DNA of 64,000 bases, from assembly GCF_023650955.1 (NCBI RefSeq), contig NZ_CP098039.1, positions 744,001 through 808,000 on the forward strand, in the 5' to 3' direction. The stretch comes from Thermosynechococcus sp. HN-54 (GTDB lineage Bacteria > Cyanobacteriota > Cyanobacteriia > Thermosynechococcales > Thermosynechococcaceae). The stretch's first letter is position 1. Each line of letters begins with the position of its first letter. The notes beneath the pieces are model-generated. The model was not told the DNA's origin and ran no database searches. It saw only the letters and a program-made list of their open reading frames with translations. Positions 1 through 64,000 of this stretch are shown in pieces. Position numbers and translations under genes: made by a program.

Positions 1-945
<945 letters not shown>

Positions 946-1803
946 ATGAGTCCGATCATTCAATGGTATCCTGGCCACATTGCCAAGGCAGAACGCGCCC
1001 TTAAGGAACAACTGAAACAGGTGGATGTGATCTTTGAAGTACGGGATGCGCGGATTCCCCTCGCCAGTTGCCATCCCCAGATTCGCCAGTGGGCCAGTGG
1101 CAAGCAACGCCTCTTGGTGCTCAATGGCATGGACAGGATTAGCGATCGCGATCGCCAGCAGTGGCTGACATGGTTTGAGACCCAAGGGGAAACCGTCTTT
1201 TTCACCAATGCGCAGCGGGGTGAAGGGATTCGCCGACTCCAACAGGCTGCGGTGCGGGCAGGGGCTGCTATGAATCAACGCCGTCAACAGCGGGGCATGC
1301 AAGTAAGAGCCGTGCGGGCTGTGGTTCTCGGGTTTCCCAATGTGGGCAAGTCAGCACTGATTAATCGCCTTTTGCAGCAACGGGTGGTCGAGAGTGCAGC
1401 TCGGCCGGGGGTGACGCGGCAACTGCGTTGGGTGCGCTTGTCTCCCACCTTGGAACTTTTGGATGCCCCCGGTGTCTTGCCGATGAATTTTAAGAATCAA
1501 GAGGCGGCGGTAAAACTGGCCATTTGTGATGACATTGGCCAAGCTGCCTACGATCCTTGTCGGGTGGCACCGATTCTTGTTGAGCTGATGCACCAGTTGG
1601 GACATGCCGATCGCCTCAGCGATCGCTATGGTTTAGCCGTCACTGACACGGGTGAAACCTATCTTCATGATCTCGCCACTAACCGCTACCACGGCGACTT
1701 GGAACGGGCGGCACGACAACTGTTGCAGGACTATCGCCGAGGGTACTTGGGGGCGATCGCTCTTGAGCGTCCTCCTCAGAACAGAAGCGAGAGCGTAGCA
1801 TAA
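946..1803 (+). CDS. ylqF: Ribosome biogenesis GTPase YlqF/RbgA family
   Basis: Circularly permuted GTPase of 285 residues that in bacteria acts in late assembly of the 50S subunit. The order of motifs shows the permutation: the N-terminal WYPGHIAKA signature of the family, then a G4-like NGMD motif (NKxD is usual), followed by the P-loop GFPNVGKS near residue 130, the G2 threonine in PGVTRQ, and the G3 motif DAPG near residue 178. A C-terminal helical domain follows. Length is normal for the family. The next gene begins only 3 bases after the stop, so both are probably transcribed together. Confidence 0.92.
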   Translation: MSPIIQWYPGHIAKAERALKEQLKQVDVIFEVRDARIPLASCHPQIRQWASGKQRLLVLNGMDRISDRDRQQWLTWFETQGETVFFTNAQRGEGIRRLQQAAVRAGAAMNQRRQQRGMQVRAVRAVVLGFPNVGKSALINRLLQQRVVESAARPGVTRQLRWVRLSPTLELLDAPGVLPMNFKNQEAAVKLAICDDIGQAAYDPCRVAPILVELMHQLGHADRLSDRYGLAVTDTGETYLHDLATNRYHGDLERAARQLLQDYRRGYLGAIALERPPQNRSESVA

Positions 1804-1806
1804 TTT

Positions 1807-3306
1807 ATGAAAACACTGATTATTACTGTGGGGAACCGGCAAGTTGGCTGGCGGTGCCGCGATGGCATTATTCGCAGTTTTGGGGCGGATGGCTCTCGCA
1901 AGGATCCCCCTCATCTTGATGAACTGTATCAGGAATTTGGCGTCGAACGAGGTTTCCATGATCCTGAGGGAAAGTACCGCCACAATGTGCGCTATCTGAG
2001 TGAGATTGTGTATCACCGCTGTAAAGAAAAAAGCGATTTCTCGCCGCTGGTGCTGCTCCTTGATGAGCAAATCTTGGCGGAACACTATGCCACGCCAACG
2101 GAATCTGCAGAGGTGATTCTCTGGGGAACGGATCAGCCAGAAGCGGTCAGTTGGCAATTTCGTTCCATGGATACCCGCTGGCTGGCAAAATTGATGGCGG
2201 GGGCGATTCAGCAGCGTTATCCTCACCTGCCGGTAACGGTCTGGAACTGTTCTGTGGATGTGAATGACACCCAAGCCCTAAGGAGTTTCACCGAAAAACA
2301 GCTAGAGGACTACATCGAGCAGTTGCCCAAGGAGGCAAGTTGGCGGTTACAAATTCAAACGAAGGGATCCGTGCCCCAAATTGCCAGTTCCCTAGAGCTA
2401 ATTGCAGCAATTCTGATGCGGGAATACCTAGTTGAACAACTCATCCCGCAGGAACCCACACCCTTTTTTGATCCGAGTCATCAATCTGCCCGTAGTGCTG
2501 AAACTTTTCATGTGGTGTCCCTGAGTGAGGTGTTTTGGCCCCTAGAACGCCAGTGGATTGCCACAGCATGGAAACGGGGCGACTTTACGGCCGCAAAGGT
2601 ACTCCTTGCAGCCCATCGCGATCGCTATGAGGCACTCTATCAGTTGGCCGATCGTCTTGCATTAGCCACCAACTGGAGTATTCAAGATTTTCTCAAGGGG
2701 ATTCAGGGGGAACGCTGGCTGGCTCAAAAGCCTACCAAAGCAGTGACTCACAAAGCTCAACGGCAGCAGTGGCGTGAGGCGACGATCACTCGCTGTCCTA
2801 ATAGTGAAACGGTCACCAGCAAGTTCTTGAAAATTTGGGAATTTGAGCTATTGATTGATCTGAGCTTGCAGCAGGCAAACTATACCCTAGCCTTTATGCA
2901 ATTTGCCCAGATGCTTGAACGACTCCTGTTTTGGCGATGCGAAAAGGAAGATTGGCGCACTCAGGGGTACGTAGGTCCGGAATTCTTGCAGGAGGGCAAC
3001 TATCGCGATCCGACCTTGGGGCAGTTGTGGCGAGCATGGGCACAGGCTGAGAGGCGATCGCTGACTGACCCGTTTGTCAAAAAACTGGAAAAAGTGAATG
3101 AATATCGCAATGGCGTTGTTCACCGCAATCGAGCGATCGCTCGCGAAGAGTTAACGGTGCTAGCTAACGCTTCACCACAGGCCTCCCCAAGTGAGATTCA
3201 TCAAGGGCTGTTAAAGGTGCTCTGCTCGGTTCTCAATCTGCAAGACATGCCTGAGCCAGGAGTGGCGCGATCGCTCTACGAGTGGGGACTACAACAATTA
3301 AAGTAA
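1807..3306 (+). CDS. Stand-alone CARF-HEPN protein, Csm6/Csx1-like
   Basis: Protein of 499 residues that I read as an N-terminal CARF-type Rossmann domain (about 1-215) plus a C-terminal HEPN RNase domain (about 320-499). Seen directly: the opening strand KTLIITVGNRQVGWR resembles the first strand and loop of CARF domains, the segment TKGSVPQIASSLELIAA near residue 195 matches the position of the CARF T/S-G-G-x-x-x motif, and RNGVVH at 434-439 is a canonical HEPN R-x4-H catalytic motif. Family knowledge: CARF domains bind cyclic oligoadenylates and activate the HEPN RNase in type III CRISPR systems. No CRISPR array or cas gene is visible in this window, and the gene sits directly behind ylqF. 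The assignment is from motifs only; a non-CRISPR ligand is possible. Confidence 0.72.
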   Translation: MKTLIITVGNRQVGWRCRDGIIRSFGADGSRKDPPHLDELYQEFGVERGFHDPEGKYRHNVRYLSEIVYHRCKEKSDFSPLVLLLDEQILAEHYATPTESAEVILWGTDQPEAVSWQFRSMDTRWLAKLMAGAIQQRYPHLPVTVWNCSVDVNDTQALRSFTEKQLEDYIEQLPKEASWRLQIQTKGSVPQIASSLELIAAILMREYLVEQLIPQEPTPFFDPSHQSARSAETFHVVSLSEVFWPLERQWIATAWKRGDFTAAKVLLAAHRDRYEALYQLADRLALATNWSIQDFLKGIQGERWLAQKPTKAVTHKAQRQQWREATITRCPNSETVTSKFLKIWEFELLIDLSLQQANYTLAFMQFAQMLERLLFWRCEKEDWRTQGYVGPEFLQEGNYRDPTLGQLWRAWAQAERRSLTDPFVKKLEKVNEYRNGVVHRNRAIAREELTVLANASPQASPSEIHQGLLKVLCSVLNLQDMPEPGVARSLYEWGLQQLK

Positions 3307-3313
3307 TTGGCGC

Positions 3314-4381
3314 CTAGGCAGCAATTTGAACACCAAAGACCTCTTGGAAGACCTTGCCTACCTTGTAGCCGGAGTCAATTGACTCTAGCGGATCTTTGCG
3401 CAAGCGGTGCCGCAGACAGAGGACAATCACCCGTGAAATATCCTCAACGGTCACATCGGTGCGTCCCTCAAAGGCGGCCAAAGCCTTCGCAGCGCGGTTA
3501 GTGACAATGTCGCCCCGCAGGCCGTCCACATCTAGCTCGGCACAGACTTGGGAAATTTTCACCCGCAGCTCGTGGTCAATTGTGACACTCGGCAATAGGG
3601 CTTGGGCGGCAACTATTTTGGCTTGCAGCGCTTCCTGTTGGGCTTGGTATTTGGCTAAAAAGGCTTCTGGATTTTGATCAAATTGCGATCGCTGCTCCAC
3701 AATTTCCACCCGCAGGGTTGGATCCTTGACGGTGCGAATCTCAGCGTGCATGCCAAAGCGATCCAGTAGTTGCGGTCGCAGTTCCCCTTCCTCGGGGTTG
3801 CCAGAGCCGACCAAGACAAAGCGTGCTGGGTGACGAATTGAAATGCCCTCACGCTCAACGGTATTCCAGCCGGAGGCAGCGGCATCGAGCAGAACATCCA
3901 CCAAGTGATCATCTAGGAGGTTTACCTCGTCCACGTAGAGAATGCCGCGATTGGCCTTGGCCAAGAGTCCTGGTTCAAAGGCTTTGACTCCCTCCGCAAG
4001 GGCTTTTTCAATATCAATAGTCCCGCAGACCCGATCCTCGGTTGCCCCCAAGGGTAGATCCACCATCGGCACTTTTTTCTTAACGGTGTGAATCGGTTCA
4101 CCCGCTGCTACGGCCACCTTCACCCCATCACTCATGAGATCGGGATCGCTGGGGTGACTATTAAAAGGATCATCGGCCACCACTTCAATTTCCGGCAGTA
4201 GATCCGCAAGGGCGCGAATGGTGGTTGATTTGCCCGTGCCGCGATCGCCCATGATCATCACCCCCCCGATTTTGGGGTCAATGACATTGAGCAACAATGA
4301 CAGTTTCATTTCATCCTGACCGACAATTGCCGCAAAGGGAAAAACAGGCCGACGAGGGACAGCAGTCGCAGTCACAGGCAT
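3314..4381 (-). CDS. chlI: Magnesium chelatase ATPase subunit I
   Basis: AAA+ ATPase subunit of Mg-protoporphyrin IX chelatase, the first committed enzyme of chlorophyll synthesis; it works with ChlD and ChlH. The protein of about 355 residues has Walker A GDRGTGKST, Walker B ILYVDEVNLLDD, the sensor region VGSGNPEEGELRPQLLDRFG and the typical ChlI ending. The ATG at 4379-4381 is preferred over an in-frame GTG one codon upstream. It is convergent with the CARF-HEPN gene, with 7 bases between the stops. Confidence 0.97.
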   Translation of the reverse strand: MPVTATAVPRRPVFPFAAIVGQDEMKLSLLLNVIDPKIGGVMIMGDRGTGKSTTIRALADLLPEIEVVADDPFNSHPSDPDLMSDGVKVAVAAGEPIHTVKKKVPMVDLPLGATEDRVCGTIDIEKALAEGVKAFEPGLLAKANRGILYVDEVNLLDDHLVDVLLDAAASGWNTVEREGISIRHPARFVLVGSGNPEEGELRPQLLDRFGMHAEIRTVKDPTLRVEIVEQRSQFDQNPEAFLAKYQAQQEALQAKIVAAQALLPSVTIDHELRVKISQVCAELDVDGLRGDIVTNRAAKALAAFEGRTDVTVEDISRVIVLCLRHRLRKDPLESIDSGYKVGKVFQEVFGVQIAA

Positions 4382-4722
4382 CACATCGCAAAAACAGCAT
4401 TAATCATTGTGCCACATTGCGTTTGCGCTGCCACAGCAAAATTTTTCCGCAAAATCCTAGCCCTAGGTGGAGAAAGCGTGGTACCCTAAATAGGGATAAC
4501 TCAAGAGCTAAGTGCTCTTATTGCCTTTGCTCTGCTCCATCTATCAAGGTTCTCAATTAGCAACAATCGCTGTGAACCAATCTAGTCATTTCACACCATT
4601 AATAAAGGCAGGGTCTTTGCGTGCCATTGTTGGCTCTAGGCCTTTGTTGCGAGCGGTTTCTCACGCCCGACTGTCCATTTTTGAATCATGTTGTTTTTAA
4701 GCTGCCTAAGGGAGGTTTCTTT
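4382..4722. promoter_or_regulatory. Divergent control region of chlI and the RRM gene, with hairpin
   Basis: About 340 bases without a gene. A perfect 6-bp stem hairpin AAGAGC-TAAGT-GCTCTT is at 4503-4519, and the RRM gene is preceded by a strong ribosome binding site AAGGGAGGT at 4708-4716. Cyanobacterial Rbp genes usually have long, cold-regulated 5' leaders, so this stretch probably contains such a leader; that is inference. I see no second open reading frame of quality. Confidence 0.35.
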
Positions 4723-5202
4723 ATGTCCGTGCGTTTATATGTGGGCAATCTGCCGCGTGAACTGAGCCGCGAAGAGCTAGAAGCCCTATTGAACCAAGAA
4801 GTAGGCGAAGTAGGCACCACCAAACTGATTACTGATCGCAAGACTGGTAAGTGCCGCGGGTTTGGCTTTGTCACCGTCGAATCCGAAGAAGTGGCAGATC
4901 AGGTGATTGAGAAACTCAACGGCTACACCTTTAAGGACAATCCCCTCAAGATTGAAAAGGCCAACGACAAGCCTAAATCTGAAGCTAAGGAAAAAGAAGA
5001 CGCAGCGGCAGAAAAACCCACTCCCAGCAACCGCAGCAGCAATCGCAAAAATAATAAAAATAATGGGCGGCGTACCCAAACCAATTCGGCGCCGGCTGAG
5101 TATAGCTCTATAGATACGGAAGCTGCTCAACCGGATCCCCGCTGGGCAGATGCCTTAGCACAGCTCAAGGAACGGCTCCTCGCCCAAAGCAGCAACGGTT
5201 AA
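4723..5202 (+). CDS. RRM-type RNA-binding protein (Rbp family)
   Basis: Single-RRM RNA-binding protein of 159 residues. RNP2 is LYVGNL (residues 5-10) and RNP1 is KCRGFGFV near residue 43, both intact with their aromatic RNA-binding residues. After the RRM comes a charged, asparagine-rich linker with runs of K, E and N, then a C-terminal helix containing PRWADALAQLKERLLAQ. Cyanobacterial Rbp proteins bind mRNAs, are often cold-induced, and some help localise photosystem mRNAs near the thylakoid. The ATG at 4723 is chosen because of the Shine-Dalgarno AAGGGAGGT 6 bases upstream; the frame is open further upstream but without RRM sequence. Confidence 0.9.
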   Translation: MSVRLYVGNLPRELSREELEALLNQEVGEVGTTKLITDRKTGKCRGFGFVTVESEEVADQVIEKLNGYTFKDNPLKIEKANDKPKSEAKEKEDAAAEKPTPSNRSSNRKNNKNNGRRTQTNSAPAEYSSIDTEAAQPDPRWADALAQLKERLLAQSSNG

Positions 5203-5220
5203 GGGTTTTAGGCAGTTTCT

Positions 5221-5823
5221 ATGACGGCGGATCCCTGGCCATTTGTTACTCCGGGTATCCCTGATGGTCTTTTTGAGCGCTTACCAGGTATTCCCCTCAC
5301 CCAACGGGAAACGCGGTTATTGATGCTCTCCTATTTGCGGCTCGAGCCAGACTCCTGCCTTTGGGATGTGGGGGCCGGCACGGGTACGATCGCTGTTGAG
5401 GCAGCACGCTTGGCGAAGCGTGGACAGGTGATCGCCATTGAACGGGATGAAGAAGTCATTGATCTGATCCAGCGCAATTGCAATCGCTTTGGTGTCAAGA
5501 ATGTACAGATTGTTGCTGGTTCGGCTCCAGGTTGCTTTCCCCAGTTACGTCGCACACCGCAGCGGATTTGTCTCGAGGGGGGGCGGCCGATTAAGGAAGT
5601 TTTGCTGCAAGCGTGGGAGTATCTTGCCCCCGGTGGCCGCTTGGTGGCGATCGCCAGCAGTTTAGAAAATCTCTATGCCCTCTCTGAAGGTTTCGCGACA
5701 GTCCAAGCCCGCAGCCTAGAGGTGGTGCAGTCAGTGATCAATCGCCTAGAAACGCGGGGCGGCCACCAAATTTTTGCAGCAGTGGAACCAATCTTTATTC
5801 TCAGTGGCGAAAAAATTTCCTGA
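5221..5823 (+). CDS. cbiT: Precorrin-6B methyltransferase CbiT-like
   Basis: S-adenosylmethionine-dependent methyltransferase of 200 residues in corrin ring (cobalamin) biosynthesis; CbiT methylates C15 and decarboxylates C12 of precorrin-6B/cobalt-precorrin. Seen: the substrate-side motif GIPDGLFERLPGIPLTQRE, the SAM-binding loop WDVGAGTGTIAVEAA (about 45-58) and the acidic strand end VIAIERDEEVIDLI. The length equals stand-alone CbiT rather than the CobL fusion with CbiE. The stop codon overlaps the ATG of rsmI by one base (TGATG), indicating translational coupling. Confidence 0.88.
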   Translation: MTADPWPFVTPGIPDGLFERLPGIPLTQRETRLLMLSYLRLEPDSCLWDVGAGTGTIAVEAARLAKRGQVIAIERDEEVIDLIQRNCNRFGVKNVQIVAGSAPGCFPQLRRTPQRICLEGGRPIKEVLLQAWEYLAPGGRLVAIASSLENLYALSEGFATVQARSLEVVQSVINRLETRGGHQIFAAVEPIFILSGEKIS

Positions 5824-6668
5824 TGGGCATCGGGCAACTGTGGGTGGTGGGTACCCCCATTGGCAATCTTGAGGACATGAGCGCTCGCGCCCTGCGCATT
5901 CTCAAGGCGGTGGATCTCATTGCTGCCGAGGATACACGCCACACCGGCCGCCTGTTACAGCACTTTGGCATTACCACTCCTCAAATTAGTCTCCATGAGC
6001 ACAATACCCAACAGCGACTCCCCCAACTTTTGCAACGATTAGAGGCGGGTCAACAGATTGCCCTGGTTAGCGATGCAGGCTTACCGGGGGTGTCCGATCC
6101 CGGCTATGAATTGATCACGGCCTGTATTGCCGCCGCGATTCCCGTGACACCGATTCCGGGGGCAAATGCTGCCTTGACAGCGCTGATGGCTGCTGGCTTG
6201 CCCATGGATCGCTTTTGTTTTGAAGGGTTTTTGCCGACTAAGGGGCGCGATCGCCAGCAACGATTGCAGGCATTGCAGCAGGAAACTCGTACGATTATTC
6301 TTTATGAAGCCCCCCATCGGCTAGTGCAAACGGTAACAGAGTTATGTCAGATCTTGGGGAGCGATCGCTCCCTCGTACTCGCCCGCGAACTGACAAAGCG
6401 CCACGAAGAATTTTGGCGGGGAACTCTCGGTACTGCCTGCACTTATCTACAGGAGCATCCCCCCCGTGGCGAATACACACTGGTTTTAGCCGCTGCCCCT
6501 GAACACTCTGTGGCCGTGAATCCCAATCATCTTGCTGACGAATTAGCGACACTTCTCAGCCAAGGTCTCTCCCTTACCCAAGCGAGCCGTCAATTGGCAG
6601 ATCTGACGGGTCTTTCGCGGCGCGACATCTACCAACTGGGACTCCAGCTTAAACAGGCATCCCCCTAA
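5823..6668 (+). CDS. rsmI: 16S rRNA (cytidine-1402-2'-O)-methyltransferase
   Basis: Tetrapyrrole-methylase-fold rRNA methyltransferase of 281 residues that modifies C1402 in the decoding centre of 16S rRNA. Diagnostic motifs: VVGTPIGNLEDMSARAL at the N terminus, AAEDTRHTGRLL, the SAM-loop region VSDAGLPGVSDPGYELI (about 80-97), and PGANAALTALMAAGLP. The length is normal. The start overlaps the stop of cbiT by one base, and the end runs 20 bases into the convergent cofG gene. Confidence 0.95.
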   Translation: MGIGQLWVVGTPIGNLEDMSARALRILKAVDLIAAEDTRHTGRLLQHFGITTPQISLHEHNTQQRLPQLLQRLEAGQQIALVSDAGLPGVSDPGYELITACIAAAIPVTPIPGANAALTALMAAGLPMDRFCFEGFLPTKGRDRQQRLQALQQETRTIILYEAPHRLVQTVTELCQILGSDRSLVLARELTKRHEEFWRGTLGTACTYLQEHPPRGEYTLVLAAAPEHSVAVNPNHLADELATLLSQGLSLTQASRQLADLTGLSRRDIYQLGLQLKQASP

Positions 6669-7596
6669 CCTTCTCCCTCAAGGGTGGCGGTAGCCAATCC
6701 ACAAACTGGGGATAGACGGGGAGTCGTGGCACTAATTCCCATCCCCAAGCCTGTAATTGTTCCCTTAGGGCTGCCACATCGGTATGGGGATAGTTTGGAT
6801 TGACATGATCCAAGGGCACGATGCCCCCCAAGTCGCGAGCGCCCGCTTCTAGGCACGCCCGAAAAACCCCTGGATCTGTGACGAGATTTGCAGGAATTTG
6901 AATCGTGATGTCTTCAGGCAAGAGCGATCGCCCCCACCGTACCACGTTCGGTAATTGCCTCAGATCAAAGGGGGGCAACGCTGCTTCCTGCTGCTGGCCG
7001 GGACTGTGGGGCTGCAAAATCACTTCCTGAATATGTCCCCACCGCCCATGACACTTAGCAATGGCCGTGAGCGTTTCTACCCAATCCTGCAGCTCTTCAC
7101 CAATCCCCAAGAGCAAGCCCGTGGTGAAGGGAATGCTCAGTTCCCCGGCCTGTTCCAGTTGGTGTAAACGTAGTTGCGGATCCTTGCTGGGGGCATGGCG
7201 ATGGACAGTTTCCAACAACTTCGGTGTCAATTGCTCCAGCATCAGCCCCATCGAGACATTCACCGCCTTGAGAGCGGCCATTTCCGCTCGACTCAGAGGC
7301 CCAGCATTGGTGTGGGGCAAAAATCCCTGAGCCAAGGCTAAGACTGCCAGATCGTAGAGACGGGCTAACCAGTGGGAACGCTGGGGGCTGTTGGGGGCAA
7401 CTTCGCCACTGAGAATGAGAATTTCTCGTACCTGTTGTGGATTCAGTGCTGCTAACTGCTTTGCCGCTGCTTCTAGACTCAGCCACCCGCTCGTACCGAT
7501 GTCACGCCGGAAATTGCAGTAGGTACAGCGATTAAAGCACTCATACGTGGGCACTAGGGTAAAGGCGGGACTGTAGGTTACTATTCGATCTAGCAT
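6649..7596 (-). CDS. cofG: 7,8-didemethyl-8-hydroxy-5-deazariboflavin synthase, CofG subunit
   Basis: Radical SAM enzyme of 315 residues that, with CofH, makes Fo, the deazaflavin chromophore of F420 and the antenna of some cyanobacterial DNA photolyases. The radical SAM cluster motif is CFNRCTYC near residue 20 (C-x3-C-x2-C), followed by LILSGEVAP and a family-typical GLMLEQ segment. CofG length is normal. It is convergent with rsmI and overlaps its last 20 bases. No cofH is visible nearby. The role as photolyase antenna supplier is inferred from what is known in cyanobacteria. Confidence 0.9.
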   Translation of the reverse strand: MLDRIVTYSPAFTLVPTYECFNRCTYCNFRRDIGTSGWLSLEAAAKQLAALNPQQVREILILSGEVAPNSPQRSHWLARLYDLAVLALAQGFLPHTNAGPLSRAEMAALKAVNVSMGLMLEQLTPKLLETVHRHAPSKDPQLRLHQLEQAGELSIPFTTGLLLGIGEELQDWVETLTAIAKCHGRWGHIQEVILQPHSPGQQQEAALPPFDLRQLPNVVRWGRSLLPEDITIQIPANLVTDPGVFRACLEAGARDLGGIVPLDHVNPNYPHTDVAALREQLQAWGWELVPRLPVYPQFVDWLPPPLREKVRGMPV

Positions 7597-7602
7597 GTCA
7601 GG

Positions 7603-8181
7603 TTAACGAAATAGCGCCCTGATCTCAGCGCCACTGCGTTGGAGGCGATTATTTCCTAAGCGACAGTCATCATTATGGGGGTTGCCATCTATGCGAATAT
7701 CTGGATCATAACCAATCTCCAATACATAGTTAGGCGGAAACTCTCCCTCTGCTGGGGATGAGATGTTCCAAGGGCGTTCAAACATGACGGTGACCTCTTG
7801 ACCTACCCCTAGATTTTGGAATGGCTGCTGGGCAACCAATCGTGCTCTGCCACCAAGCATTTGTTCGTACAAATAGACCATTTGTTGATTGACACCTGAT
7901 TGATAGGTGGATGTCCCACGATTGCGAACAATCCCTGTAATCCGCACTCGGCCTTCAAATGGGGTTGTGCGATTCATCAAGCTGAAATTCACTGCCTGCA
8001 CCGCTGGGTCGGGGCAAAGAACTTGGGGAGGCCGTAAGTTAGGGATAATCGGGTGCCGGGGAGTTAACTCTATATTTCTGGGGGTAATCGTGGGTTGAGC
8101 CTCAAGGGGACGCACACTCATAACGAAGGGAGTTAACATTGCCCCAGTGAACAGAATGAGGGATAAACGTTGACGCATCAT
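7603..8181 (-). CDS. Hypothetical secreted protein
   Basis: Protein of 192 residues that I do not recognise. The N terminus has a clear signal peptide: MMRQRLSLILF, a hydrophobic core, and a likely cleavage after PLEAQ near residue 29. The mature part is about 160 residues with many beta-type segments, two cysteines and one basic end (NNRLQRSGAEIRALFR). The content is compatible with a CARDB-like or other beta-sandwich exported domain, which is a guess from the pattern of segments such as VRITGIVRNRGTSTYQSG. Six bases separate its stop from the cofG start, so it may be cotranscribed with cofG. Confidence 0.7.
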   Translation of the reverse strand: MMRQRLSLILFTGAMLTPFVMSVRPLEAQPTITPRNIELTPRHPIIPNLRPPQVLCPDPAVQAVNFSLMNRTTPFEGRVRITGIVRNRGTSTYQSGVNQQMVYLYEQMLGGRARLVAQQPFQNLGVGQEVTVMFERPWNISSPAEGEFPPNYVLEIGYDPDIRIDGNPHNDDCRLGNNRLQRSGAEIRALFR

Positions 8182-8350
8182 GTTCAGGACTCCAAATTCA
8201 TAAGGTGGCGTGGGTTGATAGAGCAGTACGCTCTCTTAAATCCCTATCTTGTTGACAATCCTTAGGGGAGCCTGTACACCAAGCACGTTTTATCAGTGAT
8301 CTTGATCACCAAACAACTGGTAGAGAAGCGTTGATAGGTTTTGAGAGTTT

Positions 8351-8590
8351 TTAGTCGGCATAACGGGCGATCGCGAAAACATAGAGGCCGTGGCCTGCCA
8401 ACAGGGCTAACCACACAAGAGTCAACGTCGGCATAAAGGGCACCGCCATGGGTTGCAGCTGATGCCAAAACCAGCCACCAGAGTTAAAAGCAGCAAAGAG
8501 GGCAACATGAACCGCAAAATTCATGCGATCGTCCAAGCGGCGATAGCGCGGATCACGGCGATCGGGCTTACGAGGCCAACGGGGAGGCAT
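8351..8590 (-). CDS. Small two-helix membrane protein
   Basis: 79-residue protein with a basic N terminus (PPRWPRKPDRRDPRYRRLDDR) followed by two predicted membrane helices, roughly residues 25-44 and 52-74. This is the arrangement of the cyanobacterial 2TM-domain family of unknown function. It starts 11 bases after the stop of ftrV and so probably forms an operon with it. Nothing indicates a catalytic function. Confidence 0.7.
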   Translation of the reverse strand: MPPRWPRKPDRRDPRYRRLDDRMNFAVHVALFAAFNSGGWFWHQLQPMAVPFMPTLTLVWLALLAGHGLYVFAIARYAD

Positions 8591-8601
8591 ATACAGCGTA
8601 C

Positions 8602-8847
8602 CTAAATCACTTCCAGTTCGTCGGGGTGCAAATGGGCAATGAACTTGGGACTAAACCGCACCTGAATTGGGTAGTTGGGACTAATGGGACGGCCTTGCCA
8701 GTCGTTGAGAATAGCGCAGATTTCCCCTTCCATCCCTTGAATGTCAAAGGGTTCGTTACGGTGATCGGGATGGTGATAGATGATAGTAGGGGTCTTGACG
8801 CGCACCCGCAGACCGACACTTAGGGCTTGTTGCTCCATAACACTCAT
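8602..8847 (-). CDS. ftrV: Ferredoxin-thioredoxin reductase, variable (alpha) chain
   Basis: 81-residue beta-barrel subunit of ferredoxin-thioredoxin reductase, which passes electrons from photosynthetic ferredoxin to thioredoxin for light regulation of enzymes. The sequence contains the family segments GLRVRVKTPTIIYHHPDHR, GMEGEICAILNDWQGRPISPN and RFSPKFIAHLHPDELE. The catalytic 4Fe-4S subunit FtrC is not in the window. A methionine three codons in (8836-8838) is an alternative start. Confidence 0.93.
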   Translation of the reverse strand: MSVMEQQALSVGLRVRVKTPTIIYHHPDHRNEPFDIQGMEGEICAILNDWQGRPISPNYPIQVRFSPKFIAHLHPDELEVI

Positions 8848-8853
8848 TCGCCT

Positions 8854-8991
8854 ATGGTTCTCCTCGACTGGCAGGAATTTTATTTTTATCGTCGCATACG
8901 GATTGGCAAGGGCGATCGCTCTCGCAAAATTGAAAATGAATGGTTACCATTACCGCTCTATTTGCATGATGAATTGAGAGCGAAATGCTAG
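8854..8991 (+). CDS. Possible small protein, divergent from ftrV
   Basis: 45-codon open frame beginning MVLLDWQEFYFYRRIRIGK and ending DELRAKC, with stop TAG at 8989-8991. It begins six bases from the ftrV start on the other strand and contains one HIP1 octamer. The amino-acid composition is protein-like, but there is no clear Shine-Dalgarno sequence and I do not recognise it. It may be spurious. Confidence 0.25.
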   Translation: MVLLDWQEFYFYRRIRIGKGDRSRKIENEWLPLPLYLHDELRAKC

Positions 8992-9270
8992 ACAGGTTCT
9001 TGATTGTGGGAATGCAATGTGCTAAGGAAATCCACTAAAGAGGATATTAAGGTTTGCAACGTTGAGACAATTCAGACACTGTTGAAGAAATCGTGACCTC
9101 GCCTATACTGAGTGACCTACAGTTAGTCAAAAGCAGCAGTCAAGAAACGCCCCTGCCTTATGAGTGTTCAGCAGCATTCAGCAGAGACGTGAAGCGTTGA
9201 TTCGAGAGAGATTGAGCAAGGCATTTGAAAAGCGCTGTGTTGCTAGAGGACAAAACAACTTCCCTGCCCC
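8992..9270. other. Intergenic region without recognised content
   Basis: About 280 bases between the small frame and the CHAD gene. I see no tRNA, no intrinsic terminator and no recognisable protein remnant. A leader or small RNA cannot be excluded by eye. Confidence 0.3.
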
Positions 9271-10263
9271 TTAGTTGGAAGCAGGAATCATCTTTTGACT
9301 GAAGGATTTCCCGTTGGCATTTGTCGTCATGGGGGGCATCAGGAGGAGGGAGCGCACTTGATGGCGTTTTTCGGGACTGAGATATTCCTGTTGTACGCAG
9401 CGCCAAGTTTGCCATTGTCGTGTTTGCTCTAGGGCAATCATTTCTGCGAGACAGGGAGAGGCTTGGCGCAGGTTCAGACCCAGTTGGGTACGGAAGAAGT
9501 CATGGAGAACAACACCGTCATGAAGGGTGCCGAGAAGTTCCTGTAACCGGGCAAAAGCACTCACCTGTTCGCTAAAGGCATCCCCATAGACACTGCTAAA
9601 CAGTTCCATTTGGTAGCGTACCCGCTTGGTTTGCTTGCGTAGATCGTGGAGATCTTCACCCGCTGTTTGCAGCCACTGGGGCGGGTTACTGACCGCAAGG
9701 AAGAGGGGGCGATCGCCCTGCCACTCAATGGCCACTTGCCACCCCGGATGCAGCAACAGTTGACACACCAAGGGCAGTAAAATATCTGGCGCAATCAGTT
9801 CCGTCGGTAAGTTAGCAATCTCACGATATTGAGGGGCAGCTAGCCATTCTTCAAGCCCCTGTTGCAATTTGCGATAGCGATCGCTGCGCAGCAATTGAAG
9901 CGCTTTTTGCAGCAGTTCTGTCCGTTGCTTTTCGAGTTTCTTGATCAGTTTTGCCAGTTGTTGTTGCTCAGAACGGGGCAGGTGAGGGTAATACTGCTCC
10001 TTGAGCGCCAGCATCATCACATCCAAATCCCGTACGGGGCTGAGACTGCCGGCGATCGCCCGTACCCGCTGAATGGAGACTCCCTTGGGCAAACGAACCG
10101 TGTCACAAAATACCTCCAGAGCGGTTCGCAGGCGACGCAGACCCACCCGCATCTGGTGAATTGCCTCAACGTCGCGATCGCGAATCACCCCCGGCTCATG
10201 TTTGCTAATTTTGCGGTAGTACTTCTCAAAAGCGGCGTATGCGACATGCCCTAGGGTTTCCAT
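9271..10263 (-). CDS. CHAD domain-containing protein
   Basis: Conserved histidine alpha-helical domain (CHAD) protein of 330 residues, a family that binds inorganic polyphosphate and is often linked to polyphosphate granules. Seen: the signature IHQMRVGLRRLRTALEVF near residues 35-52 with conserved His and Arg residues, LRKQTKRVRYQMELF in the second half, and many basic helices. No CYTH triphosphatase domain is attached and none is adjacent. The ATG at 10261-10263 has a strong GGGAGGGGG ribosome binding site and is preferred over an in-frame TTG nine codons upstream. Confidence 0.87.
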   Translation of the reverse strand: METLGHVAYAAFEKYYRKISKHEPGVIRDRDVEAIHQMRVGLRRLRTALEVFCDTVRLPKGVSIQRVRAIAGSLSPVRDLDVMMLALKEQYYPHLPRSEQQQLAKLIKKLEKQRTELLQKALQLLRSDRYRKLQQGLEEWLAAPQYREIANLPTELIAPDILLPLVCQLLLHPGWQVAIEWQGDRPLFLAVSNPPQWLQTAGEDLHDLRKQTKRVRYQMELFSSVYGDAFSEQVSAFARLQELLGTLHDGVVLHDFFRTQLGLNLRQASPCLAEMIALEQTRQWQTWRCVQQEYLSPEKRHQVRSLLLMPPMTTNANGKSFSQKMIPASN

Positions 10264-10399
10264 CAGACCCCCTCCCTGCTCAACGGCCAAAGGAATACCA
10301 CTATCAAATTAACGTTTATTAACCAAGCTTACTTTTATCTTAATTTTAACTTAACCACACTCTAACATTTGTCCTATGGCTGAATCACGGCTCGGCAAC

Positions 10400-10426
10400 A
10401 AAAAGCCCCGCTCAACTAGAACGGGG
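10400..10426 (-). terminator. Intrinsic terminator of sodB
   Basis: On the minus strand a stem CCCCG...CGGGG (10406-10426, 11-base loop) is followed by CTTTTTG. It lies about 40 bases after the sodB stop codon. Confidence 0.7.
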
Positions 10427-10466
10427 ATGACTAAAAATAGATTTTTACGAAATAAAATTAGGAATC

Positions 10467-11069
10467 TTAGGCAGCCGCTAGATTTTTAGCGACAAAGTCC
10501 CAGTTCACCAGTTGGTTGAGGAAGTTATCAATGAAATCCGGACGACGGTTTTGGTAGTCGAGATAATAGGCATGCTCCCAAACATCAATCGTCAGCAGGG
10601 GCACTTGACCATGAACCAAGGGGTTTTCGGCATTGGGGGTTTTGGTCACTTTCAGCGTACCGGCTTCGAGCACCAGCCATGCCCAACCACTGCCAAATTG
10701 GGTCGCCGCCGCATTTTTGAACTGGGACTTGAACTCGTCGTAGCTACCAAAGGCGCTGTTGATCCGGGCTGCCACATCCCCCGTGGGAGCACCACCGCCA
10801 CCGGGTTTCAGGCTGTTCCAGAAAAAGGTGTGGTTCCAAACTTGAGCTGCATTGTTGAAAATGCCGACCTTGGCCGGATCGCCATAGGTGATCCGAATCA
10901 CATCTTCAAGGGATTTGTCAGCGAGTTCCGTATCTTGGGTCAGTTTATTGAGATTGTCCACATAGGCTTTATGGTGCTTGCCATAGTGAAATTCAAAGGT
11001 TTTCGCAGACATCCCGTAGGGTTCAAGGGCACCCGGATCATAGGGAAGGGGTTCCTGTACAAATGCCAT
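10467..11069 (-). CDS. sodB: Iron superoxide dismutase
   Basis: 200-residue Fe-type superoxide dismutase, converting superoxide to hydrogen peroxide and oxygen in the cytoplasm. Metal ligands are visible: His in [14 protein letters not shown], His in [10 protein letters not shown], and Asp/His in [11 protein letters not shown]. The [13 protein letters not shown] segment with glutamine at this place is typical of iron rather than manganese enzymes. The length is standard and there is no signal peptide. It is monocistronic, with its own terminator and a candidate promoter. Confidence 0.96.
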
Positions 11070-11178
11070 AGTGTTCGATCCCTCTCTAAAGGTGACGCAG
11101 GTTTAGGCGACCAGAGGTCAGTCATTCCAAAAGGGCACTCAGCAGCAGTGCCCATGGCCTAATTAACAATTCGCAATA

Positions 11179-11184
11179 ATTATA
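11179..11184 (-). promoter_or_regulatory. Candidate sodB -10 element
   Basis: On the minus strand TATAAT is at 11184-11179, about 110 bases upstream of the sodB ATG. No good -35 is seen at 17 bases, so the promoter type is uncertain. The AT-rich stretch around it could hold a Fur-like site, but I cannot fix one. Confidence 0.35.
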
Positions 11185-11264
11185 CCATTCTCGTCTCCCC
11201 TAAGGGATTTTTGACGCGTGTTCCCCCATGATATGTTCAAAGGGTTTCTGGGGGTTTGCGCGCT

Positions 11265-12743
11265 ATGGTGGGTTCTGCCCTTCGTCTCGATCAAGTCTTA
11301 CTGCCTGAGGATGCCCCCATTCGCTTTGGTACCGATGGTTGGCGTGGCATCATTGGGGCTGAGTTTACCTTTAACCGTTTGCTGCGGGCAGCCAAGGCAG
11401 CGGCGGCAGTGCTCTATCAAACCTATGGCCGTGGCGCAAGGCCGCGAATCATTGTCGGCTACGATCGCCGATTTTTAGCGGAACAGTTTGCCACAGCCGT
11501 TGCCGAATTACTGGCCAGCCAAGGCTATGAGGTATGGCTTTCTCATTGTGCGGCACCCACACCGGCTTTTAGTTGGGCCGTCAAAGCGGAGAAGGCGATC
11601 GGTGGACTGGTGATCACGGCAAGCCACAATCCCGGTATCTATGCAGGACTCAAGGTGAAGGGCGCCTTTGGCGGCTCCGTACCCACAACCGTCACCCAAG
11701 CCATTGAAGCGCAGTTAACTCAGGGAGACCCGCCACCTGTGGGTGAGGTCAAAACAGACTATCAAGCCTTTGATCCGTGGCCCAGCTATTGTGCTGCTTT
11801 ACGGCATCATGTTGATCCAAAACCCATTCGTGAGGCGATCGCCAGCGGTAAACTGCAAGTCTGTGCCGATGTTATGCATGGGGTAGCCGCCGGGGGGCTA
11901 GAGCGATTATTAGAGATTCCCATATCGGAGTTTCGGCGCGATCGCGATCCCCTCTTTGGTGGGGGTGCCCCTGAACCCATTGGCTGTTATTTAGCCGCCA
12001 CCCAAGAGCAACTGCGGCAACAACACAGTGCTACCCCGACAGTGTGCTTAGTCTTTGATGGCGATGCCGATCGCTTGGCGGTCATTGATGGCCAAGGGGT
12101 GCTGTACACGGCCCAAGAAATTATTCCCATCTTGATTGATCATCTGGCACAGCACAGCACTTACCGGGGAGCCGTGATCAAATCCATTAGCAGTTCTGAT
12201 CTGGTGGCGCGCGTGGCCGCCCACCATGGTTTAGTGGTGATTGAAACGCCCATTGGCTTCAAATACATTGGCGATCGCATGCTGGCAGGGGAAGTTGTCC
12301 TCTTAGGTGGTGAAGAATCAGGGGGAATCGGCTATGGCCACCATCTTCCTGAGCGAGATGCCTTACTCTCAGCACTGTACCTACTACAAGCCCTAGTGAC
12401 ATCTGGCTTGAGCGTAGGGGAATACTATCAGCAGTTGCAGAGAACCACGAACTTTTACAGTGCCTACGATCGCGTTGATCTCACCCTCGCGTCCTTGACG
12501 CAGCGACAAAAACTGGAGGCAACGCTGGCCGAGCGCCCCTTCAAAGAGATTTTGAATCTCCCCGTCAGTCACTGCGAGACGATTGATGGCTACAAGTTTC
12601 ATCTAGCCGACGGCGGTTGGTTATTAGTTCGCTTTAGTGGCACCGAACCCCTGCTCCGACTTTACTGCCAAGGGAAGACGCCTGAACAGGTGCAGCGCAT
12701 TCTACAATGGGCAAGTCAATGGGCAGTTGCAGTTGCTGGCTAA
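11265..12743 (+). CDS. Phosphoglucomutase/phosphomannomutase family protein
   Basis: Alpha-D-phosphohexomutase of about 492 residues, interconverting hexose 1- and 6-phosphates through a phosphoserine. All four family landmarks are present: FGTDGWRGIIG at the N terminus, the phosphoserine loop TASHNPG, the Mg-binding loop FDGDADR, the sugar loop GGEESGGIGYG and the phosphate-binding RFSGTEPLLRLY near the end. The exact substrate (glucose, mannose or glucosamine phosphate) cannot be decided by eye. The ATG at 11265 is preferred over an in-frame TTG three codons upstream. Confidence 0.9.
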   Translation: MVGSALRLDQVLLPEDAPIRFGTDGWRGIIGAEFTFNRLLRAAKAAAAVLYQTYGRGARPRIIVGYDRRFLAEQFATAVAELLASQGYEVWLSHCAAPTPAFSWAVKAEKAIGGLVITASHNPGIYAGLKVKGAFGGSVPTTVTQAIEAQLTQGDPPPVGEVKTDYQAFDPWPSYCAALRHHVDPKPIREAIASGKLQVCADVMHGVAAGGLERLLEIPISEFRRDRDPLFGGGAPEPIGCYLAATQEQLRQQHSATPTVCLVFDGDADRLAVIDGQGVLYTAQEIIPILIDHLAQHSTYRGAVIKSISSSDLVARVAAHHGLVVIETPIGFKYIGDRMLAGEVVLLGGEESGGIGYGHHLPERDALLSALYLLQALVTSGLSVGEYYQQLQRTTNFYSAYDRVDLTLASLTQRQKLEATLAERPFKEILNLPVSHCETIDGYKFHLADGGWLLVRFSGTEPLLRLYCQGKTPEQVQRILQWASQWAVAVAG

Positions 12744-12779
12744 TCGTTAAAAAAAAACAATCGCAATGGACAAAGCATC

Positions 12780-14213
12780 ATGCCACTAGACCCATCCAGC
12801 CCAAATTCCGCTGCCACCAGTGCCCGTCCACCCCTTTCCCTATTGACAAAACTTGCCTTTGGCGCCGGTGATCTCGGAACTGCTATCACTGCCAATTTGC
12901 AGGTGTTTTTCCTGATGGTGTTCTTGACCAATGTGGCTGGACTCAATGCTGGATTGGCAGGCAGTGTGCTGATGATTGGCAAAATCTGGGATGCCATCAA
13001 TGACCCGATCATCGGTTACCTGAGCGATCGCACCCCTGTGGGCAAGTGGGGACGCCGCCACATCTGGATGATCTCAGCAGCCCTTCCCTTTGGTATCTCC
13101 TTCTTTTTGAACTGGTGGGTGCCGACTAGAGATCAATGGCTGCTTTTTGGTTACTACGTCTTCATTGGTATTCTGTTCAACACGTTTTATACTGCCGTCA
13201 ACCTTCCCTACACTGCCTTAACACCAGAACTGACAGAGGATTACCATGAGCGCACTAGCCTTAACAGCTTTCGCTTTGCCTTTTCTATTGGCGGGAGTAT
13301 CGGTTCTCTACTGCTTGCCCAAGTTCTCTTTCAACTGATCAAAGAGCCGCAGGCTCAGTATCTTCTTCTTGGGGGCATTGCCACTGTCCTCTCCGTCCTG
13401 CCCATCTATTGGTGTGTCTGGGGCACACGGCAACGGGTACGCGAGTTTGAACGGCATACCCCCAGCAGTGGCCAAAGCCCTTTACCCCTGAAAACGCAAC
13501 TGCGCTTGGTCTTTAGCAATCGTCCTTTCCTGTTCGTGATGGGGATTTACCTCTGTTCTTGGCTGGCGGTGCAAATTACTGCCTCGCTGATTCCCTTTTT
13601 TATTGGCGATTGGTTGCAAATGTCCCCCGCTGAATATACGCAAGTGGCGCTGGCAGTGCAATCGACGGCGATGATCATGCTCTTTGTCTGGAGTACGGTG
13701 AGTCGGCGTATTGGCAAGAAGGCGGTTTATTACATGGGCATGGCACTGTGGATTATTGCCCAAGCTGGCTTGTTTTTATTGCAGCCGGGACAAACAACGT
13801 TGGTTTATGCCTGTGCGATTCTGGCGGGGTTTGGGGTTTCGACGGCCTACCTTGTCCCTTGGTCAATGATTCCCGATGTGATTGATCTGGATGAACTCAA
13901 CAGTGGCCAGCGGCGGGAGGGGGTCTTCTATGCCTTTATGGTGCTACTGCAAAAAATCGGTCTTGCCTTGGGGCTGTTTCTCGTAGGTCAGGCCTTGCAG
14001 TGGGCGGGTTACATTTCCACAGTTGCTGGCGAACCGCCGCCTGTTCAACCCCCCTCGGCACTGTTGGCAATTCGCATTGCCATTGGACCTTTGCCGACGT
14101 TCTTTCTCATTGTCGGCATGATTTTGGCCTACCTCTATCCCATTACCCAACCCGTCCACCAAGAGATTCTCTTGAAGTTGCACGCCAAACGCCAAGGGGA
14201 GACTACGGCATGA
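12780..14213 (+). CDS. MFS transporter, GPH (MelB-like) sugar:cation symporter family
   Basis: 477-residue protein with about 12 hydrophobic helices. The N terminus KLAFGAGDLGTAI and the cytoplasmic loop DAINDPIIGYLSDRTPVGKWGRRHIWM carry the signature of the glycoside-pentoside-hexuronide:cation symporter group, including the Asp residues of the MelB cation/sugar site region. A second hallmark, PWSMIPDVIDLDELNSGQRREG, lies near residue 360. The substrate is unknown. It follows the hexomutase gene by 36 bases and overlaps folP by four bases (ATGA), so the three genes may be one transcript; a link in sugar metabolism is inference. Confidence 0.85.
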   Translation: MPLDPSSPNSAATSARPPLSLLTKLAFGAGDLGTAITANLQVFFLMVFLTNVAGLNAGLAGSVLMIGKIWDAINDPIIGYLSDRTPVGKWGRRHIWMISAALPFGISFFLNWWVPTRDQWLLFGYYVFIGILFNTFYTAVNLPYTALTPELTEDYHERTSLNSFRFAFSIGGSIGSLLLAQVLFQLIKEPQAQYLLLGGIATVLSVLPIYWCVWGTRQRVREFERHTPSSGQSPLPLKTQLRLVFSNRPFLFVMGIYLCSWLAVQITASLIPFFIGDWLQMSPAEYTQVALAVQSTAMIMLFVWSTVSRRIGKKAVYYMGMALWIIAQAGLFLLQPGQTTLVYACAILAGFGVSTAYLVPWSMIPDVIDLDELNSGQRREGVFYAFMVLLQKIGLALGLFLVGQALQWAGYISTVAGEPPPVQPPSALLAIRIAIGPLPTFFLIVGMILAYLYPITQPVHQEILLKLHAKRQGETTA

Positions 14214-15052
14214 AGGGCTGGTACGTGGGCGATCGCGCCCTTGTTTGGGGAGAGCGCACCTATACCATGGGGATCTTAAATATCACCCCCGACAGTTTTA
14301 GTGATGGCGGTGACTTTTTTAATCCCGCTAGTGCCGTTGCCCATGCCCTCGAAATGGTTGCCGCTGGGGTGGATGTCATTGATGTGGGGGGTGAGTCCAC
14401 TCGTCCGGGAGCCAGTGAAGTGCCCATTAGTGCCGAGTTGGCGCGCGTGTTGCCCGTGATTGAGGGCATCCGTCAGCAGTCGCAGATTCCCATTTCCATT
14501 GATACCACCCATGCCGTGGTTGCCCGCGCTGCCGTGGAAGCTGGTGCCAATATTGTTAACGATGTCTCAGGGGGGCAGGCGGATCCTGAAATGTTTGCCA
14601 CGGTAGCGGCATTGGGGGTGCCCTATATCCTCATGCATCGGCGAGGAACCCCCGCCACGATGCAGCAATTAACGGACTACGACGATTTGATTGGCGATTT
14701 GCTTCGCTATTTTCAAGAACAAACGCAGCGGGCGATCGCCAGTGGCATTCCCCCGGAACACCTAATGATTGATCCCGGTATCGGGTTTGCCAAGACCACG
14801 CCCCAGAACCTCACCCTTTTACGAGAGTTGCGGCAATTTCAAACCCTTGGATACCCGATCCTCCTTGGCCCTTCGCGCAAACGCTTTATTGGTGATGTCC
14901 TGAACCTGCCCCATCCCAAAGACCGAGTTTGGGGGACAGCGGCAGTTTGCTGCCACGCCATTGCTCAAGGGGTGGCAATGCTTCGTGTCCATGATGTGGC
15001 AGCCATGGTGCAGGTATGTCGGATGGCTGATGTGCTCTGGCGATCGCCCTAG
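14210..15052 (+). CDS. folP: Dihydropteroate synthase
   Basis: TIM-barrel enzyme of 280 residues joining p-aminobenzoate to dihydropterin pyrophosphate in folate synthesis. Motifs: MGILNITPDSFSDGGDF near residue 20, VIDVGGESTRPGA, IVNDVSGG, LMHRRGTPATMQ, IDPGIGFAKT and LGPSRKRFIG. The ATG at 14210 overlaps the stop of the transporter gene by four bases. The frame is open for 70 codons upstream but only over the transporter gene. The last four bases overlap the convergent MntP-like gene. Confidence 0.96.
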   Translation: MKGWYVGDRALVWGERTYTMGILNITPDSFSDGGDFFNPASAVAHALEMVAAGVDVIDVGGESTRPGASEVPISAELARVLPVIEGIRQQSQIPISIDTTHAVVARAAVEAGANIVNDVSGGQADPEMFATVAALGVPYILMHRRGTPATMQQLTDYDDLIGDLLRYFQEQTQRAIASGIPPEHLMIDPGIGFAKTTPQNLTLLRELRQFQTLGYPILLGPSRKRFIGDVLNLPHPKDRVWGTAAVCCHAIAQGVAMLRVHDVAAMVQVCRMADVLWRSP

Positions 15053-15648
15053 GGGGACTCAAACCACTTGAGGACACCAACGGCTATGAGAAAAAGACTC
15101 GCCAAGCCCTCTAAATAAGGGCCAAAGCGCAAGGGGGTTTGTTCGCGGAGTTGCTGCCCCAACCAAAAGCCACTGCCAATGCAAATCCAACTGGTCACTG
15201 TACTCGCTATCACTGCATCAACAATTGGTAGGCGCGCCAAGCCCGCAGCCACCCCTGTGGCAAAGTTCGTCAGGGTCAATGCTAAACCCAACAGCAGCGA
15301 CTGGTAGAGCGTGAAGTCGTAGGCATAGTCAAGAATTGGTAATAAGTTCGGCTTTGTTGTTTTAGAGGGATGATTCAAGTTGAGCAACACTCCCCCTAGT
15401 GCTGATGCCCCCATCGCCATGAGTAAGCCACTGCCAAACTGCTGTGCCCAAATCAATGGCACATACTGCTGCACCCACCCACCCAAACCCATGGCCAAAA
15501 AGGTACTACTACCAGAAAGAGCTGCAATCAAGGCATTGCCCAGCCAACCTATGCGATACCGGCGCAGACCATAGCTAACGGCCACGCTAAAGTTATCCAT
15601 ATTGGTGGCAAAGCCAAAGAGTAGGGAGGTAATCGAGACTGGGAGCAT
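15049..15648 (-). CDS. MntP/YtaF-like manganese efflux pump family protein
   Basis: 199-residue integral membrane protein with about six helices. The repeat signature ATNMDNFSVAVSYGLR at residues 14-29 carries the Asp residue typical of the MntP/YtaF group, and a second half-repeat, TLTNFATGVAAGLA, occurs near residue 127. MntP proteins export Mn2+; YtaF is a related sporulation protein of unknown role. The function here is inferred as divalent-metal export. It is convergent with folP (4-base overlap). Confidence 0.75.
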   Translation of the reverse strand: MLPVSITSLLFGFATNMDNFSVAVSYGLRRYRIGWLGNALIAALSGSSTFLAMGLGGWVQQYVPLIWAQQFGSGLLMAMGASALGGVLLNLNHPSKTTKPNLLPILDYAYDFTLYQSLLLGLALTLTNFATGVAAGLARLPIVDAVIASTVTSWICIGSGFWLGQQLREQTPLRFGPYLEGLASLFLIAVGVLKWFESP

Positions 15649-15817
15649 TATTTTAAGAAAGCCCTCAAGAATTCACCCTAAGCATAAGCTATTTCTAAGG
15701 GCAAAGATACGTCTCAACTCAGATATTCTTGGGGAGCGATCGCAAATTTTCTGGGCGGGTGCATATCCCTAACAACAGCAATGGATAACAAGATGTACAC
15801 CCTTATGAGGTCGGAGT

Positions 15818-16777
15818 ATGCATCTGCTCCAAGAACTCCTGCAAAATCTTGAACTGGGTACCCCCCAAACCTTTGGTGCCATGACACTCTTTCCCCTGCT
15901 GCACTCGATCGCAACCGAACCGGACTATTGGACACTGACAGAGGCAATGAGTCAAAACCTGCTGAAGATTACCGAGGTGTCCGCAGGGGGGCATGTGCCT
16001 GAACTCCTGTGTCGTAATTTGGGCGATCGCTCGGTGCTGCTTGTGGATGGGGAAGAACTCATCGGTGCCAAGCAAAACCGTATTCTCAACCTCACAGTAC
16101 TAGTGCCTGCCCACACCGATCCGAAAATTCCGGTCTCCTGTGTTGAACGGGGTCGCTGGCACTACCGCTCCCATGAGTTCACTGCTGCCGATCGCGCCTA
16201 CCATGCCACAGGGCGTGCCAAGAAACTCCGCTATGTTACAGAATCGTTGAAATTCAGGTGAAACCGCCTTGCGAACCAAGGGGAAATTTGGGCGGATGTG
16301 GATGACCATCTGCTCTTCTTTGCTTGCGAGTCCTTCACCGATGCCCTCGCTGATGTTTATGAAAAAGAAGCCCACTCCCTCGATGAGTACGTCCAAGGGT
16401 TTCGGGCGATCGCCCAGCAGATCGGCGCTCTGTTTGTGGTTCACAGTCAAATTTTGGGCTTGGAACTGTTTGACTTTCCTGCCACCTTTGCCAAACTGCT
16501 GCCGAAATTCAGCCGTAGCTACGGTCTTGAGGCCCTTAAACCCTCTCCTTCTCCTCGTTCAGCAGTTACGACTGCCGATGCTAAGGCTTTTTTGAATACA
16601 GTGGCGGCTGCCACAACTGAAACCTTTGATACCCTTGCCGAGGGCACCGATGTGCGGCTCACCCATCCTGAAGTCATTGGTAGTGCCCTTGTGGCCAAGG
16701 GGCGGGTAGTGCACTTGAGCGCTTTTCCCACCGAAATTGCTCAATCTAAGCCCTGCCAGTATGCTTGGAGGGACTAG
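15818..16777 (+). pseudogene. ARPP-1-like gene interrupted by in-frame TGA
   Basis: One gene of 319 codons with a single TGA stop at 16259-16261. The upstream piece (15818-16258, 147 codons) ends VTESLKFR; the same frame resumes directly as NRLANQGEIWADVDDHLLFF and runs to 16777. The family resemblance is to the ARPP-1 group, whose members carry LVDGEELIGAKQNR-like and NQGxxW-like motifs and whose role is unknown. The continuity of family sequence on both sides of the TGA, in the same frame, shows a nonsense change rather than two genes. If the second part is made alone it could start at ATG 16298. Alternatives are a sequencing error or readthrough. Confidence 0.75.
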
Positions 16778-16785
16778 ATATAGTC

Positions 16786-17256
16786 TTAGGGGCAATTGCT
16801 GCGCCCCGGTGCCGGCACACACAAGTCCCATTCAGCATTGAAGGGTTCGTAGCCGAGAGCCACCCCCGCGCGTTCTGCTTGGTAGCGCACCTCCTCAAAG
16901 CAGTCAAAGCCATCGGGGCGCACCGCAATAATAATGTACTCGCGATCGCTCTGACGGCGGAGGTTGGCCAATAAAATCGCCAGTGGGGAGGTGGGTTTGG
17001 CCAGATCGGCTGCACGCACCAGCACCTTTCGGGGATGAATGATGACCCCCTCGCGACGGCACTCTAGATAGCGGGGGGTGCGCCCGTCATTTTGGGCATT
17101 TTCCCGTGCCAAAATTTGCACATTGGTGCGTTCGCGCCCAAGACTACTGGCACTGATGACCACCACTAGTAGGATCAGCGTGCCAATGGTGCAGGCCAAG
17201 ATCGAGAGAAAGGGAAATAAGTCCAGTTGCAAATGGTGGGATTGACGCCGCCGCAC
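16786..17256 (-). CDS. Single-TM hypothetical protein, ExbD-like architecture
   Basis: 156 residues with one N-terminal membrane helix (LDLFPFLSILACTIGTLILLVVVI, about residues 10-34 of the protein) and a soluble C-terminal part containing YIIIAVRPDGFDCFEEVRYQAE. This layout resembles ExbD/TolR-type proteins, but the usual Asp in the helix is not in the normal place and no ExbB partner is adjacent, so I do not assign that function. The start is GTG at 17254-17256. It lies 11 bases after gatC in the same direction, probably in the ycf3-gatC transcript. Confidence 0.6.
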   Translation of the reverse strand: MRRRQSHHLQLDLFPFLSILACTIGTLILLVVVISASSLGRERTNVQILARENAQNDGRTPRYLECRREGVIIHPRKVLVRAADLAKPTSPLAILLANLRRQSDREYIIIAVRPDGFDCFEEVRYQAERAGVALGYEPFNAEWDLCVPAPGRSNCP

Positions 17257-17267
17257 AGCCTGATGCC

Positions 17268-17561
17268 TTACATAATTTTGGGCACACGGAAAAAGTCATC
17301 CTCGCGATCCGGGGCGATCGCCAGTAAGTCCTCAGGATTCGGCCAAGGTTCCAACACATCGGGACGGGTCACATTACTGACTTCAATCGCACGGGTTGTC
17401 GGCGGAATATCTGTGACATCCAGTTCACTCAGTTGATTCACATAGTCAAGGATGCTATCTAGTTGCTGGGTCAGGGCTTCAATCTCACTTTCATCAACGG
17501 CGAGGCGAGCCAAATGAGCGACCTTGCGCACATCCTCTGCGGTAATGACTTTTGTTGCCAT
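17268..17561 (-). CDS. gatC: Asp-tRNA(Asn)/Glu-tRNA(Gln) amidotransferase subunit C
   Basis: 97-residue GatC subunit of the amidotransferase that converts Glu-tRNA(Gln) to Gln-tRNA(Gln). The sequence opens [19 protein letters not shown], contains the helix [16 protein letters not shown] and ends with the extended strand [11 protein letters not shown], all characteristic. The ATG at 17559-17561 has AAAGGA eight bases upstream and is preferred to an upstream methionine at 17585. It lies between ycf3 and the single-TM gene on the same strand. Confidence 0.93.
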
Positions 17562-17571
17562 TTGTGATCCT

Positions 17572-18093
17572 TTAGAAATAGACATCTATATTGGAGCGGC
17601 CAGTGGTTTTCAGCCAGTTTTGCGCCTCGATGTAGTTATTGGGTGCCAGTTGAATCGCCCGTTTCCAGTAGTCTGCGGCGCGATCGAAGAGTTGTTCAGC
17701 CTCCTCTGAGCGCTGCTGCTCTTCTGCCTGTGTCCCCAAGTAGTGGTAGATCACTGCGATATTATTAAGGGCTTGGGGCATGCGGGGATTGAGTTCAAGG
17801 GCTTGGTGATAATATTCCAGTGCCTTCTCATGATCGCCATTGCTGGCGTGGATCAGGCCAATGTTGTAGAGAATGTAGCTGCGATCGTTGGGGTCTTCCT
17901 CTAGTTCTAGGGCTGCTTGGTAGTTCTCCAGTGCCTCAGCATATTCCCCGTCCGCTTGGGCAGACATGCCATCGCGATAATAGGCAAAGGCGGTTTTTGA
18001 CTGCGAACTGGTGGGCAAGACCTTGAGAATGAGGTCAGCCATGACCGTAAAGGTTTTGTCAATAAAATTGTCGTTCCGTTGCGATCGCGGCAT
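17572..18093 (-). CDS. ycf3: Photosystem I assembly protein Ycf3
   Basis: 173-residue TPR protein needed for assembly of photosystem I at the thylakoid membrane. The N terminus [20 protein letters not shown] is nearly invariant in Ycf3. Three tetratricopeptide repeats follow, for example [20 protein letters not shown] and [15 protein letters not shown], and the tail [17 protein letters not shown] is also typical. The first gene of a probable ycf3-gatC-membrane protein transcript. Confidence 0.97.
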
Positions 18094-18372
18094 AGGGCTT
18101 CCTTGAACGGTCTCTTGCTTAGTGTATCAAAAGCACCCCTAGCGATCGCACCCCTAGCCAATGCCTAAGATTTGTAGCGTTCCACCAAGAAGCCCCTAAC
18201 CCAGACCTAAGATCGTCATACAGCCTTTTTCTAAGATGTGGCGTGTACGAATGAGGAAAGCATCCTATCCTCCAGCAGTTTCGACTGTTTTCAGCGCGTG
18301 CCATCCTTGGGAAAAGGGCTGTAGTGGCCATCCATGCCGTGATGCTCACCAGATGTTGGGAGTTTAAGATTT

Positions 18373-19227
18373 ATGATTGAAAATATTCTATTGGCAGACT
18401 CAGGAACTGGACAATCCGAACAAATGCTCAAGTCGCTGATGGAGTTGCCAGCGATTCAACGGGCTGCCGTTACAGTATTGCACGTGATTCCCCCGAAAAT
18501 TACTGCCGAGGAGATGGCCGAACAACGTCAAGCAGGTGCCAAACTCCTAGCGGAAGCCGTTGCCCGACTGCACCTTGACCCGGTGATTAGTGTCAATACC
18601 ATGCTGCGGGAGGGGGATCCCAAAGATACAGTGTTGCATGTGGCCGATGAAATCAATGCTGACTTGATCATCATGGGATCGCGGGGACTCAAGCGACTGC
18701 AATCCATTCTCGAAAACTCCGTCAGCCAGTATGTGTTTCAACTGTCTTCCCGACCGATGTTGCTGGTACGCGATGACCTCTTTGTGAAGAAAATCAACCG
18801 CATCATGGTAGCGCTCAATAATTCTGCCGCAGCCAAAGCCTCCTTGGACTTAGCAGTGCGCCTGATGGAGGGGGTCAAGGGCGGTAAACTCATTCTTGCC
18901 CATGTCAACCCTGACCTCAAGGGACATGCTGATACCCCCAGCACGGCTGCTGAAAAGGATCCAATTCTTGCGGAAGCGGCAACGGTGGCCAAGCAGCGGG
19001 GTGTGGAATACCAGTGTGTCCTGACTACCGGCAAGCCCGGTGAAGAAATCTGCCGCATTGCTGCTGATACCAATGCCGATCTCCTCGTTCTGGGTTCCCC
19101 GGATCGGCGTCCGTCGATCGCCCGCAGTTTACCCGACTTGGATCGCCTCTTGGGCACTTCCCTTTCTGACTATGTGCGGGTCTATGCCGAGTGCCCCGTG
19201 CTCTTTGTGCGACAGTCGGAAGCGTAG
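18373..19227 (+). CDS. Tandem universal stress protein (two Usp domains)
   Basis: 284-residue protein made of two UspA-type Rossmann domains (about 1-135 and 140-284). Each ends with the nucleotide-binding loop: MGSRGLKRLQSILENSVSQYV in the first and LGSPDRRPS...LGTSLSDYV in the second. The first copy retains the G-x2-G-x9-G(S/T)-like pattern of ATP-binding members; the second is less canonical. UspA proteins act in stress survival; a specific role cannot be read from the sequence. Confidence 0.88.
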   Translation: MIENILLADSGTGQSEQMLKSLMELPAIQRAAVTVLHVIPPKITAEEMAEQRQAGAKLLAEAVARLHLDPVISVNTMLREGDPKDTVLHVADEINADLIIMGSRGLKRLQSILENSVSQYVFQLSSRPMLLVRDDLFVKKINRIMVALNNSAAAKASLDLAVRLMEGVKGGKLILAHVNPDLKGHADTPSTAAEKDPILAEAATVAKQRGVEYQCVLTTGKPGEEICRIAADTNADLLVLGSPDRRPSIARSLPDLDRLLGTSLSDYVRVYAECPVLFVRQSEA

Positions 19228-19242
19228 TCTCGTCTAGCGGCG

Positions 19243-19866
19243 GTGAACTTTTTCGATGATCTGCGCTGGCAGGGCGATCGCCAGTGGCGACAATTGGGTG
19301 AAGCCCTTGAGTACACCTTTCTCCAACTCTTTCGCCAGCAAACGGAGCCGTTTTGGGAGGACTCCCCCTCCTTAGAGGCATGGCTACGCTGGTTCTTTCA
19401 AGGGGTCTTGCTCGTTGGCCTTGGGTTCGCCCTGTATTTCCTAGGGCGCAGCCTGTGGCGATGGTGGCAGCGGCGATCGCCTTCCTCCTCAGCGACACCC
19501 CTTTCTACCCTTGAGGAGCGCCCCAGACCCGTGGAGGAATGGTTGGAACTCGCCCAAAACCTACAATTGGCGGGAGACTACCGAGGAGCCTGCCGTGCCC
19601 TTTATATGGCTTTGCTCTATCGGTTGCAGGAGGCGGGCTGGCTGCGGCTTGAGACCCATTGGACGAATGGCGACTACCTGCGGGAATTGGAGCGGCTCTT
19701 TCAACTGGGGGAGCGATCGCCAGCCGTGCGGCGGTGTATTCAGCACCTCTTTCAAGTTCACAGTCGCAGTTACTATGGCGGCGAAGCCGTGGATGCCCAA
19801 ACCCTAGCCACCTGTCAAGCGGCCTACTTTGAGGCAGAACCCTTTCTGCGGGAGACCCAACAATGA
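19243..19866 (+). CDS. DUF4129 domain-containing membrane protein
   Basis: 207-residue protein with a GTG start at 19243, one membrane helix (about residues 48-68) and a C-terminal DUF4129 domain containing LQLAGDYRGACRALYMALLYRLQEAGW and THWTNGDYLRELER. DUF4129 proteins commonly sit with DUF4350 and MoxR ATPase genes; here DUF4350 follows with a four-base overlap (ATGA), while a MoxR gene lies about 40 kb away at 60831. The biochemical role is unknown. Confidence 0.8.
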   Translation: MNFFDDLRWQGDRQWRQLGEALEYTFLQLFRQQTEPFWEDSPSLEAWLRWFFQGVLLVGLGFALYFLGRSLWRWWQRRSPSSSATPLSTLEERPRPVEEWLELAQNLQLAGDYRGACRALYMALLYRLQEAGWLRLETHWTNGDYLRELERLFQLGERSPAVRRCIQHLFQVHSRSYYGGEAVDAQTLATCQAAYFEAEPFLRETQQ

Positions 19867-20990
19867 TCTCAATTAACCGCCGGCAGGGGGTGTTCCTCGC
19901 CTTGGCTGTCCTTGTGTTGCTGGTGGTCGGTCTCCTGATGCTGGCGGTGGCTCCCAGTAGCCGCGCTGGCTCCTCCTTTGATACCTCCCCTTGGGGCACC
20001 CAGCAATTCTATGCCTACCTAGAGCAGCAGGGGTTTCGGGTGGAGCGCTGGCAGCGGAACTATAACAACCTCAGGGGCAAAGGGCACGTTCTCCTTCAAA
20101 TCAGTAGTCGTCCCATCGGTTGGCCACCGTCCCTTGTGGACTGGTTGGCACAGGGCAATACGCTGGTGCGTTTTTACTGGCATGGCGAACCCACGGCAGC
20201 CCCCTTTGCGGCACGGCTCTCAATGCCCCAAGGCAATGTGTTAGTTGAAACGCGCCGCCGCGTTCCTTTCCAGCAGGGCGATCGCCCCCTCCTCAAGGAT
20301 GATCAGGGTTTGATTGTCTATCTCAAATACGCCAACAATCTCCATAATCATGAACAGCGCGTTCTTGGGGTCTATCCTTGGTTGGTCGCCAATGCCTATG
20401 GCAGCGAAACGGGTCTTGCCAACTTTGCGGTTGTGGCTCAGCTTTTGCAGGAGGTGGCCGAACCGGGGGAAACGATATACTTTGATGAATGGCTGCACGG
20501 CTACCGCCAACGCACTCCAGAGGATGTGGTCAGTGAGACGGTGCCTGCAACCCTCTTCGACTACTTCAGTCGTACCCCTTGGTTGGCTGTGGGCTTGCAA
20601 TTGGCCCTCTTGTTCCTCTTTTTACTATGGCAACAAAGTCAACGTTTTGGCCCGCCCCTATTGGAAAAAGAACCTATCGCCAGTAATAGTGCTGCCTACA
20701 TTGAAGCCCTCGCAGGTGTTCTTGAGCGGGCACAGCAGCGGCAGTTTGTCTTAGAACAGCTTCAAGATCGCTTTCGATACGATTTAGCCAACCAACTCGG
20801 TCTTGCCGCCAATCCTCACCATCCGCCTGGGGATTCAGAACTCATTCAAGCATGGCAGACCGCAACGGGGCGATCGCCCAACTCCCTGCAAGACCTCCTC
20901 AGTATGTACCACAGCATTGATGATGCTCAGTTACTTAAATGGCTAGAGCAGGCCGGCAGTGCCCTACAGGCTCTGAAAAGGGCTGTCTAA
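19863..20990 (+). CDS. DUF4350 domain-containing membrane protein
   Basis: 375-residue protein with an N-terminal membrane helix (about 12-32), an extracytoplasmic-type DUF4350 domain beginning SSFDTSPWGTQQFYAYLEQQGFRV, a second helix near 240-258 (LALLFLFLLW) and a cytoplasmic helical tail. The start overlaps the upstream DUF4129 gene by four bases, so the two are translationally coupled. Members of this family are thought to work with MoxR ATPases in membrane-protein maturation; that is inference from gene context in other genomes. Confidence 0.8.
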   Translation: MISINRRQGVFLALAVLVLLVVGLLMLAVAPSSRAGSSFDTSPWGTQQFYAYLEQQGFRVERWQRNYNNLRGKGHVLLQISSRPIGWPPSLVDWLAQGNTLVRFYWHGEPTAAPFAARLSMPQGNVLVETRRRVPFQQGDRPLLKDDQGLIVYLKYANNLHNHEQRVLGVYPWLVANAYGSETGLANFAVVAQLLQEVAEPGETIYFDEWLHGYRQRTPEDVVSETVPATLFDYFSRTPWLAVGLQLALLFLFLLWQQSQRFGPPLLEKEPIASNSAAYIEALAGVLERAQQRQFVLEQLQDRFRYDLANQLGLAANPHHPPGDSELIQAWQTATGRSPNSLQDLLSMYHSIDDAQLLKWLEQAGSALQALKRAV

Positions 20991-20994
20991 TGCT

Positions 20995-21321
20995 CTAGCC
21001 CTTCGGCTTTGTCCTCACACACACGGGTCCATTGACAAGGGTTTGGCAAGCCAAGCGATAATTCTCTGGCTTACGGCGGAGCCTGCGTTCTTCCACTGGT
21101 GTGCGGGGTGAGAGATTTTCCATGCCCTCGACGATCTCAACAATACAGGTGCCACACTGGCCATAGCCCCCACAATTCAAGAGCTTGCCCTTGAGGGTGT
21201 AGAGGTCAACCCCCGCTTCCATTGCTTTTAAGCGCAGATTCGCGCCATTGGCAGCAATAATTTCTTTGTTTTCGTTAACAAACTTAATATTTGTGGCCAC
21301 AAATTCAGCCTTGCTTGCCAT
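20995..21321 (-). CDS. 2Fe-2S ferredoxin
   Basis: 108-residue plant/bacterial-type [2Fe-2S] ferredoxin. Cluster ligands are visible as [11 protein letters not shown] (C-x5-C-x2-C) and the fourth Cys in RLACQTLV. The longer spacing between the first two cysteines and the R-rich segment before the last Cys differ from the photosynthetic PetF type, so this is one of the minor ferredoxins. The electron partner is unknown. Convergent with the DUF4350 gene, 4 bases between stops. Confidence 0.88.
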
Positions 21322-21510
21322 AGGAACCTACGCTAGTTACCATTCTTAATACATTCTCATTTTGGCAGAAAAACTGCCCAACCGTAGCTGAAGTTACGGG
21401 TAAATTGGCCGTTAAACTCTTAGTAGGGAAGCGGTTGTTACCGTGATCCGGCTGCTTAATAAAATTTGTTCATGCAAACGCTAAATTTTTGTATAGGAGG
21501 AGCGTAGTCA

Positions 21511-23043
21511 ATGGGACTACCCTGGTACCGAGTCCACACTGTCCTGATCAATGATCCAGGGCGGTTGATTGCGGCCCACCTGATGCACACGGCATTGGTC
21601 GCCGGTTGGGCAGGGTCGATGGCTCTTTATGAGCTAGCTATTTTTGATCCCAGTGATCCCGTTCTCAACCCAATGTGGCGGCAGGGAATGTTTGTGTTGC
21701 CCTTCATGGCACGGTTGGGGGTCACGGGTTCTTGGAGCGGTTGGAGTATTACTGGCGAAACGGGGATTGACCCCGGTTTCTGGAGCTTTGAGGGGGTTGC
21801 CCTAGCTCACATCGTGCTCTCAGGTCTGTTGTTCTTGGCGGCCTGCTGGCACTGGGTCTATTGGGATCTCGAACTCTTCCGCGATCCTCGCACCGGTGAG
21901 CCGGCCCTCGACTTGCCGAAAATGTTTGGCATTCACCTGTTCCTTGCCGGTTTACTCTGCTTTAGCTTTGGTGCTTTTCACCTGACGGGTCTCTTTGGCC
22001 CTGGGATGTGGGTCTCTGACCCCTATGGCTTGACGGGCAGTGTTCAGCCTGTCGCACCCGAATGGGGACCCGATGGCTTTAACCCCTACAACCCCGGTGG
22101 TGTGGTTGCTCACCATATCGCCGCAGGCATTGTCGGTATTATTGCTGGTTTATTCCACCTGCTGGTGCGTCCACCCCAACGGCTTTACAAAGCTCTGCGC
22201 ATGGGGAACATCGAAACGGTACTCTCCAGCAGTATTGCCGCTGTCTTCTTTGCTGCCTTTGTTGTTGCCGGCACGATGTGGTATGGTAGTGCCACCACGC
22301 CCATTGAACTCTTTGGTCCAACTCGCTATCAGTGGGACAGTGGCTACTTCCAACAGGAAATTAACCGCCGCGTGCAGGCCTCCCTCGCCAGTGGCGCCAC
22401 CCTTGAAGAGGCTTGGTCGGCCATTCCAGAGAAACTAGCTTTCTATGATTACATTGGCAATAACCCCGCTAAAGGAGGTCTCTTCCGCACTGGCCCGATG
22501 AACAAAGGGGATGGGATTGCCCAAGCTTGGAAAGGCCATGCTGTCTTCCGCAACAAAGAGGGTGAAGAACTCTTTGTCCGTCGCATGCCCAACTTCTTTG
22601 AAAGCTTCCCCGTCATCCTCACCGATAAGAATGGCGTTGTCAAAGCCGACATTCCCTTCCGTCGTGCCGAGTCGAAGTATAGCTTTGAGCAACAAGGCGT
22701 TACCGTTAGCTTCTACGGTGGTGAATTGAATGGCCAAACCTTCACTGATCCACCCACCGTCAAGAGCTATGCCCGTAAAGCTATCTTCGGTGAGATCTTT
22801 GAATTCGATAAGGAAACCCTCAACTCCGACGGGATTTTCCGCACCAGTCCCCGTGGCTGGTTTACCTTCGGCCATGCAGTGTTTGCCTTGCTCTTCTTCT
22901 TTGGTCACATTTGGCATGGTGCCCGCACGCTGTTCCGCGATGTCTTCTCTGGGATTGATCCCGAACTGTCGCCGGAGCAAGTGGAATGGGGCTTCTACCA
23001 AAAAGTGGGCGATGTTACCACTCGCCGCAAAGAAGCTGTCTAG
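21511..23043 (+). CDS. psbB: Photosystem II CP47 chlorophyll-binding protein
   Basis: 510-residue inner antenna protein of photosystem II, in the thylakoid membrane. It starts [20 protein letters not shown] and has six membrane helices with chlorophyll-ligating histidines, such as [30 protein letters not shown] and [17 protein letters not shown]. The large lumenal loop between helices five and six (about residues 258-450) is complete. The AGGAGGAGCG site upstream of the ATG is a strong ribosome binding site. Followed by psbT. Confidence 0.99.
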
Positions 23044-23062
23044 TCATTCCTAGGGGACTACT

Positions 23063-23161
23063 ATGGAAACCATCACCTACGTTTTCATTTTTGCCTGCAT
23101 TATCGCGCTGTTCTTCTTTGCCATCTTCTTCCGTGAGCCTCCTCGGATCACCAAGAAGTAG
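23063..23161 (+). CDS. psbT: Photosystem II protein PsbT
   Basis: 32-residue single-helix subunit at the photosystem II dimer interface. The protein starts METITYVFIFACIIALFFFA and ends FREPPRITKK, as in other cyanobacteria. It begins 19 bases after psbB and is followed by a terminator, forming a psbB-psbT unit. Confidence 0.97.
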   Translation: METITYVFIFACIIALFFFAIFFREPPRITKK

Positions 23162-23202
23162 CCTCTGACCCATCAGCAAATAGGTCTTTAATACTTGACT
23201 TG

Positions 23203-23229
23203 CCGATCGCCCCTGCGGTCGGTTTTTTT
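23203..23229 (+). terminator. Intrinsic terminator of psbB-psbT
   Basis: Stem CCGATCGC/GCGGTCGG with a four-base loop (23203-23222) followed by seven T residues. It ends the psbB-psbT transcript. Confidence 0.85.
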
Positions 23230-23368
23230 GATTTTTATTTAATGTTCAGGAGGATGATGCCCGCCGCTTCCTGAATCTTTTGCTCCCGAAGTCACGGTTT
23301 CTGGTACAGTCTTTATGGCACGGTGGGATGGCCAAGCTTGTTGTCTGTCAATCGCTAAGGAGAAACCT

Positions 23369-24721
23369 CTGAGTACCCGAGTCATTATTGTCCGCCACGG
23401 TGAAAGCACGTTTAATGTCCAAGAACGGGTGCAAGGTCACAGTGATGCTTCTTCACTGACGGAGCGCGGTCACTGGATGGCAGCGCAAGTGGGTCTGGCT
23501 CTACGGGGCATTCCCATCCGCAAGATTTACACCAGTCCCCTAAAACGGGCACGGGAAACGGCAGAGGGCATCCATACCCAACTCCAAGATCCTGAACTCC
23601 AGCCACCCCATGCCCTTGAGCTGCTGAAAGAGATTGCCCTGCCAGCTTGGGAGGATCTGCCCTTTGCAGAGGTGAAGGCACGTTTTCCCGAAGACTATCG
23701 CCGTTGGCAGGAAGCGCCAGAGACCTTGATGATGAAAATCACGACAGAGAGTGGCGAAACGAAGGAGTTTTTCCCGCTCTTAGATCTCTACGATCGCGCG
23801 GGTCTGGTTCTGGAAGCACTGTTGGCAGCTCACGAGAATGAAGCAATTGTCATTGTTGGCCACAGTGGCATGAACCGTGCCCTCATTTGCACTGCGCTAG
23901 GGTTGGGGGTAAAAGGCTACTTGCGGCTGCAGCAGGCCAATGGCGGTATTAGCGTCTTAAATTTCAGCAATGGCTTGCGACAACCCGCGCAACTGGAAGC
24001 CCTTAACCTCACCAGTCATCTCAATGATCCCTTCCCACAGCCGCGTTTCAAGGAGCAAACGCTGCGCATCTTTCTAGTGCGCCACGGTGAAACGGACTGG
24101 AATCGCGAGGGACGCTTCCAAGGGCAAATTGATGTGCCTCTGAATGAAAATGGCCGTGCCCAAGCGGCGGCGGTGGCAGAATTTCTCAAGGAGGTGCCCT
24201 TTCACCATGCCCTCAGTAGTCCCCTGCTGCGTCCCAAGGATACCGCCTTAGCGATTTTGCAGCATCACCCCGATGTTGAACTAGAACTGGAGCCGGCGCT
24301 TGCGGAAATTAGCCACGGCGATTGGGAGGGCAAGTTTGAACCAGAGGTGGAGGCGGCCTATCCCGGTGAACTGGAACGCTGGCGCACTACCCCAGCCCTT
24401 GTGCAAATGCCCAATGGGGAAAACCTCCACCAAGTACGCGATCGCGTGGTTAAGGCCTGGGAACTATGGCTGAAGCGCTGGAAAGCCCATGCCCTCACCC
24501 CCCATAATGTCTTGGTCGTAGCCCACGATGCCACCAATAAGGTCTTGCTCTGCCACATTGTTGGTCTGGACATTGAAAACTTCTGGCTCTTTAAGCAGGG
24601 GAATGGTAGCGTCACGGTGATTGACTATCCTCTGAAGGGGGGACTGCCGCGATTGCAGGCGGTAAATATCACCACCCATTTGGGGGGCGTGCTGGATCGG
24701 ACAGCGGCGGGAGCCTTGTAG
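23369..24721 (+). CDS. Two-domain histidine phosphatase / phosphoglycerate mutase-like
   Basis: About 450-residue protein with two histidine phosphatase domains. Each has the catalytic RHG motif: VRHGESTFN near the N terminus and VRHGETDWN near residue 235, and each has the second histidine, in IVGHSGMNRALI and VVAHDATNKVLL. The pair of domains suggests a broad phosphomonoesterase rather than a glycolytic mutase. The start is uncertain: an in-frame CTG at 23369 has AAGGAG six bases upstream and gives LSTRVIIVRHGEST, the normal domain start, while an ATG at 23315 would add 18 unrelated residues. Confidence 0.85.
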   Translation: MSTRVIIVRHGESTFNVQERVQGHSDASSLTERGHWMAAQVGLALRGIPIRKIYTSPLKRARETAEGIHTQLQDPELQPPHALELLKEIALPAWEDLPFAEVKARFPEDYRRWQEAPETLMMKITTESGETKEFFPLLDLYDRAGLVLEALLAAHENEAIVIVGHSGMNRALICTALGLGVKGYLRLQQANGGISVLNFSNGLRQPAQLEALNLTSHLNDPFPQPRFKEQTLRIFLVRHGETDWNREGRFQGQIDVPLNENGRAQAAAVAEFLKEVPFHHALSSPLLRPKDTALAILQHHPDVELELEPALAEISHGDWEGKFEPEVEAAYPGELERWRTTPALVQMPNGENLHQVRDRVVKAWELWLKRWKAHALTPHNVLVVAHDATNKVLLCHIVGLDIENFWLFKQGNGSVTVIDYPLKGGLPRLQAVNITTHLGGVLDRTAAGAL

Positions 24722-24724
24722 GGC

Positions 24725-25990
24725 ATGGTGTGGCGACTGTTGCAACAGGTGCGGCTGCTGGATCCGGTCAACCGCCAAGATGAGCGCGCCAATGTGCTGC
24801 TCGCAGAGGATCAACTGGTGGCGATCGCTCCCCAAGAGATCCCCACGGATACAGAAGTCATTGATGCCTCAGATTGGGTGCTGGCGCCCCCCTTGGTGGA
24901 TCTCTACAGCCACAGTGGTCAACCGGGCTATGAGGCGCGAGAAACCCTTGAGACACTGTTGGCCGCTGCCGCTGCCGGGGGGGTGCAGCATTTAACCCTC
25001 TTACCGACGACAGAGCCTGTGATTGACACCCCTGCTGTGTGGCAAGCGCTGCAACAGGCGATACCGACCACTGCTTGGTCACAGGTGCGGGTTTGGGGGG
25101 CACTCACCCAAGGGGGCAAGGGGGCAGCTCTAACTGATTTAGCGGAACTAGCCGCCAGTGGGGTAGTTGGCTTTTGTGATGATCGGGGGTTGACCCATTG
25201 GCCGTTGGTACAGCGGGCGCTGACCTATGTCCAGCCCTTGGGAAAACCGGTGGCTCTTTGGCCCTTTGATCCGGCCTTGGCTGCCAATGGCGTGGCGCGG
25301 CAAAGTGGGGTGGCCATTCGCTTGGGGTTGGTGGAGCAACTCGTCTGCTGTGAAACGATTCCCCTATTGGCGATTTTGGAACTGGCGCGCAGCGTCTCAA
25401 CGCCGATTCACTTGATGCGTCTATCCACAGCTCGCAGTGTGGAGATTCTGGCCAAGGAAAAGCCCGCACATGTCAGTGCCAGTGTGTCTTGGCTGCATCT
25501 CCTGTTTGAGGTTGAGGATTTGGCCAGCTACGATCCGAATCTCCGCCTTGACCCTCCCTTGGGCACAGCGAGCGATCGCCAGGCGCTCATTGAAGGACTG
25601 AAAACGGGCGTCATTGAGGCGATCGCCATTGACCACACCCCCTTGCTCTACGAAGAAAAAATGGTTTCTTTTGCCGAGGCACTCCCCGGCGCCATTGGTT
25701 TGGAATTAGCCCTACCCGCCCTCTGGCAGGAACTCGTTGCCAAGGAATACCTGAGTGCCTTGGTTCTTTGGCACGCCCTGAGTACAGCACCCGCGCGCAT
25801 TTTGGACATTGAGCCACCCCGCCTCGAACTGAACAGTCGTAACTTTGTGCTCTTTGATCCGACCGTGACGTGGACAGTGACGCACCAAAGCCTGCGATCG
25901 CGCGCTAGGAATACGCCCTTTTGGCAGCAATCTCTGCGGGGTCAACTGGTGCCCTTTTCGCCAAGCATGAACTCTGGCCGCACCCACTGA
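24725..25990 (+). CDS. Dihydroorotase-like protein with degenerate metal site
   Basis: 421-residue amidohydrolase-fold protein most like dihydroorotase (pyrimidine synthesis). The overall family blocks are present ([45 protein letters not shown]). However, the zinc-binding HxH is changed to Y-S-H, the usual PHHLLL is SWLHLLF, and HxxH before the ST motif reads HLMRLST, so most metal ligands appear lost. This recalls the inactive PyrC' partners of aspartate transcarbamoylase in some bacteria. I infer a structural or inactive homologue, not an active enzyme. It starts 3 bases after the phosphatase gene and its end overlaps fumC by 49 bases. Confidence 0.78.
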
Positions 25991-27345
25991 TCAAACTCCT
26001 CAGCCGTGAGGTAGCCCAATTCCACCGCCGCTTCCTTGAGGGTTTTACCCTCGCTATAGGCTTTTTTGGCGACGGCTGCGGCCTTGTCATAGCCAATGTG
26101 GGGGTTCAAGGCCGTCACTAACATGAGCGATCGCTCCAAGTGGCGCTGAATTTGCTCCCGATTGGGTTCAATGCCTACGAGGCAAAACTCTGTAAAGGCT
26201 TGACCAGCATCACTCAGCAGTTTGATCGATCGCAGGACATTGTGAATGATGAGGGGCTTATAAACATTCAGTTCAAAATTCCCTTGACTGCCGGCGATTC
26301 CCACTGCGGCATCATTCCCCATCACCTGAACACAGACCATCGTTAGGGCTTCACATTGGGTGGGATTCACCTTACCGGGCATAATAGATGACCCCGGCTC
26401 ATTGGCGGGTAGAATCAACTCCCCTAGACCACAACGCGGCCCCGATCCCAGCCAGCGAATATCATTGGCCATTTTCATCATCGCCGCTGCTAAGGTTTTC
26501 AGGGCACCACTGAGCATCACCAAGGGGTCGTGAGCCGCTAAGGCAGCAAAGGGGTTCTCGACTTTGCAGAAGGGATAGCCGGTCATTTGGGCTAATTCCG
26601 CGGCCACGCGATCGCCAAAACCCGCCGGCGCATTCAAACCGGTTCCCACAGCCGTACCGCCAATGGCTAAGGGATACAGATGCTGCAAGGCGTACTCAAT
26701 ATGGGCTTGACAGGCGGCAATTTGACTGGCGTAACCCGAGAATTCTTGGCCAAGGGTTAGAGGTACTGCATCCATCAAGTGGGTGCGCCCAATTTTAATA
26801 ATGTCGGCAAAGGCGATAACTTTTTCCTGCAATACCGTCAGTAGGTGCCGCAGCATTGGCAGCAGGTGTTCGTGCAGGGCAATGACCGTGGCAATATGCA
26901 TCGCCGTGGGAAAGGTGTCATTGGAGGATTGGCTACAGTTCACATGATCATTGGGGTGAATTGGTGTTTTGCTCCCTTTAACCCCCCCCGCCAGTTCAAT
27001 AGCACGGTTGGCAATCACCTCATTGACATTCATGTTGGTTTGGGTACCACTGCCCGTCTGCCAAATCGAGAGGGGAAATTGATCATCCCAGCGTCCTTCA
27101 ATGACCTCATCGGCAGCTTGAATAATCCATGCTGCTTTGTCAGCGGCTAACACCCCTAAATCGCGGTTGGCGATCGCGGCTGCCTTCTTTAGCCGTGCCA
27201 TGGCATGAATGACCTCTAGGGGCATCCGCTCATGACCCATCGGAAAATACTTCAGGGAGCGCGCCGTCTGGGCACCCCAGTAGCAGTCCGCTGGTACCTC
27301 AATGGCACCGAGGGAATCGTATTCTATCCGAGTTGCAGTTGTCAT
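25942..27345 (-). CDS. fumC: Fumarate hydratase, class II
   Basis: 467-residue homotetrameric, cofactor-free fumarase converting fumarate to malate. Seen: the catalytic His region [15 protein letters not shown], the conserved [13 protein letters not shown], and the signature loop [16 protein letters not shown]. The length is normal. The last 49 bases overlap the convergent dihydroorotase-like gene, so the two 3' ends are read on both strands. Confidence 0.96.
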
Positions 27346-27475
27346 GATTCAGTCATACCGAGGGGAAGAACCCATCTCTCATCATTGCAGAAGGAGCAGC
27401 AGTTGCAGCCCTTAAACCCTACTTTGACTACAGCGGGGATGCTGGGGAAAACGAGTTTAGCCGATCGCTCCCCTG
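27346..27475. other. Left boundary of the accessory island
   Basis: 130 bases between fumC and the DUF499 gene. No integrase, tRNA or obvious attachment repeat is present. A HIP1-like element is nearby, as elsewhere in the chromosome. Confidence 0.3.
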
Positions 27476-27717
27476 TTAGCTCTGCTCAAAGGATTGACTC
27501 TTAAACTTGAGTGTTTTGCAATTCTCCATGACAGTACGCACGACGTTTTCTGGAACCCCTCTAGGAACCTCAGCTTCGATTTCTAGGGTAACTTTAACGG
27601 TTGCCCCATCCAAGGCAATCAGGTGTTGAATGACTTCGCTAGCGATCGTGGCCACATCTCGGTTTACCCGCAGTGGATCAAGCGCCACGTTCCCATAAAA
27701 TCTGCGGAGGATAGGGG

Positions 27718-27832
27718 GAGAGGATTGAGGAGTGAGCGGTGAGGAGTGAGCAGTGGGGGAAACTGAGCTACTCTCTGCATTCTCTTTTCTCTCTTCTCGA
27801 TTCTCTCTCCTCTCTTTATTGAGCTGTTCTTG
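27718..27832. repeat. Purine/pyrimidine-biased low-complexity insertion in DUF499
   Basis: Stretch with GAGGAGTGAGCGGTGAGGAG and then CTCTTTTCTCTCTTCTCGAT. Translated in frame as KERRENREERKENAESSS..., absent from the core domain. A similar tract is found in the helicase at 37380-37472. Confidence 0.5.
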
Positions 27833-29990
27833 AGCAACCTCTGGCTTTACCAGCAGGCTTTGGGGGCTAATGCTAGGGTTAATGCCCGTTCCCACTTGCA
27901 GATGGAGATATTTTCCTGTCTTCTCATCAAAGCCTTCGGCATAGGCAAAGTGATCTGCCCACACCGTTGAAGCCACGCCACTGCGCACTGCCTCTAGAAG
28001 AACAGATTGATTTTTCAACCGCGGTAGATAGAGATACTGCGTCAAACATTCCCACATGCGTTTGAGATCAATGTGGGGGGTGTCACGCCAGAGATATTTA
28101 TCCAGTGCTTCAAGTCGCAGATTAGTGGCGGAGTAATTTGGTAATAAATCCCCTTCATGCACAGCTTTGTGGCTGGCTTGCCCAATGGGGGAGTCCTGCC
28201 CTTGTAATCGGGTTTCTTTCCACTCAATTTCTCCTTGGGCATCAGGTTGTTGGGGAACTAGAAGCCACTGATAGGTATCAACGAGAATAGAATCCACATC
28301 GCGATCGAACTGGCTCAACTTGGTCTCTGCTTGTTTGGTCTGGAAGGTATCCAAGTTAAGAATGTCTTTTTCAGCAACGATCGCTCTCCAAGCTAGGTAT
28401 TGAGCGGTATTGCGTTCTAGGTTTTCCAGCTTGGCTTTATCGGCTGCTAGAAAAAGCAGGGTATTTCTGTAATAGCGGGGGCTGCTACCCCTGTAGTTGA
28501 GGGGATCTTCGAGCCATTGGCGGGCAGGGCTGTCAGGATGACCTCTGCTGTGAGCCTGTTGGGGATGCAGAACCACCAGCCGAACCCCTTGAGTACAGTC
28601 GTCGGGAATATCCGCCGTGGATTCGGGAGCAACATGGACAGCACCGAATTCGCCCCGATTTTTATCAGCTTTGAGTCGTCTGATGATCTCTGCCCAAACA
28701 AGCTCGCGATCGCTGAGGATTTGCTCTGCTCGTTCTTGGGCAGTGCGGTTAACGTTGGGTTGTGTGGAAATCCAGTAGCGTTTGCTTTCGTCCACATAGA
28801 GGTAAGTCGCGCGATCCGTCAAATAGCGCAGGGCATCGCCAAAGGTGGCAGGGGCTTCACCGGGTTGTACACAGCCCAGCTTGATGCGGCGATCGTCGAT
28901 GCCTCGGTTGGCAGCACGCAGCGTGGGGGCAGATCCCATGTAAATGGTGCGAGCAACACGGCGGCAGGCAGAGTAGCGCCCTAGGTTGGGGTTTTGGCGA
29001 TCGAGGGTCAGAGGTAGGGAATTGGCGCCATCCACATCCTTGTCGATGACAGGCAACCAATGATCTTCCAGGTAGCGGGTCAGTTCCGACTGTACCTGCT
29101 GGTCATCCATCGGCACATGGGCAGGCATAATCATCAAACTGCGGTCTTCCCGCTCCCACAGGCAATGAATTACTTTAGCCATCAGACGCAGCACGCCGCG
29201 GGTGCGTTGAAATTTGTCAAGAGTGGACCAATCAGAATACAAGCGATCGAACAGTTCCGGATGAATGGGATAGGCCGCTTCTAGGCGACGTTTGTAGTCG
29301 GCTTCTTTACACTCGCCGGGAAACTCTTGGCTTTGGTTGCGGTACATCTCCATAAAAGCTTTGACAACCGCATCTCGCTGCACAAACAAATTGGGGTCGG
29401 TAATGGGCTGAAACAGACGGCGGCGGACAATTTCAAAGCTTTCTTCCGCACTCGCCGGACGCCAAGGGGATTCCACCCGACCGATGGCATTTTTGAGTCG
29501 ATCCAAGGCTTCTTTACCCCGATCGCCCCCAATCTCAATATCGGAAGAGGGGATACTTACCACCAGTAGGGTATCTTTAGCATTTTTAGCCGATTCACTC
29601 AAAGTTTGGGCAAAGGTGAACTGGGTATCAAAGCTACCCCCGGCCAGATCGCTGTGCTCATGCAGTTGCCGCGCATAGGATACCCATTCATCAATCAGAA
29701 TCAAACAAGGGGAAAAGCGATTGAACAGCACCTTGAGGGCATCACCGGGGTTGGTGGAGGTCTCATCCGCTTGCCGCACCAGTTCATAGCCCTCGGCTCC
29801 ACCCAATTGCCAGGCCAGCTCCCCCCAAAGGGTTTTAATCAAAGGGCGATTTTGGCGCTAGTGTTCCGGTCTGTAGAGAGGGATGCCGCTGGGCTGGAGT
29901 TTGTTGCCTACTAAAACTGCGATATTGACATTCTCAGGGGGCTGACGGATGCCAGTCGCCTGAAAAATAGACTCTGTTCCCGGCAACAGA

Positions 29991-30020
29991 CCCTCACCCC
30001 CAGAGGGAGAGAGGGGGGAA
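29991..30020 (+). repeat. GC-rich palindromic repeat inside DUF499 frame
   Basis: Copy of the family with core CCCTCACCCC...GGGAGAGAGGGGGG. On the minus strand it is translated as SPLSPSGGEG between LYHLF and LLPGTES of the ATPase. Confidence 0.7.
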
Positions 30021-30885
30021 GAGAAAAGATGGTACAGGGAAAGCATGGCATGGGTTTTGCCGCCACCAAAGTTGGTTTGCAGCTCAATGACAGGATCACC
30101 GCCCTGACCGCTGAGCCGTCGCAGGGCATTGGCAAGCAGTTGTTTTAGTCCTTCGGTGAGGTAGGTACGGCGATAGAATTCGGCGGGGTTGCGGTACTCG
30201 TCAGAGCCTTCGTCTAGATAGACCTGCCAGAGATCGGCGGCAAATTCGGCTTGTTGAAAGCGACCGGAGGCCACATCAGGGTGGAGGGTGGCAATTTCCC
30301 GCCAAGGCTTGAGTCCAGCCATAGGCTGCCCTTCCGTGGGTGTGGTCGTGGTGCGGCGGGTAATATTGCGCGCTTGCTCTTCAAACCGAATGCGCAATAA
30401 TTCTTGCTTTTGTTTATCAACTTCGGCAGCTTGGGGGGCAGAAATGGCGCTGAGCAGGCGAGTGATACTGTCGAGGGCGCGGTAAGCATCATCGGTAGAA
30501 AACGTATTGGTATGTGCCCATGCGTTTCGGGTTTCTCGTAACTCACTAACGAGTGCCCGTTCTGCTCTTCCTAATGTTTTCTTAAAAACATCGTGCCATT
30601 TTTCCCAAATCACAATTAAAACAGCGGATACATCCCTTTGAAGCACTTCTTCAGAGCTTTTGTTTTGGTTATATTCAGGCAGGCATTGAGCAACCTCTTG
30701 CAACCAGCGATCGCCATAGCTTGCTTTCATTTCCCGTTCAACAAAGAGATAAAGCCCTTCAAGGAGTAAATTCAGGGCGCGTCCGACTCGTTCATAGTTA
30801 CTAATGCTCATGGGTGGGTTTGGAGAGTAAAGCCTGATAAAGCTATGATAACCTCGGTTCAGGATAAGAGAAATGCTAAATTTTA

Positions 30886-30922
30886 CCTTCACCCCAGCTT
30901 TCTCCCATTCAGGGAGAGGGAG
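30886..30922 (+). repeat. GC-rich palindromic repeat, intergenic copy
   Basis: CCTTCACCCCAGCTTTCTCC... followed by GGGAGAGGGAG, between Uma2 and the DUF499 gene. It is a slightly diverged copy outside coding sequence. Confidence 0.65.
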
Positions 30923-30961
30923 CTAGACTTTAGGTTTTGTTAAACTCACAGGTTATGATAA

Positions 30962-31534
30962 CTAATCCCAAATCAGGGTTAAATCCATCACGAAGTTGGG
31001 TAATACGGGTTCTCCAGGAAGGCAAGATGGATGTTCTAAAAGTTGAACGGCTTGTCCGGGTTGATAGCAATAAACTGTTTGGGTTTCGGGAGCAATTAAC
31101 CAACCCAACTGAGCACCATTACTTATATACTCCTGCATTTTGGCTTGGAGAAAAGCAAGGTCGTCGGTGGGGGATTGGAGTTCTAGGACAAAATCGGGAC
31201 AAATGGGAGCAAATTTGCGACGTTGTTCTGGGGTTAGCTGTTCCCAGCGGCTTTTTGCAATCCAAGCGGCATCGGGAGAGCGAATGGCTCCATTGGGTAA
31301 GGCAAAGCCAGTAGAAGAATCGAAAACTACACCCAGGCGCATCTGACGATTCCACTGCCAGAGTTGCCCCAGCAAGTCAGCATTTTGGTATCCGGTTTCA
31401 CTGCCGGCAGGTGCCATAGCGATCAATTCTCCTTGAGCGGTGCGTTCCAACCGTAGGTCGGGATTGCTACGACACAGTTGCTCGAAGACTTCATCGGTGA
31501 GTTGAAGGGTGGGGCGTAGGTTCAGGGCAATCAT
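30962..31534 (-). CDS. Uma2 family endonuclease-like protein
   Basis: 190-residue protein of the Uma2/DUF820 group, a PD-(D/E)xK-fold family greatly expanded in cyanobacteria. Visible nuclease-site blocks are SPDAAWIAKSRW (Asp), PDFVLELQSPTD (the ExQ/ExK-type position) and MQEYISNGAQLGWLI. Function is not established for most members. It lies between the methyltransferase and the DUF499 gene in the same direction and may be a passenger rather than part of the system. Confidence 0.82.
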   Translation of the reverse strand: MIALNLRPTLQLTDEVFEQLCRSNPDLRLERTAQGELIAMAPAGSETGYQNADLLGQLWQWNRQMRLGVVFDSSTGFALPNGAIRSPDAAWIAKSRWEQLTPEQRRKFAPICPDFVLELQSPTDDLAFLQAKMQEYISNGAQLGWLIAPETQTVYCYQPGQAVQLLEHPSCLPGEPVLPNFVMDLTLIWD

Positions 31535-31584
31535 GGGTTTACTCTGATTATCTTTGGTTTGCAGTTTTTTTAGCCCTAGAATAT

Positions 31585-31600
31585 GCCTACAATTGTAGGC
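31585..31600. repeat. Perfect 16-base palindrome at the methyltransferase 3' end
   Basis: GCCTACAATTGTAGGC is a perfect palindrome overlapping the stop codon (31587-31589) of the restored methyltransferase frame. It could fold as a six-pair hairpin with an AATT loop. There is no T-run after it on the minus strand, so it is not a standard terminator. Confidence 0.5.
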
Positions 31601-31846
31601 TAATCTGCGCAGATGTTTGCATACTTGCGGCTAGGCGGGTAATTTCTGCCCAAGAACTCACAAGAGTGTTGTAAGCTAGAGCCTCTTGGCTCCACCCTTT
31701 GCGATCGCACAAACTATACAGCCGATAAGCCAAGTCACGGGCAATCATGGCCCGATCGCCCAATTGAGCAAAAAGTTCGGCGGCGCCGGTTTCCCCTTGT
31801 TTGTCCAAAAGTATGGATGAGCAGTTGGGTGATCAGCCAGTTGTTT

Positions 31847-31930
31847 CCCTCACCCCCGACCCCTCTCCCACGTGGGGAGAGGGAAGAAGATATGCCCTGC
31901 TCCTCCCTCGCCCTTGGGGAGAGGGCTTCC
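31847..31930 (+). repeat. GC-rich palindromic repeat plus partial second copy, in methyltransferase
   Basis: A full copy (31847-31884, CCCTCACCCCCGACCCCTCT...) and a shorter one (31901-31930). Translated on the minus strand as SLSPRGRGVGGEG before the conserved NNWLITQLLIHTFG. Confidence 0.75.
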
Positions 31931-32518
31931 CGTTTGATCAACCGCACTTTGCCGCCCTTGGCTTCCACGATGCCGGCTTCGACCATGCCCTGAACAGTGG
32001 TGTTTTTGGCTTTGCTGAGGGTTTCGGCATCGCCATAGGCGCCTGCGTTGAATTGGTGTTGCTCAAACCAGGTGAGTGCCCAGCGGGTGTCGCTGTCGAA
32101 TTCGCCTTCTTGTTCGGTGAGGTATTCGTCGAGGGTTTGGTTGATCAGTTGCAGGGCGGTGCGGACACGCAGGGGGGTGCCATTGTTTTCCAGGACGGCG
32201 GCATAGCGAGAATAGACTGCCATCCCCGGCCCAATGCTGGCTTGGGCAAGGTCAACGGGGGCAATGTTGCCCTGCTGGAGGGTACGCAGCGCTTTGGGCA
32301 GTTCGCGTTTGAGTTCGGTGAGGAATTGGCGACGGGTGATTTTGGGGGCATCCGCAGGGCGGGGACGGCAGACAAGGACAATGGAGGAGGAGAGGGCGTT
32401 GGTGCCAGATGCGACCATGCGATTACTCATTTCACTGCGCATGGGCCAGGTGCCGTCAATGGTAAAGCCAGATTGGATCAACCCTTCCAGCATCGTTTCC
32501 CAACCGGTGGAGGCTCTG

Positions 32519-32558
32519 CCCTCACCCCTAGCCCCTCTCCCAGAGCGGGAGAGAGGAA
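32519..32558 (+). repeat. GC-rich palindromic repeat in methyltransferase
   Basis: CCCTCACCCCTAGCCCCTCT... with matching GGGAGAGAGG arm; translated as PLSRSGRGARGEG. Confidence 0.75.
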
Positions 32559-33671
32559 CTAGAGGGTCGTCTATGTCTGCTTCTCCTCCTTGCTGATCGG
32601 GGGATGAGGAGTCTTCTTCTGTTTGTTTGAAAGCGTAGTAGATGGTGGTGGGGTAGTCGGCACGAGTAATTTGGTTGATGCGTTGAAACGCTTTGCCCAG
32701 ACCCGTTTCAAAAAATTCCCTCGCTTTTTCTCTGCTGCCACCAAAACGATAGGGCGTGGCGACCAATTCTTGAGCTTTGGGAACGAGCAAAGTGCTGAAG
32801 AGATCGGGATAAATAGAACTGAGAGAACGCCGCAGCCAGACATAGAAAAAATCTGCTAAGTCTGCGTAACCGATGTTGTCGTAATAGGGCGGGTCGGTGG
32901 AGATGAGTTTGGGGGTGGTGTCGTGGGGATGGGGGGCGGTTGCGTCATGTTGGGTAGCTTTTGCATAATTGTTTGGATATGCTCTATCCAAAACTTTAAT
33001 AATCCATTCAATGGCACTATTAAAGTTACCAGTCGAATCACTGAATGGATTTGCTTCTGCAAAATCCCATACCATCGGTATTGCTTGACGACCAAAAACA
33101 TGTTCAACTGCTTCTCTGGTGCTATCCCAAACAACAAGAGCCGCCCATTTATCAGCACTTCGATCGACAGCAAACGCCAGATAAGTCGCGATCGCCTCTC
33201 CATAGGCTCTTGCCCCGGTGCCGCCCTCATGCAGAGGCACATTGTCATCGGGTAGGCCAGCGGCAATGGCATCCTGAGTCGCCTTTTCCCGTGCTTCCCC
33301 CACCAAATCGCTGAAGGTGGTAAGGGCAACCAATTGACGCGGGGTGAAGAGATCGGCGTGTTTGGTCATGCCGTAAAGTGGTGCATTGATAACCCCAGAT
33401 TTACAAATAAGCTCTGTATCCGGTTTCCAAGTGGGTTGTGCTGAATTAGCAATGGCTTCTTGTTCCTCTGTGGGTGCCAGATACACCCGGCCATTTTGAC
33501 CCTCGGCGACAATGGCCATCAATTGCTGTCCCATGCGTCCGGCGCGGCCTTCTTGGCGTATATATTCCAACGGCACAGGTGTTTCGCAGGCGATGCAGCG
33601 TGCCCCTTTGCGACCTGCCGTTCCTTCAGGGGCTTTGCCTTGGCCTGATTTGACGACGAATCGAACCTTTA

Positions 33672-33713
33672 CCCCCTCACCCCCAGCCCCTCTCCCACCA
33701 GGGGAGAGGGGAG
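33672..33713 (+). repeat. GC-rich palindromic repeat in methyltransferase
   Basis: CCCCCTCACCCCCAGCCCCT... with GGGGAGAGGGGAG arm. Translated as TPLSPGGRGAGGEG, in the middle of the zinc-ribbon-like region that follows CPNPACGC. Confidence 0.78.
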
Positions 33714-33897
33714 TCAGGGTTTCTTCTTGTCCCTCTTCTCTGTTGATGGGATGGGGGTGGCGATCGATAACTGGCTCGACCCAAGCTTCTTTCCCCTTCT
33801 TCGTCGAAAGCTGAAAACTCCGTACCAAGGGCATCTGGCAGCCACAGGCGGGGTTGGGGCATTTGACCGTTCTTGCCCATAGCCAAGCGATGACGGT

Positions 33898-34479
33898 GAG
33901 GGATTCGGCCCCCTCACCCCCGGCCCCTCTGCCACGAGGGGAGAGGGGAGTTGAACTGGAAGTAAGGAAATGGGATTTAATGAGGTGGAGGCAAGCCGCA
34001 AGATCGGTTTCCACTGCCTCAGCCCTCAGACGCACGAAACGCAAACCCAGAGACTCTAATAAGCGCTGACGCTGCCGATCGAGGGCTTGCTGTTCCTCGG
34101 AGTCATGAATGGAGCCATCTACCTCAACAATCAAGCGTTCTGCGGCACAGAAAAAATCCACAACAAACGCCCCAATGGGCTGTTGCCGTCTAAACTTGCG
34201 TCCCTCCAGTTGTCCATTACGAAGAGCTTGCCAGAGAATCTCCTCACTGCGAGTTTGCCGTTTACGCAGTTGGCGAGCGATCGCTGTCATTTGTTTACGC
34301 AACGCCTCAGAAATCTCCCAACGCTCTTGCTCCCCTTCTCCCCTAGTGGGAGAAGGGGTTGGGGGATGAGGGGGAGTATGCGGGAACGGCAATTCCCCGC
34401 CAGTGGGAGCAGGGGTTGGCGGATGAGGGGGAGTATGCAGCAATTCCCCGCCAGTGGGAGAAGGAACCAGGGGATGAAG
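33898..34479 (-). mobile_element. DUF559 endonuclease-like cassette inserted in frame, bounded by inverted repeats
   Basis: A 582-base (194-codon) segment that is absent from the normal DUF1156 protein pattern. It encodes a DUF559/Vsr-type PD-(D/E)xK domain: RKRQTRSEEILWQALRNGQL, KFRRQQPIGAFVVDFFC, LIVEVDGSIHD and GLRFVRLRAEAVE; D in VVDF and E-x-D in VEVDG are the presumed catalytic residues. The left end (33909-33950) and right end (34331-34374) are copies of the GC-rich repeat in opposite orientations, CCCCCTCACCCCC... and ...GGGGGATGAGGGGG, and two more partial copies (34391-34431, 34442-34479) follow in tandem. The cassette keeps the host frame open. Reading it as a mobile or homing-type unit is inference. 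Confidence 0.72.
34331..34479 (-). repeat. Three tandem copies of the GC-rich repeat at the right end of the DUF559 cassette
   Basis: Copies at 34331-34374, 34391-34431 and 34442-34479, all in the orientation opposite to the other copies of the island. They share GGGAG(A/C)AGGGGTTGG and, in two copies, GGATGAGGGGGAGTATG. Translated as repeated PHPPTPxPT segments. Confidence 0.75.
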
Positions 34480-34625
34480 CGAACCATCGGCCGATCGGAT
34501 CACCCTCACCTGCGGGTACAGATGCCCAATCCCCTTAAATGCCTCATCGCGCATCCACTGCCCGTAGTAGCGCACATCCGCCGCCAGTCCCTGTGCCCCA
34601 TACCAGCGATTCAAGCTAGTCTCAA

Positions 34626-34708
34626 CTCCCCCTCGCCCCTTGTGGGCGAGGGGGCTGGGGGGTGAGGGATTCTCTCGACCTTGGGGAGAGGGGTTTAGGG
34701 AGTGAGGG
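34626..34708 (+). repeat. Double GC-rich repeat in methyltransferase
   Basis: Two adjacent copies (34626-34669 and 34671-34708). They add about 29 codons between APVNPEDR and LNRWYGAQGLAADVRYYG of the methyltransferase. Confidence 0.7.
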
Positions 34709-35342
34709 CGATCTTCCGGATTCACCGGAGCCTGATCCTTAAACCTTGGCGGAATCTCAATCAATGCCTTATTAATTAACACCGCCACCGGATTCAAATC
34801 ACTGGCATGGGCTTCTAGCCCCAAGCGCTGCGCCTCCAACGGGATCGACCCACCCCCCGCAAACGGGTCATACACTGGCGGGGCATACTGGGCAATGTAG
34901 TCCCGCACGGCATCTGGCTTTGTGGGTGGTTCCTCGCCCCGTTCCCACGCTAGACACCGCGCAATCTCCCGTTGGGCTGCCTCTAACACGCCCGATTTCG
35001 GATCATTGATGTCATCCCACGACACCAGCCCTCGGACGACCTGCTTCTGATTCCCTTTCTTATCCGTTTCCGTCTCAATCCGTCCCAAAATATCAAATAG
35101 CCGCTGCCGTTCCCGCGTTTGGTCTGCCTCGGTGGGGAACTTATCGGGCCAGCTACTCGGATCATCGACGAGCGAAGCCCATAGGACGGCACGACAGGCG
35201 GCTAGGGGGCGGCGTGCCCACCAGAGATGGAGGGTGCTGGGGTGCCCATGGCGGATGGATTTTTCGCGGGCAGATTCCATGTTGATGGCTTCTAGGGGCA
35301 GGGCGACTTCAATGAGCTTTTTGCGGTAGGGCATAGGAGGAA

Positions 35343-35693
35343 CTATAGAGACAATTTGAATAGCTGCTGCAAGACCGTTTTCACAGCGGTGGCATCGCGA
35401 TCGCTTAGCTGGCCAATGCTTTTGAGAATCATCGAATGATCTAACGTAAATAGCTTCATTCTAATTATTGAGGGTACTTGTAACCCAGTCGAACTCAGAT
35501 CTTGAATGAGCACATCCAAAGGCCAGGGGGAATGGGTAGCTGTGGTAATCATCGCCATAACACTGTGGCCGATGGGCGTATTGAAGCCCTTCTGATCTGA
35601 CAAAACCAAGGCTGGTCTACGCTTCGTTGCCGTTCTATCTGTAAAGGGAAACGGTACCACGACCACATCAAACTGTTCTAACTGGTTACTCAT
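35343..35693 (-). CDS. MazF/PemK family toxin
   Basis: 116-residue type II toxin of the MazF/PemK ribonuclease family. Landmarks: FDVVVVPFPFTDRTATKRRPALVLS at the N terminus with the conserved R residues, and SIIRMKLFTLD in the middle, where the catalytic Ser/Thr region lies. It overlaps the upstream antitoxin by four bases (stop 35690-35692, start 35691-35693). MazF toxins cleave mRNA. The module sits inside the defence operon between the helicase and methyltransferase genes. Confidence 0.85.
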   Translation of the reverse strand: MSNQLEQFDVVVVPFPFTDRTATKRRPALVLSDQKGFNTPIGHSVMAMITTATHSPWPLDVLIQDLSSTGLQVPSIIRMKLFTLDHSMILKSIGQLSDRDATAVKTVLQQLFKLSL

Positions 35694-35974
35694 AGATGGC
35701 TGTAGGCTAAGTCATCCGCTTCCGAATTCCACTCGATCAAGGTTGCTGCTACCGCATCGAGATAGTCGTTACCTGCGGCTGTTTCCAAGGGTTCGTTGTA
35801 GCGCAGCACAGTTCCTTGTGGGGGGGGGCTGACTTGCTCTGGCCGAGTTAATGGGTTCTCCTTCGGCTGCTCCAGAATAATGACTTCTACGGTATCACCA
35901 GTGTGAAAGGGTAATCCTTTCAGCACCAAGGTGCCATCCTCGATTAGAGTTGCTGTTAGCTTATGGGCATGCAT
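35690..35974 (-). CDS. Antitoxin partner of the MazF/PemK toxin
   Basis: 94-residue protein placed directly in front of the toxin with a four-base overlap, the usual antitoxin-toxin arrangement. The N-terminal half MHAHKLTATLIEDGTLVLKG, then LPFHTGDTVEVIIL, looks like a small beta-rich domain of the DUF2281/AbrB type, and the C-terminal half (LRYNEPLETAAGNDYLDAVA) is acidic and probably neutralises the toxin. The assignment is by position and layout. Its first 14 bases overlap the end of the MNT gene. Confidence 0.7.
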   Translation of the reverse strand: MHAHKLTATLIEDGTLVLKGLPFHTGDTVEVIILEQPKENPLTRPEQVSPPPQGTVLRYNEPLETAAGNDYLDAVAATLIEWNSEADDLAYSHL

Positions 35975-36227
35975 AGGGTTCTCCAGGTGTCATAACAACA
36001 ATATCCTTAGCCACGGGCAGATCTGCCAATACCCTATGAATAGCTATCGTTATCTCCCGCTTACTGGATAATTCTGGAAATACCACCAGCAGGTCAATAT
36101 CACTGTCAGCTGTGGCTTCACCCCTAGCGTAGGAACCAAATAAGATGATTTTGAGTGGATGAAACTGCTCAATAATGCGATCGCACATCACATTTATCCA
36201 AGGGTTGAGATTTGCAATCAAAGCCAT
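35961..36227 (-). CDS. MNT-type nucleotidyltransferase, truncated at the C terminus
   Basis: 88-residue minimal nucleotidyltransferase with the signature GSYARGEATADSDIDLLV (GS-x-ARG...SDxD) near residues 31-48, and a third Asp position in the following strand (KDIVVMTP). Family members are usually around 100 residues or more and are paired with a HEPN toxin. Here the protein ends abruptly as GEPYACP where the antitoxin gene begins, and no HEPN partner is adjacent. I infer that a HEPN-MNT module was cut by acquisition or rearrangement of the MazF module. Confidence 0.75.
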   Translation of the reverse strand: MALIANLNPWINVMCDRIIEQFHPLKIILFGSYARGEATADSDIDLLVVFPELSSKREITIAIHRVLADLPVAKDIVVMTPGEPYACP

Positions 36228-36279
36228 TGAGCCATATCCTTACGAGTGAACGGTTAATCTAAGGCAACATGCGATCGCC

Positions 36280-36384
36280 TCATAAATAGATTATCTCGAC
36301 TGTATCTCCAGCGCGGAATGGGAGGCCTTCTAGTAGAAGGGTGCCATCTTGCTTTAGAGTTACCGCTAGTTTGTGAGCATTCAT
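36280..36384 (-). pseudogene. Degenerate antitoxin copy (N-terminal fragment)
   Basis: A 34-codon frame, MNAHKLAVTLKQDGTLLLEG followed by LPFRAGDTVEIIYL, with a strong AAGGAGGG site that overlaps the end of the helicase gene. It matches the first 34 residues of the antitoxin at 35690-35974 at 23 of 34 positions by my count, then stops. It is a second, truncated copy of the antitoxin, about 300 bases upstream of the complete one. Confidence 0.7.
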
Positions 36385-36385
36385 G

Positions 36386-39300
36386 CTAACCCTCCTTGAG
36401 ATTATTTTTGTATTCTTGATGTGGGTCATAGCCATTGTCCCAAAGGTCTTGCCAGTTATAGTTGATGCTACTGGCGGCAAAATCTGGCTCCCGTTGAAAG
36501 GGCTGACGAATATAGCGCACCACACAGCCCTTGCCCTGCACCTGATAATCTCCACTCGCCTCACGCACGGCAAAGGCATCTCGTTCGGGGAAATTCTCAT
36601 CCACAGGCACCTGTACCAGGGCCAAAATATAGCAATCGGGTTTATTCAGGGCGGTCAAAATCTCGTTTTTAGTGACGGTAACTGTTTCTGCCCCTTCGAC
36701 CCGACCTTTCACCTCAATAAATCGGAGCCCCTCACCCCCAGCCCCTCTCCCACTAGGAGAGAGGGGAGCAGAGGATTCAATGTCATAGCCGCACTTCTGA
36801 TCACTCACATCCCGCGGTTCATATCCCAGCGATCGCTCCATCGCCATAACGGCTGCGATTGCCGCTCGTTCTACCCGCGTAGTTTCCTTGGCAAAGATAG
36901 GGGGGGGTGATTCTCGTTTTCCCTGTAGCCGCTGCAATAGCCCCATCGGCACCACTAGCACCGCACCCACAACCACGGGTGGCAAGGGGGATAATCGGCG
37001 TTCCTGTTCCAATTCTGCTAGACACTTTTGCAGACGTGCAGCCAACTCGTCAGCTCGTTGTTGGGCTTTGGCAGAATTGAGCTTGGCATTGGCTTTGCCG
37101 GCTTGCTCTTGTAAACGCAACTCCGCCGCCCGATGATCCCAGTAGTTAATCTCTTTGGTCAGCCGATCTTTGACGGCTCTGATCGTCTTGTCAATGAGTT
37201 CTTCCTTTTGTTGGTGGATCTCTTGAAGATGCTCAGGCACAAGACGGCAAGCCGCATAACTCATCGCGGTCTTCTCAATCTCATCTCCAGAGGGCAATTG
37301 ATCCAGCAGCGGCGCCAATAGAGGTTTTTCAGTTTCCGCCAAGGGGCGATAGTCAAGGTAAGGTGCATAACCGGCGTTTCGAGGCGAGAGAAAAGAGGCA
37401 AGAGAAGAGGAAGATAAATGGAGGCTTTGTTGCTCACTTCTCTCTTCTCTGTCCTCACTTCTTCTTACCCGCATCTCCACATACTGCATCCGCCGCGAGA
37501 CGACTCGCCGTTGCCCATCTCGCTCAACGCGGCCATCTTGGATAGCATGTTCCAAATAGACTAAAACTCTTATCTCTTCGCTGGGATCATTTTCGTCCAC
37601 CAAAATTGCCCCTCGGCGCAAAACTTCCCGATACCGTTGCAGAATCAAGTCAATGGTAACACTCAGCAAAGGGTGACCGGGGCAAATAAATTCTGCCAAG
37701 GGCTTACCAGCAACACTCATCAAGCTTTTTTCAAAGCAAACCCTCTCATACCGTTTTGGAATTGCGGCACCCATGCCAATGAGACGGTCGCGATCGCGAA
37801 TTTGCGTTGGGACATGGGTAATCTCATAGCGATTTGGTTCGCGGTGGCGAATGCTACCCCCTAGACGCTGAAATGCCTCTAGGAAAAAAGCAGCAATATA
37901 GTGAGGTTGCAGTTTGCGAGCTTCAGCCCGTTCCATTTCTTGGCGAATCTGTTGGACTTGACTGATGTCCATGGAATCACGAGCTAGTGCGCGTTCCTCT
38001 AGCAGTCTTCGTAGCCGGTTGATATCCAAGCGATTATCAATAATGGTTTCTAATTTTGCCCGCACCCGTGGCTTCTCACCATAGCGAATGGCCTCGATCA
38101 TTAACTCCCGCAACTCCTTGCCAGCGATCGCCTTCCCCAAAACATCAAAAACTTTGCCCCCTAGGGCTTGGTGCTGAATTTCTAGCTTTTTCAGTAGGGC
38201 TAAATACACATCCCCTTCACGAGTTTCCTCAGCAACCAAATTCCACAAATGACACACTTCTGTTTGACCAATGCGATGGATTCGCCCGAACCGTTGCTCC
38301 AAGCGATTAGGGTTCCAAGGCAAGTCATAGTTGATCATCAAATGTGCCCGCTGTAGGTTAATTCCTTCTCCGGCAGCATCGGTCGCAACCAAAATCTGCA
38401 CTGCTACATCTTGCTTAAAAGCTTCCTCAGCTTTTTTACGTTCTTCTCGCCCCATTCCGCCGTGAATGGCAACGACGGCTTCCTTAGAACCCAACAAATT
38501 GGTGATTTTATCAACTAGGTAGTTCAATGTGTCGCGATGCTCAGTAAAAATGACTAACTTACGCCGATGACCACCCGCATCAAACATTTCCTTCTGGTTT
38601 TGTAGGAGTTTGGATAATTCCTCCCACTTGCGATCTTGACCACTGCGCCACACCTTTTTTGCCAGTGCTTCTAGTTGACGCAGTTGCTGAATTTCCGCTT
38701 CCAGTTCAGCAATTGTTTGAGCAGCGGTTGCTTGATCAACGAGTTCTTCTTCCCATTGTTCCTGTTCTTGAGCAGATAAATCCTCCAGTGCCTCATCTGA
38801 ATCATTTGAGCACATCAGAGAAGCAGGAAAAAAGAGCTGAGAAGCGTCCCTTGTTCTGTCTGCTCGCCGCGCAATTTTTTCTTCCCGCAGTCGTTTTTCT
38901 AGCCGTTCCCGCCGGCGGCGCAGGGATTCGTAAATTGCTTGGGTGGAGGAGGCAAGGCGGCGTTGCAAAATCGTCAAGGCAAAGCCCACAGTGCCTTTGC
39001 GACGATCACTCTCTAAGGCTTCTGCACGATTAAATTCTTCCCTGACGTAATCAGTCACTCGCTTGTAAAGAGCTGCTTCCAAATCCGACAGAAGATACTT
39101 TACGGTGTGTGCTAAGCGTTCTGGAAATAAAGGTCTGCCATCAAATTTGACTAAATCTTCTTTGACGACTCGCCGCATTAAATCCGAAGCATCGCAAGTG
39201 TGTACACCGTCTCGAAAGCATCCTTCAAAGCGATCGCCATCTAAAAGTGCCAGAAATAACTGAAAATCTTCTTCTCTGCCATTGTGGGGTGTTGCCGTCA

Positions 39301-40096
39301 TCAGCAAAAAATGACGAGCGAGGGTAGATAGTAACTTACCTAACTTATAACGCTTGGTTTCTTTAATCTCGCCGCCAAAGAATGAGGCAGAAAGTTTGTG
39401 GGCTTCATCAACAACAATTAAGTCCCAATCGGTTTGTTTGAGCTTGGCTTGCAGGTCTTCATCGCGGCTGAGCTTGTCCAAGCGAGCAATCAGCAGGGGG
39501 ATTTCTGTAAAGACATTGCCGCTACGAGCTGCTTCGATTCGGTCATTCGTGAGTATCTCAAAGGGCAGGTGAAACTTTTGCGATAACTCCTCCTGCCACT
39601 GCATTGTCAAACTACCCGGGCAAACAATCAGACATCGCTGTAAATCCCCCCGCATCAGCAATTCTCGAATCAGCAACCCCGCCATAATCGTTTTGCCTGC
39701 CCCCGGATCATCTGCCAAGAGAAACCGCAACGGTTGACGCGGTAGCATCTGGCCATACACCGCTGTAATTTGATGGGGTAAAGGCTCCACCAATGAGGTA
39801 TGCACTGCTAGCAACGGATCAAATAGGTGCGCCAGTCGAATGCGGTGAGCTTCAGACACCAACCGCAATAATGCCCCGTCTCCGTCAAAACTCCAGCGGT
39901 GAGCTGCACTAACAATCTCCAAGGCGGGTTCACGATCGCGAAACAGCAGTTCTGTGTGAGGCTGTCCATTGACATCCTTATAGGTCAACTCAACAACGTC
40001 ACTTCCATACCACGTTGCGTCAATCACCGTGACAGGTTGATTTGGGAGAATGCCTTTGACCGTTGTACCGCGGGTCAGGTCTTCAAGCTTTGCCAT
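36386..40096 (-). CDS. SNF2-family helicase with C-terminal DUF3883 domain
   Basis: 1236-residue superfamily 2 helicase/translocase. Motif I is DDPGAGKTIMAG, motif II DEAHKLS, motif III LLMTATPHNG, and motif VI GRIHRIGQ after ATDAAGEGINLQ. The C terminus (about 1090-1190) is a DUF3883 domain (VERAAIAAVMAMERSLGYEP; FIEVKGRVEGAETVTVTKNE), interrupted by the repeat at 36727-36769 but still in frame. A purine-rich insertion is at about 37380-37472 (RRSEDREERSEQQSLHLSSS). The gene is first in the island operon. Together with the DUF1156 methyltransferase and DUF499 ATPase it forms the set seen in defence islands. It appears intact, unlike the other two. Confidence 0.88.
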   Translation of the reverse strand: MAKLEDLTRGTTVKGILPNQPVTVIDATWYGSDVVELTYKDVNGQPHTELLFRDREPALEIVSAAHRWSFDGDGALLRLVSEAHRIRLAHLFDPLLAVHTSLVEPLPHQITAVYGQMLPRQPLRFLLADDPGAGKTIMAGLLIRELLMRGDLQRCLIVCPGSLTMQWQEELSQKFHLPFEILTNDRIEAARSGNVFTEIPLLIARLDKLSRDEDLQAKLKQTDWDLIVVDEAHKLSASFFGGEIKETKRYKLGKLLSTLARHFLLMTATPHNGREEDFQLFLALLDGDRFEGCFRDGVHTCDASDLMRRVVKEDLVKFDGRPLFPERLAHTVKYLLSDLEAALYKRVTDYVREEFNRAEALESDRRKGTVGFALTILQRRLASSTQAIYESLRRRRERLEKRLREEKIARRADRTRDASQLFFPASLMCSNDSDEALEDLSAQEQEQWEEELVDQATAAQTIAELEAEIQQLRQLEALAKKVWRSGQDRKWEELSKLLQNQKEMFDAGGHRRKLVIFTEHRDTLNYLVDKITNLLGSKEAVVAIHGGMGREERKKAEEAFKQDVAVQILVATDAAGEGINLQRAHLMINYDLPWNPNRLEQRFGRIHRIGQTEVCHLWNLVAEETREGDVYLALLKKLEIQHQALGGKVFDVLGKAIAGKELRELMIEAIRYGEKPRVRAKLETIIDNRLDINRLRRLLEERALARDSMDISQVQQIRQEMERAEARKLQPHYIAAFFLEAFQRLGGSIRHREPNRYEITHVPTQIRDRDRLIGMGAAIPKRYERVCFEKSLMSVAGKPLAEFICPGHPLLSVTIDLILQRYREVLRRGAILVDENDPSEEIRVLVYLEHAIQDGRVERDGQRRVVSRRMQYVEMRVRRSEDREERSEQQSLHLSSSSLASFLSPRNAGYAPYLDYRPLAETEKPLLAPLLDQLPSGDEIEKTAMSYAACRLVPEHLQEIHQQKEELIDKTIRAVKDRLTKEINYWDHRAAELRLQEQAGKANAKLNSAKAQQRADELAARLQKCLAELEQERRLSPLPPVVVGAVLVVPMGLLQRLQGKRESPPPIFAKETTRVERAAIAAVMAMERSLGYEPRDVSDQKCGYDIESSAPLSPSGRGAGGEGLRFIEVKGRVEGAETVTVTKNEILTALNKPDCYILALVQVPVDENFPERDAFAVREASGDYQVQGKGCVVRYIRQPFQREPDFAASSINYNWQDLWDNGYDPHQEYKNNLKEG
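36727..36769 (+). repeat. GC-rich palindromic repeat inside DUF3883 domain of the helicase
   Basis: CCCCTCACCCCCAGCCCCTC... followed by GGAGAGAGGGGAG. Translated as APLSPSGRGAGGEG, inserted between CGYDIES and LRFIEVKGR of the DUF3883 domain without breaking the frame. Confidence 0.78.
37380..37472. repeat. Purine/pyrimidine-biased low-complexity insertion in the helicase
   Basis: Contains GAGAGAAAAGAGGCAAGAGA and TCACTTCTCTCTTCTCTGTC. In frame it adds SEDREERSEQQ followed by a serine-rich stretch, resembling the tract at 27718-27832. Confidence 0.5.
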
Positions 40097-40350
40097 GGGT
40101 GCTGCGGTGGACTAAGAGGTTCCAGAGATAGCATCCCTTGCTTCCCACCCTGCTATGGGAAAAGGGAGGTCTTCAGAGACAGTCTAGAAAAGTTGGGGAA
40201 GAGTGGAGTCCTCACACCGTGGTTATGGTCATAGTAACTATATTATTGGCTAACTTACAACATTAATTAACTAAACAATGCGGTTAAGGGGGGCATGGCT
40301 ACCTTATGGCTATTTTAGGCATGATATTTAGATACGTTTGAGACTAGCCC
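40097..40350. other. Right boundary of the accessory island
   Basis: 254 bases between the helicase start and the divergently read CDF gene. No integrase, tRNA or recognisable repeat. It should hold the promoter of the island operon, but I cannot place it. Confidence 0.3.
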
Positions 40351-40962
40351 ATGTCAGACTGTGATTGCCACATCGAAGCAAGAAACGCGGCGGAGCGCAA
40401 AACGCTGCGAACTGTGCTGCTCATCAACTTGGTGATGTTTTTTGTAGAGGTGACCACGGGCGTTCTTGCCCAGTCCACTGCCTTGATTGCTGATTCTCTC
40501 GATATGCTGGCTGACGCTCTCGTCTATGGCCTCTCCCTTTCTGCGGTGGGGCGATCGCTCAAACAGAAAACCCGTGCCGCAAGTCTGAGTGGCCTGTTTC
40601 AAATAACGTTAGCCGCCTTGATTTTGCTGGATGTTCTTCGTCGGTTTGTCAGCGGTAGTGCCCCAGAGGCGGATTGGATGATGGCGATCGCCCTCCTTGG
40701 GCTAGTAGCCAATACTTGCTGTCTGTATCTGATTGCCAAACATCGGCAGGGGGAGGTGCATATGCGGGCGAGCTGGATTTTTACCCAAAACGATGTCATT
40801 GCCAATATCAGCGTGATTGTTGCTGGGGGTCTGGTCGCCCTCTTTCAGTCTCCTTACCCCGATTTGATTGTTGGCTTTGGCATTGCTAGCCTCGTGCTTT
40901 GGGGCGGGATTCGCATTGTGCGGGATGCAAGGCAGGCAGTGATGAACACCCCTGTAGAATAG
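40351..40962 (+). CDS. Cation diffusion facilitator (CDF) family transporter, short form
   Basis: 203-residue inner-membrane protein with about six helices and an N-terminal MSDCDCHIEARNAAERK that could bind metal. Metal-site residues are in helix 2 (ADSLDMLADALVYG, D-x3-D type) and helix 5 (NDVIANI). The C-terminal cytoplasmic metal-binding domain of usual CDF proteins is missing. Substrate is probably a divalent metal such as Zn, Co or Cd; this is inferred from the family. hisH begins 30 bases downstream. Confidence 0.83.
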   Translation: MSDCDCHIEARNAAERKTLRTVLLINLVMFFVEVTTGVLAQSTALIADSLDMLADALVYGLSLSAVGRSLKQKTRAASLSGLFQITLAALILLDVLRRFVSGSAPEADWMMAIALLGLVANTCCLYLIAKHRQGEVHMRASWIFTQNDVIANISVIVAGGLVALFQSPYPDLIVGFGIASLVLWGGIRIVRDARQAVMNTPVE

Positions 40963-40991
40963 GTAGGGTTACCCTTTGGGAGAGGCTTTCT

Positions 40992-41624
40992 GTGAGCGCA
41001 CCCGCGATCGCCATTATTGACTACGATATGGGCAACCTACATTCCGTTAGTAAAGCCCTTGATGTGGTGGGGGCAAGACCCTTAGTGAGCGATCGCCCCA
41101 GTGACATTTGTGCTGCGGATGCTGTGGTACTCCCCGGTGTGGGTGCCTTTGACCCCGCTATGACCCATCTCCATGAGCGGGAACTGGTGCCGGTCATTCA
41201 GCAGGTGATTCAGCAAGGCATGCCCTTCTTGGGAATTTGCCTTGGCCTCCAAGTCCTCTTTGAATGTAGTGAAGAGGGAACAGAACCCGGCCTTGGCATT
41301 TTTGCAGGTAAAGTCAAACGCTTTCAATCTGAACCCGGCCTGACAATCCCCCACATGGGCTGGAACCAACTGACCCTAACGCAATCAACCTGTCCCCTTT
41401 GGCAACATTTGCCGCCAACCCCTTGGGTGTATTTCGTTCACTCCTACTTTGTCGCCCCTGATGAGCCAGAGTTAGTGGCCGCAACGGTGCGCCATGGCCA
41501 GCAAACAGTCACGGCAGCGATCGCTCGCAACCATGTCTTTGCCTGTCAATTTCATCCCGAAAAGTCCGGCAAGATCGGCCTGCAACTACTCCGCAACTTT
41601 GTCACTTTGGTCAAACATCAGTAA
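40992..41624 (+). CDS. hisH: Imidazole glycerol phosphate synthase, glutamine amidotransferase subunit
   Basis: 210-residue class I glutaminase that supplies ammonia to HisF in histidine synthesis. The start is GTG at 40992 (MSAPAIAIIDYDMGNLHSV). The nucleophile Cys is in GICLGLQVLFE and the catalytic His-x-Glu in CQFHPEKSGKIG. Length is normal. An upstream in-frame extension is not protein-like. Confidence 0.95.
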   Translation: MSAPAIAIIDYDMGNLHSVSKALDVVGARPLVSDRPSDICAADAVVLPGVGAFDPAMTHLHERELVPVIQQVIQQGMPFLGICLGLQVLFECSEEGTEPGLGIFAGKVKRFQSEPGLTIPHMGWNQLTLTQSTCPLWQHLPPTPWVYFVHSYFVAPDEPELVAATVRHGQQTVTAAIARNHVFACQFHPEKSGKIGLQLLRNFVTLVKHQ

Positions 41625-41654
41625 GCATCCCGTTAGCAGCAGTAAAGATTCGCG

Positions 41655-42944
41655 CTAGCGATAACCATAAAAACGGGTGGCAAAGTTTTGCGATCGCGTC
41701 GGAGACAATTGACGCGCTTTCAAAATCGCGGCGGTGAGAAACACATAGGCCAAAATCCCCACCATTGCCAAGCCCATGGGACCAAAGCGGGCGGCAGCCG
41801 TATTCCAGAGGGCATGGAGAAAGGCCGCAAGACCGAGGCCAACCATTAAAATCAAGGGTGCTCGACGGGGTCGCAACACACTCAGTCCCACACAATAGCC
41901 TAAATATCCCGTGTAGGCCATGTGCCCTGTCAATGACCCCAATACCCGTGGGATCAGCACTTGCAGACCCGCTAAGTTACCAAATTGACCCGCGATATTA
42001 GGAACATATTGCCCAAGGGTTTCTGTCCACGTAAAACCGAGGCCAGCGGCTGCTCCCAAAAGAATGCCATCGAGGGGTTCCCACACACCTACCTGATGTT
42101 TCCACCGACTAGGAAGCCACCGCCCCAACCCATAGGCAACGATCATTGGCAAGGCCTTGAGTAGCTCTTCCATTAATCCGGCGCCAATGAAGTTGCGGCT
42201 GAATAACACCCAAAATGAAGGATGGGGCGGGTGCAGTTGGCCGGGTAAAACTGTGCGAAAGAGATAGATCATGGCTGGCAAAATCGGGCTTTGCAGAATC
42301 AAAATTTCCAGCGTCAGAGTGCCCAGCAGAACCCACAGAGGTTTGCGTTTGCCACAGAGTTGATAGATAAAGTAATAGGCAGCACTCCCCAAATACAGCG
42401 CCAAGATGACTTTGAAGGCATCGGGGGAGCCAGCCGTGGCAAACAGTAGGATGACGGCAACAACCGTAACAATCCCCGGTACCAGATAGGCTTTGCGCAC
42501 CCAGTCGGGATGAATGGCAAAAATAGGCAGCAGTTGGGTGAGGGTAAGAGGTTGATCGGGCTGGGTGCTCACGACTTCGGTGAGGGGAAGATATTCCAAG
42601 ACAAATTCAGGCCCTTGGCGCCCCAATTGAATGCGATCGCCCGCATTGAGCACAGTTAATGTTTCCACTCGCTGTTGGTTGACATAGGTGCCATTAACAC
42701 TCCCGAGGTCTGCGATCGCCCACACGGGAATACTCCCCCGTTTTTGACAGGTGAGTTGGGCATGGTGGCGGGAAACAGAAGTATAAATGTGGGCGTCAAG
42801 GACAATATGGCAGGTATCTGGGTCGCGGCCAATAATCGTCACCTCCTCTTGGGAGAGCCAAAACTGCGCCACTTCCGGGGAGACTTGCCGCAGCACACCC
42901 GCATACTTCAGGGTTGGATTCAGGGGGGAGCGATCGCGATTCAT
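41655..42944 (-). CDS. FHA domain fused to PrsW-type membrane protease
   Basis: About 429-residue protein. The N-terminal FHA phosphothreonine-binding domain (about 20-115) has GRDPDTCHIVLD, SRHHAQL and NGTYVNQQRV. It is followed by about eight membrane helices carrying PrsW/CAAX-protease-like motifs, including EELLKA (glutamate pair), GAAAGLGFTWTETL and the His in FLHALWN. PrsW is a site-1 protease for anti-sigma factors in Bacillus; here the role is unknown, but the fusion suggests proteolysis controlled by Thr phosphorylation. The ATG at 42942-42944 is chosen over an upstream TTG. A kinase gene lies 2.5 kb away at 45432. Confidence 0.82.
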   Translation of the reverse strand: MNRDRSPLNPTLKYAGVLRQVSPEVAQFWLSQEEVTIIGRDPDTCHIVLDAHIYTSVSRHHAQLTCQKRGSIPVWAIADLGSVNGTYVNQQRVETLTVLNAGDRIQLGRQGPEFVLEYLPLTEVVSTQPDQPLTLTQLLPIFAIHPDWVRKAYLVPGIVTVVAVILLFATAGSPDAFKVILALYLGSAAYYFIYQLCGKRKPLWVLLGTLTLEILILQSPILPAMIYLFRTVLPGQLHPPHPSFWVLFSRNFIGAGLMEELLKALPMIVAYGLGRWLPSRWKHQVGVWEPLDGILLGAAAGLGFTWTETLGQYVPNIAGQFGNLAGLQVLIPRVLGSLTGHMAYTGYLGYCVGLSVLRPRRAPLILMVGLGLAAFLHALWNTAAARFGPMGLAMVGILAYVFLTAAILKARQLSPTRSQNFATRFYGYR

Positions 42945-43127
42945 TCGTACCCATATCAACTGCAAGGGGGACAATAAGAATCTCAAAGTCCTACCTGCTC
43001 AGCACTCACACCCACTATACACTGGGTACTTGATACTTCCTTTGATCGAGAGGGCGATCGCGCCAGCACCAAGCACGAGAACACTTGGGTAGCGCTCCTG
43101 AGTAGAGGTTTGCTTTGTAACGGGGAG

Positions 43128-43157
43128 TTGACAAAGGGTAGTCCTTTGGGCGAAGAT
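43128..43157 (+). promoter_or_regulatory. Candidate promoter of tRNA-Ala
   Basis: A perfect TTGACA -35 at 43128-43133. At 18 bases downstream is GAAGAT, a weak -10. The tRNA 5' end is at 43174, so the start site is likely just before it. Confidence 0.4.
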
Positions 43158-43173
43158 AGGATTCTGCTGATTC

Positions 43174-43246
43174 GGGGCTATAGCTCAGTTGGTAGAGCAC
43201 TTCAATGGCATTGAAGGGGTCAGCGGTTCGAATCCGCTTAGCTCCA
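43174..43246 (+). tRNA. tRNA-Ala (GGC)
   Basis: 73-nucleotide cloverleaf: acceptor GGGGCTA/TAGCTCC with the G3:U70 pair that identifies alanine tRNAs, D arm GCTC...GAGC, anticodon stem CTTCA/TGAAG with loop ATGGCAT (anticodon GGC), and T arm with GGTTCGAATCC. Discriminator base A; CCA is not encoded. Confidence 0.95.
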
Positions 43247-43275
43247 TCGAAACGAGGATAATCTCAATTAAGAAC

Positions 43276-44193
43276 TTACTGGCGCAATAGTCGCAATAGT
43301 TTCTCTACATGTTCTGGTAGAGGAGCGATCGCCACGATCTCTTCACCAGTACGAGGATGTTGTAAGCGCAAGCGATAGGCATGGAGAGCTTGGCCGGGAA
43401 GCTTCACTTTTAGTGGCGTGCCTCGGCCATAGAGGGGATCCCCCAACAGCGGCCAACCCAAGTGGGCGGCATGAACGCGGATTTGATGGGTGCGACCCGT
43501 TTCAAGGTGAAACTCCACAAGGGCACAGTGGCGAAAGCGCTCCTTTACAAACCAATGGGTAATTGCTGTGCGGCCTTTTGCAGGGGGCACCACCGCCATC
43601 TTTTTACGATCTACCGGGTGACGACCAATGGGCGCAATTACAGTTCCAGTGTCTTCGGCGGGTTGACCATAGACGACACCAAGGTAGTGGCGCTGCATTT
43701 GCCGTGCTTTCAATTGTTGTTGCAGATGGTGTAGGGCAAACTCCGTTTTAGCGACAACCATGACCCCAGAGGTGTCTTTGTCTAGGCGATGCACAATCCC
43801 CGGCCGCTGCACACCGCCAATACCCGCCAATTCAGGACAGTGGGCTAACAGACCATGAACTAGCGTACCTTGGCAATGACCGGGGGCAGGGTGCACCACT
43901 AAATCCACCGGTTTATTGAGAATCAGTAACTCATCATCCTCATAAAGAATACTCAGGGGCAGGGGTTCAGGCACTAAATCCAACGGCTCCGGCTCAGGCA
44001 GCACCACCTCCAGCACTTCACCACCACCAAGGGGATAATTCTTGCGATCGCACACTTGGCCATTGAGGCGTACGTGCCCCTGTTGGATCAATTGCTGCCA
44101 GCGCGATCGCGAGAGGTCAGGATACTGCTGCGCCAAGAAACTATCGAGGCGATCGCCCCCCTTTTCTACCTTGAAGATCAGCGATGTTGTCAT
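43276..44193 (-). CDS. rluD: RluA-family pseudouridine synthase (RluD-like)
   Basis: 305-residue enzyme with an N-terminal S4 RNA-binding domain (RLDSFLAQQYPDLSRSRWQQL) and the catalytic motif HRLDKDTSG, whose Asp is the nucleophile. Also present: NKPVDLVVHPAPGH and ETGRTHQIRVH. RluD-type enzymes modify 23S rRNA helix 69 uridines. The ATG at 44191-44193 has GGGGGGA just upstream and starts within a few bases of the chlG stop, so translation is likely coupled to chlG. Confidence 0.9.
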   Translation of the reverse strand: MTTSLIFKVEKGGDRLDSFLAQQYPDLSRSRWQQLIQQGHVRLNGQVCDRKNYPLGGGEVLEVVLPEPEPLDLVPEPLPLSILYEDDELLILNKPVDLVVHPAPGHCQGTLVHGLLAHCPELAGIGGVQRPGIVHRLDKDTSGVMVVAKTEFALHHLQQQLKARQMQRHYLGVVYGQPAEDTGTVIAPIGRHPVDRKKMAVVPPAKGRTAITHWFVKERFRHCALVEFHLETGRTHQIRVHAAHLGWPLLGDPLYGRGTPLKVKLPGQALHAYRLRLQHPRTGEEIVAIAPLPEHVEKLLRLLRQ

Positions 44194-44202
44194 TCCCCCC
44201 AA

Positions 44203-45198
44203 CTACACCAGCGTATGCCCAAGGGCTAAACCCACCACTAGCATCCCCAGAACCAGAAAGGGTTGAGCACTGGCTTGGTACTTCACATCGTTTTTCAAGG
44301 GATCCCGCAGGAAGTACATGTCCTGGAACATAATCTGGGGAATAATCAGCAAAATCAACAGCACTGCATAAAGATTGGCATGAATCGCCATCAGGTAGCC
44401 GGCAATTCCCAACTGGAAAATATCAATCATCAGGACGCAAATCCATGCGGCGGTCGTGATGCCAAACATCACCGGTAGGGAGGCTAAGCCCAGCTGGCGA
44501 TCGCCCTCAACGCTTTTGAAGTCATTGACAATGGCAATGCCCAAGCCCGCCAGACTGTAAATCAGTGTCAGAATCACAATTGTTGGCGTCAACTCCCCAA
44601 AGAGCGCATGACCGGCCCACCATGGTAAAGCAATGTAGCTCGCCCCTAGAGCATAATTTCCCAGCCAACCATTCTTTTTCAGTTTCAGGGGCGGTGCAGA
44701 GTAGATATAGGCCAAAAAGCCCCCCAGTAGGGCAATTTTTGTGATTGGTAACGTGGGATGGTTTGCCCAGAGATCCAACAGGACTGCCAGCGCCAAACCC
44801 GCCACCACGAGGAAGATAATTTGTGCTCGCACTTGATTGAGGGAAATCGCCCCCGACGGAATGGGACGATAGGGTTCATTAATCGCATCAATCTCGCGAT
44901 CGTAGTAATCGTTGAGCGTTTGCGTATAGCCGGCCATCAAAGGTCCCGACAGCAGCATACAGGTCGCTGCCTTGAGAACATCCTCCAGACTCCACGTGAA
45001 GCCTCCCGACGATGCGGCACCACAGATCACACCCCAGATCAGGGGAATCCACGTAATCGGCTTCATTAATTGCAGGCGAATCTTCCAGATATTGGTCTCG
45101 CCACTTTTAGCACCCTTCATGCCCAGCAGTTGACGTGCTGCCGCTGTGGTGGTTTCTGTGGAGGTTGAAGTCGTGGTTGAATCGGGGGTTTCCGTCAT
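44203..45198 (-). CDS. chlG: Chlorophyll synthase (chlorophyllide a polyprenyltransferase)
   Basis: 331-residue membrane prenyltransferase that adds the phytyl/geranylgeranyl tail to chlorophyllide a, the last step of chlorophyll synthesis. The UbiA-type motif NDYYDREIDAINEPYRPIPSGA (prenyl diphosphate site) is in the first cytoplasmic loop, and NDFKSVEGDRQLGL gives the second aspartate motif. There are about eight to nine helices. The ATG at 45196-45198 is preferred over a TTG seven codons upstream. It is probably cotranscribed with rluD. Confidence 0.95.
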   Translation of the reverse strand: MTETPDSTTTSTSTETTTAAARQLLGMKGAKSGETNIWKIRLQLMKPITWIPLIWGVICGAASSGGFTWSLEDVLKAATCMLLSGPLMAGYTQTLNDYYDREIDAINEPYRPIPSGAISLNQVRAQIIFLVVAGLALAVLLDLWANHPTLPITKIALLGGFLAYIYSAPPLKLKKNGWLGNYALGASYIALPWWAGHALFGELTPTIVILTLIYSLAGLGIAIVNDFKSVEGDRQLGLASLPVMFGITTAAWICVLMIDIFQLGIAGYLMAIHANLYAVLLILLIIPQIMFQDMYFLRDPLKNDVKYQASAQPFLVLGMLVVGLALGHTLV

Positions 45199-45431
45199 AG
45201 CGCTTGTTGTGCTCAGCAATCACCTCACTGATTATAGTCGTTTCCCATGCTTGCACCTAGAGGGGAGAGAGCGGCCAAGACTGAGCTTGAGGGGGCTGTG
45301 TTATTGGGGATAGAGAGAATGTTAAAACTTGTCCCTCTAAATTTGCCGATCGCTAGGGCCGTAGGTCAGTATAGAAGCGAGGCAGCTTTGAGAACGTTTG
45401 AGCTTCAGCGCAACAGTTTGCGAATTCAGCC

Positions 45432-48400
45432 ATGACACCCTTGTCCATCTCTGACCGTCTTAAACGCTCTTTACGGGCTGTGATTGCGACAGCGATCGCC
45501 ACAGTGGGTGTTTTTGCCCTGCGGCTGGGGGGACTATTGGAACCCTTGGAATTGAGGGTCTATGACCAATGGCTGCGCTGGCGATCGACACTGGCCACGT
45601 CTCAGCGACTGCTGATTGTTGAAATTACCGAGGCTGATATTCAAACCCTCAAGCAGTACCCGATTCCTGACGAGGTGCTGATTCAAGCCGTCAATGAATT
45701 GCAGGAGCACCAGCCCAAGGTCATTGGCATTGACATTTTTCGCGATTTTCCCGTACCGGATCGTTTCCAGCCGCCGACCGATGTGCTCCCCTCCCTCGGA
45801 CGGGTGATGATGACCCAGCCCAACACCGTCATTGTCTGTAAAGTAGGCAGCGAAACGGATCCCGGAATTGCCCCACCCGCTGGACTGCTGAATGAACAGG
45901 TGGGATTTGCGGACATTCCCATTGATGATGATGGCGTTGTGCGCCGTGCTATTTTGGCAACTCAACCAGAAGCTAGTGATCGCTGCGCTACTCCTCAATC
46001 CTTTGCCCTTGCTTTGGCGCGTGTTTTTCTGGGGATTAATCCCCAAGCTGTGACTCAGAACCGCCTTGAATTGGGAACGGCTCGCTTTCAGGCCTTGACC
46101 AGCAACTGGGGGGGCTACAACAACCTAGATGCCGCGGGGTTTCAAATCCTGATCAACTATGCCCACCCAACCCAGCCCTATGAAACCGTGACCCTGAGCG
46201 AAGTCTTGAGTGGTAAAGTACTACCCTCTAAAGTGCGCGATCGCGCCGTCCTCATTGGCCTTACGGGCAGCAGCAGTAATGACAAGTTTTTGATTCCGAT
46301 TACACTGCCGGGACAAACCAACCGCCTTACCCCCGGTGTTGTGGTTCAAGCCGTCATTCTTGAGGATCTACTGGCGGCGGCACTCGATAACCGTTCTCCC
46401 ATGGGCACATGGTCGCAGGAGGCGATCGCCCTTTGGATGCTTGCTTGGTCTGCACTGGGTGCTCTGATTATTGCCAAGGGACACCGCTGGGTGATTGTGC
46501 CGCTGTTGGTTGCGGGGGGGCTGGGTCTCAGTGGCCTCACTTTTCTTCTCTTTTTACAGGGAAGTTGGATTCCACTCGTGGCTCCTCTGGTTGGCTTTGG
46601 CAGTGCTGCGGTGGTGATGCTGGGCTATCGAGCCTTGAGTCCTACAGAATCTACCCCTACCCCCTCTGCACCGACGGCTGTTCCCAGTGGCCTCTCAGCG
46701 ACTCCCTTAGAGTTGGTTAGTGAGGGGATCAGTCAATCGACCGCACCTGAATTCAACCCGCTTCTAGAGACGCCAGAAACCGCTTCACCAACGGAAGTAT
46801 CTGCCTTAGAAACTGATGCCAATCCCACGGTATTGCAACCGGAAAGCGCCATTTCCTTTACCCCCATTGAGCCAACGGTATTACCGCCAACCCCCGGCAA
46901 GCCCAACACAGCACCAACACTGCTGACATCTGTGGTGGATCAAATTCCGCCGACAGAAATCCGCGAGACACCAGCCGCCTCGATCGCAGAGAGGGAAACC
47001 TTTTTAGTGGCTCAACCGGATGAAGCGGCAACTCCCGTCACAGAATTGCCCCCCTCCACTGCTGCTGAATCCACGACTGTCGATCTGCCTGAAACCCAGA
47101 TGGCGGTTCCTGAACCCCAAACCTCTCCCCCACCAACCGCTGCTGCAGACATGCCCACGCAGATGCCGCCAGAGCTATCGGAAACGCAACTGACGGTTCC
47201 TGAACCCTTAACCATCGTTCCGGAGACGCCGAGCATCCCCAGTGCTACTTTGCCTGAAACCCAATTGACGGTTCCTGAACCCCTGACCACGCCAGAACTC
47301 AGCTCAACACCCGCGACCCAGTTCATCACCAGTGTGGACTTGCCCGAAACGCAACTCTCTATCCCTGCAAGCTCGCCAGAATTCACCTCAACACCTGTGA
47401 CGGGGAGAGAAATTCCTGAAACGCAACCATCCATTCCAGAGACCTCACCGAACCTCACCTCAACCCCGCCCACCCAATTTGTGACCAGTGTAGACCTACC
47501 AGCAACCCAATTGTCACTCTCAGAACCCGCTGCCACCAGTGATGACTTGCCTGCAACCCAGCCAGCCAATCCTGACCCTGTGATGCCGCCACTCCCAGAG
47601 ACTGTGCCCACGCAGCTTTCAGAGGTGACCCCTGCCACAACAGTTCCTTCGCCGGCACCCCCCACCACCCAAACACCCAGCAGTAGCCAACCGCAGACTA
47701 CTGTCATTTCCGAGATCACTACAGAACCCGCTGAACCGCTGCCCCAAACAGTCGGCGGACGGTACCGCGTCCTCAGTCAACTGGGGGAAGGGGGATTTGG
47801 CCGCACTTTCTTGGCTGCGGATTTACACCTGCCGGATCATCCCATTTGCGTGGTCAAGCAGTTGGTCCCCTCCCGTAAGGATGAACGTTTTTTGGCCATT
47901 GCCCGTCGCCTCTTTCAGCGGGAAGCGGAAACCTTAGCCCAATTGGGGCAACATGAGCGGATCCCGCGATTACTGGCTTACTTTGAGGAGGGGGGATATT
48001 TCTATCTCACCCAAGAGTATGTGGATGGGGAATCCCTCAAGGAGGAGTTTGAAAAGAAAATTACCCTCTCCCAAGCTGAAGCCCTCGCCATTCTCAAGAG
48101 TATTCTAGAAATTTTGCAGTATGTACATCAGTTTGGGGTGGTGCATCGGGATATTAAACCTGCCAATATCATGCGCCGCCGCAGTGATCAGCAACTGTTT
48201 TTGATTGACTTTGGAGCGGTACGCCATGTCCAGCCCGAGGATTTGCTCCAACACGGCAAATATACGATCTCAATTGGTACCCGTGGCTATGCCCCTAGCG
48301 AGCAAATGGCAGGACGACCCGTGATTGCCAGTGATATTTACTCTCTGGGCATGGTTATTGTTGAAGGTCTGACGGGACTCGCCCCGATGGATTTGCCCTC

Positions 48401-48554
48401 TGACCCCCACACGGGGGATATTGTCTGGCAGCCGGGACGGCATCTTTCACCGCAGTTTGTTGCCATTATCAATAAAATGATTAAGTACAACTTTCGCGAT
48501 CGCTACCAGAGTGCTGAAGACGTGCTCACTGACTTGGTCAAATCTGGACTTTAA
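45432..48554 (+). CDS. CHASE2-domain Ser/Thr protein kinase with TQ-rich linker
   Basis: 1040-residue receptor-type kinase. An N-terminal membrane helix is followed by an extracytoplasmic CHASE2 sensor domain (about 35-300), a group of two to three helices (about 325-400), a linker of about 370 residues rich in Pro, Thr, Glu and Ser, and a Hanks-type kinase domain from about 775. Kinase motifs: GEGGFGRTFLA, the Lys in VVKQL, HRDIKPANIM near 904, DFGAVR near 926. The linker contains many diverged units of the form LPETQLTVPEPLT, each with a TQ pair. Kinase substrates are not known. An FHA-PrsW gene lies nearby. A short frame at 45247-45435 upstream is not considered real. Confidence 0.85.
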   Translation: MTPLSISDRLKRSLRAVIATAIATVGVFALRLGGLLEPLELRVYDQWLRWRSTLATSQRLLIVEITEADIQTLKQYPIPDEVLIQAVNELQEHQPKVIGIDIFRDFPVPDRFQPPTDVLPSLGRVMMTQPNTVIVCKVGSETDPGIAPPAGLLNEQVGFADIPIDDDGVVRRAILATQPEASDRCATPQSFALALARVFLGINPQAVTQNRLELGTARFQALTSNWGGYNNLDAAGFQILINYAHPTQPYETVTLSEVLSGKVLPSKVRDRAVLIGLTGSSSNDKFLIPITLPGQTNRLTPGVVVQAVILEDLLAAALDNRSPMGTWSQEAIALWMLAWSALGALIIAKGHRWVIVPLLVAGGLGLSGLTFLLFLQGSWIPLVAPLVGFGSAAVVMLGYRALSPTESTPTPSAPTAVPSGLSATPLELVSEGISQSTAPEFNPLLETPETASPTEVSALETDANPTVLQPESAISFTPIEPTVLPPTPGKPNTAPTLLTSVVDQIPPTEIRETPAASIAERETFLVAQPDEAATPVTELPPSTAAESTTVDLPETQMAVPEPQTSPPPTAAADMPTQMPPELSETQLTVPEPLTIVPETPSIPSATLPETQLTVPEPLTTPELSSTPATQFITSVDLPETQLSIPASSPEFTSTPVTGREIPETQPSIPETSPNLTSTPPTQFVTSVDLPATQLSLSEPAATSDDLPATQPANPDPVMPPLPETVPTQLSEVTPATTVPSPAPPTTQTPSSSQPQTTVISEITTEPAEPLPQTVGGRYRVLSQLGEGGFGRTFLAADLHLPDHPICVVKQLVPSRKDERFLAIARRLFQREAETLAQLGQHERIPRLLAYFEEGGYFYLTQEYVDGESLKEEFEKKITLSQAEALAILKSILEILQYVHQFGVVHRDIKPANIMRRRSDQQLFLIDFGAVRHVQPEDLLQHGKYTISIGTRGYAPSEQMAGRPVIASDIYSLGMVIVEGLTGLAPMDLPSDPHTGDIVWQPGRHLSPQFVAIINKMIKYNFRDRYQSAEDVLTDLVKSGL

Positions 48555-48690
48555 GCTCTAGAGACCTAACACCGCTGTAGAGGGAGCTTGCAGTTCTTGT
48601 TTATGCGGCTAAATCGTTGTGAAAAAAGGCTGTATGATGGATAGTACCGTTTCCTTTTTTTAACATTAGACACTTTGGAGGCATCGCAAC

Positions 48691-48945
48691 GTGGCTGGAA
48701 CGACAGGAGAACGACCATTTTCCGACATTATTACCAGTGTCCGTTATTGGGTGATTCATAGTATCACCATTCCGGCGTTGTTCATTGCTGGCTGGCTCTT
48801 TGTCAGCACCGGTTTGGCCTATGATGTGTTTGGCACACCACGCCCCGATAGCTACTATGCTCAGGAACAGCGGTCGATTCCTCTTGTGACCGATCGCTTT
48901 CAAGCTAAACAACAAGTCGAAACCTTCTTAGAACAGGTGAAGTAG
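48691..48945 (+). CDS. psbE: Cytochrome b559 alpha subunit
   Basis: 84-residue photosystem II subunit with one membrane helix and one haem ligand His (in [16 protein letters not shown]). The start is GTG at 48691 ([14 protein letters not shown]). GGAG is 13 bases upstream. First gene of psbEFLJ. A candidate -10 TATGAT is at 48633-48638. Confidence 0.98.
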
Positions 48946-48952
48946 GATTGCC

Positions 48953-49090
48953 ATGACCAGTAACACACCCAATCAAGAACCCGTCTCTTACCCAATTTTT
49001 ACGGTCCGCTGGTTGGCCGTTCATACGCTTGCTGTGCCCACGATTTTCTTCCTCGGGGCGATCGCGGCCATGCAGTTTATCCAACGTTAG
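48953..49090 (+). CDS. psbF: Cytochrome b559 beta subunit
   Basis: 45-residue single-helix protein starting [20 protein letters not shown] with the second haem-ligand His in AVHTLAVP and the end AAMQFIQR. It pairs with PsbE to hold the cytochrome b559 haem. Seven bases after psbE. Confidence 0.98.
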
Positions 49091-49102
49091 GAAGGTGCAG
49101 CC

Positions 49103-49216
49103 ATGGAACCGAATCCCAATCGTCAGCCGGTCGAACTGAATCGCACGTCCCTGTACCTAGGGTTGCTGCTGATCTTCGTTCTTGCGTTGCTCTTTTCAAG
49201 CTACTTCTTTAACTAA
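49103..49216 (+). CDS. psbL: Photosystem II protein PsbL
   Basis: 37-residue single-helix subunit starting [20 protein letters not shown] and ending SSYFFN, as in other cyanobacteria. It affects QA/QB electron flow in photosystem II. Confidence 0.97.
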
Positions 49217-49258
49217 ATCCCTTCATCTATAACTGAATCTGCTTAGGAGGAATTGATC

Positions 49259-49381
49259 ATGTTGTCTGAAGGCGGACGTATTCCCCTTTGGGTTGTGGCC
49301 ACTGTGGCCGGCATGGGGGTAATTGTCATTGTTGGGCTGTTCTTCTACGGTGCTTACGCTGGTCTTGGCTCCTCTCTCTAG
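49259..49381 (+). CDS. psbJ: Photosystem II protein PsbJ
   Basis: 40-residue single-helix subunit, [20 protein letters not shown] to AGLGSSL. A strong TAGGAGGAA site lies in front of the ATG. Last gene of the psbEFLJ operon; its stop overlaps the stop of the convergent ABC permease gene by four bases. Confidence 0.97.
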
Positions 49382-50274
49382 AGATTGGGGTCTTGGCGCG
49401 TACGCAATTGTAGCCAGATGAGTCCAAGGGTGACTCCCAAAAGAACCGTTGCTGCCGCAGCGGCATAGCCAAAGTCAAATAACGCGAACGCCTGTTGGTA
49501 AATATAAAATACCAGCAGGTTTGTTGTATCTAGGGGGCCACCACCAGTCACCACATAGACTTGCTCAAAACTGCGCAATGTGAAAATCGTTGTTGTGACA
49601 AACACTAGAATTAAGGTGGGTTGCAGCCCCGGTAGCGTAATGTAGCAAAACTGTTGCCAAGCATTGGCACCATCGAGGAGTGCCGCTTCATAGCGATCGC
49701 GGGGAATCGTTTGCAACCCTGCCAAAAAAACAACTAAATTAAACCCCAACTGCTTCCAGCTACTGAGCAAAATGAGCACTGGCATTGCCCAAGTGGGATC
49801 ACTCAGCCAAGCAATGGGTTCTCCCCCTAAGGTTTGTACCAGTTGATTCACCGGGCCATCGGTTTGAAACAGCCAACGGAACCCTAAACCCGCCGCCACA
49901 ATGGAAGTAATACTGGGTAGAAAGTAAGCTGTCCGCAGCAAATCGCGGCCTATCAATGCTTGATTCAGAGCCACTGCCAAGAGTAAGGGCAGCACAATCG
50001 TGGGTAGCACCGTTGCCACTGTGAAATAGAGCGTATTGCCAACCACCTGCCAAAAGTCTGGACTCAGGAGCAATTGCTGATAATTTTGCAGGCCAACCCA
50101 ACGCACCCCTTCTTGACTAAAACTACCCGTCGTAAAACTGAGATACACAAGGTACAAAATCGGCAAAAAAACAAAAATTGTCAGAAACAAAAGTGCAGGT
50201 AAAAGGAATAACCAAGCTACTCCTATCGGTGACAAAAAAACATCCCCCAACCGTAGGAATTGCGATCGCACCAT
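49378..50274 (-). CDS. ABC transporter permease, MalF-type sugar transporter family
   Basis: 298-residue permease with six helices and the binding-protein-dependent transport motif [22 protein letters not shown] (EAA loop) that contacts the ATPase. The sequence is most like the first permease (MalF/UgpA) of carbohydrate ABC importers. The second permease, ATPase and solute-binding protein are not in the window. The ATG at 50272-50274 is chosen because the helix pattern starts after it; an upstream extension of 33 residues overlaps the prs region. Confidence 0.87.
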
Positions 50275-50392
50275 TGGCAAAGATGATGACCTCAAAATTC
50301 GTCTTTCTATAAATTCAATCCTAGGGTAGTGGCTCCCGAAATTGGAAATGATAAGATCAAAATCAAAATGCACGCCATCTTGGGGAGATGCT

Positions 50393-51382
50393 GTGATTCA
50401 CACTGCGCCATTGCCCACGACTACCCCCTCTCACATTTCTGATCATAGTCGTCTAAAGCTGTTTTCGGGTTCTGCCAACACTGTCCTTGCTCAGGAAATT
50501 GCCCGCTACCTCGGTATTGATCTCGGCCCAATGGTGCGTAAGCGATTTGCCGATGGCGAGCTGTATGTGCAGATTCAAGAATCCATTCGCGGTTGTGATG
50601 TTTACCTGATTCAGCCCTGTTGCCGCCCCGTCAATGATCACTTAATGGAATTGCTGATCATGGTCGATGCCTGCCGCCGTGCTTCAGCTCGCCAGGTGAC
50701 TGCGGTGATTCCCTACTATGGCTACGCCCGTGCTGATCGCAAGACGGCAGGCCGCGAGTCCATTACCGCCAAACTGGTGGCCAACCTGATTACCCAAGCG
50801 GGAGCAAGTCGGGTTCTGGCGATGGATCTGCACTCAGCACAAATTCAGGGCTACTTTGACATTCCCGTGGATCATGTCTATGGTTCGCCGGTACTCCTAG
50901 ATTACCTGCGCAGTAAAAATCTCGAAGATATTGTTGTCGTCTCCCCAGATGTGGGTGGCGTTGCCCGTGCCCGGGCTTTTGCCAACAAGCTCAATGATGC
51001 TCCCCTTGCCATTATTGATAAACGCCGCCAAGCCCACAATGTGGCTGAAGTGATGAATGTTATTGGCGATGTCAAGGGGAAAACGGCGGTGCTGGTGGAT
51101 GACATGATTGATACCGCCGGCACCATTTTAGAAGGGGCGCGACTCCTACGGCGGGAAGGTGCTAAGGAAGTCTATGCCTGTGCCACCCATGCAGTCTTTT
51201 CACCGCCGGCAATCGAGCGACTCCAAGGGGGCGATTTTGAAGAGGTCATTGTCACAAACACGATTCCAGTACCAGAAACCCACCGCTTTCCCCAACTCAC
51301 GGTGCTGTCAGTGGCCAGTATTCTCGGCGAAACCATTTGGCGCATCCATGAGGATAGCTCTGTGAGCAGCATGTTCCGCTAG
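50393..51382 (+). CDS. prs: Ribose-phosphate pyrophosphokinase
   Basis: 329-residue enzyme making phosphoribosyl pyrophosphate from ribose 5-phosphate and ATP. Motifs: FSGSANTVLAQEIA, RFADGELYVQI, IPYYGYARADRKTAGRESI (ATP-binding flexible loop), MDLHSAQIQGYFDI and the PRPP loop VLVDDMIDTAGTI. The GTG at 50393 has GGGGAG upstream and is preferred over TTG 50342. Confidence 0.97.
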   Translation: MIHTAPLPTTTPSHISDHSRLKLFSGSANTVLAQEIARYLGIDLGPMVRKRFADGELYVQIQESIRGCDVYLIQPCCRPVNDHLMELLIMVDACRRASARQVTAVIPYYGYARADRKTAGRESITAKLVANLITQAGASRVLAMDLHSAQIQGYFDIPVDHVYGSPVLLDYLRSKNLEDIVVVSPDVGGVARARAFANKLNDAPLAIIDKRRQAHNVAEVMNVIGDVKGKTAVLVDDMIDTAGTILEGARLLRREGAKEVYACATHAVFSPPAIERLQGGDFEEVIVTNTIPVPETHRFPQLTVLSVASILGETIWRIHEDSSVSSMFR

Positions 51383-51418
51383 TATAGTTTTTTTGGGTTT
51401 CTTGGGAGGATTACAGGC

Positions 51419-52975
51419 ATGGGGCGGATTGCCTTACTCAGCACCAGTAATAAGCAGGGACTGGTGGAGTTGGCTACGGCCTTAGTGCAGGAGTTTGGCT
51501 TTACGCTCCTGAGTAGCGGGGGAACCGCAAAAACATTGCAGGCGGCAGGGATTCCTGTCACGCCAGTTTCCGAGTACACAGGGGCATCGGAAATCCTAGG
51601 TGGCCGGGTCAAGACACTCCACCCGAAAATCCATGGCGGCATTTTGGCACGGCGCGATCGCCCCGAAGATAGAGCCGATCTGCAAGCTCAAGGGATTGAT
51701 CCGATTGATCTGGTTGTTGTCAATCTCTACCCCTTTGCCGAAACCATTGCCCAGCCCAATGTCACCCTTGCCCAGGCGATCGAGCAAATTGATATTGGCG
51801 GGCCGACGCTGATTCGCGCTGCGGCAAAAAACCATGCCCATGTGACGGTCTTGGTGGATCCGGGTCAATATGAGACCTATCTTCAGGAACTGCGCCTGCA
51901 TGGGGAACCCCAACCGGACTTTCGCCTAGCCTGTGCCCAGCGTGCTTTTGCCCTCACTGCCAGTTACGATCAGGCGATCGCCCAATACCTCCAGCAAATC
52001 AGTACCCCTACCACTGAAACAGAGATTTTGCCGCCAGTGTTTCACCTCAGCGGCCAGCAAAAACAGGTGCTACGCTATGGCGAAAATCCCCATCAGAAAG
52101 CTGCTTGGTATATGACGGGTGCCCATCCGAGTGGTTGGGCTGCGGCTAATTTGCTTCAGGGCAAAGAACTCAGTTACAACAACCTGCTGGATCTGGAAGC
52201 GGCACGGGCGGTGATCAGTGAATTTTTAGGGGAGGGTGCCCCTGCTGCCGTCATTATTAAACACACCAATCCCTGTGGCGTGGCTGAGGGCAAGACCCTT
52301 GTGGAGGCCTACGAGCGCGCCTTTGCAGCCGATAGTGTCTCCGCCTTTGGCGGTATTGTTGCTCTCAATCGCCCCTTGGATGTGGCCACTGCTGAAGCCT
52401 TGACCCGTACCTTTTTAGAGTGTGTGGTCGCTCCCGCCTGTGAGGAAGCGGTACTGCCGATCCTGAAAACCAAGCCCAAGATGCGGGTTCTCACCTTGCC
52501 GGAGTTGCACACTGCTCCCACCACGGCGATTCAAACTATTGCCGGCGGCTTTCTGGTTCAGGACATTCACCCCGTCCCCATTGATCCAGAGGCGTGGCAG
52601 GTGGTTACAGCCACTGAACCGAGTCCAGAGTTGATGGCGGAACTGATCTTTGCTTGGAAAGTAGTGAAGCACGTTAAGTCCAATGCCATTGTTGTCAGTC
52701 GCGATCGCCAAACCCAAGGGATTGGGGCAGGTCAAATGAATCGTGTCGGTGCGGTGCAAATTGCCCTCAGTGATGCTGGTGAGGCGGCGCGGGGGGGTGT
52801 GCTGGCCAGTGATGGCTTTTTCCCCTTTGCCGATTCTGTGCAAGCCGCTGCCTTGGCCGGTATTGCCGCCATTATTCAACCGGGGGGCAGTCTGCGGGAT
52901 AATGAATCTATCCAAGCAGCCAATCAAGCGGGAATTGCCATGGTCTTTACCAATCGGCGACACTTCCGCCACTAG
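51419..52975 (+). CDS. purH: Bifunctional AICAR transformylase / IMP cyclohydrolase
   Basis: 518-residue enzyme catalysing the last two steps of IMP synthesis. The N-terminal MGS-like cyclohydrolase domain has LSTSNKQGLVELA, SSGGTAKTLQAAGI and GRVKTLHPKIHGGILARR. The C-terminal transformylase domain has RYGENPHQKAAWY, KELSYNNLLD, IKHTNPCGVAEG and the Zn/folate-site region SDGFFPFADSV. GGGAGGA lies before the ATG. Confidence 0.97.
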   Translation: MGRIALLSTSNKQGLVELATALVQEFGFTLLSSGGTAKTLQAAGIPVTPVSEYTGASEILGGRVKTLHPKIHGGILARRDRPEDRADLQAQGIDPIDLVVVNLYPFAETIAQPNVTLAQAIEQIDIGGPTLIRAAAKNHAHVTVLVDPGQYETYLQELRLHGEPQPDFRLACAQRAFALTASYDQAIAQYLQQISTPTTETEILPPVFHLSGQQKQVLRYGENPHQKAAWYMTGAHPSGWAAANLLQGKELSYNNLLDLEAARAVISEFLGEGAPAAVIIKHTNPCGVAEGKTLVEAYERAFAADSVSAFGGIVALNRPLDVATAEALTRTFLECVVAPACEEAVLPILKTKPKMRVLTLPELHTAPTTAIQTIAGGFLVQDIHPVPIDPEAWQVVTATEPSPELMAELIFAWKVVKHVKSNAIVVSRDRQTQGIGAGQMNRVGAVQIALSDAGEAARGGVLASDGFFPFADSVQAAALAGIAAIIQPGGSLRDNESIQAANQAGIAMVFTNRRHFRH

Positions 52976-52984
52976 GAAATAGCG

Positions 52985-54079
52985 ATGGCGGTGCGGCTCG
53001 GCATTATCAGTGATCCCCATATTGCTCTGCCGGAGACGATTCCGACGGATCATCCCCCTATTTTTCTCTACGAAGTTAGTATCCCTGCCTTTGAAGCGGC
53101 CGTTGCTCATCTCCTCGACTTGGGGATTGACGCCCTGTTGATTCCCGGTGACCTGACACGGGATGGCGAAGTCGTTAACCATTGCTGGCTCAGTCGCTAT
53201 CTGCAAACCCTGCCCATTCCCTGTTATGTGATTCCGGGCAACCATGATGTCCCTTTGCCCCTCGCAGATGAGAGCCGCATTGGCTGGGCTGACTTTCCCC
53301 AGTGGTATGCCCATGCGGGCTATGGCAATGGTGCAAAGCATTACTATCAAACCTTGCTCGCACACAACCTGCAACTGATTGCGCTAAATTCCAATCAATT
53401 TAGTCCAACGGGTCAACAGCTAGGAGTTGTCGATTCGGGACAGCTGGCATGGTTGGCATCCTTATTGGCACAACCCTTTGCCGGGCTGCGCCTTGTAATG
53501 ATTCACCACAATGTCCTTGAGCATTGGCCGCAACAAAGTCACAGCCCCATGGGGCAGCGCTACCTCTTGGAGAATCGAGTGGAGTTATTGAAACTCCTGC
53601 GATCGGCGGGGGTTGCTTTGGTTTTGACAGGACATCTCCATGTCCAAGATATTGCCTATGAGCAGGGGCTGTTTGATCTAACGACCGGTTCCCTCGTGAG
53701 CTATCCCCATCCCTATCGTCGCCTGATTTTGCAGGAACACCCCTGCGGCGGCTGGCAAGTGGATGTGGAATCTTACCGCATTGAATCCTTAGCGGCTTAC
53801 CCGAAATTGAGTGACCTTTCACGGCAATGGATGCTGCAGCGGGGTGCGGGATTTATGGTACGCTTTCTTACCTTACCTCCCTTCAATTTGCCAGAGGCTG
53901 AGGCCCAGCCCCTCGCCCACGCCCTATCTGCTCTCTGGCCAGAGATCGCCCAAGGGGATACCCAAGTGACCCTACCAACCCTACCCGAACCCTTGGCAAG
54001 TTACTTTGCCCAGTTTAACCACACCCCACCAGCGGAGTATCCCCAGTTGCGAGATAACAATACGGTCTTTGTCATTTAG
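52985..54079 (+). CDS. Calcineurin-like metallophosphoesterase
   Basis: 364-residue protein with all five metallophosphoesterase motifs: SDPHI (D-x-H), PGDLTRDGE (GD), IPGNHDVP (GNHD), MIHHN and LTGHLHVQD (GHxH). The two-metal active site is therefore complete. The layout resembles class III cyclic-nucleotide phosphodiesterases such as CpdA, but the substrate cannot be told. It begins 9 bases after purH. Confidence 0.88.
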   Translation: MAVRLGIISDPHIALPETIPTDHPPIFLYEVSIPAFEAAVAHLLDLGIDALLIPGDLTRDGEVVNHCWLSRYLQTLPIPCYVIPGNHDVPLPLADESRIGWADFPQWYAHAGYGNGAKHYYQTLLAHNLQLIALNSNQFSPTGQQLGVVDSGQLAWLASLLAQPFAGLRLVMIHHNVLEHWPQQSHSPMGQRYLLENRVELLKLLRSAGVALVLTGHLHVQDIAYEQGLFDLTTGSLVSYPHPYRRLILQEHPCGGWQVDVESYRIESLAAYPKLSDLSRQWMLQRGAGFMVRFLTLPPFNLPEAEAQPLAHALSALWPEIAQGDTQVTLPTLPEPLASYFAQFNHTPPAEYPQLRDNNTVFVI

Positions 54080-54157
54080 CTCCTGGTAGGCCGCTGAGGC
54101 GATCGAGTGCCAAACCTGCTCTAATAGGGAGTTGAGGCGCGGAGTGGATGCGAAGCC

Positions 54158-55297
54158 GTGACGTTTGGGCAGTGGATTGGGTTGCTAGTACTGGGGGTGT
54201 GTCTCTACATCCTCTGGGAAATTCGCCAAGTGTTACTCTTGGTGTTTTTGGCCGTAGTTTTGGCAACGGCGCTCAACTGGTTACAACTGCGCCTACAAAG
54301 CTGGGGACTGCAACGGGGGCGGGCGATCGCCATCAGTCTCAGCTTGAGCTTTCTCATTGTCTTTGGCTTCTTTTGGATGATCATTCCCCCTTTTTTGCAG
54401 GAGGCGCAGCAGCTGGGTGTCTTGATTCCCAAGGGTCTAGGGCGGGTGGAAGCATGGCTTGATGAGATTGCTTACCTTTTGCCAAGTAGCGGCTTTGATG
54501 ACACCCCAGTAATTAATCGGCTGATTACCCAACTAGAGCCATTCCTTGAGCAAATCTTTAATAACTTCTTTGCCCTCTTTTCCAATACACTGGCGGTCCT
54601 ACTGAATACGCTGTTGGTGCTGGTGCTGACGGTGATGCTAGTGATTGACCCTCAGCCCTACCGCCAAGGGTTTATCCGCCTGTTTCCAGCTTTTTATCGG
54701 TCTCGCATTGACACGATTCTCACCGAAAGTGAACAGGCACTCTTGGCATGGCTGGCAGGAACAGGGCTGAATATGCTGGTGATTGGCGTTGTTAGTGGTC
54801 TAGTGCTGGCAGTCTTGGGAGTGCGGTTGGTCTTAGCCAATGCCTTCCTCGCAGGCCTTTTAGAGGCCATTCCCAATATCGGCCCAGCACTGAGTGTCAT
54901 TCCGCCGATGATTATTGCCTTTATTGATGATCCGTGGCGGGCGGTGGCTGTGCTCATTGCCTACATCATTATTCAACAGTTGGAGCAATACCTCCTAGTA
55001 CCCGTTGTCATGGCCAAACAGGTGGATCTCTTGCCCGCTGTGACGCTTGTGTCCCAAATTGTCTTCGCAATTTTCTTTGGCTTTTTGGGCTTACTGCTGG
55101 CTCTGCCTCTGGTGATTGTGGGTCAGATTTGGTTTACAGAAATTGTGCTCAAGGACATTTTGGATTGTTGGCAGCCCAGCCCGCCACCTCAAGCGTCAAC
55201 TGCACCAGTTTTGCCGCTGCCCCCACCGGCCCCACCTGCTCCCGTAAGGCCTGCCGCATCTGACTCAATTCCTGAGGATGAGTCAAAAGGTGAGTAA
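54158..55297 (+). CDS. AI-2E (PerM/UPF0118) family transporter
   Basis: 379-residue membrane protein with about eight helices, from a GTG start at 54158 (MTFGQWIGLLVLGVCLY). Family blocks: FLIVFGFFWMIIPPFLQEAQQL, the conserved AFLAGLLEAIPNIGPALSVIPP and QQLEQYLLVPVVMAKQVDL. The C-terminal about 50 residues after LKDILDCW are Pro-rich and low complexity (PPPAPPAPVRPA) and lie in the 149 bases that overlap the LpxB-like gene. The real substrate is unknown; the AI-2 name reflects one family member. Confidence 0.83.
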   Translation: MTFGQWIGLLVLGVCLYILWEIRQVLLLVFLAVVLATALNWLQLRLQSWGLQRGRAIAISLSLSFLIVFGFFWMIIPPFLQEAQQLGVLIPKGLGRVEAWLDEIAYLLPSSGFDDTPVINRLITQLEPFLEQIFNNFFALFSNTLAVLLNTLLVLVLTVMLVIDPQPYRQGFIRLFPAFYRSRIDTILTESEQALLAWLAGTGLNMLVIGVVSGLVLAVLGVRLVLANAFLAGLLEAIPNIGPALSVIPPMIIAFIDDPWRAVAVLIAYIIIQQLEQYLLVPVVMAKQVDLLPAVTLVSQIVFAIFFGFLGLLLALPLVIVGQIWFTEIVLKDILDCWQPSPPPQASTAPVLPLPPPAPPAPVRPAASDSIPEDESKGE

Positions 55298-56504
55298 TGT
55301 GATCGGCAACCACCCTAGGCTCAATGGGACCGACCAGCTCTGGCACAATTTCTCTATCGGCCCAGATATTGGGCCATGCCTTGTAACCGAGACCCTGTTT
55401 GACTAAGTCCCAATCCATCTCTGGCGATCGCCACAACTGCCAAAACCGTCGCCACCCCAATCCCTTGGCCACGAGTGCCCAAAATACCAATGCGGTCCAG
55501 TGGCGCCCGATCGCCGGCAAGCCCACCAGCAACCCGGCCAACCCATCCCAAGGATGTGCTCGCTGTACCCGCAGTTGTTGAGCCGGCAAGAGAACAATCA
55601 TCGGCACATTCAAAGCAGCTAGTTCAGCGGTATTCGCGCCAACGGTTGTCACACAGAGGGCAACCTGCCGCAACAGGGGATAGTTGGGTAACTGCTGCCA
55701 GAGATAGACCTTCGTACCCCTCGGCGTCTCTAGATAGGGTAGCCCTTCACCGGGTGGGATAAGTGTGGCGGTCGTGCCCTCAACATGCTTGAGTTCAGGA
55801 TTAAAGTGGGGATCGGCATAGCGGCTGAGGCTGCTGAGGGTGAGGGTGGGTGCTACTGGAATCACACAGTGAATTGGTGGATCGGCCGCTGCTAAATGGT
55901 CGGCGATCGCCAGCGAAAGGGGCACTCCTAGCTTGAGTTTATTGGGCTTGGAACCCACCATCAGCCCCACAAGAGGAGCATCTGAGGCAACGCCTAACTG
56001 CTGGCGCACATCAGGGAGAGCATCGAGGGCAAGGCTTTGGACATCGGTCATCAGATCGCCGACCACCGCCACCTTGGCTCTTGTTTTGCCCACGGGTAGA
56101 GAACGCCGTAGCCCAATGCCATCCACCCACCCTTGCCAGCGGGCTTGCCACTCACAGTAGAGCACACAGCGATAGCCTAACCGCTTGGCCAGCAGTACCG
56201 CAAAGAGTTGATCCCCTCCCAAGAAGACCACGACCCCTTGGGGAAACCAATCCCAATGACTACGGGTAGTTTTTGTGCGCACGAGGTGCCAAAACTCTGT
56301 GGCCGGCAGCACCCGATCCACCCCCGGATAGCGGCGAGCAATCTCCGCTTCCAGACCACTGGCATGGGGACAGGGGACAATGACCACTGAAAGCCGCAGC
56401 CCCTCTTTGACCTGTTGCCGCAGTGTTGTTACAAAGGGATAAACCCAAGTGGCCAGTTCACCGGGGCCATTGCTGACAACGAGGATCTCAAGGGGAGCTG
56501 TCAT
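55149..56504 (-). CDS. LpxB-related glycosyltransferase-like protein
   Basis: 451-residue protein distantly like lipid-A-disaccharide synthase. It opens EILVVSNGPGELATWVYP, with LLVGLPAIGRHWTALVFW, and the domain patterns (GDLMTDV; VGLMVGSKPNK; TTVGANTAELAALNVPMIVLLP) of an LpxB-type GT-B fold. Cyanobacterial members of this group exist without the rest of the Lpx pathway in this window, so I do not assign lipid A synthesis. The 3' end overlaps the AI-2E family gene by 149 bases; its conserved C terminus lies in that overlap. Confidence 0.82.
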   Translation of the reverse strand: MTAPLEILVVSNGPGELATWVYPFVTTLRQQVKEGLRLSVVIVPCPHASGLEAEIARRYPGVDRVLPATEFWHLVRTKTTRSHWDWFPQGVVVFLGGDQLFAVLLAKRLGYRCVLYCEWQARWQGWVDGIGLRRSLPVGKTRAKVAVVGDLMTDVQSLALDALPDVRQQLGVASDAPLVGLMVGSKPNKLKLGVPLSLAIADHLAAADPPIHCVIPVAPTLTLSSLSRYADPHFNPELKHVEGTTATLIPPGEGLPYLETPRGTKVYLWQQLPNYPLLRQVALCVTTVGANTAELAALNVPMIVLLPAQQLRVQRAHPWDGLAGLLVGLPAIGRHWTALVFWALVAKGLGWRRFWQLWRSPEMDWDLVKQGLGYKAWPNIWADREIVPELVGPIEPRVVADHITHLLTHPQELSQMRQALREQVGPVGAAAKLVQLTLEVAGWAANNPKCP

Positions 56505-56549
56505 GGGTTGTGTTCCCCTTGAATGCAGAATTGACTGCCGTCAGTCTCC

Positions 56550-57035
56550 CTAGGACATTTCCTGAATGATGTAGTCAAAGTAGGGAGCCGCCACTTCAGC
56601 ATCTTCAGTGCTCAGCAGTGCCAAGGAAGCCTCCTTGAGGCAACGAATCGCTTCTGCCATCCCCGCCATCGGCACACCAAGGGAGTTGTACATTTCGCGG
56701 ACACCAATAATGCCTGTGCGCTCAATCGGGTCTTTGTCACCGGCAAGGATGCCATAGGTAATTAGGCGCATATACCAGCCATAGTCCCGCAGACACAGGG
56801 CGCGCTGTTTCTGGCCGTAGGCGTTGCCCCCTGGAGAGATAAAGTCAGGCCGCTTCTGCCACAGTTGCTTGCTGGCTTGATCCACAATGCGTTTCTCATT
56901 TTCAGCCAGTGTCGTGGCAATGCGGAGGCGTTGCTCACCCGTTTGGAAAAAGTCACTAATCGTCTGGAGTTCGCCCGTGGTGGGGTAGCGCAATTCATCG
57001 TCCGCTTTAAGAAGAACCTGACTAATGACACTCAT
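56550..57035 (-). CDS. apcD: Allophycocyanin alpha-B subunit
   Basis: 161-residue phycobilisome core protein that acts as a terminal emitter, passing energy to photosystem I. Starts [20 protein letters not shown]; the bilin-binding Cys is in [18 protein letters not shown]; ends [10 protein letters not shown]. The ATG at 57033-57035 is taken because the sequence aligns with ApcD from there; the longer upstream frame is not protein-like. Divergent from serS. Confidence 0.96.
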
Positions 57036-57321
57036 ATTGCTAACACCGCTTAATACATCCCTCATTTTAGAGGACGGCGACCCCTTGTTGACGCTAAGGA
57101 TATGAAAATCTCGATAGATAGCAGAGGATCCCCGATGGGATGTTCTACAGTGGAGCGCAAGGCCGCCTATTGGAACTGTTGAGATGCTCCTCTGACCGCA
57201 AGGGTTGGGCTTTAGACGCAGTTTTTTGGTCATGCTGCCCCCTAGAGTCAATCTCCCCCCTTGGTGTAGGATCAATGCGGTTTGCACTGGTTTCCGTCCA
57301 TCTGATAATTGATCGAAAACT

Positions 57322-58614
57322 GTGATTGATCTGAAGCAACTGCGAGAAAATCCCCAAGCCTTTGGCGATCGCCTGCGACGGCGCGGTGGTGACTTTGACC
57401 TTGAGCGCATTTTAGAGTTAGATGCGCAGCAGCGTCAGTTGGAACAACAGCGATCGCACCTCCAAGCCCGCAGTAACGAAATTGGTGCCCTCGTTGGCAA
57501 AAAGATCAAGTCCGGCGTTGCCCCGACGGATCCAGAAATTCAAGCCCTCAAGGCCGAGGCCAACGATCTCAAGCAAAAACTGAGTGATCTCGAACCCCAA
57601 GAACGGCAGATCAAAGAGGAACTGGAACGCCTGCTGCTAACGATTCCCAACCCTCCTAGTGAGACCACCCCGATTGGCCGCGATGAAACGGAAAACGTTG
57701 AGGTACGCCGCTGGGGCGACGAGTATAAGCCAACCCACCCTTGTCAGCCCCACTGGGAAATTGCCAGCCAATTGGGACTCTGGGATGTGGAGCGTTCAGT
57801 CAAGGTGGCTCAGAGTCGGTTTGTCACGCTACTGGGAATGGGGGCTGCCCTTGAGCGTGCCTTAATCCAATTCATGCTCGATACCCACCGTGAGCGGGGA
57901 TATGTCGAAGTCTTGCCGCCCTTGCTGGTCAATAGTGCCTCGCTAACCGGCACGGGTCAGTTACCCAAATTTGCTGAGGAAAGTTTTCGCTGTGCCGATG
58001 ATGATCTTTGGCTGATTCCGACAGCAGAAGTACCCGTCACCAATCTCTATCGCGATGAAATTTTAGCCGCCGATCAACTGCCCATTTACCACTGTGCCTA
58101 CACCCCCTGTTTTCGCCGTGAAGCGGGGAGTTATGGCAAAGATACACGCGGCCTGATTCGCCTGCATCAATTCAACAAGGTGGAGTTAGTGAAATTTGTT
58201 CACCCGGACACCTCTGCCGCTGAGCATGAAGCCCTTGTGGCCGATGCCGAGTTCATTCTCCAAGCCCTGAAGCTGCCCTATCGCGTGATTGAACTGTGTA
58301 CGGGGGATTTGGGGTTTGGTGCCATGAAGTGCTACGACCTAGAGGTGTGGCTTCCCGCTGCGGGTTGTTACCGCGAAATTTCCAGTTGCTCGAACTTTGG
58401 CGATTTTCAAGCGCGGCGTGCCAAGATTCGCTTCAAAGGAGCTAAGCAAAAGGGAACCCAGTTTGTCCACACCCTCAATGGCTCTGGCCTAGCCGTTGGA
58501 CGAACCATGGCGGCTATTCTCGAAAACTACCAACAACCCGATGGCACGGTGCGGGTACCAGAGGTGTTGCAACCCTACCTCAAGTGTAGCCATATTGGCG
58601 GAGCTAGATCGTGA
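57322..58614 (+). CDS. serS: Seryl-tRNA synthetase
   Basis: 430-residue class II aminoacyl-tRNA synthetase. GTG start at 57322 ([18 protein letters not shown]). The N-terminal coiled coil that binds tRNA is at about 20-110; class II motif 2 [21 protein letters not shown] and motif 3 [16 protein letters not shown] are intact. Its TGA stop overlaps the murF GTG start by four bases. Confidence 0.97.
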
Positions 58615-59951
58615 ACACCACCCTAGGGGCGATCGCCCGTGCCTTGGGGGTAGAAGTCTCGGCGTCTCATCTGCCAGTGACGGGCATTTGCACTGACTCT
58701 CGCCAAATTACCCCCGGCAATGTCTTTCTGGCGCTGCGAGGAGAAACGTTTGATGGTCATCAATTTGTGGATCAAGCGGCAGCAGCGGGGGCGATCGCCC
58801 TCATTGTCGAGGCACCTGTCCCTTCCCCCCTTCCCCAACTTCAGGTGCCCAATACGCTAACTGCCTATCAACGCTTGGGGCAGTGGTGGCGGCAGCAATG
58901 TCCAGCCAACGTCATTGCCGTTACTGGCTCGGTGGGCAAAACCACCACCAAGGAAATGATTGCCGCTGTCCTTAGTCACTATGGCGCCGTCCTCAAAACC
59001 GAGGCCAACTTTAACAACGAGATTGGTGTGCCCAAAACGCTGCTGCAACTGGAACCGCACCACCAATTTGCCGTGATTGAAATGGGAATGCGTGCTCGCG
59101 GTGAAATTGCTCTTTTGAGCCAGATCGCTCAACCGGATGTTGCTGTGATTACCAATGTTGGTACCGCCCATATTGGTCGCCTTGGTTCGCGCGAAGCCAT
59201 TGCCCAAGCCAAGTGTGAACTTCTTGCTGAAATGCCCTCAGGGGGAGCCGCAGTGCTCAATGCCGATAGCCCCCTCCTCTTGTCCACCGCAGCGCAGGTC
59301 TGGTCAGGGCACACGATCACCTATGGCCTTGAGGGGGGCACCCTACGGGGAATCTATCAACCGCCCCAAACCCTCCACGTGGATGAACGCACCTACACCG
59401 TTCCCCTTGCGGGGGCACACCATGCCCTCAACTTTTTGGCAGCCCTTGGGGTGCTGCAAGCCCTTGGCCTAGAGAGCGATCGCCTGCCCTCCCAGTTGAC
59501 GCTAGAACTGCCCAGTGGTCGTGGTGGTCGCTATCGCCTCGAGCCGGATATTCTGCTGCTGGATGAAACGTACAATGCGGGATTGGAATCGATGGTGGCC
59601 GCCTTGCACCTGTTGCGATCGCTCCCCGGTCGGCGGCATTTAGCGGTTCTAGGTCCGATGCGGGAACTGGGAGACTTTTCGATTGCTTTCCATGAGCAGG
59701 TGGGGGCAACGGTTGCTCAGTTGGAGCTTGATGCTCTATTGATTCTTGATCGGGGGGTGGAAGGGGCAGCCCTTGCGCGGGGAGCGGGGCGCGTTCCCAC
59801 TCAGCAATTTGCCTCCCATGAAGAATTGGTGGACTATTTGTTGAGGGAGTTAAAAGCGGGCGATCGCCTCCTCTTTAAGGCCTCCCATGCCGTCGCCCTT
59901 GATCGGGTCGTGACTGACCTGCGGCAGCGCTGGGAAAAAATTTGCCCTTAG
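58611..59951 (+). CDS. murF: UDP-N-acetylmuramoyl-tripeptide--D-alanyl-D-alanine ligase
   Basis: 446-residue cytoplasmic Mur ligase that adds D-Ala-D-Ala to the muropeptide precursor. N-terminal MurF-specific domain with [20 protein letters not shown], central ATP-binding motif [12 protein letters not shown], then [11 protein letters not shown] and the Mur motif with DETYNAG. The start codon is GTG at 58611, overlapping serS by four bases (GTGA). The length is normal. Confidence 0.96.
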
Positions 59952-59964
59952 AGGCTGGCAAGGC

Positions 59965-59993
59965 TTGTCAAGGATAGTCAACTACGCTACGAT
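59965..59993 (+). promoter_or_regulatory. Candidate promoter of tRNA-Asn
   Basis: TTGTCA at 59965-59970 and TACGAT at 59988-59993 are separated by 17 bases. The tRNA 5' end is at 60010, in agreement with a start near 60000. Confidence 0.45.
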
Positions 59994-60009
59994 GAAAAAT
60001 CGTCAATGT

Positions 60010-60081
60010 TCCTCAGTAGCTCAGTGGTAGAGCGGTCGGCTGTTAACCGATTGGTCGCTGGTTCGAATCCGGCCTGAGGAG
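60010..60081 (+). tRNA. tRNA-Asn (GTT)
   Basis: 72-nucleotide cloverleaf: acceptor TCCTCAG/CTGAGGA, D arm with GCTCAGTGGTAGAGC, anticodon loop CTGTTAA (anticodon GTT), T arm with GGTTCGAATCC. Discriminator base G, as expected for Asn; CCA is not encoded. Confidence 0.95.
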
Positions 60082-60082
60082 T

Positions 60083-60712
60083 TCAATAACTGGAGCCACG
60101 ATAGCGACGACGACGCTGTCCTTCCTCATCCCCTTTGGGCGCTGGCGCAGTGTCGGCAACGGTGCTAATCCCACGGTATTGGGTAGGGGGTGCAGGTGTA
60201 GATGGTGGAGCAGATGGAGGGGCTGGGGGGGGTGTTGGTGTGGCTGCGGCTGGTGTGGGTGCTGTTAAGCGACTGAGGCTCTCCATCAGGGCATCCTGCT
60301 GAATTGGTAGGGCATCGAGAATCTCCAGCACCCGAGTCAAATGGGAAACGGCGGTAGCAATCAAACTCGACTCTTGAATCCCCGGTAAGAGATCTACAGC
60401 CCCCATCCGCAAAGCCCAACGCCGTTCCGCTGCACTAATTTGGCGATCCTGACCAGCAGTAATCACCACAGGTATCCCCGGAAAGCGGGACTGAGCCACC
60501 TGACAAAAGCGGTAGGGATTGGTTACCGTCATGCCCATATCCAACAGGAGCAATTGGGGCAAGGCTAAACCAGCCGTTTCCATGCCCTCTAGCACAGCAA
60601 GAATGTCAGCATCAAGGTTTTCCCAAATCACAGTGATGTTTTGACTGCTGAGGATGTGATGCCAAATTTCCCCCTGCCGTTGGAGGGCTTGTGTCATGAG
60701 TATCGTTGTCAT
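60083..60712 (-). CDS. Degenerate receiver-domain (CheY-like) protein
   Basis: 209-residue protein with a receiver-like N-terminal domain (about 1-125): the phosphoacceptor position is LLLDMGM and the Thr is in VVITAGQ. The N-terminal acidic pair is missing and the conserved Lys (usually KP) is replaced in AVDLLPG, so phosphotransfer signalling is doubtful. A Pro/Ala/Thr-rich linker (PTPAAATPTPPPAPP) leads to two short YRG motifs, QYRGIS and RYRGSSY, at the C terminus. Its stop codon is one base from the tRNA-Asn 3' end. Confidence 0.75.
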   Translation of the reverse strand: MTTILMTQALQRQGEIWHHILSSQNITVIWENLDADILAVLEGMETAGLALPQLLLLDMGMTVTNPYRFCQVAQSRFPGIPVVITAGQDRQISAAERRWALRMGAVDLLPGIQESSLIATAVSHLTRVLEILDALPIQQDALMESLSRLTAPTPAAATPTPPPAPPSAPPSTPAPPTQYRGISTVADTAPAPKGDEEGQRRRRYRGSSY

Positions 60713-60830
60713 AAATGCCTAAATCCTTCGACGGTTGCGAGGGCGATCGCGATGTTAAAAAGACTTAACACTACAATGACAGGTTGGCGATCGCAGAGAT
60801 GTTCACAGAGAACAGTCGCGCCAACTCCCC

Positions 60831-61739
60831 CTAGGGAACTGCTACCATTTCCAATAATTCTGCCACACAGGCACGCCCTGAACGGCCAGCCGTTGTAATC
60901 AACCGATGAGCCAACACGTGGGGAGCTAACTGCTTGACATCATCGGGCAGAACATAGTCACGCCCTTGGAGAAAGGCTAGAGCCTGAGCCGTGCGCTGGA
61001 GCATGACGGTACCGCGAGGACTCACTCCCAAGGTAATGCGATCGCTCTCACGGCTGGCGCGCACCAAAGCAAGCATATATTTTTGCAGGACTGAATCTAC
61101 CCGCACCTGTAGCACCTGTTGCCGCAACTGTTGGATCTCCGCCAAGCTCAGGCAGGGTTCCAGTTGATTGACATCTAGCCCCCCCTGTACCCGTTGCAGC
61201 ATTTGCAGCTCTTCTTCCTCCGTGGGGTAGCCCAAACTAAAACAGAGGGCAAAGCGATCCAACTGGGCTTCTGGCAGCGGAAACGTGCCTTGGTATTCTA
61301 CGGGGTTCTGGGTGGCAATGACAAAAAAGGGCTGAGGGAGAGGATACGTGACACCATCAATCGTGACTTGGTACTCCTCCATTACTTCTAGCAGTGCTGA
61401 TTGGGTACGCGGTGTGGCGCGGTTAATCTCATCCGCCAGCAGGATATTGCAGAAGACAGGACCGGGGCGAAACTCAAATTCTGCCGTTTTGGGATTCCAG
61501 ATATTGGTGCCCGATAAATCCGTTGGCAGTAGATCGGGTGTGGCTTGGATACGCTGAAAGGTGCCCGCCAGCGATCGCGCCAAGGCCTTGGCCAAGAGCG
61601 TTTTCCCCACCCCCGGCACATCCTCTAGCAAGACGTGTCCCCCGGCTAACAAGCCCACCAACATCAACTCAATGGCGGCGTCTTTGCCCACCATCACCTG
61701 TCCTAGGTTATCAACCAGTCGCTGTAGGGGTTCACGCAT
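60831..61739 (-). CDS. MoxR-type AAA+ ATPase
   Basis: 302-residue AAA+ ATPase of the MoxR group. Walker A is EDVPGVGKTLLAKALA, Walker B ILLADEINRATPRTQ, sensor I FFVIATQNPVEYQG, with the Arg finger region LPEAQLDRFA. MoxR proteins act as chaperones for enzyme or complex maturation, often with DUF58 and DUF4129/DUF4350 partners; those two are at 19243-20990. The start overlaps the end of ribF by eight bases. Confidence 0.9.
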   Translation of the reverse strand: MREPLQRLVDNLGQVMVGKDAAIELMLVGLLAGGHVLLEDVPGVGKTLLAKALARSLAGTFQRIQATPDLLPTDLSGTNIWNPKTAEFEFRPGPVFCNILLADEINRATPRTQSALLEVMEEYQVTIDGVTYPLPQPFFVIATQNPVEYQGTFPLPEAQLDRFALCFSLGYPTEEEELQMLQRVQGGLDVNQLEPCLSLAEIQQLRQQVLQVRVDSVLQKYMLALVRASRESDRITLGVSPRGTVMLQRTAQALAFLQGRDYVLPDDVKQLAPHVLAHRLITTAGRSGRACVAELLEMVAVP

Positions 61740-62679
61740 AGGAGACCACTCGTTTTAGAAGATCAGCCGCTACTTGACAATCAGCGCCAATTTGCGCTTG
61801 GAGGGCAGCCAAGCTGGGAAACCGTACCTCTGGGCGAATAAAGGCCTCTAAATGAAGCGTGATCTCTTGATTGTAGAGGTTCCCCTGCCAGTTCAACAGA
61901 TGCACTTCTGTCCTGACCTGCCGACCCGTCACTGTCGGTCGCACGCCGATATTCACTACCCCCAACTGCTCGCTGGTGAAGGCTGCCCCCGTAACGCGGC
62001 AGGCATAGACGCCGTAGCGAGGCAATAATTTGTCCGGAGGGAGAGCTAAATTGGCGGTGGGAAATCCCAACTGACGCCCCAACCGTTCCCCTTGAGTGAC
62101 AGTGCCTGTCAAGCTATAGGAGCGTCCCAACAGCTCCCGTGCCAAGGCGACATCTCCCTCGGCGAGGGCTGCACGTATTGCTGAGCTACTCACGCGATCG
62201 CTCCCCCGACAATAGGGGGGCACAATATGCACCGGAATGCCAAAGGCCGCACAAAGGGTGCGCAAGTCCTCCGCTGTCCCCGATCGCCCCCGACCAAAAC
62301 CAAAATTAAAGCCAACACTCAATACCTTGGCCTGCAACTGCTGTACCAAAATCTGCTCCACAAACTCTAAAGGCGAGAGTTGGGCAAAGGCATGGGTAAA
62401 GGGCAGCACAATCACCTGCTCTATCCCATACTGGTTCAAAAGGACACGTTTTTCAGCCTCTGGGGTGAGGAGGAGGCGCTCTTCGCCCGTAAAAAATGCC
62501 TGCGGATGCGGCGAAAACGTAATCACTGAACGGTAACAGTCGGGAGGGGCTGCCGCAACGAGGGTACGGATAACCTCTTGATGCCCTCGATGGACACCGT
62601 CAAAATTGCCAAGGGCGATCGCCGTAGGAGTTTGCAAGGGTAGGCCGCTGTTAAATTGACACAGGAAACATTTTGACAC
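61732..62679 (-). CDS. ribF: Bifunctional riboflavin kinase / FMN adenylyltransferase
   Basis: 315-residue enzyme making FMN and FAD. N-terminal nucleotidyltransferase domain with ALGNFDGVHRGHQEVI and SSSAIRAALAEGDVALA; C-terminal kinase domain with GERLGRQLGFPTANL and the RPTV/GNLYNQEI parts. Start is GTG at 62677-62679. Cotranscribed with the MoxR gene (8-base overlap). Confidence 0.95.
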   Translation of the reverse strand: MSKCFLCQFNSGLPLQTPTAIALGNFDGVHRGHQEVIRTLVAAAPPDCYRSVITFSPHPQAFFTGEERLLLTPEAEKRVLLNQYGIEQVIVLPFTHAFAQLSPLEFVEQILVQQLQAKVLSVGFNFGFGRGRSGTAEDLRTLCAAFGIPVHIVPPYCRGSDRVSSSAIRAALAEGDVALARELLGRSYSLTGTVTQGERLGRQLGFPTANLALPPDKLLPRYGVYACRVTGAAFTSEQLGVVNIGVRPTVTGRQVRTEVHLLNWQGNLYNQEITLHLEAFIRPEVRFPSLAALQAQIGADCQVAADLLKRVVSYA

Positions 62680-63018
62680 ATCTCACCCAAGCACAACACT
62701 CCGGAAAACATTGTATTGATATTTTCTATCAGACCCATAGAAGAAATTCTCTTGAATCCCCTCAGAAGCCTGTGCTACGTTGAGTAGCAATTTATCTGTT
62801 TTTGCCTAATCTGAGCGTTTGCAGCTTAGAGCGGAGGAACCAACGAAGAGGGGCGCGTTCTCAACCGAGAAGGGATACCACTGAATCCTAGCCCGGCAGC
62901 TAACTTCGTCGGCATTCAGTTGGAGACTGACTGTTTTTTACAACTGCTCAGTGTTCCAGTTGTTCGGTGTTGTAGGGTTGACCGAATCTCATCCTCTTAG
63001 CCATTTTTAGGAAGCTCA
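62680..63018. other. Divergent intergenic region holding a riboswitch
   Basis: About 340 bases between ribF and the transporter. The left part (62680-62815) should hold both promoters; the right part holds the c-di-AMP riboswitch candidate. I see no protein-coding frame of quality. Confidence 0.5.
62820..62932 (+). ncRNA. Probable c-di-AMP riboswitch (ydaO/yuaA type)
   Basis: The leader of the downstream transporter gene contains GCGGAGGAACCAACGAAGAG, then GGGGCG, a GTTCTCAACCGAGAA hairpin, CTGAATCCTAGCCCGGCAGC and TAACTTCGTCGGCATTC. The order and spacing match the conserved blocks of the ydaO/yuaA riboswitch class (GGGGAACC; GAATCC; AGCCCG-CAGCTAAC-CGT-GGC). It lies about 90 bases before the ATG of an ion transporter, consistent with c-di-AMP control of ion homeostasis. 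It was recognised by eye; no covariance model was run. Confidence 0.75.
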
Positions 63019-64000
63019 ATGCTGATTGAACACTGGCACGCATTTGCTGCTGGCACCATTTTCCTAGGCGTGATCCTGCTGATCATGACCGAGTGGATCA
63101 ACATCACGATTGCGGCCTTTTTGGGCGCGATTCTCCTTGTTTTTCTCAACATCATGACCCTTGGGGAGGCCATTAGCTACATCGGCCGCAGTCATGGCAC
63201 CCTCGCGCTCTTTTTCGGTGTCATGGTCTTGGTGCGTGCCTTTGAACCGACAAAGATATTCGAGTATCTAGCGACCCAAATGGTGATCCTCGCCCGCGGT
63301 CAGGGAAAACGCTTACTGTTGGGGATCGTTGCACTGACAACCCCTATCTGTGCCGTTCTCCCCAATGCCACGACCGTGATGCTCCTTGCACCTCTCTTAC
63401 CGCCTATGGCAGCGGAAGTCGGCGTGGATTTTGTGCCCCTAATTATCTTGATGGTGATTGTCTCCAATAGCGCCGGGTTACTCACCCTCGTGGGCGATCC
63501 GGCAACCTACATTGTCGGGGATGCTATCAATATCAGTTTTACGGATTATCTGCTGCGTTTAAGTTTAGCGGGGGTGCTGGCGATCGCCGTCATTGTCTTT
63601 TGTCTGCCGGTTCTTTTTCGTCGCATTTGGCGCAAAGAACTCAACTCCCTCGATCACTTACCTCACCCGCAAATCAATCATCCCCGCACCCTAGCGGTGG
63701 GCTGTGTGATCATCGTTTTTGTTTTAACGTTTTTTGTGATTGGCGATGGCATGGTCGTCAAAGTGGCCCCCCCTGCTGTTGCTCTCATGGGCGCTGCCCT
63801 TGCACTCCTTTTGTCCCATCAGAGCAAAATTGATACGGTCACCCATATTCTGCGGGATGTGGACTGGGCCACCCTGATCTTTTTTATGAGCATTTTTGTG
63901 CTTATTGGCGGGCTTGAGAAAACCGGCATCATTGGTGAACTCTCTCACCTCCTCGCCATTCTCATTGGCCAAAATATCTTCTTTGGCTCACTCCTGCTCC
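63019..64000 (+). CDS. ArsB/NhaD-type ion transporter (3' end beyond window)
   Basis: At least 327 residues of a membrane protein with about ten helices (MLIEHWHAFAAGTIFLGVIL). The segments PICAVLPNATTVMLLAPLLP and SNSAGLLTLVGDPATYIVG are the two half-repeat signatures of the ArsB/NhaD (SLC13-like) superfamily. The substrate could be Na+/H+ exchange or an anion. GGAAGCTCA lies before the ATG, and a c-di-AMP riboswitch candidate precedes it. The frame is open to the window end. Confidence 0.85.
   Translation, partial: MLIEHWHAFAAGTIFLGVILLIMTEWINITIAAFLGAILLVFLNIMTLGEAISYIGRSHGTLALFFGVMVLVRAFEPTKIFEYLATQMVILARGQGKRLLLGIVALTTPICAVLPNATTVMLLAPLLPPMAAEVGVDFVPLIILMVIVSNSAGLLTLVGDPATYIVGDAINISFTDYLLRLSLAGVLAIAVIVFCLPVLFRRIWRKELNSLDHLPHPQINHPRTLAVGCVIIVFVLTFFVIGDGMVVKVAPPAVALMGAALALLLSHQSKIDTVTHILRDVDWATLIFFMSIFVLIGGLEKTGIIGELSHLLAILIGQNIFFGSLLL

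What the first reader, a model, noticed from the sequence alone, without database searches (positions are those of the whole stretch)
46640..47760. TQ-rich repeat linker in a CHASE2 kinase
Between the membrane helices and the kinase domain there are about eight diverged repeats of the type LPETQLTVPEPLT, each with a TQ pair and hydrophobic residue at +2 to +3. They may be tandem phosphorylation sites serving as docking places for FHA proteins, similar in idea to SQ/TQ cluster domains.
Basis: partly seen in the sequence, partly recalled or inferred. Interest (0 to 1): 0.5.

Follow-up and report, generated by a model that had tools for sequence, protein, structure and literature searches.

The report
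Threonine-rich linker in a bacterial kinase
A cyanobacterial membrane kinase carries a floppy linker in which the threonines followed two positions later by a greasy residue have been kept during evolution while most of the linker changed, which suggests (but does not prove) that they are phosphorylated docking sites.

Summary
The repeats are real. The gene at 45432-48554 (+) encodes a 1040-residue kinase: CHASE2, membrane helices, a 371-residue linker and a C-terminal Hanks kinase. The linker has 12 TQ pairs (3.6 expected; 3 of 100,000 shuffles reach 12) and seven diverged LPETQL-type units (aa 552-717). The better description is Thr-x-hydrophobic: hydrophobics are enriched most at T+2, depleted at T+3, and not enriched at Ser+2. 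Thr in that context has as few replacements relative to silent changes as the kinase domain (0.20 against 0.21); the linker's other Thr give 0.62. The rule holds outside the TQ block and in two sister genera lacking the TQ units (G026 clear; G028 alone p 0.062). A plain spacer does not explain this. Best reading: a multisite phosphorylated Thr array read by FHA proteins, in outline like the PknB juxtamembrane segment with FhaA or the MST2 linker with SLMAP. Phosphorylation and FHA binding are inferred. An FHA-PrsW gene lies 2.4 kb away, but that closeness is lost in two of the congeners. T+2 does not match the usual FHA pT+3 rule, and Ser is the commonest replacement at the sites. New variant of a known kind.

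The parts
45432..48554 (+). CHASE2 membrane Ser/Thr kinase, 1040 aa
   Evidence: ORF; Pfam CHASE2 and Pkinase
45498..46466 (+). CHASE2 sensor domain, aa 23-345
   Evidence: Pfam PF05226, E 2.2e-58
46416..46637 (+). three predicted helices (aa 329-348, 355-383, 385-402), taken as membrane helices after CHASE2
   Evidence: helices in a low-confidence AlphaFold2 model; hydrophobic sequence; membrane assignment is inference
46635..47747 (+). predicted disordered linker, aa 402-772, with 29 Thr-x-[LIVMF] sites
   Evidence: composition, pLDDT about 25-37 with no secondary structure, site count
46701..47000 (+). Thr-x-hydrophobic islands without Gln: T424 (ATPLEL), T466 (PTVLQP), T482 (PTVLPP), T496 (PTLLTS), T523 (ETFLVA)
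   Evidence: T466, T482, T496 and T523 are Thr in all ten genus sequences aligned, T424 in eight
47085..47120 (+). TQ unit 1, LPETQMAVPEPQ, aa 552-563
47175..47210 (+). TQ unit 2, LSETQLTVPEPL, aa 582-593
47250..47285 (+). TQ unit 3, LPETQLTVPEPL, aa 607-618
   Evidence: T610 is Thr in all ten genus sequences aligned
47340..47375 (+). TQ unit 4, LPETQLSIPASS, aa 637-648
47412..47447 (+). TQ unit 5, IPETQPSIPETS, aa 661-672 (Pro at T+2)
47496..47531 (+). TQ unit 6, LPATQLSLSEPA, aa 689-700
47547..47582 (+). TQ unit 7, LPATQPANPDPV, aa 706-717 (Pro at T+2)
47697..47717 (+). juxta-kinase island TTVISEI; T756 and T757 are Thr in all ten genus sequences aligned
47763..48521 (+). Hanks-type kinase domain, aa 778-1030, with HRDIKPAN and DFG present
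   Evidence: Pfam PF00069, E 2e-37; sequence
41655..42986 (-). FHA domain fused to a PrsW-type membrane protease; a candidate phospho-Thr reader, two genes away
   Evidence: Pfam FHA and PrsW; neighbourhood

Best explanation
The linker is a flexible arm carrying some 20-29 short Thr-x-hydrophobic sites. When the CHASE2 domain activates the kinase, the kinase domain (in trans within a dimer, or a sister kinase) phosphorylates several of these Thr. The phospho-Thr then act as redundant docking points for one or more of the cell's FHA-domain proteins, bringing substrates or regulators to the membrane kinase. Shown: the repeats, the T+2 hydrophobic pattern, the purifying selection on Thr in that context, upkeep of the rule in G026 (and in G026 and G028 pooled) where the TQ units are absent, a kinase in the same chain, and 23 FHA domain matches in the genome. 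Inferred: topology, disorder, phosphorylation, the FHA reader, and activation through CHASE2.
For: T+2 hydrophobic enrichment z +5.0 in the window and +13.1 pooled over ten genus sequences that are not independent; Ser+2 -1.1 and -1.5. Thr in Thr-x-hydrophobic context: 28 replacement against 110 silent codon differences (0.20), like the kinase domain (155 against 587, 0.21); other linker Thr 116 against 70 (0.62); linker Ser 0.71. Outside the TQ block, mean conservation 0.95 (14 sites) against 0.49 (12 sites), p 0.0001, and no effect for Ser. Sister-genus linkers G026+G028: T+2 19 against 8.5, p <= 0.001, no other Thr offset tested below p 0.17. Pooled over the window, G001 and G028 linkers, a hydrophobic at +2 follows 60 of 135 Thr against 16 of 86 Ser, Fisher p 8e-5. 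Disordered flanks of 93 other kinase ORFs (12 segments, 688 aa): T+2 16 against 7.9, z 2.9, while non-kinase ORFs gave z 1.0. Precedents: PknB juxtamembrane segment with FhaA, and seven phospho-Thr in the StkP juxtamembrane segment (PMC12077195, passages); the autophosphorylated MST2 linker bound by SLMAP FHA, Kd 0.16-1.1 uM (PMC5663475, passages); in vivo phospho-Thr in the cyanobacterial kinase SpkC (PMC4379935, one section and passages). FHA count.
Against: No phosphorylation or binding data for this protein. FHA selectivity is usually discussed at pT+3 (PMC5549992 passages), and here T+3 hydrophobics are depleted. None of the four localised SpkC phospho-Thr has an aliphatic residue at +2 (my reading of the peptides). 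The signal in the 93 other kinases falls to z 2.4, 2.2 and 1.6 with laxer disorder cut-offs. G028 alone is not significant at T+2 (7 against 3.9, p 0.062), and Ala+2 reaches p 0.046 in the G026+G028 pool. Weaker hydrophobic enrichments also appear at T-3 (+4.3), T+4 (+2.7), T+5 (+3.0) and S-1 (+4.1) in the genus pool. The +2 residue itself is kept hydrophobic no better than other linker hydrophobics (0.79 against 0.77). Disordered parts found in the FHA-protein ORFs of 20 own-genome loci show no T+2 enrichment (4 against 4.7; T+1 11 against 4.8). The FHA-PrsW neighbour is not beside the kinase in G001 or G008.
Confidence: 0.47

Rival explanations
1. The Thr-x-hydrophobic sites are phosphorylated, but the phosphates act by charge and stiffness (a counting switch that frees or restrains the kinase domain) or recruit something other than an FHA protein.
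For: Same constraint on Thr. In S. pneumoniae StkP, phosphorylation of the juxtamembrane segment affects assembly of the division machinery and the segment is likely not needed for activation (PMC12077195 abstract and passages). T+3 lacks a hydrophobic signature. FHA neighbour not beside the kinase in G001 and G008. Ser is the commonest replacement at the sites (6 of 28), which a charge switch would allow.
Against: Ser is not used in the motif overall (S+2 not enriched; Ser sites not more conserved), and a pure charge switch does not explain a hydrophobic at +2.
Confidence: 0.23
2. The unmodified Thr-x-hydrophobic strands are docking motifs for a non-phospho partner, such as a beta-strand-adding or PDZ-like domain, or the kinase's own substrate cleft.
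For: Short hydrophobic strands spaced in a Pro-rich chain are typical of linear docking motifs; ETQL/ETQV resembles the class I PDZ ligand pattern (recalled). Linker Pro is also fairly constrained (0.38).
Against: Class I PDZ ligands are C-terminal and accept Ser (recalled); these sites are internal and Ser is not enriched in the motif.
Confidence: 0.15
3. Passive Pro/Thr-rich spacer with a drifting low-complexity repeat.
For: Linker length and TQ number vary among the ten genus sequences aligned (297-371 aa, 4-13 TQ); strong GC skew in the block; many linker residue classes are replaced often.
Against: Thr in Thr-x-hydrophobic context is about as constrained as the kinase domain; the rule reappears in linkers without the TQ units and outside the repeat block.
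Confidence: 0.12

Closest known systems
PknB juxtamembrane domain with FhaA (Mycobacterium tuberculosis); StkP juxtamembrane domain (Streptococcus pneumoniae)
   Same: Segment between membrane helix and Hanks kinase; seven Thr phosphorylated in StkP; in PknB the phosphorylated segment is read by an FHA protein (PMC12077195 passages)
   Different: Kinase domain is N-terminal there (recalled), C-terminal here; different sensor domain; no Thr-x-hydrophobic array was mentioned in the passages seen; here phosphorylation is unproven
MST1/2 (Hippo) linker with SLMAP FHA
   Same: Kinase whose own linker carries seven repeated Thr motifs (TM), autophosphorylated and redundantly bound by an FHA domain (PMC5663475 passages)
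   Different: Eukaryotic; linker C-terminal of the kinase; proposed SLMAP consensus E/D-G-pT-M-x-R/K, not Thr-x-hydrophobic
MDC1 TQXF repeats with RNF8 and Pellino FHA
   Same: Repeated TQ sites read by FHA domains (PMC11884936 passages)
   Different: Phosphorylated by ATM; hydrophobic (Phe) at +3, here at +2; MDC1 is an adaptor, not a kinase
Cyanobacterial CHASE2 kinases (cbSTKII), e.g. the two listed for Thermosynechococcus elongatus BP1
   Same: CHASE2 plus Hanks kinase (PMC2176072 passages; Pfam)
   Different: Five other cyanobacterial CHASE2-kinase fusions read here have linkers of 57-83 aa without the array

Membership tests
CHASE2 Ser/Thr kinase | CHASE2 domain and Hanks kinase in one chain | tested here: met
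   Pfam PF05226 and PF00069 above cut-off
CHASE2 Ser/Thr kinase | catalytic HRD and DFG motifs | tested here: met
   HRDIKPAN and DFG read in the sequence; HRD and DFG invariant in the 11-row alignment A1
SQ/TQ cluster domain | several SQ/TQ within about 100 residues (definition recalled) | tested here: met
   six TQ at aa 555-640
SQ/TQ cluster domain | both SQ and TQ used | tested here: not met
   SQ 2 against 2.1 expected
SQ/TQ cluster domain | phosphorylated by an ATM/ATR-family kinase | not tested
   no search for such a kinase was made
Phospho-docking juxtamembrane linker (PknB/FhaA type) | disordered segment between membrane helix and kinase | tested here: inconclusive
Phospho-docking juxtamembrane linker (PknB/FhaA type) | evolutionary constraint on Thr at candidate sites | tested here: met
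Phospho-docking juxtamembrane linker (PknB/FhaA type) | phosphorylated on Thr | not testable with these tools
   needs mass spectrometry
Phospho-docking juxtamembrane linker (PknB/FhaA type) | bound by an FHA protein | not testable with these tools
   23 FHA domain matches exist in the genome; no binding data
FHA ligand (usual rule) | selective residue at pT+3 | tested here: inconclusive
   hydrophobics depleted at T+3 (8, z -2.0); acids at T+3 slightly over-represented (13, z +1.9; genus pool z +2.3); known +3 residues include D, S, M and V

The most novel reading that the evidence does not exclude
Cyanobacterial receptor kinases carry their own multivalent phospho-Thr docking array with a Thr-x-hydrophobic code that differs from the pT+3 rule: a bacterial counterpart, arrived at independently, of the MST2 linker with SLMAP, with a dose-like read-out set by the number of sites (18-29 in the ten genus sequences aligned).
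Probability: 0.35. Interest if true: 0.62.

Novelty: new variant of a known kind. Interest (0 to 1): 0.45.

Why it matters
The genome studied has 13 kinase matches above cut-off and 23 FHA domain matches, and which FHA protein reads which kinase is not known to me for this group. A linker in which evolution has marked the sites gives a defined set of peptides to test against all FHA domains of a small (2.7 Mb) genome. If the Thr-x-hydrophobic rule proves to be a phospho-docking code, it can be used to look for kinase-FHA pairs in other cyanobacteria, and it would show a second origin of multisite self-docking linkers in kinases.

Tried and rejected
DNA-level tandem repeat: rejected; no array is reported in the linker.

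TQ as the essential element: rejected. Islands without Gln are conserved, the Gln after Thr is not specially kept (23 replacement to 12 silent), and the sister genera lack the TQ units while G026, and the pool with G028, keep Thr-x-hydrophobic.

Another protein with the same motif: a pattern for PETQ followed by L/V/F-type codons, searched over the whole own genome, gave 5 matches against 4 for the reversed control; two lie in this gene, and the other three are in a frame that I read as PurD-like and in two short frames. No shared partner was found this way.

The adjacent FHA-PrsW gene as the proven partner: not accepted. It occurs in 23 of 29 genomes of the order, more than hold the kinase orthologue (13 of 29 at E <= 1e-100). 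In the 11 genus genomes it lies close to the kinase in the window and in 6 others, about 10 kb away in G004, far away in G001 and G008, and cannot be placed in G006.

Long-linker orthologues elsewhere in cyanobacteria: 12 of 194 class genomes (the window's own included) at E <= 1e-94, all in the window's genus plus two sister genera; only 4 candidates per genome were scored, so this is a lower bound. A scan of named genomes kept 80 loci, mostly paralogues; of 93 kinase ORFs in them, six also had CHASE2, and the five with the domains in the expected order had linkers of 57-83 aa.

LPxTG-like sortase signal, PDZ ligand, LC8-type TQT motif: considered from memory and set aside (internal position, supposed cytoplasmic side, little use of Ser, or eukaryote-only partner); none was tested by a search.

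Naming the organism: attempted through L116 (Thermosynechococcus sp. WC_1), no usable overlap. A Thermosynechococcus-like cyanobacterium is my guess from genome size and gene content.

Disordered segments of FHA proteins as a second home of the motif: no T+2 enrichment in the 7 segments (342 aa) found in the 20 own-genome FHA loci held, L034-L053.

Odds: on rereading (Ser is the commonest replacement at the sites) I lowered the best explanation from 0.50 to 0.47 and raised the charge-switch rival from 0.20 to 0.23.

Full report
What is there. The gene at 45432-48554 (+) encodes 1040 residues. Pfam places CHASE2 at aa 23-345 and a protein kinase at aa 778-1030. Between them lie three predicted helices and then a linker, taken as aa 402-772, of 18% Thr and 20% Pro. 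The linker contains 12 TQ pairs at aa 555-746 and seven units of the type LPETQLTVPEPL. TQ occurs 12 times against 3.6 in shuffles of the same linker (3 of 100,000 shuffles reach 12); [LI]P[EA]TQ occurs 6 times against 0.017 (0 of 100,000). Tandem Repeats Finder reports no DNA array there, and the units' synonymous codons agree in 43 of 90 comparisons (31.1 expected from codon usage), so the protein motif has outlived most of the DNA likeness.

The better rule. Scoring offsets from -6 to +8 around Thr and Ser, hydrophobics are most over-represented at T+2 (29, z +5.0 in the window; z +13.1 pooled over ten genus sequences that are not independent), under-represented at T+3 (z -2.0 and -4.9), and not enriched at S+2 (z -1.1 and -1.5). 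Weaker hydrophobic signals in the pool are T-3 (+4.3), T+4 (+2.7), T+5 (+3.0) and S-1 (+4.1). Other signals around Thr in the pool include Gln at +1 (+12.1) and +8 (+7.8), Pro at -2 (+10.4), acid at -4 (+12.0), -1 (+6.2) and +3 (+2.3) (all). Sites without Gln obey the rule too: SATPLEL, NPTVLQP, PTVLPP, PTLLTS, ETFLVA, TTVISE. The window linker has 29 such Thr sites and 6 such Ser sites; the ten genus sequences have 18-29 and 3-6.

Selection. Comparing the window with nine congeners codon by codon, Thr in Thr-x-hydrophobic context shows 28 replacement and 110 silent differences (0.20), like the kinase domain (155 and 587, 0.21). Other linker Thr give 0.62 (116 and 70), linker Ser 0.71, other linker hydrophobics 0.63, hydrophobics at T+2 0.48, Gln after Thr 0.66, linker Pro 0.38, CHASE2 with membrane helices 0.35. 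Conservation of Thr is higher with a hydrophobic at +2 (0.87, 28 sites, against 0.53, 30 sites) and does not depend on any of the eight other offsets tested at p < 0.05; for Ser no offset tested reaches that level (lowest p 0.059, at -2). To exclude misalignment of repeats, the TQ block was left out: 0.95 (14 sites) against 0.49 (12), p 0.0001; there +1 (5 sites, p 0.009) and +3 (3 sites, p 0.04) also show an effect on very few sites. These tests count sequences that share ancestry, so the p values are optimistic. Two results qualify this: the +2 residue is kept hydrophobic in 0.79 of cases, no better than other linker hydrophobics (0.77), and where these Thr are replaced, Ser is the commonest replacement (6 of 28, against 15 of 116 at other Thr).

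Turnover. The ten other genus genomes all hold the gene, one (G006) split over contigs. Nine were aligned with the window and the sister-genus G028 sequence. In those ten genus sequences linker length ranges over 297-371 aa and TQ number over 4-13. In the class, 12 of 194 genomes, the window's own included, have a match at E <= 1e-94: genomes of this genus and two sister genera, G026 and G028 (a lower bound since 4 candidates per genome were scored). The two sister linkers lack the TQ units but together show hydrophobics at T+2 19 times against 8.5 (p <= 0.001), no other Thr offset tested below p 0.17, Ser+2 not enriched; G026 alone 12 against 4.5 (p 0.001), G028 alone 7 against 3.9 (p 0.062); Ala+2 reaches p 0.046 in the pool. 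In the disordered flanks of 93 kinase ORFs from the loci (titles mostly cyanobacterial; L141 and L161 bear other names) the T+2 count is 16 against 7.9 (z 2.9; 12 segments, 688 aa) with a strict disorder cut-off and z 2.4, 2.2 and 1.6 with laxer ones; non-kinase ORFs give 1.0, -0.2, -0.6 and -0.6.

What reads it. The genome has 23 FHA domain matches and 13 kinase matches above the Pfam cut-off. One FHA protein, fused to a PrsW-type membrane protease, is encoded at 41655-42986 (-), with a pseudouridine synthase gene and a UbiA-family gene between it and the kinase (I read these as rluD- and chlG-like). Within the fetched stretches it lies beside the kinase in six of nine congeners; in G004 it is about 10 kb away, and in G001 and G008 it is elsewhere in the genome; the gene itself occurs in 23 of 29 genomes of the order. 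It is a candidate, not a demonstrated partner.

Mechanism. The preference for Thr, the kinase in the same chain and the array layout fit a multisite phospho-Thr docking segment. Precedents seen in passages: PknB's phosphorylated juxtamembrane segment binds FhaA, and StkP's has seven phospho-Thr (PMC12077195); MST2's linker autophosphorylates at several TM motifs (seven shown) and is bound by SLMAP's FHA with Kd 0.16-1.1 uM for three sites (PMC5663475); MDC1's TQXF repeats bind RNF8 and Pellino FHA (PMC11884936). In a cyanobacterium, SpkC carries localised phospho-Thr at 291, 297, 312 and 319, one of them in a TQ pair, and SpkF has an unlocalised event in a Pro/Thr-rich peptide (PMC4379935, section 19 and passages); by my reading none of the four SpkC sites has an aliphatic residue at +2, so these data support multisite Thr phosphorylation of such kinases but not the +2 rule. 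The usual FHA rule concerns pT+3 (PMC5549992 passages), which the array does not follow with hydrophobics. The +2 hydrophobic may therefore reflect the kinase's own preference, or an FHA domain of unusual selectivity.

Limits. The AlphaFold2 model is poor overall (mean pLDDT 40.8, 11 sequences), so low confidence in the linker (about 25-37) is only weak support for disorder. Membrane topology is inferred. The genus is unnamed by the tools. The paper searches made in the held library listed, among the rows shown, no paper whose title or abstract start concerns this linker or a Thr-x-hydrophobic code in CHASE2 kinases; that is a statement about those listings only. Passages of PMC6213207 and PMC6733907 were also seen and not used.

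Noticed in passing
window 27476-40096 (-): Hma-type (helicase-methylase-ATPase) defence genes by PADLOC: HmaA-like 36386-40096, HmaB-like 31735-35334, HmaC-like matches split over two neighbouring ORFs (29858-30892, whose N-terminal part matches Swt1-like HEPN, and 27476-29842); a Uma2 gene at 30962-31534 lies next to them.
   Followed up: partly
window 31735-35334 (-): The HmaB-like (DUF1156) reading frame holds several in-frame copies of a G+C-rich palindromic repeat, read as LSPxGRGAGGEG-type peptides, and between them an in-frame DUF559 nuclease domain (aa 348-453); it looks like a small repeat-and-nuclease insertion inside a defence gene that kept the frame.
   Followed up: partly
window 41655-42986 (-): FHA domain fused to a PrsW-family intramembrane protease; matches in 23 of 29 genomes of the order, some covering only the protease part; a pairing of a phospho-Thr reader with a membrane protease.
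   Followed up: partly
window 47012-47719 (-): A 235-aa open frame lies antisense to the TQ block; probably a by-product of the biased composition there.
   Followed up: no
G000:C1:1501716-1502531 (-): A further kinase domain of the same genome is interrupted by one TGA, a possible pseudogene.
   Followed up: no
L042, L044, L048 (own-genome FHA proteins): Some FHA proteins themselves carry short Thr motifs in disordered parts (ATQLHSE, PQTVVDL, EETQFNA), although T+2 enrichment over the disordered parts examined was not seen.
   Followed up: partly
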